A stretch of DNA of 64,000 nucleotides from Plumapathes pennacea (taxonomy: Eukaryota > Cnidaria > Anthozoa > Antipatharia > Myriopathidae). Every line of letters begins with the position of its first letter. Positions within the stretch are counted from its first letter, which is position 1. A program made the position numbers and the translations under genes. Of the stretch, positions 1-64,000 are shown piece after piece. The notes under the pieces were generated by a model, which did not search any database, was not told the origin of the DNA, and was given only the letters and a program-made list of their open reading frames with translations. Location of the stretch: positions 1,371,501-1,435,500 of the forward strand of contig OZ038462.1 of assembly GCA_964036295.1 (NCBI GenBank), written 5' to 3'.

Positions 1-555
1 CTCCTGACGGAAGCGTCTGGCATGTCCAAGGGCGTAGGCTTTGTGTTGTTCGACCAGAAACCTCAGGCACAGGCTGCGATCGCTGCCATGAACAACACCA
101 TTCCAGAGGGTGGAACAGAACCCTTGGTTGTCCGTTTTGCTGATGAAAATGTTCGTCCTCCTCCAGTGGCTCGAATGGCCTTAGCGTCCCCCTATGCACC
201 ATATTCCTCGCCTGTCATTAGACCAGCCCATGCAGGAAACTTAGGGCAAAACCGCTACAACCCCTTGGGAGCAGCTTACGGATTTCAAAAGCCTGGACAG
301 AGGATTGGGCCTCCTGGTCCAACATTATTTCTGTACAACATTGGTACAAATGCGACTGAAAAGACTATTTGGGAACTTTTCTCTCCGTATGGTGATGTGC
401 AAAAGGTTAATGTGATCTGGGACTGGCAAAAGAACCAGTGCAAGGGCCATGGTTTTGTGACGTACGCAACTGTTGAGCAAGCTCAGGCAGCCATTGTTGC
501 ACTGGATGGTTTTTATTTGACTGCACGACCAATGCAGGTGTCTTTCAAAACATGA
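1..555 (+). CDS. ELAV/Hu-like RNA-binding protein, 3'-terminal coding exon (partial)
   Basis: The frame is open from base 1, so the exon or gene begins outside the window; the ATG at 22 is internal. It encodes the end of one RRM (RNP1-like SKGVGFVLF, then a helix and TEPLVVRFADE), a linker of about 50 residues rich in Pro, Ala and Tyr, and a complete final RRM with RNP2 LFLYNI and RNP1 CKGHGFVTY, ending at LQVSFKT-like MQVSFKT and a TGA at 553-555. The order RRM2-linker-RRM3 with RRM3 at the extreme C terminus is the ELAV/Hu layout. These proteins bind AU-rich 3' UTRs and control mRNA stability and splicing. CELF or Bruno proteins are the main alternative, but the ending matches Hu proteins better. 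Strictly, orthology needs the upstream RRM1. Confidence 0.9.
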   Translation, partial: LLTEASGMSKGVGFVLFDQKPQAQAAIAAMNNTIPEGGTEPLVVRFADENVRPPPVARMALASPYAPYSSPVIRPAHAGNLGQNRYNPLGAAYGFQKPGQRIGPPGPTLFLYNIGTNATEKTIWELFSPYGDVQKVNVIWDWQKNQCKGHGFVTYATVEQAQAAIVALDGFYLTARPMQVSFKT

Positions 556-2914
556 ATGTTGTCGGTGTGGGATGCAGATTGTTGCTGTTTTGTCTTTCTT
601 GTACTCGTAGAACAATCAGTGATATATTGTACAGTACCTCTTTATGTTACATGAACACCTGTAGAACAGTTACTCTGTCCCCAGATATGGCAAGGAGAAA
701 AGCTACAGAACAACCCTGGTACATTGTATCCGGTGATGACTAATCTCATGATGACGCTGCAGGGATGTAGCTAAGAAAAAAGCGTGCTGGTTTAGAATTG
801 AACTCGGCTGGCTATCAGCAGAAGGCTCTCTGCTGGGTGCCCTTTATTGGGCAATTGCCAGCCAAATTTTAGCGATAATGTGGTGTTTCTCAGCCAACAA
901 AATTTGCCAACACCCAGCCCTTAGTGAAATCCAGATGCTGTGATACAGTGGGTGACAGTCAACATCGTAAAACTGATCAACAAGCAACCAATCACACAAT
1001 GTAATCTCCCCACTCAGGAGTTACACGTATGCTGAAGCAAGGTGCAGAAAAATGCTGCAAATTGGGGCAAGAAAGGGCGATGTCCCCTTCCTATCCCAGT
1101 ACTTTGCGCTTTGCTACAGTACAGTACATGAGGGCCTGGTAGAGGCTACATAACTGTAGAAGAGTCAAATCTTGACTCAGTATACATGTACAGTAGTTCA
1201 GACCAGTTGTTGCAGGACAGTATTTAAACCCTCTCACCCCATAGTAGTAGTTCACTTGTTTTTGTGCTTGCCACTTGAACAATATAGTACAGTAAAATGT
1301 TCTGATTTTAAAACAGCAATGGGGAGAATGTATTTTCCAAGTGACCATTACAGTACATGTATGCTTGCGGCACCATGCAGTGTTTTCCTTTCAAATGAAC
1401 ATACTGCAGTGTACAGGGCCCAGTTGCTCAAAAGCATGGTATGGCTAATCCTGGGCTAAGTATAAACTTGGTTGACATCTTTTTAACCTGAAAATAAGGA
1501 GTTTTGTTTTTCACACTTAAATTTATGGTTATTTCCTAATATTATTATCTTACAAGTGCCCCTTCAGCCATTCATTGCAAAAGTTATTTTTCTCTTGTGC
1601 TCTTCAGGAAAGAGGTGAAAAAAACTAATGTTATTTTTGTTAGCCATTGTAATTTGGACTTTTCGGCTGAGCATGTACATATGGTACTATACAGTGATGT
1701 GGCATGATAAATGCAGTGAAACGTAACATCACAACTCTAAAGATCACTGCAAGTCAGACAATAGAGATTAACATAGCAATGATAGTCTATTTGATCCTCA
1801 TATTTTTACTAATATTTTTTTGGAGACTTTTTTCAGTGTTGATGTGCCTTGCACTGGAGTTTTCTATAACAGTGTTTGGTCCAGCTACTTGCTGCTTCAT
1901 TAGGAATCACTTCTGTTGGTCTGTATTGATGCTCAAAGTATATATTCTCACAGCCTTGTAAGAAGAAAATGGATGAGTGATGTAGTGACAACTGATAGTT
2001 TAATTTGTATTATTATTTTATTAGAACTCTTCATCAAGCACATAAAAATAGTAGCAGATAAGCTAGAGAGGGATAAAATGATCAACGCTACTAAATCAGC
2101 TTTAATCTAAGCAAGCTATCAAAAGCCAAGTTCTCCTTACTGTATGATATATCTCTCGTGAGAAACTGAAGGAGAAAATTGAAGTTGATCGCTCTTGGGA
2201 CTATTCATTTATTACTATTTCAGAATATTGATTAATAATTTCCTTTTGGGACCTATTCTGATTCAATGAACCTAACAATAGTATTCTTCTTGTGATGGGC
2301 AGAATATATGTGGTGTTTTATCCAGATCAGCCAGTATTATACACTGCTATGTTGTTCTTTTGATCTCTTATGCAACTATTTCTACTTTCAGCCTACATGT
2401 ACATGTGTTCTGTCATCAGAATATCACAAAGTCTGATGTGTTTTTCTTTGTATTGTGCACTCATTAAATTCCTTTCTGGAATAGTAGCAGAGTCACAGAA
2501 TAGTTCCAAAAGAATCTGCCCCTAATTCCTTTGTGGACATCCAGTATGGCTATCAAACTGTGTTTTGACCTATAGTCTTCCTGTATGTGTACTGTAGTAA
2601 TAAATATAGGAACAGCAGTTATGTGCCATGTTATCACTCACAAAATGTACAAATGCATAATTGCAGTTCTCATTCTACTCGAAATCACTAATGAAGGGCT
2701 GGTGGTGAACACATCAACTTATTGATATTCCATCACTTGAAAAGCCACCGATCAACAAGTGATTTTGGGTACCAAGGACAGAATGTTCTGCATTATGTAA
2801 ACAGTGGATCAGCAATACTGTACTATTATCAACAACATTGTCTTCTGTACAATATTTCCAAGAACCATTATAAAGCAAAAGGGCTACAACAATGTAACTT
2901 TGCAGAAAAGCTGT
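556..2914. other. shared 3' UTR / intergenic region between convergent genes
   Basis: No coding exon is visible here. The ELAV-like gene (+) and NUP37 (-) converge on this stretch, which probably holds both 3' UTRs. A canonical AATAAA lies at 2599-2604 on + and one on the - strand at about 2208-2213, so the two transcripts may overlap by some 400 bases. The stretch 1100-1400 is unusually rich in ACAGTA/TACAGTAC and TACATGTA motifs, which recur near 1690, 2395 and 3680. Small open frames here show no recognisable domain. Confidence 0.55.
2599..2604 (+). terminator. candidate poly(A) signal of the ELAV-like gene
   Basis: AATAAA, about 2 kb downstream of the ELAV-like stop codon. Long 3' UTRs are typical of ELAV genes. 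No other canonical signal was picked out earlier on this strand, but variant signals were not excluded. Confidence 0.4.
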
Positions 2915-5222
2915 TTAGGATTCTACCAGCCACAAATGCACCTTGCATCCTCCTCCAGTTGCACAGATGGGTAACCTGTTGTGCCATGACAAGCCCCCAC
3001 CCACAGGCAAGTTGCATGATACTGGCATCTGAAGGTAAAGATGACTCTGTTCAAAAGAGATGCAAGCTCCACAACTTGTCTACCAACATGGGGATGTAGG
3101 ATCCCCCCCCCACCTCCACAATTCAATGTTGTAGGAACGACATGTTGACTGCTGTGGACGTCTTGCAATAATTGAAAGAAGGGGAGGAAGAGATCACATG
3201 ATATTTTCAGAGAAAATACATAATCCACTGACTTGAACTAAATAACACAGCCACAATGTTTTTTTTTACAGAACAACATGGACACCTGGTTGCATACATG
3301 TAATATTTATGCATAGCTGACCTTGCGATGACCCATGTGGTAGACTTTAAGCTGGTTTCCAGGGCGACCACTTGTGGCAAAAAGATTTTCATGCATGTGA
3401 GACCACCTGTGAGAAACAAGCTGATGAGACTTTCATACACTCTAATAACTGTACATCTGTTTAACTGTCCCTGCCAAGCTCAAAAGACATCTTTTAAGAA
3501 CAACATGTATGAGTGATGCTTCTATAGTTGGTCTTTGATCAAAACTTCTAGTCAACCACTTTAGACAACATGGCCCATGATGGTAATTCTGATTTTTATG
3601 TAATAAATTAGAAAGAATGAAATGAATTGATAAAAAAAAAAAAAAAACTGGGAAGTTAAAACAACATACTGCTTGTACATGTATACAGTGCACAGTACAC
3701 TAATGTATATGATTATACATTTGCTGTGTACTCTCTATATTCAAAGTGTACAAAGTGTTCTGTTTCTGTGGAAGGACACAATAAATAACTCACCTAAATC
3801 TGCAGACTCCATCAAGATGGGTTTGCTGACCAGCCCTGGGTAAACTATGACAAATGACAGGGGACAGGAATCAAATGAATAAACAGACATTTTTGTCCTA
3901 GACTGTAGCATAACAACTATTACCTCGATACAGACATGTCCCACACAAGCCAGTCATGCCTTGCCACTGCACCAAGAAGTACTGGGTTTCCAGACGACCA
4001 ATCTGCTGACATGAGTGGGACACTACTTGTACTCAATGTCATGATTGGCTGCTGGCTGATCAGATCATAAAATCTAATAGTGCCATTCTTTTCTGCAACC
4101 ATCAGCTGGAAGAAGTGAAAAGAGAGACATCAACAAACTTGAAAACCATTTAAATTTCTTCACAGTATACACACGGTCATGTTCAGACCATCGTCAACCC
4201 CAAGTTTTCATGTTACAACAGACACCTATACGTCAAGCCAATATTGTTCACTGTCTGTATCAGCAATCTGATGTGACTGTTTTCACCTTGTTTGGTTCCT
4301 GAGGGTTCCACTGTACGGCCATCCCTGGAGAGCCAAGTGGAATACAAGTTTTTTGCACCTGAGCTTGAAGGTCCCACAGACGACAAGTGTAATCATCTGA
4401 TGAATAAAGAATATCTCAGCAACTCAGTAACACTGAACTGTCTTACCGAACACATTTCACTGCCTTTATCTAAGTGCACTGGTTGTCTCTACAATAATCT
4501 ATAATAGTCTACAATAATTACAGACAGTTGGCTAACATTCTCCTGGTCTTACCACTAGCACTGGCAGCTTGTTCTCCAGTGTAAGGATCCACTGCAACAT
4601 CATTGATGTGGTTTCTATGTCCCTCCATGACGTGAACAGTTGTTGAACCACGACCATCTGAGATAAAGTATCTTACCTTCTTATCTCCTCCGGCAGTACA
4701 AAACCTGCAACATTTACCAATGTGAAATAGCAGTTACTTACTGTACTGCTTGTAATCTAAATATATTTTTTTTAAACAGGATCATAAAAGATTGTGCAAA
4801 ATTGTGTATTGAACAGGGTCGGGGTTTGAGGGCATCAGCAGACCCCCTAGCTATACCCAAGATTCACTTAAGTAAACCCCCCCCCCCCCCCCCGCCAGTT
4901 GCTTCTGCTGGAGATCTACAGTAAACTGTGTCCCTACTTACTGAAGTGAGCGAGGTAGGTGCTCCATGGATGTCTTGGGTGACCATGCAATTGCATTCAC
5001 TGCAGTGCCATGCTGGAAATCTGTCAGATGCTCGAATTGTGGTGGAACATGCAGATCCTTTTCTTGGAAACGACATACTCCTACAGTGAGTCGCTCATTC
5101 CCACCATAGGCAATTAGCTCTTCACAACTGTCAAATGGAAAGAACTCAACGGCATATACATCCTCCAGACAGTCAAATGAATAGGTACTTGCCGGGCCTT
5201 GGTTGGCTCCTGACCCAAGCAT
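2915..5222 (-). CDS. NUP37: Nucleoporin NUP37 (WD40, Nup107-160 complex), complete, 7 coding exons
   Basis: Coding exons on the - strand: 5222-4942, 4704-4553, 4396-4287, 4105-3924, 3844-3794, 3406-3322 and 3028-2915. All junctions agree in phase and sum to 975 nt (324 residues; human NUP37 has 326). Diagnostic blocks are LIAYGGNERLTVGV, AIAWSPKT, DDYTCRLWDL, LMVAEKNGTIRFYDL, ENLFATSGRPG and GGGLSWHNRLPICATGG. It is a seven-bladed WD40 propeller of the nuclear-pore Y-complex, which also acts at kinetochores. The donor after 3322 is GTCAGC, weak but required by the homology. The ATG at 5222 is preceded by an in-frame TGA. A non-coding first exon probably ends at 5659 (donor GTGAGT) and joins an acceptor just upstream of the ATG. 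Identification is firm. Confidence 0.96.
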
Positions 5223-5980
5223 GGTCTGGTGGGGTCAGTGTCTGCAACAAATCCAGTATTAGCCACTTCACAACCACAGACATCTGCCCGCCAAGCTTTA
5301 TAGTCAGGTGGTTTGCCAAAAGTGTCTCAATCTTACAAACTGTGCATGATTGTGATCATTACAGTCTTCTAGAAATGTCTGTCTGGACAAGATATATCTC
5401 AAACTGCAGGTTCAGGACTCTCCGACACATTAACTTAACTCTTCCTGACCACACATTCATCGAAAAACAGCATGCTTTGGAAATGTATATGAACTCTAGG
5501 TTATAAAGAAGTGTGTGGGGGATCTTAATCATGATATAAAATCATAGAATATGATGTGAAATTTCTGAACTGAAAGTGCCTCAGTGTTGTTGCACCCTGT
5601 CGCAAGAAGGGATCAGTCAAATGATGTACTAGAGAGTAAAACGAACAACACACTCACCAAAGACAGTGGAGTAGATCACGAAGTCGCGCGAGTTAAATTT
5701 GTCACGTGGCTTGCATTTCTACTTCCGGTCAATTCGTTTGCTGTGATTGGTGGGTTTCGACTCGAGGCTACGGCGCGGGCGCTTGATTTTACCGCGCAAA
5801 CTTCGAAGCAGTTTTGCATGCGAAGGATTAATGACCTGTCAACCGCCGGGTTTTTGGCTCTCAAGGCCTTGTACCTCATTAATAATTCCAGCCTTTTTGG
5901 TGCTGAGGAAGCTGGCCGGTGCGAAAGAAAAGCTTGCTCAAACACAAAGTTTTCTCTGATCGCCGGCGTGTGAACACGGT
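5223..5980 (-). promoter_or_regulatory. NUP37 5' UTR exon donor and likely GC-rich promoter
   Basis: On the - strand the motif CTTTG followed by GTGAGTG places a good splice donor with its last exonic base at 5659. A TTTGTTGCAG acceptor lies a short way upstream of the NUP37 ATG. This predicts a non-coding first exon, as is usual for NUP37. Bases about 5680-5980 are richer in CpG (GCGCGAG, CGGCGCGGGCGC, CCGCCGGG) than the surroundings, so I place the promoter here. No TATA box is obvious. Confidence 0.5.
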
Positions 5981-6240
5981 ATGCCGTGCGGTTCCGAGAA
6001 ACGACCTTCGTCGATTCCGGTTTTGCGTCTAGGTTTGCCATCAGGAATTTTCAACGGAACAGTGAATTTCAGACATGCAGTCATCCAGTTGGGGTCCGGA
6101 TGCGAGCCCAAGCATCACATGACCAAGAATGGGGTCGATTAAGACAAAAGGAAACCGCCATTGCTCTGCAAGCCTCACCGCTCAGGTTTGCAATGTGCCA
6201 GTGCAAATCGGTTTTGGCTACAAGGAGCTCCTATTATCGG
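5981..6240 (+). other. candidate first exon of a divergent + transcript
   Basis: A strong donor (CG followed by GTAAGTAAGG) begins at 6241 on the + strand, head-to-head with the NUP37 promoter. Two frames are open up to it: one beginning with the ATG at 5986, and a shorter one from the ATG at about 6135 that contains VPVQIGFGYKEL. I recognise no domain and found no convincing downstream + exon before 9 kb. It may be a non-coding or promoter-divergent transcript. Confidence 0.3.
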
Positions 6241-6297
6241 TAAGTAAGGCGCAGGAAATATTAATAGCCGTATTAATAAGGCATTGACATGGTCGCT

Positions 6298-7120
6298 GTA
6301 ATATATTTACCTGATGGTCAGCCTAGTTGCTTGGGTAGAATATACCTGTGGCTATGGCTCTAGACCACTTATGGGTAAGGTGTAATATTTATCTGAGGGT
6401 CAGCTTATTGCTCTGGGTAGAATATGCCTGCAACGTTGACCTGAGAGGTTCTTGGGTAAGCTGTAATATGTTTACCTGATGGTCAGCCTAGTTACTTGGG
6501 CAGAATATACCTGTGACTATGGCTCTAGACCACTTATAGGTAAGGTGTAATATTTACCTGAGGGTCAGCTTATTGCTCTGGGTAGAATATACCTGCAACG
6601 TTGACCTGAGAGGTTCTTGGGTAAGCTGTAATATGTTTATCTGATGGTCAGCCTAGTTGCTTGGGTAGAATATACCTGTGACTATGGCTCTAGACCACTT
6701 ATAGGTAAGGTGTAATATTTATCTGAGGGTCAGCTTATTGCTCTGGGTAGAATATACCTGCAACATTGACCTGAGAGTTTCTTGGGTAAGCTGTAATATG
6801 TTTACCTGATGGTCAGCCTAGTTGCTTGGGTAGAATATACCTGCGACTATGGCTCTAGACACTCTTGGGTAAGCTATAATATTTACCTGAGGGTCAGCTT
6901 ATTGCTCTGGGTAGAATATACCTGCAACATTGACCCCAGGGGCTCTTGGGTAAGCTGTAAAGCTATTAGGCTGACCATGAGGTAAATATATGGGTAGAAT
7001 TTAATATACCTGCGACTATGGCTCTAGACCCTCTTGGGTAAGCTGTAATATTTACCTGAGGTCAGCCAAATTGCTTGGGTGAATATACCTGCAACTTTGA
7101 CCTCAGAGGCTATAATATTT
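6298..7120. repeat. tandem array, 165-bp higher-order unit made of two ~82-bp monomers
   Basis: The block starting GTAATATGTTTACCTGATGG recurs at about 6298, 6463, 6628 and 6793, exactly 165 bases apart. Each unit is two related half-units. One carries CTGATGGTCAGCCTAGTT and a CTATGGCTCTAGACC core; the other carries CTGAGGGTCAGCTTATTG and CAACGTTGACCTGAGAGG. Both share GGGTAGAATATACCTG. After about 6950 the copies become truncated and shuffled. It lies in the NUP37 to bHLH intergenic space. Confidence 0.92.
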
Positions 7121-9275
7121 GGTACCTGATTAAGCTGCACATTTATCTCGGAGTCGTTGCGCTACAGAGAGTAACAAATCATCGTTTTAGTGTGGTCGGA
7201 AAGCAAAAAACGCATAAAATAGTATACGTTTTCAAACGAAAAGAGATATGCAATACTTTAAATCGCCACAGCGTCGTAACGTGCCGTGACTATTCGATCG
7301 ACAGTATAAAAAAAGAAAAAAAGAAAAGAAAAGAAACAAGGGTGGGGACGTGTTGCCGTGTGGGCGTGTTAATGTCCATTCGACGTTAAGCGGGGAACAG
7401 CGGAGAATATATCGACCGCCCCTAAAGTAATATTTTTTATTGCAAATTGATCTTGGGAAAACCGTGAACAATGCAAAATATATATAATAAATAATGCAAT
7501 GATTACTTCCGAATCGCCCTAAAATCAGTTTCATTTCAATGGAATAATACGTTAATGTTTAAGAAACACGGTCTTTTAGGGCCATGCGCGCGAGTCGGCA
7601 TAGCGGATTTGTAAGTAAATTGAATGTTGTGGTTAATACGCAGATGTCATCCGGCACTCGAACAAAGTAAAACCGAGGAGTACTGGGACTTGTTAACTAC
7701 TTCCTCTCTCATTTATGAAGTGCATATTCAACAAGTTTTGAATAGACCACGACAACACGAGAATCCTTCAATATTGACTTTCAAGGCTCTTTCCTGTCCA
7801 TTGTATGAAATTGTTTTTGAATGTGCTACGTCTAATTAAAATTTTGATCTAGTTTTCGTAGTTTGGAACCCTTGGTTAGTGTTTCTGCGTCTATATGTGT
7901 GTTGGTAAAAATGAATACATGCTTAAAACTAAGATATCTCAGGCGGAATCAGTTGTACAGTACATTTTTTCAAGAATTAAGCCGTAAAAAGAGAAATCAG
8001 TGCCAGGGAAATTGCGCATTTACAATCAGGTGCCTACTTCAGAAACCAGACACGAAAAACAAGCGGAAAAAAATCGGCTATAAGCGACCAGAGTGAAATA
8101 GTCTTTTGTCCGGCTTTAATTTATTTGAGACATAAAAGACTCTTCAGCTACAATAACACCGCTCTGTGCGGTATAGCTGTTTCATTAACGAATACAATGG
8201 TCTTAATAAAACTAAAAGGTTTCGTAGCTGGCCAAAATGAAGTCGCACCCACATCATCGATCATGCTCCCGATTATACGACGTACGGCGCGGCCGGATGC
8301 AGGTTTTGGGCTTTTGTCTTCTCCAAGCTTTGTTAGTGGTAAAAAGAATATGCATTCCAGTTTTTACATACAGCGAGTCTTGTGTTGTATTTTCCGCTGT
8401 GACGTGATTGCAATAAACTAAACAAAGAGCTGTGGAGACATCAACAATGCGAATGAAAAACAAGGCGGACTAAACCAAAGAAAAAGACAGAAAAAAGGGT
8501 CAACGTCTTCTGAACACCAGCTTGAATGTCTCGTGTATAGCGGCGGTTGTTATATTGCAAATATATGAAGTAAAAAGAGTTAGCTCACGTGGGAGCGGTC
8601 CTGCTTGTGGCGACGGGTGTCCACACCTTGTTCATTGGAGCCTTGGTTCTGTGGGAAAGTGGCCCGTAGAATCGTATGGTTGTGATACCGCGAATTTATA
8701 TTAGATATTGTGGTCGTCAAATGACAAGACGGAGAGTGGGGGAAAATCACTTATGACACGCTGATAAGCGGTATCAATAAGCCCAGCTAGAAACCAGCGA
8801 AACTCTTTACATGAAGTAAACTATGGAAACTAAACAGGCGAAGGCCATTTCGTTTGTAACGGTATAGCCGGAATATCATTAATTTCATATTTTAACCTGA
8901 AAAAGTGAATCGATTGGTCTGTCTATTTTAAATAGTACGATATTCGGACAGCAATCAAAGTTCTGAAAATGTTGACTAAGTCAACGTAAAAGTCTAGTAT
9001 GGCCGCATTATGTAGATATTCATAACAAGTAGGATTTTATCTACCATATCTGGTCAGTCGGTCCATTCAATTCCGTTAATCCAAAGAAACGACTAAGAAG
9101 TCGGTCAAGTTCTTCCCCTTCTCCTCGCCACACCGCGTGCGCAGACTTGTGGCTGCTCCATCCTATTATGGCAACCTGTTGTGGTGATTTCCTTAGTGAA
9201 GGTCTGAAAAACCGGCTCCGAAGATAAATTGCGCACTTCTTAAAGAAACATATCGCGAACTTCCGTAGTCCTTCT
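7121..9275. other. intergenic, no gene recognised
   Basis: Several short frames of 70-100 codons occur on both strands, but none shows a domain, codon-level consistency or good splice context. The stretch 7305-7340 is a purine-rich low-complexity tract. Part of this region lies downstream of the bHLH gene at 9276 and could be its 3' UTR or regulatory DNA. Confidence 0.5.
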
Positions 9276-9695
9276 TCAAGGTTCTCCATCCATTTGCCGC
9301 CCATTTGCTGTTGTGTTTTCCGTCGACGTTGCATCGTGTTCGTCGATCAAGTCCTGGAGATGCTTAATGTAGGCTACCGCGCACCGCAGCGTCTCCACTT
9401 TAGAAAGTTTCTTTTTATCAGGAAAGTAGGGAATACGCTTCCGCAAGCACGAGAAGCCGTCGTTTACAAGTCGTACTCGGTTGCGTTCGCGCTCGTTTCT
9501 TCTCGCCACAGCAGAGGGTTCCATTTCAAGAGCTAAATTCCCGTACTGTCTTTTTTTGAAGCGCGGCCTCGGGTGATCCACTTGTTCTGCTTGCCGTGTG
9601 TGAGAAACAGTCTGGCTAGATTTGATCTTTCCCAGGCTGGAGTAGCCAATTTTACAACGAATCGTGGTGCCCCCCGTGTCGCAGGAAGCGTTCAT
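9276..9695 (-). CDS. Achaete-scute family bHLH transcription factor 1 (139 aa)
   Basis: This is a single-exon frame. The first in-frame ATG is at 9695; upstream codons are open only back to a TAA near 9794 and contain no ATG. The product starts with MNASCDTGG. Residues about 61-115 form the bHLH domain: basic region [18 protein letters not shown], helix 1 with [10 protein letters not shown], loop [12 protein letters not shown], and helix 2 with [15 protein letters not shown]. The [10 protein letters not shown] basic region and the [10 protein letters not shown] junction are the achaete-scute signature. Such factors heterodimerise with E proteins on E-boxes and drive neural, cnidocyte or gland fates in cnidarians. 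It is shorter than vertebrate ASCL1, and the C-terminal tail after the domain is only about 20 residues. It is the most divergent of the three copies here. Confidence 0.93.
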
Positions 9696-12600
9696 GTTCG
9701 CTCGCAGTTGTGAAGTGTCGCCTGCTTTCACACGGAAATTGAGGCTGATAAACCACGGACGAGAACCAGTCACAGATCTGGATTGCACGTTTTACCTGCG
9801 TCTTATGCATTATTGATGTTCTTTGTTGTGTAAATGATTTCTTTGTGTTATTCAGAAGCAGATCCGGAAATGTGGTTGCTTTTCAGGGTTCACATTGTGT
9901 TCCCAGTCTTTCTCGACGGCGCTGAGTTACAGTCAGTAAATTTCCTGCCGAACACTTTCACTGTTGAACTGGAACAGAGCAGGATCCCGAAACAATTAAA
10001 TACTGCTCATTTTTTCTCAACAAGTATTCTTAAATATTTTATTTTTGCATCAATAGCAACTAAGCATTAATCTATTTCTGAGCACCACATAAACAAAACA
10101 GTTTTATCATCCGATGTTGATAGTTTCCCGCTGAAAGCTGACTTCCCCGGCAAAGTCAAGGCAGTATAGTTTCTAAAACAAACTCTGGTCTCCCTGATTT
10201 CCTTAATTATCGCGGAAAAGGATTGTTTGTCTCAAAATCTATCTGTTTGAGGATTATTGAATTAGGTGAAAGCTTGAGACACGGCAGGTGTTACGGGTAA
10301 GCTTTATTCTGATTGGATGATTGGGAATACGTATGTGGGCGCATGCGCAAGAGACTGAAAATTGTCTCAACATTTTAATTTGCGTGAGCCGTAAAACAAC
10401 CAACTGTCAAATGTCATTTGTCGGTCACTATCTCTTGTCCCTCTTCTTAATGAAAGCAAAGTAAACGAAAAACGTTTGAAAAGATAATAATTGAAACAAC
10501 AAATATTGTATAATCACAAGATAGATGCGTAATATGTTTTTTAATTGGAAACTGAGCCACTCACGGATTGACTAAAAGCATCGATTCTTTGGTCTGGAAT
10601 AGGGTAGTGTATTTTGGTCTTTGGTCAGAAATAGGGCGGAAGTTGCCTTCGGCTCTGATATGTGGAAAATTTTGGAACACAGGTCTTAAATTGGGTCGGA
10701 AATTCGTCTATTTTGGTCTCAAATAGAGTACTAAGGGTTTTGATAACCGGGCGGTACACTCCTACCCAAAATTATGAAGAGTTATCCAACCCCTCCCTCC
10801 GGGCTTCAGAAGCTGTCCAAGCGTTTTTTTCAAACTTGATGGTCAATATCCCGAGTTCGAAGCAGTTACTTCAGCTAGTGCATGCCAATAGATAGTGATT
10901 TTGGAAGGTTAACTTGAATCATTTGTGAAGTTTACAGAGAAGAGATACGACCGTTCACCTGTATTTTATTGCGACATGCATGTCCAATACCGCGGCTCGT
11001 AACGAATTGTAGAAGTGAGTTGTCCATCCGTACGGATCGTACGAATCGCATAATGAATTCACGAGTCGTGCGATACGTACGGATCGTCTAATGTCTTCAC
11101 GAGTCGTAAAGAAGAGCTGACGATTAGTGAATGTCATTAGGGACACTTAGACCTTTCATGATGAAGTTGAGCAGTGGCAATCCGTACGATACGTACGAGT
11201 TGTGTAATGTATTCACGAGTCAAAGAAAACTTGTCGATCCGTATGGATCGCATAATATGGAATGGTAGGTGTACGAATCATCTAATGCTTCACGAGTCAC
11301 AAAAAAGTTATGACGATTCGTGAATCTCATTGGAGGAAGTTTCACGATCCTACTTAAAACACTACGCGAAGTGCACAAGCATTATGACATCGTGCGCATG
11401 TGCATATAGGCGCGTTCAATTGGTCAGAATACGTCACGTGAATCATTCGGACAGACATTTCTGGTTTTCTAAAATCTGGTCTCTGTTGCGTTTGTTGTCG
11501 TCGTGCGCATGTGCATATGGAGGCGCTCAATTGGTCAGAATACATCACGTGAATCATCCGGACAGACACTTCCGGTTTTCTGAAAACGTGTCTCGTGATG
11601 CGTTTAGTATGCTGCCTACTTCGTCGGCAGCAGTAAATGTTCGGTTTGGAGGTATCAGAGACTCCGAAATTCCTGATTATAAGCCCATAATGGTTTCAAC
11701 AATGGCTTTTTTGTAGCGAAATCACGCGGGACGTATAAACCAATCGGCGTGTGCTAATTTTCGACAGATAAGAATATTGTTATTATAGACATCATTCAAC
11801 TTGCGATCTTAGACGAGTCTCCTTGGGCACTAGTATAATAAAATATGGTAACAGAAAATCCCTCCCGATTATCAGTCCCCACCACCTTAATATAATTTGA
11901 ACGGGCCAGCGTCCTCATTTCTCACTTAAACTGACTGGAAGAATGGTTTATTGTAGTAACCTTAACTGCGCTGACATTAAAGCTGATAGGGCTAATGAAT
12001 TTGGTTCCTGTATATGCACCCCCTGAAGCTTATTGGAATTTTACAATATCTACGGAAGGAGTGTGAGATTTTACGGTATGAGGTGTTTCCACGAGTTTCT
12101 AACTTTGAAATGAACTGCGACAGAATAATGTCAAAAGAATAATGATCCTAGCTCATTGTATATCAGTGGGAGAGGAAAGAGTGTATAAAATATTGGATAA
12201 TATACTTTAACGTTGCAAAATTGTAAAAAAAAAAAGATAAATTACAACTACACTAACGTGATTAAAGTACTTTCTTGTAGGAACTTCACATCATTTGCTG
12301 TGACTTCTGCTATGTTCACACAGGTTTAACTGAGTGTATACAAAACAAAAGTTTAGCGTGATCGAGTTTGAAACCTGTTTCGCTTTGAGATTACCCTGTG
12401 AGCAGAACCTACGTTTCTAGTGGGGAAGATTGAAGGAAGAAGGCTCTGCCAGAAAAATCGACATTCTCCGTTAAGCATGCGCGAACGCTGTATCACCAAA
12501 CCTGTCAGAGCCTCGTTTCAAAGAACACCGTGGGCACAAAAATAGTGAACCATTTACCGAACTGCACATGCGGGGCCCTCCTGACTTGTATGTCTGGTTT

Positions 12601-12838
12601 TCTGAGACAAAGAAACTGGTTTGACTCATCCAAATGTTTAGAAGAGCGGCTCACGCATGCTCAACAAATGAAGTCGAGGCCGTCGGCAGTTTCCAACGTT
12701 TACTCGATGGCTCTGCTAACATAGTACTTTGAAATACACGTAATTCAACACCACTAATTTGTTCTAAACCTGTAGGCGTGAGAGTAGGAAGTGGTCACAG
12801 ATTTAGTGAGATGGTAGCAAATGAAACCAAAACATACA
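9696..12838. other. bHLH 5' flank and intergenic DNA
   Basis: No coding exon is supported. The - strand ATGCATAAGACGCAG before GTAAAA at about 9795 could be a short upstream exon of the bHLH gene. The interval 10960-11330 contains several degenerate copies of a CGTACGGATCGTACGAATC / TCACGAGTCGTAAAG motif set. 11391-11585 holds a short direct duplication, listed separately. The 3' UTR of the large - strand gene ending at 12839 must also lie here. Confidence 0.45.
11391..11585. repeat. direct duplication, period 111 bp
   Basis: A block of about 85 bases running from CGTGCGCATGTGCATAT to GACAGACATTTCTGGTTTTCT is present at 11391 and again at 11502 with about 90% identity by eye. Each copy carries TGCGCATGTGCA, CAATTGGTCAGAATAC and TCACGTGAATCAT (an E-box/CACGTG). 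It is upstream of bHLH gene 1. Confidence 0.8.
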
Positions 12839-14038
12839 CTAGGCACTGAACTGCAAGATCCCTTTCAGGACTGCCTGGCACTGTCCTTCCCAAGAGTATT
12901 TCTCGTCATATTTCTGACACATGTCTTGGGCCTCAGCGAGACGAAGCTCTCTGTTGTTCTCTTTGACAGTCCTAATGCGATCACGCCAGTCCTCTACCCT
13001 ATTAGAAGTTACCACGCACATATTTCCGTAAGGCAACTTTGCCAGGGCTCTCGCAAGTCCAGAGTTATGGCAGATAAGGATGGACATACAAGCTGAGAGA
13101 GCCTGCAGGCCAATGAAACCAAAAGCCTCAGTTTTAGAGGGAAGGAAAGGTACAATCAGCAAATCTGCTTCAACGAACAGTTGGCAGCGTTTCTCTACGC
13201 TCTGAGGATGGGTCCGTACTTTGAGGTTCTTGCGAGAATTTTCGCACTCGAGGATCTGCGCCAATTCATTAGGATCATCCTTTGGAGCGCAAACAGCAAT
13301 CAACTCGCACTGCTTGTCCTGCAGCATTCCAACTGCTCTGGCTGGAATGCTGTGGATCCCTTTACAAGAAAATTCTTTAACAGAGGGATAAAAAGCAACC
13401 ACTCTGAATAACGTACTTTCAGCATACGACTGTGGATACATTTGGAACTCCCTGAATATGCCAGGAGTAAAGCCACGGACTGTCTTGTTACAATAAGTGA
13501 GCTGCCGTTCCAAGTCTGTGGCCACATCAGTCCCAATAGCAAAGGTCAAATCTGACTCTTTACAAAACTGAATTTCACTGTGGTTCTCATCTTCAGTGGA
13601 AGTACATGCAACGTGAATCCACCTGCTCTCGGCAAACTGTCTCTTTAGAATCGGAACCTGTCTTCCAACATCCTTACCATGCGCTACGATGTAATTTACA
13701 CCAACTAAACTTTCAGGAGGTAGATATACGTAGTCACAAGTTGGGAAACCATTCACACCGGTTATGCCATAAAGTTGGACACCTGATGCATTAGCGTTGG
13801 CCTGCATGTCGCTGTTGGTGTGAGCCACAAGACAAGAAACCTGAACCTCCTTACTCTTACTAAATTGCACTGCCATTTCCTTGGTGATGCTTGAAATTCC
13901 TTCATCGCAATTGGACCAGCCCCATGTCTTAGCCAGTAAGAGGAGATGGATTGTGCTCCTTGGAGACAATGGCTGCTCTGAGGAACTTCCATCACTGCGA
14001 CTGTGATCGTGACCATTTTCACTAGACTGAAATGGCCG
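12839..14038 (-). CDS. C-terminal GT4-type glycosyltransferase-fold exon of the composite gene
   Basis: This is a single 1200-nt exon (acceptor TTTTTTCCTGTAG; stop TAG at 12841-12839). After a Ser/His-rich lead (RPFQSSENGHDHSRS) it shows a GT-B N-half: TIHLLLLAKTWGWSNCDEGIS, VNYIVAHGKDVGRQVP, RWIHVACTSTEDE and ESDLTFAIGTDVA. The C-half has RVVAFYPSVKEF, CELIAVCAP, FVEADLLIVPFLPSKTEAFGFIGLQALSA and MSILICHNSGLARAL. GT4 enzymes carry EX7E here; this protein has E then seven residues then Q. There is no early in-frame ATG (the first is about 45 residues in) and no stop between the acceptor and the domain, which supports its being an internal exon. Group 1 glycosyltransferase domains fused to NACHT are reported in coral NLRs. 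Confidence 0.85.
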   Translation of the reverse strand, partial: RPFQSSENGHDHSRSDGSSSEQPLSPRSTIHLLLLAKTWGWSNCDEGISSITKEMAVQFSKSKEVQVSCLVAHTNSDMQANANASGVQLYGITGVNGFPTCDYVYLPPESLVGVNYIVAHGKDVGRQVPILKRQFAESRWIHVACTSTEDENHSEIQFCKESDLTFAIGTDVATDLERQLTYCNKTVRGFTPGIFREFQMYPQSYAESTLFRVVAFYPSVKEFSCKGIHSIPARAVGMLQDKQCELIAVCAPKDDPNELAQILECENSRKNLKVRTHPQSVEKRCQLFVEADLLIVPFLPSKTEAFGFIGLQALSACMSILICHNSGLARALAKLPYGNMCVVTSNRVEDWRDRIRTVKENNRELRLAEAQDMCQKYDEKYSWEGQCQAVLKGILQFSA

Positions 14039-17000
14039 CTACAGGAAAAAACAAACAAACAAACAAACAAAAAAAATGCAAGGACCCATTAATTTATTGA
14101 GCCCAAACCAACAGACAAGGCCCTCACGAAAAGCTACCTGAGAATAAGACGGTCCTCATAAAAACTTATCTTATAACTACATGATATTTTTGTCCGTGCT
14201 TTCTTTGATTAAGGTCATTACTCTTGATTAAACTGGATTTATTCCATTGTGATTATTATTTACTAGAAATACGATAATTAACAATTATCCCACGAAGGCT
14301 TGCCGAATATGGATTGATAAATAACCAACGAGGCGCCGTACAAACTTCTCTGTAGTGTGTGTACCACTCGACATACCGGACTCGACGTATCGCCGATCGA
14401 TCGACATCAAAATCTCCCCGTTTTTCGAACATGCGGCAGCTTCAGCCCGCCGGCTCAAATTTTCTTTCTGGACTAATTTCCGATTTCCAAAAGAACTGTG
14501 GTAATAAAAATAAGACGAAATGAATGGAGTACCGAAAGTGCTTCTGGGATCGTTTGGGGGGACGCGTGTATGAAAAGCATGGCGGTAGCAAGTCAAGGCC
14601 GCGCAATAAACTCTGATACTATCTTTACTGAGGGCAGTTAGAGATCTTATCACTCTTCCAACCTTATCCGCTATGTGTTTCATACACGCGTCCCCTCAAA
14701 ACGACCCCAGAAGCACTTTCGGTACTCCATTCATTCCCAGTCTTATTTTCAGTCTATCTCATTTCCAAAGTGACGAATATTTATACTTTCTTTCACTCGC
14801 TCGTGGCCGCCATCTTTGATTTCATTCATTGAGTGTGACGTCATAGAAGGGGCCTGGGAAAGAGCGTTACACACACGCGGTTGCTAAGCGTATTACTACA
14901 TAGAGCCAATTGTGCATAGGACCCAATACTAAAATCAAAGCAGCAAGGCAGCTGTAATCTCGCGAATTTGTAAAAAGTGCTTTTGTTTGCGGGAGTAGCT
15001 ATTTAATAGAACTGGCTCAATTCACCACTTTGTGGTGAACGCGGGCTTAAAAAGTGTTTTATAATAATTGAGAAAAAATAATTATCGACGCGGTTTTCAC
15101 AGGTCACGCAACCGCAGCACCCTCCAAAATAACAGATTGTACCTTTTTGACTCCAGAACTAAAAGGAGCATGCCTGAATTAGTCCAGATGCCAATTTTGG
15201 ATTGTCTGGGCTGCATTTTGGCGAAGCAGCGGCAATTTTTTTTTTTTGAGATTTGATAATTGTATGCGGCCGCCATGTTAGTCGAACTAGGAACACGAAA
15301 TGAAGCTGATCTGTGACTCAGCTTGATGTTTAGTTACTTCACATCTTTCGCAGTGCCAATTTTAAAATGTTTCGTGAAGGAAAACTTTATAATTCAGACA
15401 CAAGCACCGATTTTAGTCGGCCACGCGCGTGTCACACGGCTTTGGTGTCACGGTTGTATTCAAACGTCCATAGCTCCCGATAGATATTTTGTATCGACCG
15501 AGAATTTTGCTTAAGTCTTAAGGCATAATAGTCTTGAACATATCAATGTATTGGACTTATAGGATACGTAGATGGCTTTTTATGACGTCACATGCAAACC
15601 AAGAATTGAAATACCTGACTAATTTGGATACTGTATGAACTTGTAAACATTCACCGGAAATGGATATATTTGGCTTTTTTATAGTCGACATTCAATACCT
15701 TTTCGGCCTAGTATCTTCCAAGCCGTATTTACTGTCACTACAGAAATTTTGGCGGATACTAAACCAACGGCTTCAGATTTTTTTGCGATATATTAATAAC
15801 GCCATCGGTGCCACTGATTGTTTGACCTTCATGGCACCGCGCCAAAATGTCGCAATAACAACGCAAAACACAGCAGAGTGTAACACAACGGATATCAGAA
15901 ACAGTGGCCAAACAAACTTCGGAACGCATGACAACCTTCAAAATGAGAACACGTTCCAAACAAAAATATGGTCGCAACAACTACGACAACATCTTCCTTT
16001 TAAAACTGCGTTGTTCGACACACCTGTTACGCGACCTTCATCATGCCCAAATTTGGAAAACCGCAACTGCTTTATTTGGAAATCCATTGTTGACAACAGA
16101 GGGAACATGGAAGTAGGGAAGGCAAAGTGATTTTAATGCCTCGCAAAAATGAAACATTCTTACCCCGCCATGATTTTCAAAGGAAAATAGCAGTTCGACT
16201 TTAACGTTGGTTTCATCTGCTACAAGGAACTTGATCCTCTTTGTGTCATTACTTCCTTTAGAAATTGACACCTGAAATTGCTGGTAGTTCTTGCAAAAGC
16301 TTGGCCATAACTGTTTGGATTCGACGGTCTAATTTAAGAAAAAAGAACAGAAAAAAAAAACAAAAACAAAAAAATAAAACAAAACAAACAAACAAAAAAC
16401 AAGAACAACAGAAACAAAAATGACAACTCGGTTAAAACCAAGGTGAGCAGTACAATCCTTAAGTGACAACGAAAGTGCTGAGGTTGGCAGCTAATGATCA
16501 AACAATAATACTGTTGTAAACTTGTTATATTTCGAGATAAAACGTGCCTGAGTTTTCAGTATTGCTAGTAGTATTTTCAGGAACTATAATTTTTTGCGGT
16601 TTTCCAACCAGCAAAAACTAGTTTCCACAAAAATTGCCTTCTCGCCAAAACTGAAAACAAATAATATTCAGCACTCTCTTACTGTTGGCAATACTGTGCA
16701 ATCTTTTCAGCAACTTGTCTCGCAACGGTTGAAAGTTTTTCGTTGCAGTTGCGGAGGTGGGGTCTTACATTGTGCAACGCAGCCTCAGCAACTTGCAACA
16801 ATTTAAGTCGAGGAAAGTTGGGGAGAAATTGTGATTGGCGCACTGTAAATTCCATACGTCAACACGGCAGAATTTTAATAATCATAAGGAAGTGCACATG
16901 CGCTCTTGATCGCGCTAAGGCAAAAATTGTGAAACAAGTTGCTGGAGGGGTGTTACATTGTGCAACAGCGTTGCAAGTTGTTGCAACGCGTTGCGAAAAG

Positions 17001-20000
17001 TAGAACTGAGTTCTACTTCGTGCAACGTTGCGCGCAACAAAAAGACAAGTTATTGAAAAGATTGCAAAGTGTAACAGGGCCTTCGGCCTGTTTCAAACAT
17101 AAAACTTCACATGCGTCAAATATAATGTAAATTTGCTGAAACAATAGTTTTTGCTCATTTGCATTGTTTTCGACGCATGTGTAGTTTGACGTTTGAAGCA
17201 AGGCCCTGTTACACTGCAATTTTCTCAGCAACTTGTCTTGCAACAGCGTCGCGAGACAAGTTGCTGAAGAATTGCACAGTGTAACAGGGTTTGTGTCGCA
17301 ATTTTTTGTTATTGTTGCGCAACGCGCTGCACGAAGTAAAACTCAGTTCTAATTTTCGCAGTGCATTGCAGCAACTTTCAACGCCGTTGCACAATGTAAC
17401 AACCCCTCCAGCAACTTGCCTCGCAATTTTTGCCTTGGCGCGATCAAGAGCGCATGTGCACGTTTTTATAATTATTCAAATTCCGCCGTGTTGACGTCTA
17501 GAATTTACAGCGCGCCAATCACAATTTTTCCCCAGCTTTCCTCGAGATAAATGGTTGCAAGTTGCTGAGATCACGTTGCACAGTGTTACACCCCACCTCT
17601 GCAAATGTAATGATAATTTTTAACCGTTGCGAGACAAGTTGCTGAGAAAATTGCAGCAACTCTCCAAACGAATATTCGCTAAAATTGCCAGCGATACGGT
17701 GAAAAGGGCTTATGATAGATTTGTGAATTTTATGATTGTTCGTTGTATCAGTATTGTTTATTTTTGAAGACTAGATGAGGTAGAAAAGGCAAAAGTAAAG
17801 TAGAACTTTAATGAAACAACCGCTTTCCTCGAAGAAGGGCAACCTATGAAAGAATAAAATGATTGCAAATAACAAAGAATGCGGAGCGTATGTATGTTAA
17901 CCTAAGATTCAAATCAAACAAGCCAGGATTATTCTAAACAAGAAACAATATTAGTTTGGCGTTGCTACTTTTAACTACACAATGACCAAGAGATAAACTG
18001 CACTGGCCCCTCCAATTTTTACTTTAGTCCTGATAGAGCATCACGTTTATGTTCCATAACATACCCACTGCAAAGGTTCGATGTGCACATCCTGTTCTGT
18101 CCCGCTGCATTCAACTTTTACATTGACGTTTTCATCTCTCTCTACAAACAAAGTCTTCCCTCCATCTGCATAAGAAAGACCCTTTTCATGAAGACGAACT
18201 TCCAGCGCCTGTAAAATAAATATGGTGTAGTCAAATTAAGTTCCAATCAAATTGAGTTCTAAATCAAATGGTGTAACACGCATTTGTATAATCACTAGAG
18301 ATGTTTTGTTTTGTTTTGTTTTTTTCTACAAAATAGCCACTACAAAAAACTACGTCCTAATATTAGAACAGTACTGGCCCGACAAATGATAGTACTGAAA
18401 GAATCATCTCGTCTGTGTTTTGCTGCCATACCTTCACATTCACAAAATTATCCAGAATTTCAAAATACAAAATAGGGCTTTGCTGTACGGACCAGCTTTA
18501 CTAGGCCTGCGCGTAAAATAAAATGGTACGTGACAAAACAAAACTGATACCTCGATAACATGTGGAAGGTCATCACATATGGAGACGGCCACATCTGACT
18601 GGTTGTTTCTCGATGAACTTTTGTGTAAAAAACATGCCAACCTCTTAAGCGTTTTCTCTTTGCCATTTTCATCAAGAACACAACAGTAAGCTGAAAAATG
18701 CGAGCACTGAAAAGTTAACTCATCGTAGCTTAACCGGATTGACTCCACTTCACTCCACCCCTCGTGCATGCAACACATTAGGGTCACTTGTGGCCATTGC
18801 GATTCCGGTAAAACAGGGATTGGGCTCACAACCACAGGAAGTGAGACTGTTACTGGACACTCGAAGTTCAAGTTGCTGGGCTCAAGCCTCAGGACTGGAG
18901 AGACCAAAAGATCAGGCAAATCAGTGAAGGTTTCCAGGCTGATTTCGATCTCTGTGTCCTCTTCCAGTGCACCTGCTGGGATGCTCACAGTGCAGCCATA
19001 GTAAGACAGTTCTGCACCTTTACTTCCCACTACACATACCTTTGGTTGAAGAACAACTTCAGGTAGGACATGACCTGTGTAGCAATAAAATGAAACTTAC
19101 GAAACTTACGTATTAATATATATTAATATTTATTGCGTTCGACGAAGGAGAACGCAACCCTAATCTCCACTGGTGTGGGTTCCATGGAGTCGATGGGATA
19201 TCTGTCACGTGCTTTCGACCAGCGCGAAGAATCGATATTTTTTGGGTAGTCGGACGGTGTGCAAAATCTGCGCCATTTTGAATAGTTACTATGCGCGGTG
19301 TGTCGTACGAGTGACTCAGTGATCACACTGAGGTCTATCAAAGGCAAATACAGCTACTTTTCATTAAAAGAAGCCAATATCTGGGATAATGAGGGCAGCA
19401 CGACAGCAAGAATTCCACAGAAAAATGTAACTTGACTCGCGGTTGCCGTATTTCAGTTTCTGCATTAAAACCGGGTTAAAGTAAACTCAGTATACAACCG
19501 ACACTTTCCTAATGTTACAGATACTTATCTGGAAGAAATATACGGCTTTGTGGAGACAGGTGTCGTGGTGACTCAATCGCAAGCCACAGGATGGTCGAAT
19601 TGCGAAACTCGTGTGCAACTCAACTTTATTTCCGACGAAAGTATTAATCACATTTGATCATGTATTACACTTCCCATATATCTTCAAAGAATGGAAAAAA
19701 GAAGTAGAAAAGAAAGAAAGAAGTTTCGGTTTAATGTTGCTTGGCCGGGGTTTAAATCAGTACCGTGCGGTCTTCCTGCTGGTCACTTCCGGTTTCAGAC
19801 GAAACCCACGAGCTTTTCAAGATCGTTATGGGGAAAAGCATTTTAGAGCAAAAACAACCCCAGGCAAAGAGAAGTTGAACGCACTTGACTACTTTCAGAT
19901 TACTACTAGTATATTGTATATGCGAAGAATCACCGCTTGCTTTCGTGAGAATATCGTAATCGGGTTTTGCTTTCATTCCTGATTGGCCAAGGATACGTCC

Positions 20001-23000
20001 AAACTTGTTTGGGCCAATCGCAATATCAAGCTCAAAGCAACAGTCAAACGATCATTACTTTCGATAGTCATCCGATGTCGTTTTTGAACATACATGGGGC
20101 TTTAAAGAGGCGGTACCTGGATATATTTCACGCTAAATGAATTCCAAGCTCAAGCAATAAAAGCATGCCAAATTCCAAGAGTTCAAATGCGCTTTCATGC
20201 AGCTTTGCTTTGTTTCAACTTATAATAATTCGCCAAAATTGATGGCTTTTTGCGAATTTCATACTTCTTATAACAAAAATAGAATTGGATATTAGGCACA
20301 ATAATATATCATGTTTCAAGCTACCCCGTGATGTGTATATATTTGTCGCCGTAAAGGTGGTGTAAGCCGACCATTCCAACGTTAGCCCTTTGACCTTTAC
20401 CCTTTCACTTCCACGAGTAAAAGGGTAAACTTAAACAATCTTCACGGCAACAAATCAAGTCATTTCATGCACCTGAAATTTGCCTGTGCAAGTACGAACT
20501 CTTTCTGCTTCGTGGTCTGGGTTTCGGCGCTGGAGGATCTAGAAGGGAGTACACTTGTTGTCAGTCTTCAAGTGACAGAGTAACACACAGATGTGTAGAC
20601 CACTGACAGATAGATAGAGTAGACACCGCGGAAATACGTTGACGTCACTTCCGTTGGTCAGCGTTCGTCACCATTATTATGTAACTTGGTATTCTTAACT
20701 CGACGTAAAATTTCACCTCGTGTGCCAGCCCCGTTTTTTCTTCTGAACAACTTATGTAGAAAATGCATTGAAATAACTTATACTTGAGTATTGACTCTTA
20801 GGTAATAAATTCCTTGGCCCAAGTCTTGAGGATTTATGAGTTCAAACTGAACCACAAAATCTCCACTTAAATCTACAGTTTTGTGCAATGACCGCTGACT
20901 AAAAAGTAACGTGACTGCGCGGCCGAAATACGTACGGTATTTCCGCGGTGTCAATAGAGTCCACAAAAGTTCGTTACCTTTCCCCGTTTCCCTTGGGAGG
21001 GGTGGGGGTGGTCTCTCCAATGTCGTACTTTCTCTCGGTGCCCGTGAAACAGTTGGAGGGCGGTTCTGTATCAATAACAAACCAGATATTTTACTGCTAT
21101 TTCAACTATCAGAAACTATAAGAAAGTGAAATGACACTAAAGCGTCTATGTATTATTTCAGTTGAGCCTCTCTACAACGACCGCCGTTGGGTGGCCGTTG
21201 GATCAACCATACTAGTTTGCCTATAGGTGTATCGCAGGAAAAACAAGCGATCAACACTTTGTTTAGTGCGACGTTGTAAAAAGAAAACGGCTATAGAGTT
21301 TTCTGTCTGTCTGTCTGTCTGTCGATCACGGACCATTTACTGTATAGCACTTGTCCTGTGTTTTACATACCTCATCACGTGATTCCAAGCGTAAACCTGG
21401 AAAGAATAAATGATACCAGGTATATTGTAAAAAGCGCTCTCTTCTTTTCTTACAGCCAGACCAGGTCTTTGTGTGCTAATTTTCTTTCTGCTGTTATTTC
21501 TACCCATTTAATCAAGCCAATTTCCCTTTGGCTCACCCAAAGTGAATAATTGTTAAATAGTTTATTCTCTTCAAAAAGCATTATTATGAAAATTCCCATA
21601 GTTACATTTGTAACTGTATCAATATCTCTGGGCTTGTTGGTTTAATGTACTATTTGAGATGACAGTGAACCAAAGCCAATCACAAAGGCTATAAAAAACA
21701 TTTTCATCAAATCCAAGGCCAAAAGAAATTTATGTTTGTTTTCAAACTGAAGAAGAAAACAATTAGCAGTGCGAAGAAACGTCATCACCACTTGTTTGTT
21801 TGCGTGAGATTATCGCAATCGGGTTTTGCTTTCATTCCTGATTGGCCAAGGATGCGTCCAAACTATTTTGGACAAATCGCAAAGCTTATCAAGCGCAAAA
21901 CCAAAGCAATCACACGATCATAACTTTCGATAGTCATCCGAAAACAGCTTTATAACCGAATTCAAGACAACTTACCCCCTTCACTTTGACGCCTTGGAAA
22001 TAACGGGGGTGGAAGAGCGGGATCCCTTTCTTTTCTCGCATCTCCCAGAAATAATGTCGCCTTTGAACGTACATGGGGCCTTGAAGAGGCGGTGCCTGGA
22101 TGAAGAGACAGGCATTAGAATTCTCTACTTACAATCAACTGTATACATTTTTAAATTGAATTTTAAAATGTCTCATTCTTAAAGTATGACAGACATACCT
22201 GGAAACTAAAGCACTTTATAAAATATCTATGATGCTACGCGCGTTCGGATTGGCTAAATAACTGTGTAAGATGAGAGTATATTACACGCTGACGTGATAC
22301 GTAATGTATTAATTATTTTATATAACAAATATATGACGCTTTCCCGTGTCGGCGGCGGTCTCGTGTTCTCCCAACTTCCCGCGTGTTTAGATGAGGCATG
22401 GGAACGCGTTATATATTTCTCAAGTATTATACAAGTGGAACCGTTACCTTCCCCAGTTTCCCTTGGGAGGGGTGGGGGTGGTCTCTCCAATGTCGTACTT
22501 TCTCTCGGTGCCCGTGAAACAGTTGGAGGGCGGTTCTGTATCACAATAATAAACCAGATATTTTACTGCTATTTCAACTCTCAGAAACTATATAAGAAAG
22601 TGAAATGACACTAAAGCGTCTATGTATTATTTCAGTTGAGCCTCTCTACAACGACCACCGTTGGGATAGAGTTTAGTGGCCGTTGGATCAACCATACTAG
22701 TTTGCCTATAGTTTATCGCAGGAAAAACAAGCGATCAACACTTTGTTTAGTGCGACGTTGTAAAAAGAAAACGGCTATAGAGTTTTCGATCACGGACCAT
22801 TTACCATATAGCACTTGTTGTCGTGTTTGTTTTACATACCTCATCACGTGATTCCAAGCGCAAATCTGGAAAGAATAAGTGATACCAGGTATATTGTAAA
22901 AAGCGCTCTCTTCTTTTCTTACAACCAGACCAAGTTAGTCTTTGTGTACTAATTTTCTTTCTGCTGTTATTTCTACCCAATTAATCAAGCCAATTTCCCT

Positions 23001-26000
23001 TTGGCTCACCCAAAGTAAATAATTGTTAAATAGTTTATTCTCTTCAAAAAGCATTATTATGAAAATTCCCATAGTTATATTTGTAAATTTAACCCCAATA
23101 TCTCTTTGGGCTTGTTGGTTTAGTGTACTATTTGAGATGACAGTGAACCAAAGCCAATCACAAAGGCTGTAAAAAACATTTTCAACAAATCCGAGTTTGC
23201 GTTTGTTTTCAAACTGAAGAAGAAAACAATTAGCAGTGCAAAGAAACGCCATCACCACTTGTTTGTTTGCGTGAGAATATCGCAATCGGGTTTTGCTTTC
23301 ATTCCTGATTGGCCAAGGATGCGTCCAAACTTGTTTATACGAACTTATGTGCACTTTAATTTAATTCGTTACTTCTCCTGGTAGAAAGCCCATACCAGGT
23401 AACAGAGGGGGTAGTGGTCCTTTCCTGTTGTAATCGGGGGGACGGGGTAGGGATGCGGCGGCTTTAGGCGTCTGAAACAAATGTTTCTGCCTCTCCTTGT
23501 TCCTCTCCTTTATAAAAAAAGAAGAAGAACAACAACAACAACACCAAACAAAAAAAACAGAACATTGGTAATTCAATCTGAAACACAAATAGACAGCTTA
23601 ATCACCAGGACGGGAGAGGACGACGGCAACGTCGGTGAAACAATAAAACTTATTGCAGAAGACAAAAGGCGCACGTGAATATGTGAAATTGACATGATCT
23701 CGGGTCGTCGTGCTCACGCGTTCGACTCCAGATGCTTCGGTTTTAGGCTGTTTTCAGTACGTGGACGACATTTTGAGACGATGAAAGCAATAGAACTTCG
23801 GCAAAAACGGAACAAATTTGAGAAAATTAAGAATAGGCGAAGTTACAAAGACATAAGGAATATACGGAGACACTGTTTTCCTGGTTCCCCACGTTGCTGT
23901 CGCCGTCCTAGTTTGCTTAAGCTCCCCAATAGCTGAGGACGGCAACGGCAAACTCGGCAAAATAAGAATAACTGCAAAAAGAAAGGTGCAGGTAAATATA
24001 TGAGACCAAGCCGATCTCGGGGTCGTCACCTGCTCTCGCTTGCGACTTCAAATGCCTCGACATTTCGAGAACCATGTTAGATAGTCATTCTCTTTATAAG
24101 AGACGATGAACGCAAAGAACCTCGCGAAAATGTTACTAACACTTCTCGAGACATTTTTTTTTTATTGTTTCCTTGAGATGCCGTCGACGTCTTAACAGGA
24201 AGGCGAAGCTTATCTACGACAATGTAGCACATACAATAAAGGCACAATTTCGATCATATATGCGCCTGAAATAATAAACCGAGCTAGAGATGCGCGGCCA
24301 GTGGACATTCAAAGGCAGCGACCGTTGATAAAACTGGGACTCGCCCCAGGCATTTGCAAACGCGCCACGGGAAGCTGTGACGTTGCGCTCCGAACAGCGG
24401 GACACAAATTTGAATTAAGTGCAAAATGCAGATACTCTCAACCTTTCAAGAAGAAAATGTGTGAACGATGAAGGGTTAATGTATCTCTGGCGGTGAGAAA
24501 ATAAAAGAGAAAATATTGAAGTTGATCACTCAGATTTTCCACACGGCGCGAGACTGCGCAAGAGTTGAGAACAGGAAAAATAACAGAACAACAGTACCTT
24601 TAGTTGTGCCAGCAATTCCATTCTGGAAACCAATCTGCAAGACGCGCCGTGAAAAGAGCAGGTTCGTTGCGTGTTAAAAGGAACGAGAGGGTTTAGTAGT
24701 TTGGCAGATGTAATTTACGCCTAAGGAGTTCTCACTACTGGCTGATCCCATTTAAACAGCACCGTTAAGTGAAAAGTAGTAGTAATAGTATTAGTAGTAT
24801 TAGTAGCTTTACATTCTAGTTCGGCCGTGGTGTTACTTTTCTGTAAATGCTAATAATTACACTGGCATTTACCACCTCAGTAATACATGGCAGTTATCAA
24901 ATGGCAAACAAATTGAACTCTTACGTATCCTCTTCCACCTCTTCCTGGAAATAAAGAGTTTACGAATTAAAAAAAATTACACGTACGTAGATGCTGATAG
25001 AATTCGAGACACTGAAGTAATCAGGTTTAACTCTGTTTCTCCACCATAAAAGAAAAAGAAACATCATTTCTGAAAATGGCTGTCTATTTTAAAGGAAATA
25101 TATTTGGCCAACGGTGTGATGCATATTTAAGATGCATGTACTTGAAATAATTAGGACTGACTTGGTAATGCGAAGAAAGCTGACTAAGGAAGTGACGTCA
25201 AGACTATATTTCCGGCACAGACGTTTTAATAGAAATACTCAGTCATTAATGTCTGTTGGAGAGAAACATACAAAACAAACATAATCAAAGACAACTTACT
25301 TCTTTAAAATCGGTACTCTCGCTGTCGGCCTGGGATAGCGAGAAATAGATAGAAAATAATGATAACAATAAGGACATCAATATTTCCATGACAACACCTG
25401 ATTAAACAATTGCGCAGTGCATGGCATTACAGCCTGGTTTGAATGGAAGAACTGTCAAGAGCAAATATCACGCACCTCTCGACTACTGCTGTAGCTTGAA
25501 GAGCTGGCACTGCTCACATTGCTACCGATACCTAAAACGGTAAATGGCGTTCTTTAACAATACATTCACAGTGCACAGTTTTCACAAAGTTATCTGGAAT
25601 GTAAGCTCTAGTTCACATGTACGCATGCGTAGTACATCCCTCATTAGCGTGCAGCGGAAGAGATACTGTAGCACAGATACAAAGATGCCCGATGAAAACC
25701 TATCGTTATGTTGAATATTATTGGAATTATTAATTCCTCATTCCTCGTAGGCCGCATTCATTACTACGTCAATTGGCTTGTTGCGCGCAATGAATGCTGG
25801 TCATTGTAGTCACGCAGTTCACGAATGCGGCGGCCGTTTTAAAGGTCTCTGATCTTTATGATGATCTAATAACTTCTTGTTGGTTCGCACTTTATACCCT
25901 GCAAACATAACCTTCGATTTCCCCTACTAGATCCTTCTCAAGCGTTTTTGAATAACTTACTTATGCGGGAGCTAGTAGATCCGCTTCTAGAAATTTTACT

Positions 26001-29000
26001 CTGTCATTGTAAAAGGAAACAAAATGTTCGTATTAGTTATGCAGTTATGACAAAAAAGTTAACAAATGCTGGACATGAAGCTAAATATCAAACCTAACTC
26101 AGAAGCCTAACAAAGAATTCCGTTTGCAAGGTAAAACCTTTTCCAACACCAACATCTTCCCTTGTAAAATTTTTACACAATAAACAGCACGTATAACTCA
26201 CACGCATCTGTCCCATTAACTTAGAGTGCGTTTCTTTAATAGATCCATGATCCAAAGTATCCAATTTTGAATATGATCCAGTGAATCAATCCTCAGTGTG
26301 GATCACATGCATTCATTATCCGGATTTGGATTTCAGTAAAGAAACAGAGAATCTGTTCTTGGATTTGTGATCGGGATTTGGATTCCTAAAAAGAAACACA
26401 CCCTTAGTGTCAGCTATTATTCATTATATCCAACAAAAGTCGAGAAAAAAACTAAATAATTACTTCACGATAATATTCAATGTAGACAAATTAAAAACCA
26501 TTAAATGAAAAGACAAACAAGCAAACACATACGCAAGTATTGGTACCAACCTGTATACTCTTTCTTTCACTGCCCTTGCTTCCTGAGAATGAATTCCTTG
26601 TTCGCAATGCAAATTGGTCTCTTCTTCGAACTAAACCCAATCGAAATATTACTTTGATTTTAGCTGGTTGGAACTATTTTTGTGAGAATAATCTTACTTC
26701 GGTTTTCTTCCTCTGCCTCTCGCCAAATATATCGCACAGTACGGAGGATTTTCCAATTGATAGCCTTCTTAGATGAGAACTGATTTAGTTATTAATTCTC
26801 GCTACTGCCCTCGCACACTGTAGATGGAAGAATTTAAGTATTTTTTAGCTCAAGAGTAAAAGGAATGATGTAATGAAACTATACCTAGATGCTGGATGTT
26901 GGAGTTTCCTGTCCGTGGGGAGTGGTAACCCTCCTGGTGCAGAACAACACTCATAGAACGAGGGATTTTATCAACTGGAGCGTTAGAACCTGGGACATCG
27001 TACTCGAACTCAGGGGAAGCCTGGTCTGTAAAACAAATGCAGGAATGTCTGTGTCAGAAATGTCGAAAAATAAAAGTAGTCATATCAAACCAAGCACCCT
27101 GCATTTTACGGCTTCTCACCCCCCCCCCCCCCCCCCCCCCCCTCCATCACGTGATTTACCTGAAGCACTGTCCATTTCTTCATAAATCTCTTCACTGACT
27201 GCCTCCGCAGTTCCGGTGTTTGTGCAGACATAACCAGAACCATCGTTAGGGGCATTTAGTTCAGGTATGTAGTAGTAGCGTCTTCCATCTCTTTCAATAA
27301 AGTCAGTGGGTTGTTCGTTCATGTCACAATAGTCATCCTCGTCACCTTCAGTGCCACCTTGAGAGTTGTCATGGTAATCGTGAGTGCTTGTGTAGACGTA
27401 GAAGTCGGCGCCTTCTTGAAAGTTCATGTAGTGGTACCGTTTGCCGTCCATATCAATGTAATCGACTTCCGCGTCTGGGTTTTGCATGTCAACATAGTAT
27501 GGTTTACTTTTCTCGGTCCCCATGTCTTCATATAGTTCATCCTTGGCCTGAAAATAGCATTCACAATTTTATATCGCTTGAGGAAACGTCCTCACGAATG
27601 TCTTCGACATTTCTTCTATTTAAATATTATAGTATCGTTAAAAAAAAGTTTCTGTTGTCGAAGTCACCCGTCACTTTCATCGTCATGCGCAGTTCGCTAA
27701 GATATTTTGGCGGACAAGCTGACGATAAAACTAATTAGCGGACAAATTGGAGAATGGCTTATTTGATCAAGCTCAGCAGAAAGATTTACTTCACAGGCAA
27801 TCGTTCAAACGAGAAGTAAAACGTACACTGTACTATTTTCTACTGCGCGTGATCGTGAGCAAGTGCAACAAGATATTTGCATCAATGAAAACAAGCGACG
27901 TAAGCACAAGAGGTATACGTCCGTGAAAGCAGGAGACACAAGCGCAAGGACAAGAAATAATGGACTTTGCGCAATTCTTCGGAATGGCCTATCTAAAAAA
28001 AGTTCACACAGAAAAAATTGGCTCTTTAGTGCATTAAACAGCTGAGATATAGGCTTTTGAAGTTCAAATTGCTTCATACTAAACCCTCTTATTTGGTGTT
28101 GGTTCCTTTGATTTGGAACCAACGCTAAATAAGAGAGTTAGTTAAGACTATCTGGAACTTTAAACTTCTCTATCTTCGCTTTCAGTAGGGCTAGCGATTT
28201 GAAATTTTGCACACGTTCTTTCAGCAGCTGTGTATATCGCATGATGTGGTTTTGAGGTTTAAATGGAAAAGTTTGCAAAATGATGATGTCACACTTTACC
28301 ACTCTATTCTGGGTGGCTAGAGCTCCCTGAGTCCAGACTATGTGAGGCAGAATATTTTTCTAGCCCTGACATATGATACAAAGTCATTGTAAGGGTGTGC
28401 TTGCCTGGAAGGCATGAAGAAGCGTTGCCAGCTCAGAGTTTCCCGACGCTTCTGCGAGATTAACTGGCCGCTGGCTGTCTTTATTGCTGAGAAAGCACGC
28501 CTGTAAGGCACCAGGGCACTCCATCAGCTTTTCAACAAGAACAGAAAGTCCATGCTCTGCTGCGAAGTGAAGTAGGGTGGGGTGTTTCATTGCTGAGTGA
28601 CTTGGTCCTTGAGATCCTAATTGAGAAAAGAAAAATCCGAAATGTATGTTGACAAAACGAGACATTTCTTGTAAAAAATGAGTTTGATTTGCATGGAAGT
28701 GAACATGTTCAAATCAAACTTGAAAATGCAGAAACATTTAAAACTTCTCTGCAAATGTGAACATTCATCAAAAGCTTTTGTTTGAGTGGTTACATGACAG
28801 TTCAGGTCACCGTTGGATGCTGTAAACATTACAGTACTATGTAATGTATTCATTGAGAACGTTTCATTTGAGTGGTACTGGTCACACCTCTAGGTTTTAT
28901 TTGACAGTTCAGGAGTTGGAGGTGACCACTGACAGTTTAAACCAATTCTAGGTTGAGTAAAATTTGTTTTACAGTCTTACAGTTAAAACAAAAATACCAA

Positions 29001-30444
29001 AAAAGAAATACACACCTGGGCTTTTAATGCTGTCTAGAAGATAAAATCCACCAGGAGAATTAAGCTGGAAGGAGTCGGCCATGGCACTGTCAAGAATTGG
29101 AATTTCCGAAGGAGAAATTTCCAAGGACTCACACATAAAAGCAACAGGATCTAGAGCTCCCTTGATGAGAGAGCGCATGGATTCGTATCTTGTAGTAAAT
29201 CGAAAGCGGTGCTGCCCCAGAAGGATCCTGTTAAACCCATGATACACATAAGCTGTTACTTCCTCCGCTGGGTAGTAAGCTGAAACAAAAATGCTGTATC
29301 AGTATAACATAGTTTACATAGTATCCAGTTTCTGCAAGTTACATCACACTCATTGAAAAGTACTTGTCATCCAAATTTCTGGACATGCTATGCAACATTT
29401 TTGGTCCTTAGATCAAACTATCATGAACATGCACTTAATACATACATATTCTTCCTTGATCGCTCAAACACAGTGATGCCTAAAAAACTTACGTGGAGTT
29501 TCCAGCTGTAAAGTGAGATTGTTGAGCCGTCTGGCCGTAACTTGCAGTGCCTTTTTTCCCACAAAATCCACCATAAATGGTCCCTTTGCTGGGAGGCTTT
29601 GCTTGAAGATGATAACCATGGGCTCTTTTGCCTTTAATGGAAAATTGTACTCACAATATTACACTCTGTGATGAATGAATGGTATTACATTACAAAAACC
29701 TATCCGCGGTGCCATAAAAACATGAATATAACACAGTCTAAAAAGGCTTTGGGCAAACAAACATCCCATACTGAACAGTGAAAACATGAGTCCTGAGTCT
29801 GAAAAGCAATGCAATCAGAGTATCCTGAAAACCTATCCATTATATATGGGACATACCACTTTCACAAGTACAGGGACAACAGGCATGCAGATGTTAATGG
29901 ACTGAGCCTACAGGTAAATATTTTGGGGGGGAGCAACAAAAAGCTATAATCTGGTATAGCGCAAAAGTCCCTGATACAAATATTTCGTTAGTGCAGACTG
30001 AGATGCTACCGGTCAAGGAAACTGGAGGATGGGTAAAATGAAGAATGGAAAGAATGGAACGGGAAGGCTCTTATTTCACTTTTGGGAAAAGAGCCCTGAG
30101 TATTAACTGCACAATGTGGTGTCAGACTCAGGTGTGCAAAGTTTGTCTACAGCAGTCTGCCCACCCCTTCTCTACCCTATACTCACATTATATTGTGCCT
30201 TTTCTGGCACAATAGCAGCAATCCTCAAATCTACAGAAACAAAGGAAGCATTTTATTCAATGTTAGTCACTGGAGACTTTGACTCCTTCTCCTGTCCCCC
30301 CACCCCACCACCCTGCCACTCTTCCCCTAAACCCAGGGATTAACGTTCCATTGGAATGTAGGTTATAAATATCACACCTTGAGAGGACAATTCTCCATCA
30401 GTATCAATTCCTGACTCTGGCAACCTAGACATTCCACTTGCATG
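12839..30444 (-). CDS. Composite adaptor: DBB - ankyrin - YxxM - Pro-rich - ZU5 - UPA-like - GT4 glycosyltransferase fold
   Basis: Exons on the - strand: 30444-30378, 29631-29493, 29279-29016, 28616-28405, 27547-27160, 27025-26885, 26582-26551, 26000-25961, 25531-25476, 25329-25300, 24944-24925, 24634-24598, 23471-23396, 20538-20473, 19074-18551, 18208-18065, 16271-16164 and 14038-12839. Every junction is phase-compatible. From the first ATG at 30443 the product is 1180 residues. The first exon begins in phase 2, so an upstream coding exon is likely. Approximate residue map: DBB 1-156, ankyrin-like 157-227, YxxM region 228-356, Tyr/Ser/acidic/Pro linker 357-522, ZU5 523-697, UPA-like 698-781, GT4-like 782-1180. 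The front half matches the PI3K adaptors BCAP/BANK1/Dof; ZU5-UPA recalls UNC5 and PIDD. The assembly is by eye, without transcripts; two adjacent genes are the main alternative. Confidence 0.8.
14039..16163. other. intron of the composite gene with a foldback element
   Basis: This is a 2.1-kb stretch between the GT4 exon and the preceding exon. It has an ACAAAC simple repeat at 14050-14075, the inverted repeat at 14500-14750, and open frames (for example 14285-14683 on - and 15660-16130 on +) with no recognisable domain and no good splice context. Confidence 0.5.
14500..14750. repeat. foldback element, ~75-bp arms
   Basis: Left arm 14500-14576 (contains GAATGGAGTACCGAAAGTGC and GGGACGCGTGTATGAAA) is repeated in inverse orientation at about 14677-14750, with roughly 100 bases between. 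Identity is about 90% by eye. It fits a miniature inverted-repeat element in an intron. Confidence 0.8.
16164..18208 (-). CDS. Two beta-rich exons after ZU5 (UPA-like segment)
   Basis: Exon 18208-18065 encodes ALEVRLHEKGLSY, TLFVERDENVNVKVEC and DVHIEPLQW. Exon 16271-16164 encodes VSISKGSNDTKRIKFLVAD and VKVELLFSFENHGG. Both are in phase 0 at both ends. Alternating hydrophobic residues and the position directly after ZU5 suggest a UPA domain, as in UNC5 and PIDD, but the length (84 residues) is short for a complete UPA, so this is tentative. The intron between them carries a nearly 1-kb palindrome. Confidence 0.68.
16685..17660. repeat. near-1-kb imperfect palindrome
   Basis: The left half (16685-17125) and right half (17135-17660) are inverse copies. 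GCAACTTGTCTCGCAACGG matches CCGTTGCGAGACAAGTTGC, and CTCTTGATCGCGC matches GCGCGATCAAGAG. TGTAACAGGGCC matches GGCCCTGTTACA near the centre, about 17130. A further inner palindrome is at 17200-17300. The motif GCAACTTG and its complement occur many times. It sits in an intron of the composite gene and is probably a foldback transposon; no transposase is encoded. Confidence 0.85.
18551..19074 (-). CDS. ZU5-domain exon of the composite gene
   Basis: This 524-nt exon begins after a TTGCTACACAG acceptor with GHVLPEVVLQ and continues VGSKGAELSYYGCTVSIPAGAL, the start of a ZU5 domain (strand, glycine turn, then (I/L)PPGAL-type motif). It continues with TEIEISLETF, LVSPVLRLEP, FECPVTVSLPV, TLMCCMHEGWSEV and FQCSHFSAYCCVLDE; the FxxxHFS pattern near the end is typical of ZU5. 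ZU5 domains occur in ankyrins, UNC5 netrin receptors and PIDD. The exon ends ATCGAG before GTATCA in phase 0. The upstream Pro-rich exon ends in phase 1, exactly what this exon needs. Confidence 0.85.
19948..20130. repeat. first partial copy of an intronic dispersed repeat
   Basis: GAGAATATCGTAATCGGG, TCATTCCTGATTGGCCAAGG, ACTTTCGATAGTCATCCG and ACATGGGGC...GAGGCGG are shared with 21807-22110, and the first part also with 23270-23332. It lies in the intron between the ZU5 exon and the Pro-rich exon. Confidence 0.75.
20473..27025 (-). CDS. Linker exons of the composite gene (Ser-rich, acidic, Pro-rich; eight of 20-76 nt)
   Basis: Exons 27025-26885, 26582-26551, 26000-25961, 25531-25476, 25329-25300, 24944-24925, 24634-24598, 23471-23396 and 20538-20473. 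Apart from the first (141 nt) they are 20-76 nt long. In order they give SKGSERKSIQ, SKISRSGSTSSRI, SNVSSASSSSYSSSRE, ADSESTDFKE, EEVEED, LVSRMELLAQLK, LPRPPDYNRKGPLPPLLP and PPAPKPRPRSRKSSYL. The last two carry PxxP-type SH3 ligands, as in the Pro-rich tail of BCAP. Each was accepted only because acceptor, donor and phase fit both neighbours. The 32-nt exon at 26551 has the weakest splice signals (donor GTTGGT). Alternative inclusion of such small exons is likely. Confidence 0.7.
20973..21870. repeat. long direct repeat, copy 1 (~890 bp)
   Basis: This copy begins at GTTACCTTTCCCCGTTTCC and runs through GGGAGGGGTGGGGGTGG, TGAGCCTCTCTACAACGACC, CGATCAACACTTTGTTTAG and ATTGATTGGCC-type sequence to CCAAGGATGCGTCCAAAC. 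It is almost identical to 22443-23335, about 1470 bases away. No protein is encoded. Confidence 0.85.
22250..22440. repeat. TIR-type miniature element related to one in the TMEM9 intron
   Basis: ATGAGAGTATATTACACGCTGACG, CTCGTGTTCTCCCAACTTCCC and GCGTGTTTAGATGAGG are shared with 49190-49450. The flanking TTATAAAATA...GATGCTACGCGCG is shared too. It is inserted immediately before copy 2 of the long direct repeat. Confidence 0.75.
22443..23335. repeat. long direct repeat, copy 2 (~890 bp)
   Basis: This is the partner of 20973-21870, with small indels (for example, copy 1 has a TCTG run near 21301 that is absent here). Both copies lie in one intron of the composite gene, between exons 23471-23396 and 20538-20473. 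Confidence 0.85.
26219..26405. repeat. miniature inverted-repeat element (TIR with GTTTCTTT)
   Basis: The ends TTAGAGTGCGTTTCTTTAAT and AAAAGAAACACACCCTTAG are imperfect inverted repeats, and the interior holds several GGATTTGGAT / ATCCAAA motifs in both orientations. It is intronic in the composite gene. Confidence 0.55.
27119..27142 (+). repeat. poly-C tract
   Basis: This is a run of about 24 C on + directly beside the donor of the YxxM exon, 17 bases beyond the splice site. On the transcribed strand it is a G run, which could affect splicing. Its length may be unreliable in assembly. Confidence 0.8.
27160..27547 (-). CDS. Tyrosine-rich exon with six YxxM PI3K-docking motifs
   Basis: This exon of the composite gene encodes 129 residues with YEDM, YVDM, YIDM, YHYM, YCDM and YEEM. 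Phosphorylated YxxM is the classic ligand of the p85 SH2 domains; vertebrate BCAP carries the same motif type after its ankyrin region (family knowledge). The exon shows an internal duplication: DYIDMDGKRYHYMN followed by FYVYTST, and DFIERDGRRYYYIPE followed by GYVCTNT. The second copy has lost the Met of YHYM (YYYI). Acceptor TATTTTCAG; donor GGTAAATC at 27159. The next exon adds EYDVPG (a YxxP type SH2 site) and EGYHSP. Confidence 0.88.
28086..28135 (+). repeat. perfect 21-bp hairpin with 8-nt loop in an intron
   Basis: CTCTTATTTGGTGTTGGTTCC at 28086-28106, loop TTTGATTT, and its pairing partner at 28115-28135. All 21 positions pair if two G-U wobbles are allowed in the + strand RNA. On the - strand (the gene's sense strand) those two become A/C mismatches. 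It could be a tiny element or a small-RNA hairpin. Confidence 0.7.
28405..30444 (-). CDS. DBB and ankyrin-type exons of the composite adaptor gene
   Basis: This is part of the 12839-30444 gene. Exons 30444-30378, 29631-29493 and 29279-29016 encode a DBB domain: MQVECLGCQSQELILMEN, then PFMVDFVGKKALQVTARRLN, then EEVTAYVYHGF and the conserved DPVAFMCESLEISP. Exon 28616-28405 encodes HPTLLHFAAEHGL, ECPGALQA and NLAEASGN, which parallels the LPTLLHFAAKYGL / CPGALQA ankyrin part of BCAP. In Dof, BCAP and BANK1 the DBB domain mediates dimerisation and coupling to receptors. The last exon ends CAG followed by GCAAGC, a GC-type donor. If it is not used, the frame reads on only seven codons to a stop. 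No TIR-like N terminus was found upstream. Confidence 0.85.
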
Positions 30445-31019
30445 CTGCAAATAGAAACAGCTTTGTCACACATAAACTGCATTTAAATGATGACTGGGGA
30501 TAGCAATGCGAAGGTTCACTTGCATTTAATGAACTAATATATATGCTGTGCTCCGATAACCTCAAGATTGACTGGCTGACTATTGTTTTTGACTCGGCAC
30601 CTTATTAAAACATTAATCCTCTGAGCAAAGCGAGGGGTTTCTAAACGTGACAGCATCTGATTGAGTGAATGTCGAGGAATGTTCGTCTGTCATTCAGTCA
30701 GTCAAGAGGCAGACAAAACTTCATGTAAAGACTATCGGAAAACTATTCCACTCCTTATAAGGCAGTTCGTTCCTTATAAAGGATGCGTTTGACAGATTTG
30801 AACTAAACTTTGAACGAGGATTGAGTGGAAAATCCGTATTTAGCAAAGCCGCGAAGTACAAAGCCTTCGAAAACAAAAGCAGAGGCCAGAAATTGCTGCC
30901 ACAAAAGGATTATATGACAGAGTATGAAGTAAAAGCGGGCACAGCAGACAACTGAACTCCGCAAAAACTACAGTGCATAAAACTAACGGCTTTGAGGCAT
31001 CTGATCTGAGGACAACAAA

Positions 31020-32030
31020 CTCAGTTCCAATCGCGATGCTGTTTTGTGTTGAACGTAGGTACTTATTCAGAAATGACAAGCAACAAAGGTCTGCAGTCAG
31101 TGGAAATTGACAACCGTGACAAATTACAAGTACATTTATATTCTCGTATCCGGTGACTTGACCATTCAAGAAAATAATATAATCTGAATGCTGATAATTT
31201 TCTCTCAAAGTGTTGTTTTTAATACGCTTCTGTCCCCAGTACATACATACATACTTTATTTACCCGTCCCCAAAGGGGCTTTTCAGGGAAAATGTTAACA
31301 TAAATTGCAAAGAATATAATACAATCCCAATACTACTATAATAGTCCTAATACTACTATATAATAGTTTGGGCTAGGGTATTCGCACAGCGCAATCCGGA
31401 ACTTGGGGCTTGAATGTTTTAGTCAGATGGAGCTACCGCATGTTTTCTTTCAATATCAAACAATTCAGCTGGAACTGCAACTGTGTAATTCGAGAAATGC
31501 GGCTGCGATTTGACTACCCTCCGAGCTGCGCGGCCGCATCCTGTGAAGGATGACTAGGTTTGAAGCATGTATACAACTTTAAGTAAACCCTTCAAGTTTT
31601 GCTTCGATTCTTGGAGAAATTTAGGCTGTTTTGATGTACAAAACAGTTTGGTTTCATAAAGTATTCACAACCTAGACAATGCCACGGTTCAGTGCCCTTC
31701 AAAGTTTAAAATATATCGCACAGTAAGCCTATTTGTACTGCATATGAATGAATTCAAAGCTGGAAAACTAGAAACACACTTCTTCGTTTGTGTTCATTTT
31801 TTTCCGTACTACGGCCGCTCAAGCAGACAGCATAAATTATTTTGGCGCGACGATGACCTCACCGTAAAAAGGTGTACGGCGTCATGCACGGTTATTTTTC
31901 AACGCAATGTTTTTTTCGCCTTTCTTTGCGTGCAGCACTTGACTTCCAAGAAGTTTTTGCGTCAAAACATTAGTAAAGCATCCATGCTAGGGCGAGGGGG
32001 TATCTGCGATTATCCCCGAACGAAGTGAGG
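31020..32030. repeat. duplicated ~1-kb block, copy A
   Basis: It shares with copy B (32655-33570), in the same order: GTTTTGTGTT...TACTTATT, ACAAGCAACAAAGG, CTTCAAGTTTTGCTT, TCGCACAG-AAGCCTATTT, CCGTACTACG, and GGGGGTATCTGCGATTATC. Divergence is considerable, about 25-30% by eye with indels. Confidence 0.7.
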
Positions 32031-32243
32031 GAAATACTCAAGACGCTAATGCAGTAGTATTATCGCCTTATCGGAGACTCCAAGCCTGCCGCCATCTCGA
32101 AATCTAATGTTCGTCTGTCAGTCTGTCAGTCTGTCAGTCTGTCAGTCTTGCGTGCGACCTCGTCCCCAGTTCCTATCGCGTCGCTGCAGAACCAATAACA
32201 AAGGCCGGATCGATCACGTGTGGCTCTGTAGTTTTACTCGCAA

Positions 32244-32690
32244 TTGAACGAAGCAACTACAGTATATCGTAGCTGTGTTCACGAAAATAGAAAACTTGAA
32301 ACACAACAGTCTCGCGAAGCTCGTCTTCAAAAGAGAAGGGAACAGGTACGAGCAAGGCGGAACCGTGAAACGATCAAACAGCGCCAAGTTCGTCTCGACA
32401 AAAGACGGAACTATGACCGAAAAGAAAACAGCGCATGAATGCCGATCGAAAGCGACATGAAGAGAAGCGGGTAACACAGACAACTCCGCAAAGAGAACAG
32501 CGCTTGAAAGCGAATCGAGACCTTCAGGAGAAAAAGCGGGCCGAAGAGAAGACTCCGCAAAGACAACAGCGCATGAATGCCGACCAAAAGCGACATGAAC
32601 AGAAGCGGGTAACACAGACAACTCCACAAAGGGAACAGCGCTTGAAAGCAAATCGGGAGCTTCAGACGCCGTTTTGTGTTAAACTCAGAT
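32244..32690 (+). pseudogene. Helitron-like N-terminal fragment (Arg/Gln/Glu-rich repeats), broken
   Basis: Two overlapping frames (32244-32438, then 32435 onward) encode repeats such as QSREARLQKRREQVRARR, TTPQREQRLKANRDLQEK and NADQKRHEQKR. Arrays of the kind 'ETPEQREERLRR...' precede the Rep/helicase region in animal Helitrons and related PIF1-like elements. The frame shifts near 32437 and runs into copy B of the duplicated block with no Rep or helicase domain. This is a non-autonomous remnant or a captured fragment. Confidence 0.55.
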
Positions 32691-33570
32691 ACTTATTTAG
32701 AAAGGACAAGCAACAAAGGTTAGTCAGTGGAAATCGAACAATCACCGTGACAAATAAATTCTCTCGCGTATAGCTTGTAACTCGATCACTTCAAGAATGT
32801 ACTAAAATCTGTATGCTGATCATTTTCGCCAGTTTCGGCTACCGTATTCGCTCAGAGCAATCGGAATTTGGAGTCTTGAATAATTTAGTCAGATGTCTTA
32901 TTTTTCTGTAATCTGACACGCGGTGATTGCAGCGAGAATCGTTCACAAGCACTTAGACGTATTACTGGGTCTGAAGCCCGTGTATAATTTGAAGTAAACT
33001 GTTCAAGTTTTGCTTTGATTCTGGGAGAAATCTTGCTGTTTTGAGTGGGTTGACATACAAAACAATTCGAGCCTATTAAATATGCATGCCTGAGTCTGGA
33101 GCATGCAATCCAGAGTAAAAACAAATCGCACAGGAAGCCTATTTAATTGTACTGCCTATGAATTCAGTGTTCCTTTTTTCCCGTACTACGACGGCCGACC
33201 AACTTCAAAATTTGAGTATTAAATTTTGAGAACGTGCTTGGAAGACTGTATGAATTAATTTGACGTGCCGACCGTGGGAAATACGTACTTCGTCACGCAA
33301 TCGATTCTTGTTTTTCAACGCAAAAGTATAACACACACCATTCCTTTTCTCCTTCCTTTGCGTGTAGCACTTGAGTTCGAAGAAAAGATTGAGTCAACAT
33401 TTCGGTAAAACAAAGGCTACTCTTGTTGGGAGTTTCCAAAGTAATATCCCATCAATATGGCAGAGTGAGGGGGTATCTGCGATTATCGTATTTCTAGTCG
33501 TATTTATACCAGTGGCCCAGCCAACTTCCATTTCTGACTGGCTTTGTACGACCTCAGACGAAACATAAGC
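32655..33570. repeat. duplicated ~1-kb block, copy B
   Basis: This is the direct-orientation partner of 31020-32030, immediately after the Arg/Gln-rich remnant. The two copies therefore flank that remnant, as if the whole were one mobile unit inserted twice or duplicated in tandem. Confidence 0.7.
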
Positions 33571-34388
33571 ATTAATAGTGCGAGTTATGTGTTAAACCAG
33601 CCAATTTCTACAAATATATACATGCCAACTCTCCCGCATTATGTATCAGTCAATTTCAACTGCAAATCGAGTTGGTGAAGCATTATTTCTTTTCCCTACA
33701 ACGATTATTTCCTGGTCGCTGACGGCAGTGCCGCACGTTCGTGCATGCATGATCACAGCTTATGTTCAAACATCCCTGCAGTTCGGTTAAACTTCCTTAA
33801 CACAAGACAATAATATCATTGTACATAAGGGCCCGGTCGCACTAGGAAGTTTAGTCGATAATAACTCAGCATCGAGAGCAATACAACGGCTTCTTCAAAG
33901 TTTGGAAGCAACTTGCTGAAATATATTTCTAGTTACAAGTCCTGTTTGCACTTCAAATGATGCCAATTTTGATATTTATGTTGTTAAAGTTACGAGTGCG
34001 ACCGGAGCTTAAGTCTACACACAAGTTAAACTACAATAGCAACCGTGTTCAAAAGTTCAGCGAAGTATTCGACGTTTTGGAAATATGATGCTAGTCTGAC
34101 TACTGCCATTATACTTATACGCTGAAAAGCTCGAACTGTCTCGCAAACACGAATCACACGGCTCGAGCAAAAACTCACCAAACGATGTATAGGTTACAAT
34201 CTCACGGCTTCTCAGTTCCACGCAGCAGTTTATAATTGATATTCAACATAAACTATAACAGGCTAATTGAGTATCGGACCCGAACGCAAACTCGTTCCCA
34301 GTATTTTGCGCAGTTTTATACTCAACATCCGCCAATCTTTGTGCTTGAACTGTATTCTGTCTGATATTAGAGCATCATGCAGTGAACA

Positions 34389-34568
34389 AACGCTCAACTA
34401 TCCAACATTGAGTGGGGGCAGGGGGTAAACTTGAAATCGGCCCAACAGTCCTAAATATAGCCTTAAACAGCGATTTTGCTTCTGCGGAACCCCCCATACA
34501 ATCATGGTCAAAATCAAGTTTACCCACTCCCCCTCCTCCCCTCCCATTCAGTGTTGAGAAGTTGAGCA
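34389..34568. repeat. foldback element
   Basis: CGCTCAACTATCCAACATTGAGTGG...GGTAAACTTGA at the left is inverted at 34512-34568 as TCAAGTTTACCC...CATTCAGTGTTGAGAAGTTGAGC. A related single copy is at about 54660-54760 (CCCATTCAACGTTGG, GTGCTCAACTACTCAACATTG). Confidence 0.7.
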
Positions 34569-35844
34569 TGGTTCGGGTTTTTGCTTCACCGCGGGCCAAC
34601 ATTGGATAGAGGGAAGGGGGAGGGACTTGAAAAACAAGAAATATTTGCACGGATGTGCGTATGGGGAGCGTCCCAACGACTTCCCTGATTGTATTTGCGT
34701 GACGCGATGTCGGGCCGTAAATAGTAACAGCTTTAACTCTAACCACCGGCTTTGGGGTACAAAAATTGCGGAGAATCACTGTGTAGAGTGATGTCATAAA
34801 GTTCATAGTTTTAAAGCCCTTTCTTCATATATCTTTTCTAAGTGAGTTATTAAAAATTCATATGTATCAAATTAGAGCATTTTGTCTTAGACAGGGTAGC
34901 AAAATTTACACTTTTGTTTCTTGATTAGGGTCAGGGTTTTATAAAGTCAGCGGAACCCCCTACCGAAATTCCTATTGAGTACCCCCTCCCCACCCCCCAC
35001 CCCCCACCCCCCAGTTGTAATACCTGGATAGCAGCATCTTTTCCCATAGACTCAATATAGCCTGCTGTACAGCCGCCATGTTTCGCATCCAGGGACTTTC
35101 GGAGAGGCTTACCTAGCACTATTCAGCATGCTATATTCCCCTGTCAATGTCAGTATTTCGTAAATACAAAGAATTAAATATTCTTCAAATTTCTGAAGCT
35201 GTAGTTTGTACAAAGTTAAAAATTAAGGAAACGCAACAGTTGAGATAGTCTCCAAGTTTGTTTTCATATTTGGGGTATATTTTGCATTGCTATAGTACTA
35301 ACTCGCTATTCCCGCATTCATTTGAAAAATAAGAAACTGCAAATGCTCATATAGGTTGACGTTCTTCGCTAAAACTAGCGCGACAAGACGCATGTGACAA
35401 TAGTGGCATATATTTTACAACTCTTTTAGTAACGTCAAAATATCGCATAGTAACGTGTGAATAACCCCATTTTCAGGGTACGTTTGTGTAAACACGACAT
35501 TTTCCGAATTCTTGAAATGCGGTAGGATTTGCTTGGCCGCAACCCGCTGGCATAAAAAGTACCGACTGCCCTCCGAACTTTCTCCGTGGTTCCGGACCAT
35601 AAAATAAGCCGAGTTAACCTCTTAAAAACCCAATTGGGTTTTGTCAAGTAAGGAATTTTATTCTGTTGGCAACTTTAGAATGACGCTCCGTCATTTTGGA
35701 GCACACCGTCGGCTTCTATTGAGCCAGCCCTCAGAGCTGACGGAACTACTAAAAATAACTTTACTTGTTAACCATCAATTCTCACTGCATCACTTATATT
35801 ATTTGCTCAAAAGGCTCAACATTCTCTGCATTTTAAGTTTGGGA

Positions 35845-36011
35845 GGCAGACACCCTCGATACTAGATTTAGTGTCTGCCTTAGAGACGTGTCCGCCTTAG
35901 AGAGAGTTCAGTTACAGAGAAATAAGCAGCAAAGGACCAAATCCAGTGCATGCTGTCCGCCTTAGAGAGGTAACCGCTTTAGAGAGGTGTCCGCTTAGAA
36001 AGAGTTGACTG
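35845..36011. mobile_element. pogo/Tigger-like MITE, partial copy
   Basis: It ends TGTCCGCTTAGAAAGAGTTGACTG followed by TA. It contains GTCCGCCTTAGAGAGAGTTCAG and CAGTTACAGAGAAATAAG, the reverse complement of the 63-bp unit in the 45726-46000 element. The left terminus (GGCAGACACCCTCG) is eroded. Confidence 0.65.
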
Positions 36012-36488
36012 TAAAAGGTTAATCACTAACAAACCTAGCCTCCTATACAGCCGTTTTCAGTCTCGCGAGACTGGGAGCGAGACGAAAACGGCTGCGCAAG
36101 CTTTTGTGGAACTTTAAAACTTGACTGTCATGCTCACCAGCTGCTTGAGTTCACACACCCAAACACATTATGACGTCAGCATGCTCTTGACTCTGTGCAT
36201 AAGTGATAATAACCGGAGAATTTAACGCACGGAATCGCAAAGTTAATGTCGTATGTCTCGATACAGTAGTCCGCCAATGCTATAAGAAACGATTTATTTT
36301 TATCTCTTGTGTAGTGAAGTTGTAAAGCCAACAAATCTTTGTGACTGATCGAAAATCTCTTGGCTCGTTTGAGAATAATTACGTAATTACGTTTCTTTTC
36401 CGTCAAAAGAGAGTATCTCATGCTGCTGTCAATTCGCTTCCTCCGTGAAGTTGCAAGTGAAACAAAATATAAAAACATAGCAAAATTT

Positions 36489-36530
36489 CGAGGTTCGGCT
36501 TCGGCTTCGGCTTCGGCTTTGGCGTTGGCT
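36489..36530. repeat. GGCTTC hexanucleotide microsatellite
   Basis: About six copies of GGCTTC with degenerate ends. The repetitive Ser-Arg frame on the other strand is a by-product of this repeat. Confidence 0.8.
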
Positions 36531-37490
36531 TTGTCCGAACCTGCCTGCTTGTCCTATGATGATTCTGACTGGTAGATACTCGGCTGTGCCATATTTCGGA
36601 AGACTAGTTCTACAAATATATATTTCGTGTAATGTTCGAAGAAAAAATCTAAAATTATAGCTACTATACATTTAATCTTTTAAATCTTTTATTTGTTTTT
36701 TCTCGTTGGTTTAACGGAGACATTTGCAGGTTACATCGTTAATCCCTTGAAAAGCTTTTGACATTAAGGTGTTTGTATTTTACATGTTAAAATAATTTCT
36801 AAAACCATTTTGTCTTTTCCATTTGTTGTTTCACACAGCAATTAGTACCTGTCGTTAGCCCTTTTATTTCCAAGTTCTGTTTTAAGTACAGTATAGCTGT
36901 CTTCACATTGTTGCCATTGTTTTTTTTACCTAGCTTTCGTCCTTGTTATATTCCATGTTTCTTGCTATATTTTGCTGCATCCTCCTTGCAACTGCCTTTG
37001 ATCGGTTACTCCAGTTTAATGACTTTATGCACTGGGGAGTTCCTTTGTAATTCGGCTGTTGCTGTTATTGACATGAATGAAGATGTTGTTGTCGTGGTTG
37101 TCTCAAAATTTCTCCTAATCTTTTAGAAGAACTGAAATGTATGAGTGATGTAGTGAGAACTGACAGTTTAATCAGCTTTTATCTTAGCAAGGTATCAAAA
37201 GCCAAGTTCTCCTTACTGTGTATGATGCGTCTTTACAGTTAGAGTTCGAAGGAGAAAATTTAAGTTGATCACTCGTGGGAATAAAAGGGTACTAAACTTA
37301 TAAACGAGGCCTCTCTCGTACGGCTGTCGCGAAGCAAACGTGTGCTGTCAAAATAACACTAGAGATTCTGAATAAAATATGAAAAGCACTACATATATAG
37401 AGGATATTACACGGCGGCGCGAAGATATGGATTTTATTTTCGAGTGGTAAAAACAATATTTTACGAACGAGCGCTTCGCCGTGTAATTTT

Positions 37491-37659
37491 TTATTATATT
37501 AGACACGAGTGTTTTACGAGAAATTGCACAAACAATGATGCCAACGATATCCTCACTAGTGAGGATATGGAAAATACGCCACTCGGGTCCCGGATGTAGT
37601 TTCGTATGGATTTTACGCACGGTATATTTTCCAGTAAAACACTCGTGTCTATATAATAA
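37491..37659. mobile_element. MITE with ~27-bp terminal inverted repeats
   Basis: The left end TTATTATATTAGACACGAGTG and right end CACTCGTGTCTATATAATAA are inverse copies. A central palindrome, ATATCCTCACTAGTGAGGATAT, lies at about 37548-37570. No coding capacity. Confidence 0.75.
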
Positions 37660-38699
37660 AAGAAGATACTTAAGTTACTCGTACTTTGCATACACAAATG
37701 TTGTGCGGTTGAGTTATAACGAGCAACCAACCACGACATTTTTTAGTTATTTAGTTCGTCGCATTTTTGCATGAATTTATATGTGAAAAGATTGAACCAA
37801 AATATCTCGAGTGGTTCGTAGTTTTTGCAAGCAAGGCCCAGGCATATTTTTATTGCTTACGTACCTTGGCATGATTTAAAAATCACAGGGAGAATTTTTG
37901 TCAACAGTACTCTAACAGATAGCGCTTTACAGTACTTTATTCGACTGAAGTTTTCTTTTATACTTCTTTCTTTTTTCTTTCCTTTTGGCATCTGTTTGTC
38001 ATATTCCAGCCTTACTATTTTTTAGTCCCACAAAGGTGGTGTCTAAAACTGTAAAAATGTTTACGTCTACAGAAGAGTATTGTTTTCTCAGAACCCAGCC
38101 GCCCAAAGGTGCTACACAAATCTGCATGGCTTAATTCGGGACATTGTCGAACTCCATTGTCAATTATTCGCAGACAAAGCCGAGAGAGCATGTCATGACC
38201 TGAATCACAAACAGACTTAAAACAGCCACTGCCGGTTACGTCGTATAAACTTCACAAATGCATATATAAACTAAAAATAAACAGTATATAAAATAGTGCG
38301 TAAATGTGCGTTTTAGCCCAGTCACTGATATAAAAGAGTACTAGCGATCAGCTACGGGTGACCTCGAGCTATACAATAATGTGTCGGGGGGAGGGTCACA
38401 CTTGAGCCTTTCAGCTCCCGATATCACCGCGAACAAGGGCCAAAGTTTTGCTGACGAGTAAGATGGTATGCTTCCAAATCCGTCATGAGTCTCATGAGTC
38501 TTTCGTCAGTGTAACTTCACAAATCTTTGTCCTGCATAATTATTTATTCAGTTGAAATGCTGGATAAATGGCCAACGATAACACAAAGAAACTTTCTGTG
38601 ACTTGAACTCTGTAGCAAAACCAAAATCTTCTCGGCTTTACGACCCGGCACGCTTTCAGTTTAGAAGAAGACTCCGCCCAAGAAATCTCCTTGTGAGTA

Positions 38700-38945
38700 G
38701 CTGACAAAAGCGCAAACAATGGAAAGCTAGCACTTGGGAGAAGTAGGTTTTGACTACGTCGGCGTGGAGAAAGACGTATGATGAATTGACTAAGGATCGA
38801 CGTGTGAGAAGTGGCCGCCGTTAAGAACTTTGAGTTGACGTTTCGAGCGTTAGCTCTTCGTCTGCTTAGTCATTGCGCAATCAGCAGAGAGGCAAGGCAG
38901 TCGTTTGTCTTATTCAGCGTACCACCTGTCTCCACGCCCCGCGCA
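38700..38945. repeat. dispersed repeat with TTTCGAGCGTTAGCTCTTCGTC motif, copy 1
   Basis: Read on the - strand, this matches 47930-48100 over GACGAAG-GCTA-CGCTCGAAA, CTTTCTCC-CGCCGACG and CTTCTCCCAAGT-CTAGCTTTCC. The TCTGACGAAGGGCTAACGCT-type motif is very common in cnidarian genomic repeats as I remember them. Its parent element (perhaps Penelope-like) is not determined here. Confidence 0.6.
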
Positions 38946-41523
38946 CAATGAACACGTGACAAGTGTTTTGTCTCACAAGCGATGGTGACCTGAAGCGCAG
39001 AAAACAGCGTTTTGTTCACTCGGATTATCGCAGATATTTGACCGTTACTTTGAGATTGAATTAGGACGAACCACAGTACATTTAATAGCGGTCAGACGAA
39101 TCCTTACGTTCCCCAAGTACACTTTATGAATCACTACAGGAAGAAGCTTTCGAGCTGACCTCCAGTGTGAATAACATTTCCAAAACTGCAATTAATATCC
39201 TAGCAACGAACTTCGAGTCTTTTCGACCACGCTGAAGCTCCAAGGCTTTTGTTGGTTTTCCTTTTTTTTCCTTGTAAACTCTGAACACCAGACTCATGCA
39301 CTTCGAAAACTGGTCCGGGGCGGCCGTAGTTGCTAGGCATGTCTTTAAAGACTTAGTTATGTCGTACGAGAGGAATATTTGCCTAAAAATGGCCTAAAGC
39401 ACACAGGTTGACCTAACAATAATGAATGTTTGTTTCCATGGAAAATGAAATGGCAAATAAATTGTTCGCTTGGTTAATTGCGATTTACCGTCGATTTGCC
39501 TAATAATCCAGGGACAACTCGCAGTTTTAACTTGAACACACACCGTTGGTGTGTCGTGTAGTTTGTCGGATATTCAGATCTGTTTTGAACTTGTGGTCAC
39601 GCCAAGGACTGACAGCTGAACTTTATTACGCAAGCTACACGTGGTCGGCAGTTTTAAGCTTCTGTCCGACTCTCACCTCGGCTGATTCTCTTTGTAGGTG
39701 TTGAATAGAAAGCCTTTGACGCAATCCGGTTTTTAAAACTTTGTTTCTCAAATCAAACAATCTGAAAGAGCTGAGTAACAGCTTGTTGGCGAACTTCTTG
39801 AAGTTTGGCTTTATGCTGTATAATCCACACGTTTTAAAGTTCAGCGTCACCGGAAAATTCACTGCAATATTTCAGCGATCGCACACATAAAGAGCCATTT
39901 GCGTGCGAAATTCGCTAGGCAATTATATTCTCTTTTGAATCCTAAACAGAGTGGAATTAAGTAAACAACAATGTTTTACCAGAGAATCGATTGTTTCACA
40001 AATTTTTTGAACAACAACCAAACTTTTTTCTTCTTCTTTAATTTTAGTCCAATGGACTTGTTTTGCATGATAAGAGACTAGGAAATGATGGCGCGCGCCC
40101 GACGAACACCTCTATCGAAAACACTTAATGAATCTTCGAACAGGCGGAAACTACCGCAGCGAGAAATAGAAAACATCCGTGAAAATACTCGATTAATCTG
40201 GTTCAGTTTCGACGCTTTTTGCAGTGCGGAAGTCTCTTTTTCAACACAGGGGGCAGTAAACGTTGATGATAATTTCTGGGCCGATCTCTTTGTGCTTAAA
40301 ACTTCTCGAAGTGTTCAATTATATTGGCCAGTTGCTCTTTTGTTACAGTATATCAATGCAGTGGTGTAGAATAAAAGATAACAACGCAGTGGAATATCAA
40401 AGGGAGCCCAATTAATGTTTTCTTTTTTCTTTTTCACTTTTTATAAACCACTTGAAAACGCTCTAAGAGAAGTGGAAAAATAGCAGTCTTTTTTTTTTTT
40501 TAGAAAAGTCTATCATACAGGCGCTGCGCAACCACAATCACCAAGCGACGGTTTGTCGAATAAAAGTCGTGACATTTCTATCTCGGTGTACGAGATCCGT
40601 AGTTCATGTTGTTTTAAGTCGAAACATTTTACAATCAACACAAGCAGCGGTGCATGTTGGCTGCTGGTTACCAAGAGACACATTGAAGCCAAAACTGTCC
40701 CTTCTGATTTGTTGGTACAGCTGGAACAAAAGCGAAACAAAGGCAAGATTTTCCTGCTTCTACCTATGTCTTGCGCAAAACTAAAAATTCAGCTCTTCTT
40801 TAAAGGCGATTTTTTTAACTACTGTAAAATTCTCAGTAAAAAAAAAAAAAAAAAAAAAATCAAAAGACGGACATTCTTTTTGTATCAACACACAACGGCA
40901 ACAGTTATTGGCCATTAAATCTTTATTCATTCCTTGTTATCCAATTATTTGCTGAATTTCATTGGACGGAGCTGTGCATTGTCAGCTGATGCTGCGCGTT
41001 TTTATATTAGCATTCGCTATGTACTTTCTGAACTCAATAGCCAACCGTAACTGCGTCATATGAATATTATCAAACTGCAACATTTGAATAATAAACTTCA
41101 CTAAAGCGTCTTTGAACATAAACAATTGCTTCTTCATCTTCTTACTTATCTAACTTCCTCTTTAGTATCTTAATACCGAAAAATAAAGACTAAAAAATGT
41201 TGAGAATACTTGAGTTCGCTAAAAATACACTTTAAAAGCCACAGTATGTAAATTGCAGTGTTCTCAGCTCCACACTCTTTTTTTTCTAGCACCTTTGATT
41301 CTATCGACAACACGAAGCCTATTAGATGTTTTGCTAAGAGTTCATTATTTCTGCCAGTGATAAAGCAAGAATTCTCATAACAGCATATTTCAGTGGAACT
41401 GAGCAACCAACTATAACGTGTGCTCACTCTTAGATACGCTCTTACCCTTGAATTTTTCCAGTTTTTAACACAGCTGCCTGTGGGGAATTCCTCGTATTTG
41501 CTGCAGCACAGAAGCGTTTCATT

Positions 41524-42068
41524 CTATCGCTCTTTATTTCTTTTCTCTTGCTTCTCTTCTTTAGCCTCGGAGTCGATCTCCAACAGGTTTTCCAAATGTT
41601 TGATGTATTTGATAGCGGCTCGAAGTGTTTCGACTTTCGACATGCGTTTGTCCGTCGGTTCGTCGGGCAGCCTCTCCCGTAACCTTGCATAACCTTCGTT
41701 GACGTGCCGAACACGTATCCGCTCTCGCTCATTTCTCTTTCGAATGAAGGCCGGCTCCAGATTGTAGTCGTACAGTGGGTGTGGAATAGGCATCGTTACT
41801 TGAGGCATGTAATAAGGAGGCATTGGGGGCATCGGGGAATTTTCACTCGGTATTCCCAGCTGATAACAAGTTGGCATTGAGAAGGCAAAGTCCTGGTATT
41901 CCATCATATGAAAGTCACTTAAATTTAACGCTTGATTCAGAAAGCTCGTGTGGTATTCAAACACTCCAGGCTCAGTCTTTTGCCAGTCGGACGTATCGTC
42001 GATCGGAGCGACGGGTAAGTCAGTGCTAAAACGACTTTTTGAGCGCAGTTTAATAACGTCTCCACCTG
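41524..42068 (-). CDS. Achaete-scute family bHLH transcription factor 2 (ASCL3/4/5-like)
   Basis: The frame is open from about 42081 to TAG at 41526-41524, but its first ATG is MMEYQDF at 41907. The open, coding-like stretch before it (DTSDWQKTEPGVFEYHTSF) and a possible acceptor (CTCCTGCAGCAG, exon start 42068 or 42065) suggest an unseen upstream exon; otherwise the product is 127 residues from 41907. A Pro/Met/Tyr-rich lead (SPMPPMPPYYMPQ) is followed by EPAFIRKRNERERIRVRHVN, EGYARLRERLPDEP and DKRMSKVETLRAAIKYIKHL. The RKRNERER...EGYARLR and DKR(L/M)SKVETLRAAI blocks are those of vertebrate ASCL3/4/5. A Glu/Lys-rich tail ends the protein. Confidence 0.92.
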
Positions 42069-45000
42069 CTGCAGGAGCCAATCAGAGGCCACGTTTGTTT
42101 TGACAACCAATTAATTGGATTATCACAACTTTTGATCTTACAAAATGAAGAAAAAACCGCGTGGACTTCGATAGTGAAAGTACATGATCCATACAAAATA
42201 AAAGGGCTACAAAATAATAATAAGAAGAAAACACACAATGCATTATTCAGTTTTATGTATTGCGTGGCTTCGATTGTTCAAACGATAAAAAGACTTATAG
42301 CCAAGCACATGTAGCAAAGCACATCATTTCACGCCATTACATGCTCAGAAAATTGTGCATATTTCCTCGATACTTTAATCATTTACTCAAACAACTCCTT
42401 ACTTTAAAAACATTCAGAAAGGTAACTTTGTTTGGCGTTATCAGATCAAATTAGGTTCAAAATTAAAAAGAAAATAACTGTAACATTTATCTCATTTTCA
42501 AGACCGTTGATGACCTCGCTTATGCATTGTTCACTGTGATTACTCTAAAGTTTGTCCCAAATCGTCCGGTGCTTCTTGTCTATTAAGTACTATTTCGCTT
42601 TAAATGGAAGGAAGGAATTTAATTCAGAGTTAATGAACTTTTTTTTTCTCGCCCTCAAGTACCCATTTGTTCCAGAAAGTGTATCCCAATATGCCTCAAT
42701 TATAGAACCATAACACAACTTGGAGCAGATAAGTACAAGAGGCTTGGTCTTTATTCCACCATGTGCTTTTTACTATGAAAACCTGAAGCAGGGTCTACGC
42801 GCGAGTGTTATTCTCACACATGACACGAATGATTACTGCACGAGATAGAACACCGCAGACCTCAGATAGGAGGGACTCAGATTTCAATTGGTCAAACACA
42901 TCACTTATGCGACCTCTGTGCTGAGACACTAGCATGACACATGCGAAAAGCATTTAATCAAAGCACATTGCACCTTGTTAACAGATCTGTTGCTGAGGCA
43001 AACACGTCTATACTCACATTTCAATCGCCTTCTTTAGATACATACCATTGAGTAGGGTACCTTTTTAATTGTTACCACCTGGGCTTTGTGTTGAGGGACT
43101 TTTGTTCCCTCCAAGATTTAGCATCTTCTGGCAATGAATGAATTCGAAAGACAATGAGCCTCATCTCGCAAACAACTGCTGGAAAATCCTCAAAAACGAG
43201 GGCCATAACTCCCTTACCGTTTGACCACAACATGCAGGAATTTCAGGAAGATCACTTTCAAGTGCACACGCTCAAGTCCAAAGGTATTCACTTCTCCAGA
43301 GCCAGTGCAGGGGAGGCTAGCAGTTGACGCCCGTTATTCATGGCACGACCTTGATCAAGTTTGCTCGGTCAATAGTCTTTTGATAAACACACAAAGATAA
43401 TTCCAGATGGACACAAGACAATACTTTCACAAAGGAAACTGACTATATTTTCGGTGACACCTTTAATAATGTTGTTTTTTGTGTACCAAGCACTACGTGA
43501 TCACGCTAAGTTAGCGTGGGAGAAACTGACAACAACGTTAAGCTTCATAGTTGCTTAATACATTATTAACACAAGTCGAAAACAACTTTGACAAGCTCCA
43601 CGTTGTCTTGCATGAACTTCTAATTACCTTTTCATGATTAAAATTGTGTTTCCCCTCAAAATCCAAGTTATGAAGGCCTCGTAAATACATACCTAATGAA
43701 CCATACGTCGCAGTTATAGTGAACCTGACAAAAGTTTCACAAGCAACGCACAAGATCAGGGGAAGTTAATCTCTTAACGACAGAAAGAATAACGCGCCCT
43801 TTTTGGGAGCCAGTGACCTGGTGGCCGTGAGATTCAAGCTTTGCACCTCGTGTGTTTCACTTAGCTAAAAAGACTTTGATTGCTGCATGACTCCATCGCC
43901 ATGTTTCTGTATAGTTGCCCATCTTCTCCTAAACTAACATTCTCTACAGTCTCCAGAACTCTCCAAAAGCGACAAGAAGCATGCTCAAGAGCAGAGCCTA
44001 TTGTCTTACATGCATAATTAATGAAGATGAAGAGAAATCCAGGCGAAATGGAGTCGCGCGCGTTTATCTCTGGGTTCGGATTCTGGCATTGTTGACTGAT
44101 TTTCTTTAATGTACACATCATGAATTTGTGAAGCATATATATACATCTTATTATCATGATAAAAATAGAGCCTTAAATTGATTTTATTTAACGCTTATTT
44201 TCGTAAATAATTTGCGAATATTCATGAGGCCTGTTACTAAATGAAAGATTAGATGTAAGCCAAAAGGAATTGTATGAAAAGTAAAATCAAAGCGTGGTAC
44301 AAGACATTTAAATGGTAATTGATAGTAGACTAATTCTGCGACATAGGTACTCAAATTAACGCCCTCTCTATAACCAAATCCGTAATCTTAATGGTTCGTT
44401 TCGAAAAGATTTTATAAGGCGATTTTTTTTTAAATGGTCCCAAACACTTTGTGGCCCTCAACAAGCATCAATAAGCTGACAAGATCCGTGTACTAGGTCA
44501 ACGGTAGCTCTAAAAACCGCAGAACGTATTATAAGTAATACTGTGAGCCTTCTTATGCTCTCTGCCGCGTGGAATACAATTATCTTTATCTGTCTTTCGC
44601 TTGTAATTCCCGTAAATATGCATTTTTGTTCGTCTGGAAGCAAGCAAGTTTACTCTATTCCTATCGCATCAATCATGGACTACGCCTAGTCAACCCGACA
44701 TGTTTCCTTCAACAGCACCGTGATTCATAGAAAACTGGGCTGGCGACTGCAATCGAGACATTCCTGAAACGAATTGCATTTAACAACCGAGTGTTCTGTC
44801 CTCACAAATAGTTTGGCGATGAAATATACTGCAAAACAGCGAGCGGCCGAAACACGCGCTGGCTAAAAATGCTTTCCTGGACATTGTTATTAGATATTTT
44901 ACTATTTTTATCGTACAGGTGAATGTAATACATCCAACATCATTACGATGAGAAATCATTTTTTCATTCAGATTTTTGTTTGGACATTTGTGTATTAATT

Positions 45001-45725
45001 TATAATTTATATTCAGCGTGGCTTATCACACATCCCGCTGCCTCTATGTACTTGTTTGCTTGGTCTTCCGTTTGTTCGTATGCATGCGCATTAATGCTTT
45101 GTCCCTATTATTTCTTTTACTCGTTCATTTTCCGAGTTATTCAATCTTCACGTCGTCGTCGACTCGATTATGCTCTTTTTCAAGCCTCGTCCACTCAAAC
45201 AACCGGTAGTCGTTAAATTTTGCATTTATCTCTTCAACACCTTTATTTTTTTACTCTGCTAAGATTTTACGATTATTCGACGAGTACACTAGATTTAGGA
45301 TACGTCCTGACGGCTCTACACAGAAACAGTAGACTTAATGTGATACTTTGGTTAAAGTTCGTTAAATTTGACAATATAGAACAACCACGTCACAAAGCAC
45401 ATGAAAACTGCCTTTACAACAACTTACTGTTAAGGTGCTGGATGACCAAAGCTCAAATAGTAATAAAATGACAACAAACTGTAAATACAAACACCGGTTC
45501 TATGTAGGTAAGCGACACAGTAATCGACATAAGCTGTGACAAATAAGAGGCTGGGCCCTCCATTCAGCGTCCGAGGGTGTGATCCTATTGTCTTTCAGAT
45601 TGTCATAACCTGCTACAGGTTGCTCTGCATACGACAGGTAATCTGGAGAGAAACCATCTCTCATATTAAAATTGCACGAGCTGTCTCGCCATCGGATAGT
45701 AATGCATTACTAAGTTAAAGGTATA

Positions 45726-46000
45726 CAGTCAACTCTCTCTAAGGCGGACAACTCTCTAAAGCGGACAGCTTGCAGATTTGATCCGATTTTCACTTGTTTC
45801 TCTGTAACTGAACTCTCTCTAAGGCGGACAGCATGCAGATTTGGTCCGATTTTCACTTGTTTCTCTGTAACTGAACTCTCTCTAAAGCGGACAGCATGCA
45901 GATTTGGTCCGATTTTTACTTGTTTCTCTGTAACTGAACTCTCTCTAAAGCGGACACTACATCTAGTCCCGAGGGTGTCCGCCTTAGAGAGAGTTGACTG
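45726..46000. mobile_element. pogo/Tigger-like MITE with internal 63-bp tandem units
   Basis: It starts CAGTCAACTCTCTCTAAGGC and ends with the exact inverse, GCCTTAGAGAGAGTTGACTG, flanked on both sides by TA. The terminal CAGT...(A)CTC and the TA target are typical of pogo/Tigger DNA transposons. Inside, AACTCTCTCT recurs at 45811, 45874 and 45937, 63 bases apart, each followed by AA(G/A)GCGGACA, GCAGATTTGGTCCGATTTT and CTTGTTTCTCTGTAACTG. The internal repeat therefore contains a copy of the terminus. No transposase. Confidence 0.85.
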
Positions 46001-47929
46001 TAATGTGGAAACCTTTTGGCGAGAATTTTGTCCGGAGATAATGACAGTGGGGGCGATTAAGCGGTGAAAAAAAAAACGGGATAATTGTTATATCTGGCTT
46101 GCAGCCGAGCGAGTGATAAAGTTCAAGCCGCGTGGGCCGAGTGTGGCAGGGTTCAACGTGCGGGCTAATAACACGCGCATGGTCTAATTATTCGAACAGA
46201 GACGATATATTCAAATGTAAGTCAAAAGCCAAACAGTTCTTTTACAAAAGCAACACACAGCGGATAAACTTTGAGCGCAGGACTAATAATTCATGTTTCG
46301 CTTAGTTCATGGGTTAGTCACTCTGTATAGAAAGCCTTATAAAACTGATACTTAAAGTTTGAAACGCTAATGGGGATGTCGGAAGTATCAAACCAATATT
46401 GCTTTAATGGCGAACTAATTGATCAGAGAGCTTTTAGATTGAATTATAAATGCATCCACGAGGCCTTGTTTTTGGCAAATTCAATTTAAAATATTGTCCC
46501 ATCAGCTGCGAGCTGGATAGCCCCAGCTACAAAGTGGGTAATTCGCTGCTAAAATAGTTGGAAAACTTGTTATATGTGTCAGGTACGGAAGGACAAATAT
46601 TTTTCAAGCTGTTTAAACATTCAAGAATTCATTTTCTAAAGACGAACATCTATTGTTCATGACTTTGGTATTCACTCGTTTCGTTTTAATTGGCATGCGC
46701 TTTCTGAGCGCTAAGGTATAGTTAAATAATACTAGAAAGTGAAATGTTGCATCAATCTCGTTTGACGAGAATTCGCAGCAAAAACGTCTTTAAAAATGGT
46801 TGCAATGTATCCTCAACTTCAGATATTTGCATACTCTAATTACTGTTGTTTCCTATTCTTGTAATGATTTGAAGGTTTTTGTGTTTTCGGCCTTGTTCGA
46901 AAAATGGTAGTTTCTTATTTATGAAGTACTTTCCTGCTTTGGATTTCGCTGAAACATAGAACTAAGTAATTGAGAAAATTCACACCCGCATTGGCTGAAT
47001 ATCTGTAAAATAATGGCGACAGGTAAACGTGGGCGCTTTAGCGTTTTTAATTGCCATCTCAGCGTTACTTTTCTCCCTAATGACCACATGTAGAATAGTT
47101 TGTCAGCTGAAGAAACGTCAGCTTACAGGAGCAGTCAGATTTTATTAAAACATGACGGCTTCGAGCCTAGGGACATCATTTTGCTGAAAGCGCTTGACAT
47201 CTGAAAATGTATTGGTATATGCGAACGGTTCCATTCCAAATAATATTTCAAATTTGATCATAAATGTTATATATGTAGCAACCGGCGATATATCGCTCAC
47301 GAAAAAGAAACGCGGGTTTCATTATTCTAAACCGATACAAATCCTTATGAGCTCGTACTGGGTGCGTCTACAGTAGAAGAGTTTCACTTTTGACTGATTT
47401 TAATTTGTTTCCAGATGGTATATTCCTAAAGGTGAAACTTCTGACATTCGCAGCATTAAAGTTCCAAACCTCTCCACATTTTTTTTCGAAATGGCTAAAA
47501 GATTTATTTTGCAGAATTTTAGGGAGCTTTTTCTCATATTTTGTTTAGTATATGCAGAGTTTTAGACGGTTTGAAATTTGATCGTTCGATTCATAAGAAC
47601 GGACTCCATCATTTCCCGCTGACAATAGTCCTTATTTTTAAGTCGATTGGGGAGCTGACTCACAACCTCGCTTTGACACAATAATAACATGTGCCTGGCC
47701 AAAATAACTACAAAATAACTTAAAAAAAATTGGCGTATGTGGAAAAACAAGTGCACATGTTCAGAGGCTTATATAATTGCTAAATTTTGGAGACGTCAAA
47801 GGAAAGTTCAGAAACTCTGACCCGACGTTTTTCAAGTGGCTGTCCATTTTACGTCCTTGCCAGCCGAGTGTCGCTCCTCTGGGATCTCTGACAACTCTTT
47901 CAGTGTCTCTCATCTCCCCATAACCGAGA

Positions 47930-48100
47930 ATTTATTTACTTGCTCTGACGAAGGGCTACCGCTCGAAATGTTAGCTCAAACTTCTTAATGGTGTCTAGTT
48001 TTCACGTATCGAACCTTGTTCGATTCATCGTACACCTTTCTCCGCGCCGACGCATTCAAAAACTGGTTCTCCCAAGTACTAGCTTTCCTGTATTATTCAT
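47930..48100. repeat. dispersed repeat with GACGAAGGGCTACCGCTCGAAA motif, copy 2
   Basis: This is the inverse-oriented relative of 38700-38945 (see there). It lies about 0.75 kb upstream of the TMEM9 start. Confidence 0.6.
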
Positions 48101-48827
48101 TGGGACCATCACGGCTCATAAATATATTCTGAGCATTTTGATATCGTGGACTCTACTGGATAATGCACACAGCTGGTTAAAGGTGTCGCAGTCGCTTACA
48201 GTACCGTGTAACACTGAATATGAAAGTTTTGCGGGATCTAATTTTTGCGATTTGCCCTCGATCTGAAACAACAACAACAACAACAACAAAAATAAAAATA
48301 AAATAAAATACAAATCCGGATCAACAGGATTTAACTTTTGTTTCAGTAGGAAGTGGCGAGATCTTTCGTGGACGACTCGAAGTTTTACCTCTCGTTTGTT
48401 GTAAAAGAAAACCGAAGTAATCGTTTTTGGCGTCCCCCAGATGGTAAAAAAACCTCCACTTCCGTCTTTTCGAAAAACTCCTAAACCCTTGAGCACACGT
48501 AAATGATCGTGGAGTGACTATGGACTCGGGCTTAAACTTTACTCAGTACATCACTCCTGACTTAGCGTTTGCCGCTGAACTAAGCGTCCCGACATGCCAC
48601 CCCGCGTGCAACAAAAATACACCTCAAAAACCAACAAAAATACAACTGGCTCGTTTAAAATTCCAGCAAAAAAACTACTGAAGCACTAACTGAAAACAAA
48701 AGTCAGCAAGAAATGAGATTGATCAAGTGATCCCTCTCTTTCAGTACTGTGACGTCACGGTCATAAAATTTTGGGCCCACGTCCCACGCTAAACGCGGAA
48801 AGGCCTGGTGTATTACCGTGTTTCAAA

Positions 48828-51682
48828 ATGGCTACCGGATGTTCAATGCGGATGGTGATTTTGATCGCAATGCTGAGTCAAATCCCTGACTTTATTGAGG
48901 TAAGAAGCCTATTGTAACTTTTAGTGAATTCCAACCGAAGCTCAGAAATGTTTAGAGAGCAGTTCATGCTGTAAGGTGCATGTCTGAGTCACGTTCTCTC
49001 TTGAGTTATAAAATTTATTTAATACCTTGTGGTCTCTTGCAGTACGTCTTCGTACGAATAAGGAATGGAAAAACGTTTAAGCTGATCCACATCAGTTTGA
49101 AACATCATATATCACTTTGTACCACTTTAATTTTAAAATAGCAGCAGATTATTACGTTTTATAAAATAACTATGATACTACGCGCGCCCTGATTGGCTAA
49201 ATAACCGTGTTAGATGAGAGTATATTACACGCTGACGCGATATGCGATGTTTTTTACTTGACTAATTATTTTATAAAAGAAATATATAACTTGTTCCCGT
49301 GTAATATAGCCTCATCTAAACACTTGAAAAGTTGGGAGAACACTCGAGTAGCGCCGGAAACCACTCGGCGGCCTCGTGGTTTCCTTACGCTACTCTCGTG
49401 TTCTCCCAACTTCCCGCGTGTTTAGATGAGGCTATATTGCACGGTGACGCGTTATATATTTCTTAAATATCACTTTGTACCACTTAGCAGCAGATTATTA
49501 CGTTATAGATATTGTTCCATGATGCCGAACTTGCTTGTTATAATTCTTGATAGGCCCAGTATGCTGACGTCCGTTGTAAGTGTGTTTGCCCCAAAGAAGG
49601 GAAAAACAGCTCTAAAAATGTTTTTGTAAAGGAAGTGGAACCAGAGGATTGGTAAGCTATCATACAATATGAAAATTTACTTATAAAAAAACCTTTTTAT
49701 TTGTGTGTACATTACCAGCCTGCAGACACAGCCACTTTCCATTGGGCAGCCTCCTCGTTCAGAGGTGCCTTGGTGTGAAGCAGCTTTATTTGGTGCACCA
49801 TGGCTGTAGAGCACATGATCCTATTTTTTTCTTTTTACCTTTGGTGGTTTGTGATGATCTCATGGCGATATCATAGCACATGAAACTGCAAAAACTGCTA
49901 AACATGGCTGAACCTTGAGATTCAATTTACATATGCGTTATGAGTCACACCTTTTACTCAAGTTATGTTATGTGGTACTTGCTATTTTTATGTGGTGAGA
50001 ATCCTTTTTGACAGGACACAGGGAGCACACACTGGATATTCTTGAAAAAATGGTCTGAAACGGTTGAAAACTTGATGAGATACACCTTATTCCAAAGTGG
50101 TTGCTGCGCAGATAAAACCTGGGTTGAGCTACATGGAAACGAGGCAAAGAAGGCCACATTGCTTTGGTTCATTATTGTACATGTGTGTATTTGTACAATG
50201 CAGAACACAACAGTTGTGAGGCATTCTGAAACAAGCATACAAACTAAACAGCTGGTCTAAGCTTTCCAACAGTTAAACAGTGGCCCTCAGGCCAGGCTTA
50301 TCCACGCAGCGGCCATTTTAGAATAAGGTGTATACATATTGACTCATGCAGTTCCACATGTCAAAGTGTAAGTCCGGTCACTCAGGGAGGGTTCCACTGT
50401 AGCATCAAGTATTGCTTGAATTAGTTAGTCTCTACTGTACAGTTGAGCTAATGTCCCTTCACTGTTTTCTTGCAGTACCTGTGGACGTGTAGTTAAGCGT
50501 GATGAGAATTTTTGTTTGCGCTGCCAATGTAAATATGAAAACAGGAATACAGCCTTAATCAAGGTACAGTGTACAGTATAAAAAGTGGGACATAACTAAC
50601 TAATAGCAGATTCCCATATCTGACAAGCTGTGAGTGTGGCAAGTAAATCGATGATGTGGCTGTAGCTCATGGTGGTTCTCTCCGACTCAGCGAAACTCTC
50701 TGCTCACTTTGACATTCTCATTAGAAATTACCTCCATTTTTAGTTTGAATTGTGGGAATGGTTTCATGGCAGCTTCTCAGCTTTGGCTTCTAGAGTTTTA
50801 GTGTCATTTATCAAGTTTCTATCAGATTATATCGATTGAATAAAAATGTTTTTCTCTCTTGCTCACTGGTTTGAATTAGCAAGTAAAGAAATAACTTTTT
50901 GCTATTTTCTGTTTTCCTTGACTTTGAAATTTACTTTGTGAGTGTTTCAGGCAAGAAAGAAACACCTCTTGTGCTAGTCACTTGGGCTCTTCTTGTACTG
51001 AGGCCTTCATTCTCAGGTCTTTTCTGATTAGCAACACAAAGAAATAACTCCCAAGGGTATCGTGACATGATTTGCATTGGGAAAACAAACAACGAAGCTG
51101 GATATTAGGTTGATTGGACAGGAAATAATGGCAATAATGACATGTTTTAAACTGCAGTAATCAGTTCATTTTAATATTTCATCTCCCTTGCTTTTAGGGA
51201 GTTATCATTTTCATCATTTTATTACTTGCTGTGCTGCTGTTGTATAAGCTGATTCTGATTGTGGATGCTAGGCGTAGACCTACAGAGCTCAGTGTGACTG
51301 CAGATGAGGTACTGTACAGTTTTGTAAAATTATTCCTTTTGCTCCCAAGCTCAATACAAATGATCTCAACCTCTCAAGAAGAGAGTGTACAGTGTAGCAA
51401 GTGTTGATAGTTCAAGTAGCTATCATCTGAACAAGTTTTCAAAAACCAATTTTTCACATAGTTACTGTAGTTTTTAATTATGTACCAATTATATAAATAA
51501 AGGTTATTGATTGATTGATTGATTGATCTTGTTAGGTTCAACAAGAACTAGCTCAACACAGGAGACCACGGCATGCCCGTGGGATGAGCTTTAGGTCAAT
51601 TGACCAGAGAGTGACAAGGTGGAAGAGAACTGTAGAGCAGCAAAGAAGAAACATCTATGACACCCAGACGATGTTGAACTGA
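48828..51682 (+). CDS. TMEM9: TMEM9 family transmembrane protein, complete, 5 exons
   Basis: Exons 48828-48899, 49554-49651, 50476-50563, 51198-51308 and 51536-51682; all phases agree, 171 residues (human TMEM9 has 183). A signal peptide (MATGCSMRMVILIAMLSQ) is followed by a Cys-rich luminal part: DVRCKCVCPKEGKNSS, EDC-TCGRVV and ENFCLRCQCKYENRN. Then come one membrane segment (GVIIFIILLLAVLLLYKLI) and a basic cytosolic tail with FRSIDQRVTRWKRTVEQQRR. TMEM9 and TMEM9B are lysosomal or endosomal membrane proteins linked to v-ATPase/Wnt signalling and to ClC-3/4/5 exchangers. TMEM9 and TMEM9B cannot be told apart; this is probably the single pre-duplication copy. The exon 2 donor is TTG before GTAAGC. 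Intron 1 hosts a foldback element. Confidence 0.94.
49156..49480. mobile_element. foldback/MITE in TMEM9 intron 1
   Basis: TATAGCCTCATCTAAACAC...GTTGGGAGAACACTCGAGTAGC is inverted as GCTACTCTCGTGTTCTCCCAAC...GTGTTTAGATGAGGCTATA around a centre at about 49362. Outer parts (ATGAGAGTATATTACACGCTGACG and GTGACGCGTTATATATTTCT) match 22250-22440, which lacks most of the central palindrome. Confidence 0.8.
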
Positions 51683-52411
51683 TGACAAAGATGATGATAT
51701 TGAGATGTATCTGTATGAGGTACTGTGCTTATTTTCCAAAATCAATGGCATGCAGATCCCAGTTTGTCAGAATCAACCAAATGTTTTCCTCCAATCGATC
51801 TATTGGCCAATTTGATTAAATGTCTGGCTCAAAACACATCAAGGAAGCATAGTTCTGAGTGAAGCCATGCACCTGGTTTTCAGGTTTAAAGATGGTAAAA
51901 AGATTTGGGCTTTATACAGGATTACCATGATAATATTGTGCTTTAAACAACTGAGCCTATGAGTTTAAAATTAGTCTCTAAAACAGATGTCAATATTCTG
52001 TAAAATAAGAGAGTGAGTGGTACATGTGCATCACATGTATGTCAGTAGTATGGATGCCTGACTAAGAAGTTGTTGGGTGCTCAAACTGTTACTAAGTACA
52101 CAGGTCTTGCTGTGAACTGAGAACCCATGAAAAATGTGATGAAATTTTCAAAGAATTCTCACAGAATATTCATTGCATTTTCAATTACATTTAATAATAT
52201 TGAGAGTGCAGCATGAAAATCCCACCAGAAAGCTGTGAAAAAAGCCACATATATGGATATTTTCATGAACCCTGGGAAAAAATAATGGCTTTTCATATCA
52301 GGACATAAAATTGAAGTCTCAAACTTCATGGGATGTTCAAAGAATTTTTACACAATTTACACAAAACTGCACCAGTTCATAGTGCCTACAGTACATAAAA
52401 CATGTACAAAT

Positions 52412-52576
52412 CAGCGCTCGACATTAACGGTTGCCCGCTTGGCCGGGGCAACCAAAACTTTTGGTCGGGCAGGTAAATTCTGGGCTGGGCAAACAGAAAT
52501 TATGAAACTTTCTATTGCTTGAAGTCAATCTACAGTCTGAAGGGCAACCAACCTAAAACCTTAATGTTGAGCACTG
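52412..52576. mobile_element. 165-bp MITE with CAGCGCTCGACATTAA termini
   Basis: The left end CAGCGCTCGACATTAA and right end TTAATGTTGAGCACTG are imperfect inverted repeats. The interior has GGTTGCCCGCTTGGCCGGGGCAAC, itself a hairpin. CAGxG ends recall hAT elements, but no clear 8-bp target duplication is visible. It is probably inside the TMEM9 3' UTR. Confidence 0.7.
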
Positions 52577-52942
52577 CAAATTCTTCAAACTGAATGATAC
52601 TGTAAGAAGAAATGTGCGTGGTCTTCTTTTACTGTAGGATTGAAAGTCAAGGGTTATATGCCAGGACATAAGAATAATAATTTTGTGTAATAATATTATA
52701 AATAATGCTCCTTGTTTGTACATTTAAATAACTGGCCAAAAAAACAGTGTTCATTAAAATTTATGGGCGTTGTGTGTTTGCATTCTAAAACTCCAAACAG
52801 TTGACTGTAAACGAACAGGGTACAATAATATTGTATCGGCATGATTTATGTACCATTTCTTGTGAATGTTTCTATTGTCTTGTGCTTTCTATATTTTATG
52901 AGGCATAAATGAATTTCCTGCTGAAAGTGGTACAGCTTTTAA

Positions 52943-52948
52943 AATAAA
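52943..52948 (+). terminator. candidate TMEM9 poly(A) signal
   Basis: AATAAA in TTTAAAATAAACTGC, about 1.26 kb after the stop codon; another AATAAA follows near 52978. Confidence 0.4.
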
Positions 52949-53337
52949 CTGCAAGTATGTAAACCTGTTGATTAAAAATAAATCTAAACTTGTATAGAAG
53001 TGCTGTACACGCACCTGACAACGTTGCGAATAATCCGCCATTTCTAGGGGGTTAGAAATCGATCAATAATTTGTCAACTCGTTTGAGGATAAAATTAGAT
53101 TTTGGCGATTTTTTTGCATAACACGGCTGTTTGAAGATACTGTATGTTAGGGGCAAGAAAATTAATGCAAACACGACAGCAGCAGAAGCTGAGACTTTTG
53201 TAAAGATCGAATGCGAAACTAAATTTATGCTGATCTATGTTCTCTGTATGTATTCTATGCCTTTACAAACCGTATGTCTTTCTGTCTGTCGTACCCTCTC
53301 TGTCTCGGTATTTTTAACCAAACTTTTGCTAAAAAGC

Positions 53338-53461
53338 ATCTGTTGTCCGCCTTCGAGAGGTGTCTGTCTTAGTTACAAGAAACAGTGAAATTCGGCGGGG
53401 ATTACTTATAACCATGTCCGCCTTGGTACACTGATCGTGTCTGCTTTGAGGGAGTTCACTG
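53338..53461. mobile_element. degenerate pogo-like MITE copy
   Basis: TTGTCCGCCTTCGAGAGGTGTC, ATGTCCGCCTTGGTACAC and GAGGGAGTTCACTG followed by TA resemble the right half of the 45726-46000 element. Confidence 0.5.
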
Positions 53462-56400
53462 TATATGTATATATGTTGGTTTCTCTATGTCTCCGTCTGT
53501 GTGTGTGTGTCTCTCTCCCTCTTTATGTCTGTTTCTTCTTCGTCTCTCTCTGGACTCCACCTTTCCAACGTACGATGCAGCTCATAATGAACAACAACAG
53601 AAAACTAATATTGGTTTATCATCGAGTGCTCCCGACCCCAATCGGCACACAGCTCACTAGTTGGTACATATTCGGGACATTATTAGGCAGTATTAGATGC
53701 TATTAGACATTATTAGACCCCTCTATGTATGTTTGCCATTAACTTTGGCTTTCTTATGTAAGGAAATGGAACTAGGCAGATAAGTGAGCAACAGAGAGTT
53801 TGTGAAGCACTGATCAGCACAACTCCAGAGCTGCTTTTGTTTATTAATGTATCAGCTAAGCAAACTAGCAAATGAACTTCGGCGAAAGTGCGTCAGCGGC
53901 CATCGTTATCGATAAACGTAACTAATTTGGACTCCATGTTGCCAAACATTATCCAGCTCAAAGAGGATAGGTGCGGTGGGGCGCAGTTAAAACTACTGTT
54001 ATCTTGCGTATTGAATACGGTTCTTTTTGTGATTGTGTGCCCATTTGTTTCCAAGAATTAGGTCACTAAACCACACTCTATTCTCAGTCAAACCATGCAG
54101 TTCCCACGCTCTGTTCACTGTTGCGGCTTTAGGGGTGAGTGGCTTCTCAAACAGCGGTTTTCTTTTGTATATAGTGGTATTATATATTTGTGAGTGTCCT
54201 AATAATTGTGCAGCTTTTGAGGATGAAATTAACACGGCCTGTCACACTGCCCCACGAATACAATTATTTGCTGTCGTCAAGGTACTTGACCTTCCTAAGT
54301 GGTCTGCAACAATAGACCGTGGGAATAAAACGGACACTGGCTCTCACGCTACGCTGTTACGGCCAGTAATTTGTTGATTCTGCAAGGAAAGTTGGGAAAA
54401 CGGACTTGTACAAAATAATAGAAGAAAATATTTGGTCAGTTCGAATGACACATGACGATGGCTGAACGGCCAGTTGGCATGGTAACACGTCACGTCACCT
54501 AAAATTCTCACGCTGAACAATCGTGCATTCAATGACGGTTAAGTGGCTTACAACAGCCCAGGGCAAATATCTTTAATCGAACTCTGTTCTTCAGCACAGG
54601 TTGCAAAAAAAGTGATCAAAAGTCGCTGGGACGCTTTGTGCCCTTGTTCTGTTCTGTTTAGCAGCCTTCCCCTTCCCTCCCCTCCCATTCAACGTTGGTT
54701 CCTTGTGCAGTGCTCAACTACTCAACATTGAACTAGGGGAGGGCGACAAATTTGTAAACGTCCCAACAATTTTGACCAGGATTGTAGGTCACTGTAGTAC
54801 ACTGCATTGGTCGAACTATCCTCCTGCTTGTTTTTGTTTTCTTGTTTCTGAAAATTTCTACCCCTGTTTTTAGAAATAGAAGTAATTGACAAAGATTGCT
54901 AAAGTCACGCAAACATAATGAGCGTGAGAAAAAACAGCCCAGTGGCCATGTCTCGTCACGCTTACTGCTTGACTGCTAAACCAAATCATTAAAACAATCA
55001 AAGCATTATAAGCACTCGTCGATGAGAATATTGAAGGATACCGATTAGAAGCTTATAAGAACTTTAATACAGCCTTGCCACCCAGTGATATGTGTTGCTG
55101 GTTTGTGCTTGTTGCTGTGTTAGCGGTGTGAGTGTTTTTTGTAAACAGATTTGGTATCAGCAGTAATCAAAAGTTTGGAGGACAATGAATCAATATCGAT
55201 GCATTCTGCAGTCTGGGAAAGCGAATCATAATTTATAGTGAATCGAGAAGAGAGGAGAGAGAAACATGTCAGTACAATTTATTGCGTTGTCGCATAGGGG
55301 TGGGCCGGAAATTTAGCGCATTGCAACCACCATCGGAACTCGGACGACCCTGGTGTTGTGACGTGAAGACACACATGAATAGTTTGAATCGAAAACACGG
55401 AGGCCAGGAGCGTGAGAATACAGTAACGGTTCGTCAGCTCGGCTTGGCTGCTGATCCAGAACATAGCTCTGACCACACATCACTGGCATGTTCGGTTTTT
55501 GATGACTTAGCGTGTTTCAGAAGTCGTGCGTTTTGTCTTGTATAGGTTGTGTATGGTGTTCAAAGTGGATAGAAAGTGTAATAAGTGTAAACTAAGCTTA
55601 CACGAAACATAAAACGATACCTAGCAGGCTTGCAATAGCTCTGTGGGGTTTCTTGTTTCTTACTGTTTCATCGCCGCTGAAGGCGAATTGAGATAAACTT
55701 TAAAAAATCCTGAAGTGTTCAATGAAACAAGCAAGTTCATGTCGAGAAACGTCAGGCGTAAATCGGCTAGTGCAAAAAACTGAAAGTGCGAGTCATAGCC
55801 TCGACATCAAGCAGGCTTTCGATTTTGTTGGTTTTAGTCACGTGACCAGGGTTGCACTTTTGAAATCAGGAGCGCAGCACCAAAACATCGTGTGTGATGA
55901 AAAGCACCATTTTCTAATCGTGTTCAGATTATCTTGTGATGCTCTAAACGTTTTTCTGTTGCAGTTGCGTACAGTTAGTGTGACAAACGGATTCTCCTGT
56001 TGTGCCTTAGCACCGAATTAGTATTAGTGACGTCACGTCACCGTCAGTCAGTCAATTGAGACCAGAACAGACTCGTAACTAAAAGCTGATTAATTGTTAG
56101 AGAGAATAGAGCGCTTCAATTTCACAGTATATAACCATTTTACTCCCAAAGTGATCAACTTCAGTTTTCTGCCTGTTTTTCACCCGAGAGACATATCACA
56201 CATTATGGAGAACTTGGCCTTTGTTATCTTGCTCAGATGAAAGCTGGATTAAACTCAATTCTAACTATGTCACTCATATCTTCTCTAAAAAAAGGTTGAG
56301 AGAATCTGAAGTTTGAGCTTGGCAGTGTCTCGGAAAGCGTTAATCAGGACTCGGAGTTCATAAGCCGAATCGCGTAAGTCCATGGTCGAACTGAGTTGTT

Positions 56401-59400
56401 TGCATGTTTTTTGTGCTCGCCAAAAATGCCGTGGAACCACAGTCCTTTGAGGGCGCAATTCTCGATCAGCCGGATTTCGACGAGCAAAGCACTATGGTTA
56501 AGAGGGTTGCTTAACATGACGCGTGAATCCACCGCTTACAGGCGATGTCCTCCCCTAGCGTGACCAGAGGACAAGCGAGCAGAAAATTGTTCTATTCCGT
56601 GCGTGTCGCACGCGAGATAACGCGCGATCTGTCGTGACCACACAACAGCTCAATCAAGCACGTTTTTCCGAACAGGCGGAATATACAACACTGAAAACGG
56701 ATGAGATCACGATAAACAGATTAGACTTTATTCAGGGTGTTTTCAGTTCTGTTGAAGAAAAATAGAGATTTGTGCACTTCTGTATGAAGATGATAGATAT
56801 TTTGTCTTCATCGGGGATGCTGCTTGGTTCGCATGTGACGACGTCGAAATACGAGTTTCGAAACTTGAACATTAGGCAAAGATTGGAACAACGTATTGTT
56901 AGATGCAAAGCTTTTATCGTGAGTTACAAAAACAGAGCTGTCTTGTCTTTATTTTGTCCCTAATTGCGTGTATCTGAATTGCATTGCTTTCTTAGTTCGT
57001 GAGCCTGGACAAGCAAAAAAAAAAGAAGGTAACACGAAATCAAACGGAAGCCGATAGAGTGTCCTCAGAAAAAGTGCTTTTAAAACAACATTACAACGCA
57101 GTTTTCCCATCTCTTTAGTCTTTTCAATGATGTATTGCCACTTGACCTATACTGATTCGAAAACTCCCACCATTATTGTTATTTAAAAAAACATATCGAT
57201 ACACGTGTAAAACACGAGTAGAAAGAGTTCAAAGAACATGCATTGGAGTCACAGGTCACGTGACCACCATTAGCTTGCGTGCGAAACATTTTTGACATCA
57301 CTTCCGCTGGTCAGCGTTCGTCATCGTTACTATGTAATTGTAACGGGTAAACAGAAAAATTCATTTAGGTGATCAGGCGGCCGAAAAATGTGTTTCCGTG
57401 CTCTCCTTGCGTGATGTGGACGTTTCTACGTACGCGAGTGCGTGTGCTTTTGTTTGTTTGTTTACCTTACCCTACTTTTTGCCGCCTTTTTTTTACTTCA
57501 CTCTACAGTTGGGTGTGGCGGTCGGATAACTATGCGCGGTTTTGATTCTTTTGTTCAGGTTTCTTAGCCATCTAAAGCTAAAACCGACTAACTCGATCAC
57601 GAAGTGTCAAAGTCTCCGCTCCAATTTGAGGTCTTGTCATTGTTTTAAGTTTAAACACGTACTATCTTGTTATCGAATTAGCTGTGGCTTTCTGCAGTTC
57701 AAGTGAACGCTGGCTTGGCTGTAGCAAACTTCATTTCCACCGTTTCCGTGCGGTCCGTTTAATCTCTGCACCTGCTCGCTGCGTGACGCATGCGCTGTGA
57801 CGCTTCCTTGACGCATGCGTCGTGACGTAAATCTACCCACAAACAAGCTGCTGCCCGTGGGGCCGTTGCTTTGCTCCCTGTGGAGCTTCGGGGTCTGTTA
57901 TTTGTTGACTCCCTGTGGAGCTTTTTTGCTCAAGCAAACCTCGGCTCGCTCAGAACGGATTTACATAAAATTTGCCCCACGCAATTACTTGGGATTCTGT
58001 CGAACTGTAAGAGGATGTTTATTTGGTGTTTGAGGCGCAAAGCAGCCCCACACTGTGTTTAAGTACAGCGGGGCTGTCAGTTACTCTGCTCTATTTTGGG
58101 GCCGTTAAATGTACCCCCCGCCATCACACTCCAGTCATATTTTTTTAGTTTTACTAGAAGGCTGTTGTGTAGTGGCAATTCCTGAGAGAAGGGTTATTGC
58201 AATCGTATCTCATAAATGTTTTCTTAGTTAGAAACTGCGAATCGTCAGTATTATATCACATATAAAATATACAAGTCTTGAATTGTAAACTGACAAATAC
58301 GACTTAACTGTCGAGGAGTAATTGCTTGAAAACAATACGATTAACTGAAAAGAGTACTAGATTGATGATAGTTGTTTTGCCTTATTGTCCATGTCTTCTT
58401 ATTGAGTGAATATGTAAAGCAGTATGGCTACCACTTTTTGAAGCGTTGATGAAAAGAGGTTTCACTAACATTAACCACAGCTTCCGACTAAAACACGCCC
58501 TAGTGCAGTAAACAATGACTGCGCTTATCGTCAAGTTACTGTGCTCTTCAGTGTCAAGTTGCCCACGCGTACTGAGGTGTTTGATGTGCGCTATCAACGT
58601 CATCACTTGCCGGTGGTCGTGTTGTCTTTGTGTTTATTGCGAAAGCTATTCCGCGCGCGCTCTTTCTGGGGTCTTCCCGCGGAAAGCCTTTCTATGGCGC
58701 AATTGCACGTGCGTTGTGGAGTCAAACTTGCACAACATGACAGCTTGAACCATTTGTTATCGAGAAACGTGTGACTTCATGTGGAACCAAATGGGCAGCC
58801 ATGATCGTTTTGGCCCTCACTGAATATAATCGTCTTGAAAATTTCAAAAGGCCTTAAGTTTCTTGGACACGAAGAACGCAGCTACAAAATTCTTATCAGG
58901 TAATCGGAGACCTGAAGTGGCCTCAGAAGGCGACAGTTTTTTGCATATTAATTAAGGGTGTGTTCTTTTCTCGGCTGCGAGGTCTGCTTCCGTGAGAACT
59001 GTTGCTCGCTGGTCACGTTTCGCTGTTTCTCCACTAAAGTTCTGCTTCACTTTTCGTGTGCGCACATTGCGATTTCTTTGCCAAACTTCTGAGCTCGTTG
59101 GTTGGCTGAGTTCCGCTTGGGCTCACTTCACCACGTGTTAGTCTTGCCAAATTAGCACCTCCATTATTGGAAATAATCAGACATCAAACAAAAGTCGCTT
59201 TTCTGACATTCGTTATTGGATCAATCAAATGCAGAGCTTTTGCTCGTAAATTTTACACTACAAAGCACGAAATGTTTTATCCAAAAGTTGTTTGTCGAAA
59301 TTACACGGAATTTCCAACGAAGTCTTTGCATCATTTTGGCTTGTGCGATCTTATCTTATTTTGAAGCCTTTTTGACATGTGCCTGTTCAAGTGATTAATG

Positions 59401-61469
59401 TAGCAGTGGTCTGACCACGAAATCCGTCTTTAGATTCGTGCAGCGGAAAGAGGTGCTTATTATTTAGATTTCAGTCACATCTTGTTCGGTTCATAAAATC
59501 AGCAATCTTCTTGCTCGATTGGTTTGAGTTGCCCCGGGCGGAGGAAATAGTGGGAAGTCAAAGTATTTCCTGTGCCGCGAAATTGGTGCAGTGCAGCATA
59601 AAATCGCCATTAACACAGTTGTTTACTGTACCTGTAGATCAAGGCATTGGTTTTGGCACAGCACGGCTCAAAAAAAGAACTATGATATATGCTAATATAG
59701 ACTTTCAGCGTTGAAGAGCGCGTTCAATTATCGTTTTCGATAAACCCGCAGTTGTTATTTGGAGTGAAAAGAAATCCGCAATACCACACTGTGGTCACAA
59801 CAAACTTTTTAATATATACATCACCTTGACATTTTGAGTCAATTCAACTTGCCGCTGTGTTTGGAATTGAAAATATAGCGGTGGGTGGTCCTTTGAGTAG
59901 AAAACGCCAAGAAAACGCCTGTAAAAACCGAACACCCTCATGAACCCGACAACAGGAAAGAATTAGGCACTTCGCTTCATTTCATTTTCCGATTTCTGTG
60001 TGTTTTTCAGCTCCTTCTATGTGTGTATGTGTGGGTGTATGTGCTCACTGAGTGAGTCATGGAAGTCCAAAGCAGAATTACAAACATAAAAACATTAACA
60101 GTGAAGGGTTTCTACGGGAGTTCTTGTTCTGCCCAGAGCACTAGGTTGACAGTATCATTTGACGCAAGTGATTTGGCCCAGGCAACGTGCCAACATGATG
60201 AATAAAGATCAATTACACGAGATATGGCTCAACAGCTTTCGCTAAAGGACTGTCAAAAGACGCACAAATCAAACGACTTTCTTCGAAAATACTAATGTGC
60301 AGCTTTATTACCGTTTTAAGCGAACTAGCAACTCTACACCCCGGGTTCTTCATAGCAATTATATATTTATATATATGTTTATATGCCGTCTACGGCAAGA
60401 CTAGTACATTCTACACCATAACAATATCGCACTCTGTGTGGCTATTTATACCAGGCATAATACAACCTGTTAAATGAGCAACCCCATGACCGTACCTCGT
60501 CGAAAATGACGGAGTAAAAGTCAAGAAAAGAAACTGGATTTTCTAAATAACTAGCAGCTTTCTATTGAAACTGTCCTTATTGCATGACCCTGTGCGAACG
60601 AGGGTCAATTCTTTGTAATATTTTAGGAAATGTTCCGTCTTTGACTTGTGTTGTTCTCACTTCACAGGGTTGCAAAATAATTTCAGCACACACACTGGTT
60701 AAGCGCATTCAATGTATCAAATACCTCATGATAAGGTTACGTTGGGAATTCATAAGAATTTATTCTCTGGTCAGTGAGCTCTGCCACTCAATTTCACGAG
60801 TCACCTTACAGTGAACTCGGAGAGATTTCACTCGACAAGCAAGCGCGACTTCATCCTTTACGAAAGATGATATCATTAATAATTAACTAAGGTGCACTTC
60901 TACAACTATCTTGAGATAACTCAAATGATTAAAAACTTGTGTAAAGTTATTGAATTTATACCATCCCTGTAACTAAATATAAACCTTAGGCTTATTTGCT
61001 AACCAGGCTAACAACTCGGCGTATATTATATTCCCATCTTATGGACTATACGTGCGACAGCCGATTACCACGGCTAAATTACTTTCATTAGAAACTCGTC
61101 AAACTCTTTTTGAAAATAAAAAGCGCACTTCGAAACTCTACCTAAAAGACTACTAATGCAAGACTATGTACAAAGTCCTTTATCAAAGAAAAGTTTTTCG
61201 CGACCTGTATAATGATCGACCGTATAAGCTAAACTAGATCAACCTAACGTATAGTGCTGGTGGAATAATAATTTGTAATGGTCACAATTATCAAAACTAA
61301 CTTATTCTATTTTTCTAAACTTCCTAAAATTGAAGGTACTAATTTGACCAGCTGTGAAATGCAGCTAATTATTTGTTCACTTAGCTAAACCCCAGGTTAT
61401 GTCAACAAAAGTGAATTTTTGTGATTATGAGCATCGACTAAACACGACGCCTTATAGCATACATACGCA

Positions 61470-61470
<1 letters not shown>

Positions 61471-61502
<32 letters not shown>
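61471..61502 (+). repeat. poly-A tract
   Basis: This is about 32 consecutive A. There is no target duplication or retroelement upstream, so it is simple sequence. Confidence 0.85.
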
Positions 61503-61503
<1 letters not shown>

Positions 61504-61582
61504 AAGGCAGAGCTGAGAAGTCAGCTTACTTTGGTCATAACATTGTTATGAACGTTCTGAAGGAATCAAGTCGATGACTTGT

Positions 61583-63169
61583 TCACTGAAACTGGAAAGC
61601 GGGCAAACTCACGGAGTTATGGTTATGTCCAAACCCAGGTGTTGCTTGAGGAAGATGTGGATGGGGTGCAATCTCGGGCAAGTCCATCAGGATAGAATTC
61701 ATTGGATCCGCAAGACTACCTGGTGAACGCTGCAGAGCATAACACAAAGAGACTTCATTAGTGCTACTGGCACAGCAGGGAAGGAACAGTATTCATTCCA
61801 CCATGGTCACAAACAAAATTCATTATCAAAACTGCAAATTGCGCTGTTACGGCTGAGTGGCACGAGTAACAAAGAGAGAAGTGAAAGGTAATTAAATACG
61901 CGGTGAATTGAAGGCGAGCGACACCGCAGAAAACAAACAGGCCACTGGGAAGCGTATTTGTTTTTTGCTCAGGCACGTGCGATGCCTTTATGCATGCCGA
62001 AACAATAGCTAAGTAGGTCAAAAAAAAAAGAAAAAATTATCGACTACCCTCAGGATATTCACTGACTGCTGAATATTAATTTATCCGTTTTTTGCCTCTT
62101 GAGCGGACACGTAACGATGTTAGTTATTTCCCGCCACAACGTTGTTGAGCACAACCGGCAGACCACTCAGGCGATTAGCCAGTGATGGTGTAAATCGCCT
62201 GATTTTGTTAGCTGACAACTTTAATTGTACATCAACCGAGAACAAATTCCCTCATAATTTTCGACTTCCGAACCTATTCAAATGTATAGCAATGCAAGGT
62301 GTTGTCATCTGAACTCGGTGTGTCAGGTTAACTACCTCGTGTTGTATGTGTGGGGGAGTGAGAGCAGAGCTTACCTGGAATCCTGACAGCTGAAGCCACC
62401 CTGCTTGTTGCAGCAAGCGCCTCTCTCTGTCTCGCTTTTTACCCTCGTTCAAGATCCGCTGCAGATATTTAATGTATTCTATGGCGGTCCTGAGAGTTTC
62501 CACTTTAGACAGCTTCTTGTTCACGGGACTTGTAGGCACATGTTTTCGTAAGTTCGCAAAGCCATCGCTGACCAGCTTCACTCGGTTTCGCTCGCGCTCA
62601 TTTCGCCTCTGTATGGACACATGCTCCTTCTTGAGGCAATGTGGAGTGCGACATCTTGAGCGGTGTTTGCTGCGCGGCTGGTGAGAGCTGGACGAGTCGC
62701 TGGAACTTTCCGATGGCAGCGGCGATGAAGCTGGTGAAGACGACGGAGTCGAGCACGACGACTCCGCATCCGTTGCGGGAGAACTCATGGGGGAGCCAAC
62801 GGGCGAACTATCGGATGAGTCTGACGAGGTTGGCGAAGGAACATTGCGGAGCGCCGCCGGCAAATTGAAGTCGCTAATATCTGGGAAGGCAGTTAAGGCG
62901 CTGGCAATCACTTGCTCGAGATTGAAGTCCATGAGCAGAGAGGTCGCTCCGGCTTGACAAAGCCAGTCACCCTGCTCGGCTGTCTTTCTCTCACAAGTGC
63001 GTGCAAACAGTGTTGTCACACGAGGTGTTTCCACCTTATAAATCGCTTTGTGGACCTCCTCGGGGACCTCGCGCGCGTTGTTGGGCAACGGAATTGGAGG
63101 AGGGGCATATGGACAGGGCAACCAAGCGTTTTCAAAAGCTGTCGGTTGCTTTTGTGTCTTAATCTTCAT
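61583..63169 (-). CDS. Achaete-scute family bHLH transcription factor 3 (ASCL1/2-like), 2 exons
   Basis: Exon 1 is 63169-62375 (ATG at 63169; donor CAG before GTAAGC); exon 2 is 61729-61583 (acceptor CTCTGCAG; TGA at 61585-61583). Both are in phase 0, giving 313 residues. An N-terminal part with [10 protein letters not shown] and a long Ser/Pro tract ([20 protein letters not shown]) precedes the bHLH at residues about 187-245: [38 protein letters not shown], then [20 protein letters not shown]. The C terminus contains [20 protein letters not shown] and [12 protein letters not shown]. Without splicing the frame would continue to 62252. GTGAGT at about 61607 inside exon 2 could act as a further donor. 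Vertebrate ASCL1 coding sequence is intronless, so the intron after the domain is notable. Confidence 0.92.
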
Positions 63170-64000
63170 ATGAATGGTAACGTTTGTCTTAAGCCCTTTG
63201 TGCGTGGCTAACGCGTGTACAGGATTATAATTAGTGCGAGAACAATAACTTTGCGTGCTGTCATCAGCTCTTTTGAAATGTGTAACGAGTCAATAAATTG
63301 ATCTCCATGAATCTCTATAAGCCTATCAATAGAGAGCACGGCTTTGTTCATATCCACGTGGCACGCTCTGGACTATATGTGCTAATAGTTTCTTATAAGT
63401 GAGCCAACCCGTCTAGGGAAAATTTTACCTACAAGTTGCGATTGACAGACTCAACTAACCTTCACAGCTCTGTGGTTGCCACCCTCTCTGTTGTGGTTGC
63501 CACACGGCCGGTCTGCATACCCAACTCGTTTCCTTGGTGAAAGCATCGGAATGTACGCGATCTAATTAACAGACAGACTGCGCCATGTTAGCTGGCATCA
63601 GGGCCGCTTTTTTTCTTTGTCTTAAGTCCACTTATTTTCATGCAAATCACCGAACGGATTTGATCTCGGCTTTCTGATATAATCACATTATTGCACTTAA
63701 ATCCCTGGAGTTGTGCAGTGACAAGTTTCCTTTAACACAATCCTTAAACATGCGTCCAGAATCCCTCATCTTGTATTGTGCCGAAAAATGATCAGACCAG
63801 AATTTGGTTGTCAGCTGCTGAGGCTATAAATTCTTATACGTCGACTGACTTGCATTGTAAGTTGTAAGAACTTTCAGGAAAAAACACTCAGACCCTTTGG
63901 TTTTACGACTCCCTTTTTCCTGTTTACATTATTAGGTTTTACAACTAGGAATCTGAGCCAACTGACGCGCGCCGAGTGCTCATCAGGTGAAATCGCGTAT
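63170..64000. other. 5' flank of bHLH gene 3
   Basis: This stretch holds the probable promoter and proximal regulatory DNA of the - strand bHLH gene. No coding exon is seen. It contains several CANNTG E-boxes (for example CACGTG at about 63355) and a TGTGGTTGCCAC direct repeat at 63470-63505. No clear TATA box. Confidence 0.4.

Follow-up and report, generated by a model that had tools for sequence, protein, structure and literature searches.

Gene model and genomic context

Within the window (the whole stretch of Plumapathes pennacea DNA analyzed, 64,000 nucleotides), we reconstructed a minus-strand model that runs from 30444 to 12839 and has 22 exons with matching phases, which join into one open frame of 1,318 codons. 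The introns are GT-AG throughout, except for one GC donor at E5. The first exon, E1 (30378-30444), was placed by phase and splice signals and carries an in-frame ATG at 30432; its strong acceptor (9.6 bits) implies a further 5' exon upstream. The final stop of the joined frame lies at 12839. An earlier note on this DNA had the coordinates, strand, and frame right, including a first exon from 30444 and a stop-ending last exon at 12839, but it counted 18 exons where the model requires 22, among them a tandem-duplicated pair (E13b and E14b). Two candidates were rejected: a GC donor for E16 at 20484, which breaks the frame that the GT donor at 20473 (the site given in that note) keeps, and an extra exon near 26000-25962, set aside by eye because its phase is incompatible with E7.

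The E2/E3 and E3/E4 joins are backed by homology, since a single domain match spans E2-E4; joins from E5/E6 onward have no homology support, and those of E16 to ZU5, ZU5 to UPAa, UPAa to UPAb, and UPAb to the GT4 exon are based on phase, open frame, and splice signals. We compared 5 of the 22 exons with a control of 59,404 bp that contains none of the model's exons (31000-41400 and 42200-61500, each on both strands), counting as equal any candidate with the same phases that was at least as long and as strong. UPAa, UPAb, E12, and E15 had no equal and E16 had one. The splice matrices were built from the model's own sites minus the tested one, hence the scores are not independent of the model.

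Three minus-strand bHLH open frames flank the locus, at 9279-9791, 41527-42081, and 62255-63289 (Pfam HLH, 1.3e-18, 3.5e-17, and 4.8e-19, respectively), which we take to be achaete-scute-like. A plus-strand open frame at 32417-32773 is made of repeated charged units (QRMNAD, QRLKAN) and has no Pfam match at 0.01. At 45710-46087, repeat units SSVTEKQVKIGPNLHAVRFRE lie in a frame open on both strands, the minus strand being without a Pfam match at 0.01, and a minus-strand open frame at 4938-5234, presumably resembling a stretch of the nucleoporin Nup37, likewise has none at that threshold.

A Dof/BCAP-type adaptor with duplicated proline-rich exons

The upstream part of the model encodes a DBB domain (PF14545, 1.2e-16, positions 2-138 of 139) distributed over E2 (30187-30230), where Pfam and the splice model place its start, E3 (29493-29631), which also showed a weak match to the BCAP structure 6sws (E 0.31), and E4 (29016-29279). 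E5 (28405-28616) encodes ankyrin-like repeats: in a PDB-sequence search it matched ankyrin-repeat chains, mostly designed ones, with a best value of 1.2e-05, while Pfam Ank_2 stayed under its cut-off at 0.19. YxxM motifs number eight in the whole model and six in E6 (27160-27547), where every one of the six Met belongs to such a motif; shuffled versions of E6 contained a mean of 0.67, and six were reached in 0 of 20,000 shuffles. E7 (26885-27025) follows, supported by phase and splice signals, and then four exons placed by the gene model, i.e., the Ser-rich E8 (25476-25531), E9 (25300-25329), E10 (24925-24944), and E11 (24598-24634).

The remaining adaptor exons, also from the gene model, comprise the Pro-rich E12 (23396-23507), E13 (22840-22865), E14 (22448-22535) with the SH3 ligand RPPPPLPR, the Pro-rich E15 (21976-22095), E13b (21371-21396), E14b (20978-21065), and the Pro/Arg-rich E16 (20473-20538), which ends at the phase-1 donor CAG/gtgcat. 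Three [RK]xxPxxP motifs occur in these exons, one each in E12, E14, and E14b, and Pfam found no match from the end of E6 through E16. Through E16, the adaptor part amounts to ~640 residues. No TIR domain was found by Pfam in the model, nor in the 8 of 90 upstream minus-strand ORFs that were scanned, one of which gave a P116 match below cut-off (E 0.002). The DBB domain, the six YxxM motifs, and the Pro-rich SH3 ligands proposed in the earlier note are thus borne out; its ankyrin-like part is borne out by the chain matches, though below the Pfam threshold.

Self-comparison identified E13b and E14b as tandem copies: the segment 23331-22442, holding E13 and E14, recurs at 21864-20972 with 90% identity and in frame, and the SH3-ligand part of the protein therefore grew by duplication. 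In the 1.4-kb gap between E16 and the ZU5 exon lies a decayed copy of the beginning of E15, acceptor included but donor end missing (20122-20075, 87.5% identity), and behind it duplicated intron sequence (20075-19937), so that this gap is partly adaptor-gene DNA. Large imperfect palindromes lie in two other introns, at 17655-16697 and at 14749-14507 (243 bp, between UPAb and the GT4 exon), and are perhaps miniature inverted-repeat elements.

A ZU5 domain with an HFS motif and a terminal GT4 exon

The next exon (18551-19074) encodes a ZU5 domain and continues into the UPA position. Pfam recognizes the ZU5 proposed in the earlier note (8.8e-07; 29.5 bits, the cut-off being 21), and its match to the ZU5 of UNC5B was equalled by 1 of 1,000 shuffles. 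There is no in-frame Met upstream of the domain in its exon. The UPA-like segment of that note holds as a position only. For UPAa (18065-18208) and UPAb (16164-16328), both from the gene model, no similarity was seen: Pfam returned no UPA match, a pairwise comparison with the UPA of UNC5B gave no support (846 of 1,000 shuffles scored as well), and a PDB sequence search with the ZU5-UPA segment found no ZU5 protein. AlphaFold models computed without relatives, at pLDDT 36.5 and 39.6 (the latter for the ZU5 exon), were too poor for use. Relatives of the ZU5 exon were absent from viral contigs, a collection without eukaryotes and so without bearing on corals.

An HFS motif (18700-18692) lies at the end of ZU5, within the string HFSAY. 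The ZU5 domains of CARD8 and NLRP1 cut themselves at SF/S, and HFS is present in PIDD and Nup98; in ZU5, the site is located at the end of the domain ahead of its last strand (PMC3210808). We paired HFSAY by eye with QLGTY of UNC5B. CARD8 F296 corresponds to UNC5B L677 (PMC3210808), and we identify L677 as the Leu of QLGTY because six UNC5B residues cited in that source (V619, H624, C663, E666, C670, and L677) are placed on 3g5b by one single offset. Counted by eye, 16 residues separate the HFS site from the next KRL, compared to 15 in UNC5B. An unguided alignment disagrees with this placement, pairing HFS ~10 residues earlier than the UNC5B site. If the segment is translated, we put self-cleavage of ZU5 at HF/S at even chances, and the motif suggests that the GT4 end would be separable from the adaptor as its own chain.

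The terminal exon, with the stop (12839-14038), gave a near full-length match to the GT4-conflict family (PF20706, 1.1e-28, 100.8 bits against a cut-off of 26, 350 residues, positions 6-384 of 385), in agreement with the GT4-type exon of the earlier note. In the alignment, its EX7E motif (13103-13129) reads E-AFGFIGL-Q, Gln replacing the second Glu; E-x7-E is present in 13 of 14 rows of the bacterial alignment, the 14th row apparently being a wrong-frame ORF. This Gln would fit a binder with weakened catalysis, although one changed motif residue is no demonstration of activity loss. The PF20706 set comprised 30 loci (L082-L111), 14 of which were read. PF20706 also matched in every one of the 14 control genomes and in each of 15 others searched via cyanobacterial loci (16 loci given, 15 genomes). 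Its presence in all control genomes means that the family name alone is no proof of a conflict role, and the Pfam name probably over-calls such roles. By Pfam, the model contained no NACHT when scanned piecewise, and no LRR, TPR, or TRADD-N. Relatives of the GT4 exon were not found in viral contigs, genome contigs, or plasmids, collections that hold no eukaryotes and have no bearing on corals.

One gene or several

Given a continuous frame, the question is whether the adaptor and the ZU5-GT4 exons belong to one gene. At the 20473/19074 join, nothing about the splice sites is unusual, and E16 has the features of an internal exon, with phase 1-1. The E16 donor (5.7 bits) ranks seventh from the bottom among the 21 donors of the model, and its score is reached by 42 of 1,154 non-model GTs; the ZU5 acceptor scores 7.1 bits. 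Fusion is supported by the 22 phase-consistent exons that keep one frame open to the final stop, and by a gap (1,398 bp) that falls within the range of the other model introns (134 to 2,125 bp) and consists in part of adaptor-gene DNA.

The main rival reading is that of two neighbors on the same strand, i.e., a stand-alone Dof/BCAP adaptor that stops in E16 or at 19528 next to an independent immune gene for ZU5-(UPA-like)-GT4, with a short first exon that was missed, and we consider it a real possibility, somewhat short of even and only slightly behind the reading favored below. It draws its strength, and the fusion is weakened, from an acceptor at 19528 (10.2 bits, third of 1,079 non-model acceptors) that opens a short terminal exon (19515-19528) of four codons (DKYL) and a stop, with AATAAA at 19134. 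This is one of four phase-fitting terminal exons in the gap at 4.5 bits or more, the other three being weaker; left unspliced, E16 runs into a stop within three codons, as judged by eye. It also agrees with the literature: cnidarian Dofs were described without ZU5 or GT4, and two from Hydra have 464 and 598 residues (PMC7260276), compared to the ~640 encoded here through E16, while coral GT4 genes make large families of their own (PMC8195603, PMC12314368). Against two genes, and for fusion, stand the internal-exon character of E16, the lack of an in-frame Met ahead of ZU5, and the content of the gap, where 20472-19140 holds neither a phase-1 ATG-to-donor first exon of at least 4 bits nor any out-phase-1 internal exon (weaker first-exon candidates number two with the threshold at 3 bits and five with it at 2 bits). 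This missing first exon supports fusion only mildly, because simulated gaps contained a mean of 1.88 first exons at 4 bits but none in 28% of cases, and 2 of 5 ordinary model introns also lacked one at 5 bits. The in-phase fusion announced in the earlier note thus fits in frame, phases, and splice signals, whereas the join itself stays putative and faces a strong rival terminal acceptor. Weighing sequence evidence of this kind, we hold an in-frame fusion of the adaptor to ZU5-GT4 to be a matter of equal chances, and two products from one locus, one short and adaptor-only and one long and fused, would satisfy all the evidence at this join.

A further split, into three units with an adaptor, a ZU5 protein, and a GT4 protein, would place the GT4 exon in the third unit and turns on the 16164/14038 join. 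There, the gap is the largest of the model (2,125 bp), includes the 243-bp palindrome, and offers four possible first exons of phase 0 that score at least 4 bits, the best at 15650 with 7.4 bits. However, the UPAb donor is sound (7.8 bits, phase 0) and fits the GT4 acceptor (7.8 bits), and the GT4 exon, judged by eye, starts with a Ser-rich linker and has no Met before the strand-like IHLLLLA; we regard three units as improbable. We tentatively favor, at not quite even chances, a Dof/BCAP adaptor gene of cnidarian type with a long product that would run through a self-cleaving-type ZU5 and a UPA-position segment into a GT4-conflict glycosyltransferase.

Relation to known systems

The adaptor part shares with Dof/stumps, BCAP (PIK3AP1), and BANK1 a DBB domain, ankyrin-like repeats, YxxM sites, and SH3 ligands. 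Most bilaterian members have an N-terminal TIR, whereas none was found in the model and the 8 upstream ORFs scanned here, its lack having been reported for the cnidarian Dofs of Hydra, Acropora, Exaiptasia, and Nematostella, which were described with DBB, ankyrin, and SH2/SH3 motifs (PMC7260276). The locus differs from Dof, BCAP, and BANK1 in that six YxxM share a single exon, a pair of proline-rich exons is duplicated in tandem, and a ZU5-GT4 tail may follow, undescribed for DBB proteins in the portions of the literature examined. The terms "ZU5" and "glycosyl" are absent from the text on cnidarian Dofs (PMC7260276).

With PIDD, CARD8, and NLRP1 (FIIND), the locus has in common a ZU5 with an F/S motif at its end, in the form HFS as in PIDD, while the C-terminal effector here would be a GT4 and not a death-fold domain, and UPA is assigned by position only. 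With the GT4-conflict proteins (PF20706) of corals and bacteria, it shares a near full-length match, the C-terminal position, an animal gene, and immune-type partners; it differs in that Pfam found no NACHT (a domain of the coral GT4-NLRs), LRR, TPR, or TRADD-N, and unlike retaining GT4 glycosyltransferases it has E-x7-Q rather than E-x7-E.

In animals, GT4 domains have many conflict-type fusion partners and were proposed as effectors, with over 500 GT4 paralogs in Acropora digitifera (PMC8195603). In Acropora, group 1 glycosyl transferase genes that also encode TPR, LRR-NACHT, or ankyrin are expanded (PMC12314368), and cnidarians are reported to pair NACHT with ZU5 as well as with glycosyl transferase domains (PMC8260672). 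GT4 joined to another signaling partner is thus in line with corals. Among the matches listed from the open-licence literature, the text available mentions no protein that combines DBB with ZU5 or GT4. The novelty claimed in the earlier note accordingly narrows: coral GT4 fusions had been described (PMC8195603, PMC12314368), and what is left is the DBB partner and the intervening ZU5. Judged by the accessible parts of this literature, a PI3K adaptor joined to GT4 via a ZU5 with HFS would be a novelty.

A possible self-cleaving switch

CARD8 yields two fragments, ZU5 being in the N-terminal and UPA plus CARD in the C-terminal one, and it is triggered when the N-terminal fragment is degraded (PMC9213247). 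By analogy to this scheme, with GT4 in place of CARD, we propose that ZU5 would cut itself at HF/S after synthesis. The N-terminal half would consist of DBB, the ankyrin-like part, YxxM, SH3 ligands, and most of ZU5, and would remain bound to a C-terminal half made of the last ZU5 strand, the UPA-like segment, and GT4. The N-terminal half may dock at receptors and, once phosphorylated, recruit PI3K, while attack on it or its degradation would free the GT4 half as an effector. A short adaptor-only product ending in or just past E16 may exist besides. Release of the GT4 half as an effector is in our estimate less likely than not, and more doubtful still is the specific reading of the PI3K adaptor as the bait half of a self-cleaving ZU5 switch, in which attack by a pathogen or symbiont, or turnover, would free a glycosyltransferase effector.

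The earlier note had instead seen in the GT4 end a glycan or nucleotide-sugar sensor controlling PI3K docking by the N-terminal part. The Gln in EX7E would fit such a binder with weakened catalysis, with the limit already given for a single residue, but the GT4 family has been proposed to act as effectors and not as sensors in the parts of the source available (PMC8195603), and the HFS motif points to a split of the two ends into separate chains. We find the sensing claim unsupported and give it very little credence; in its place we propose a ZU5 that would cleave itself, with a GT4 end that can be released.

In CARD8 and NLRP1, a self-cleaved ZU5-UPA restrains a death-fold effector. If the self-cleaving switch proposed here is true, this design would extend from death-fold to enzyme effectors, outside vertebrates, and receptor signaling would be tied to the GT4 families that are greatly expanded, and poorly understood, in corals. 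Should the bait reading hold as well, tampering with growth-factor or Toll signaling would lead to an enzyme-based immune response. Even if the locus comprises two genes, an HFS-bearing ZU5-GT4 protein would offer a testable idea for how coral GT4 proteins may be switched on.
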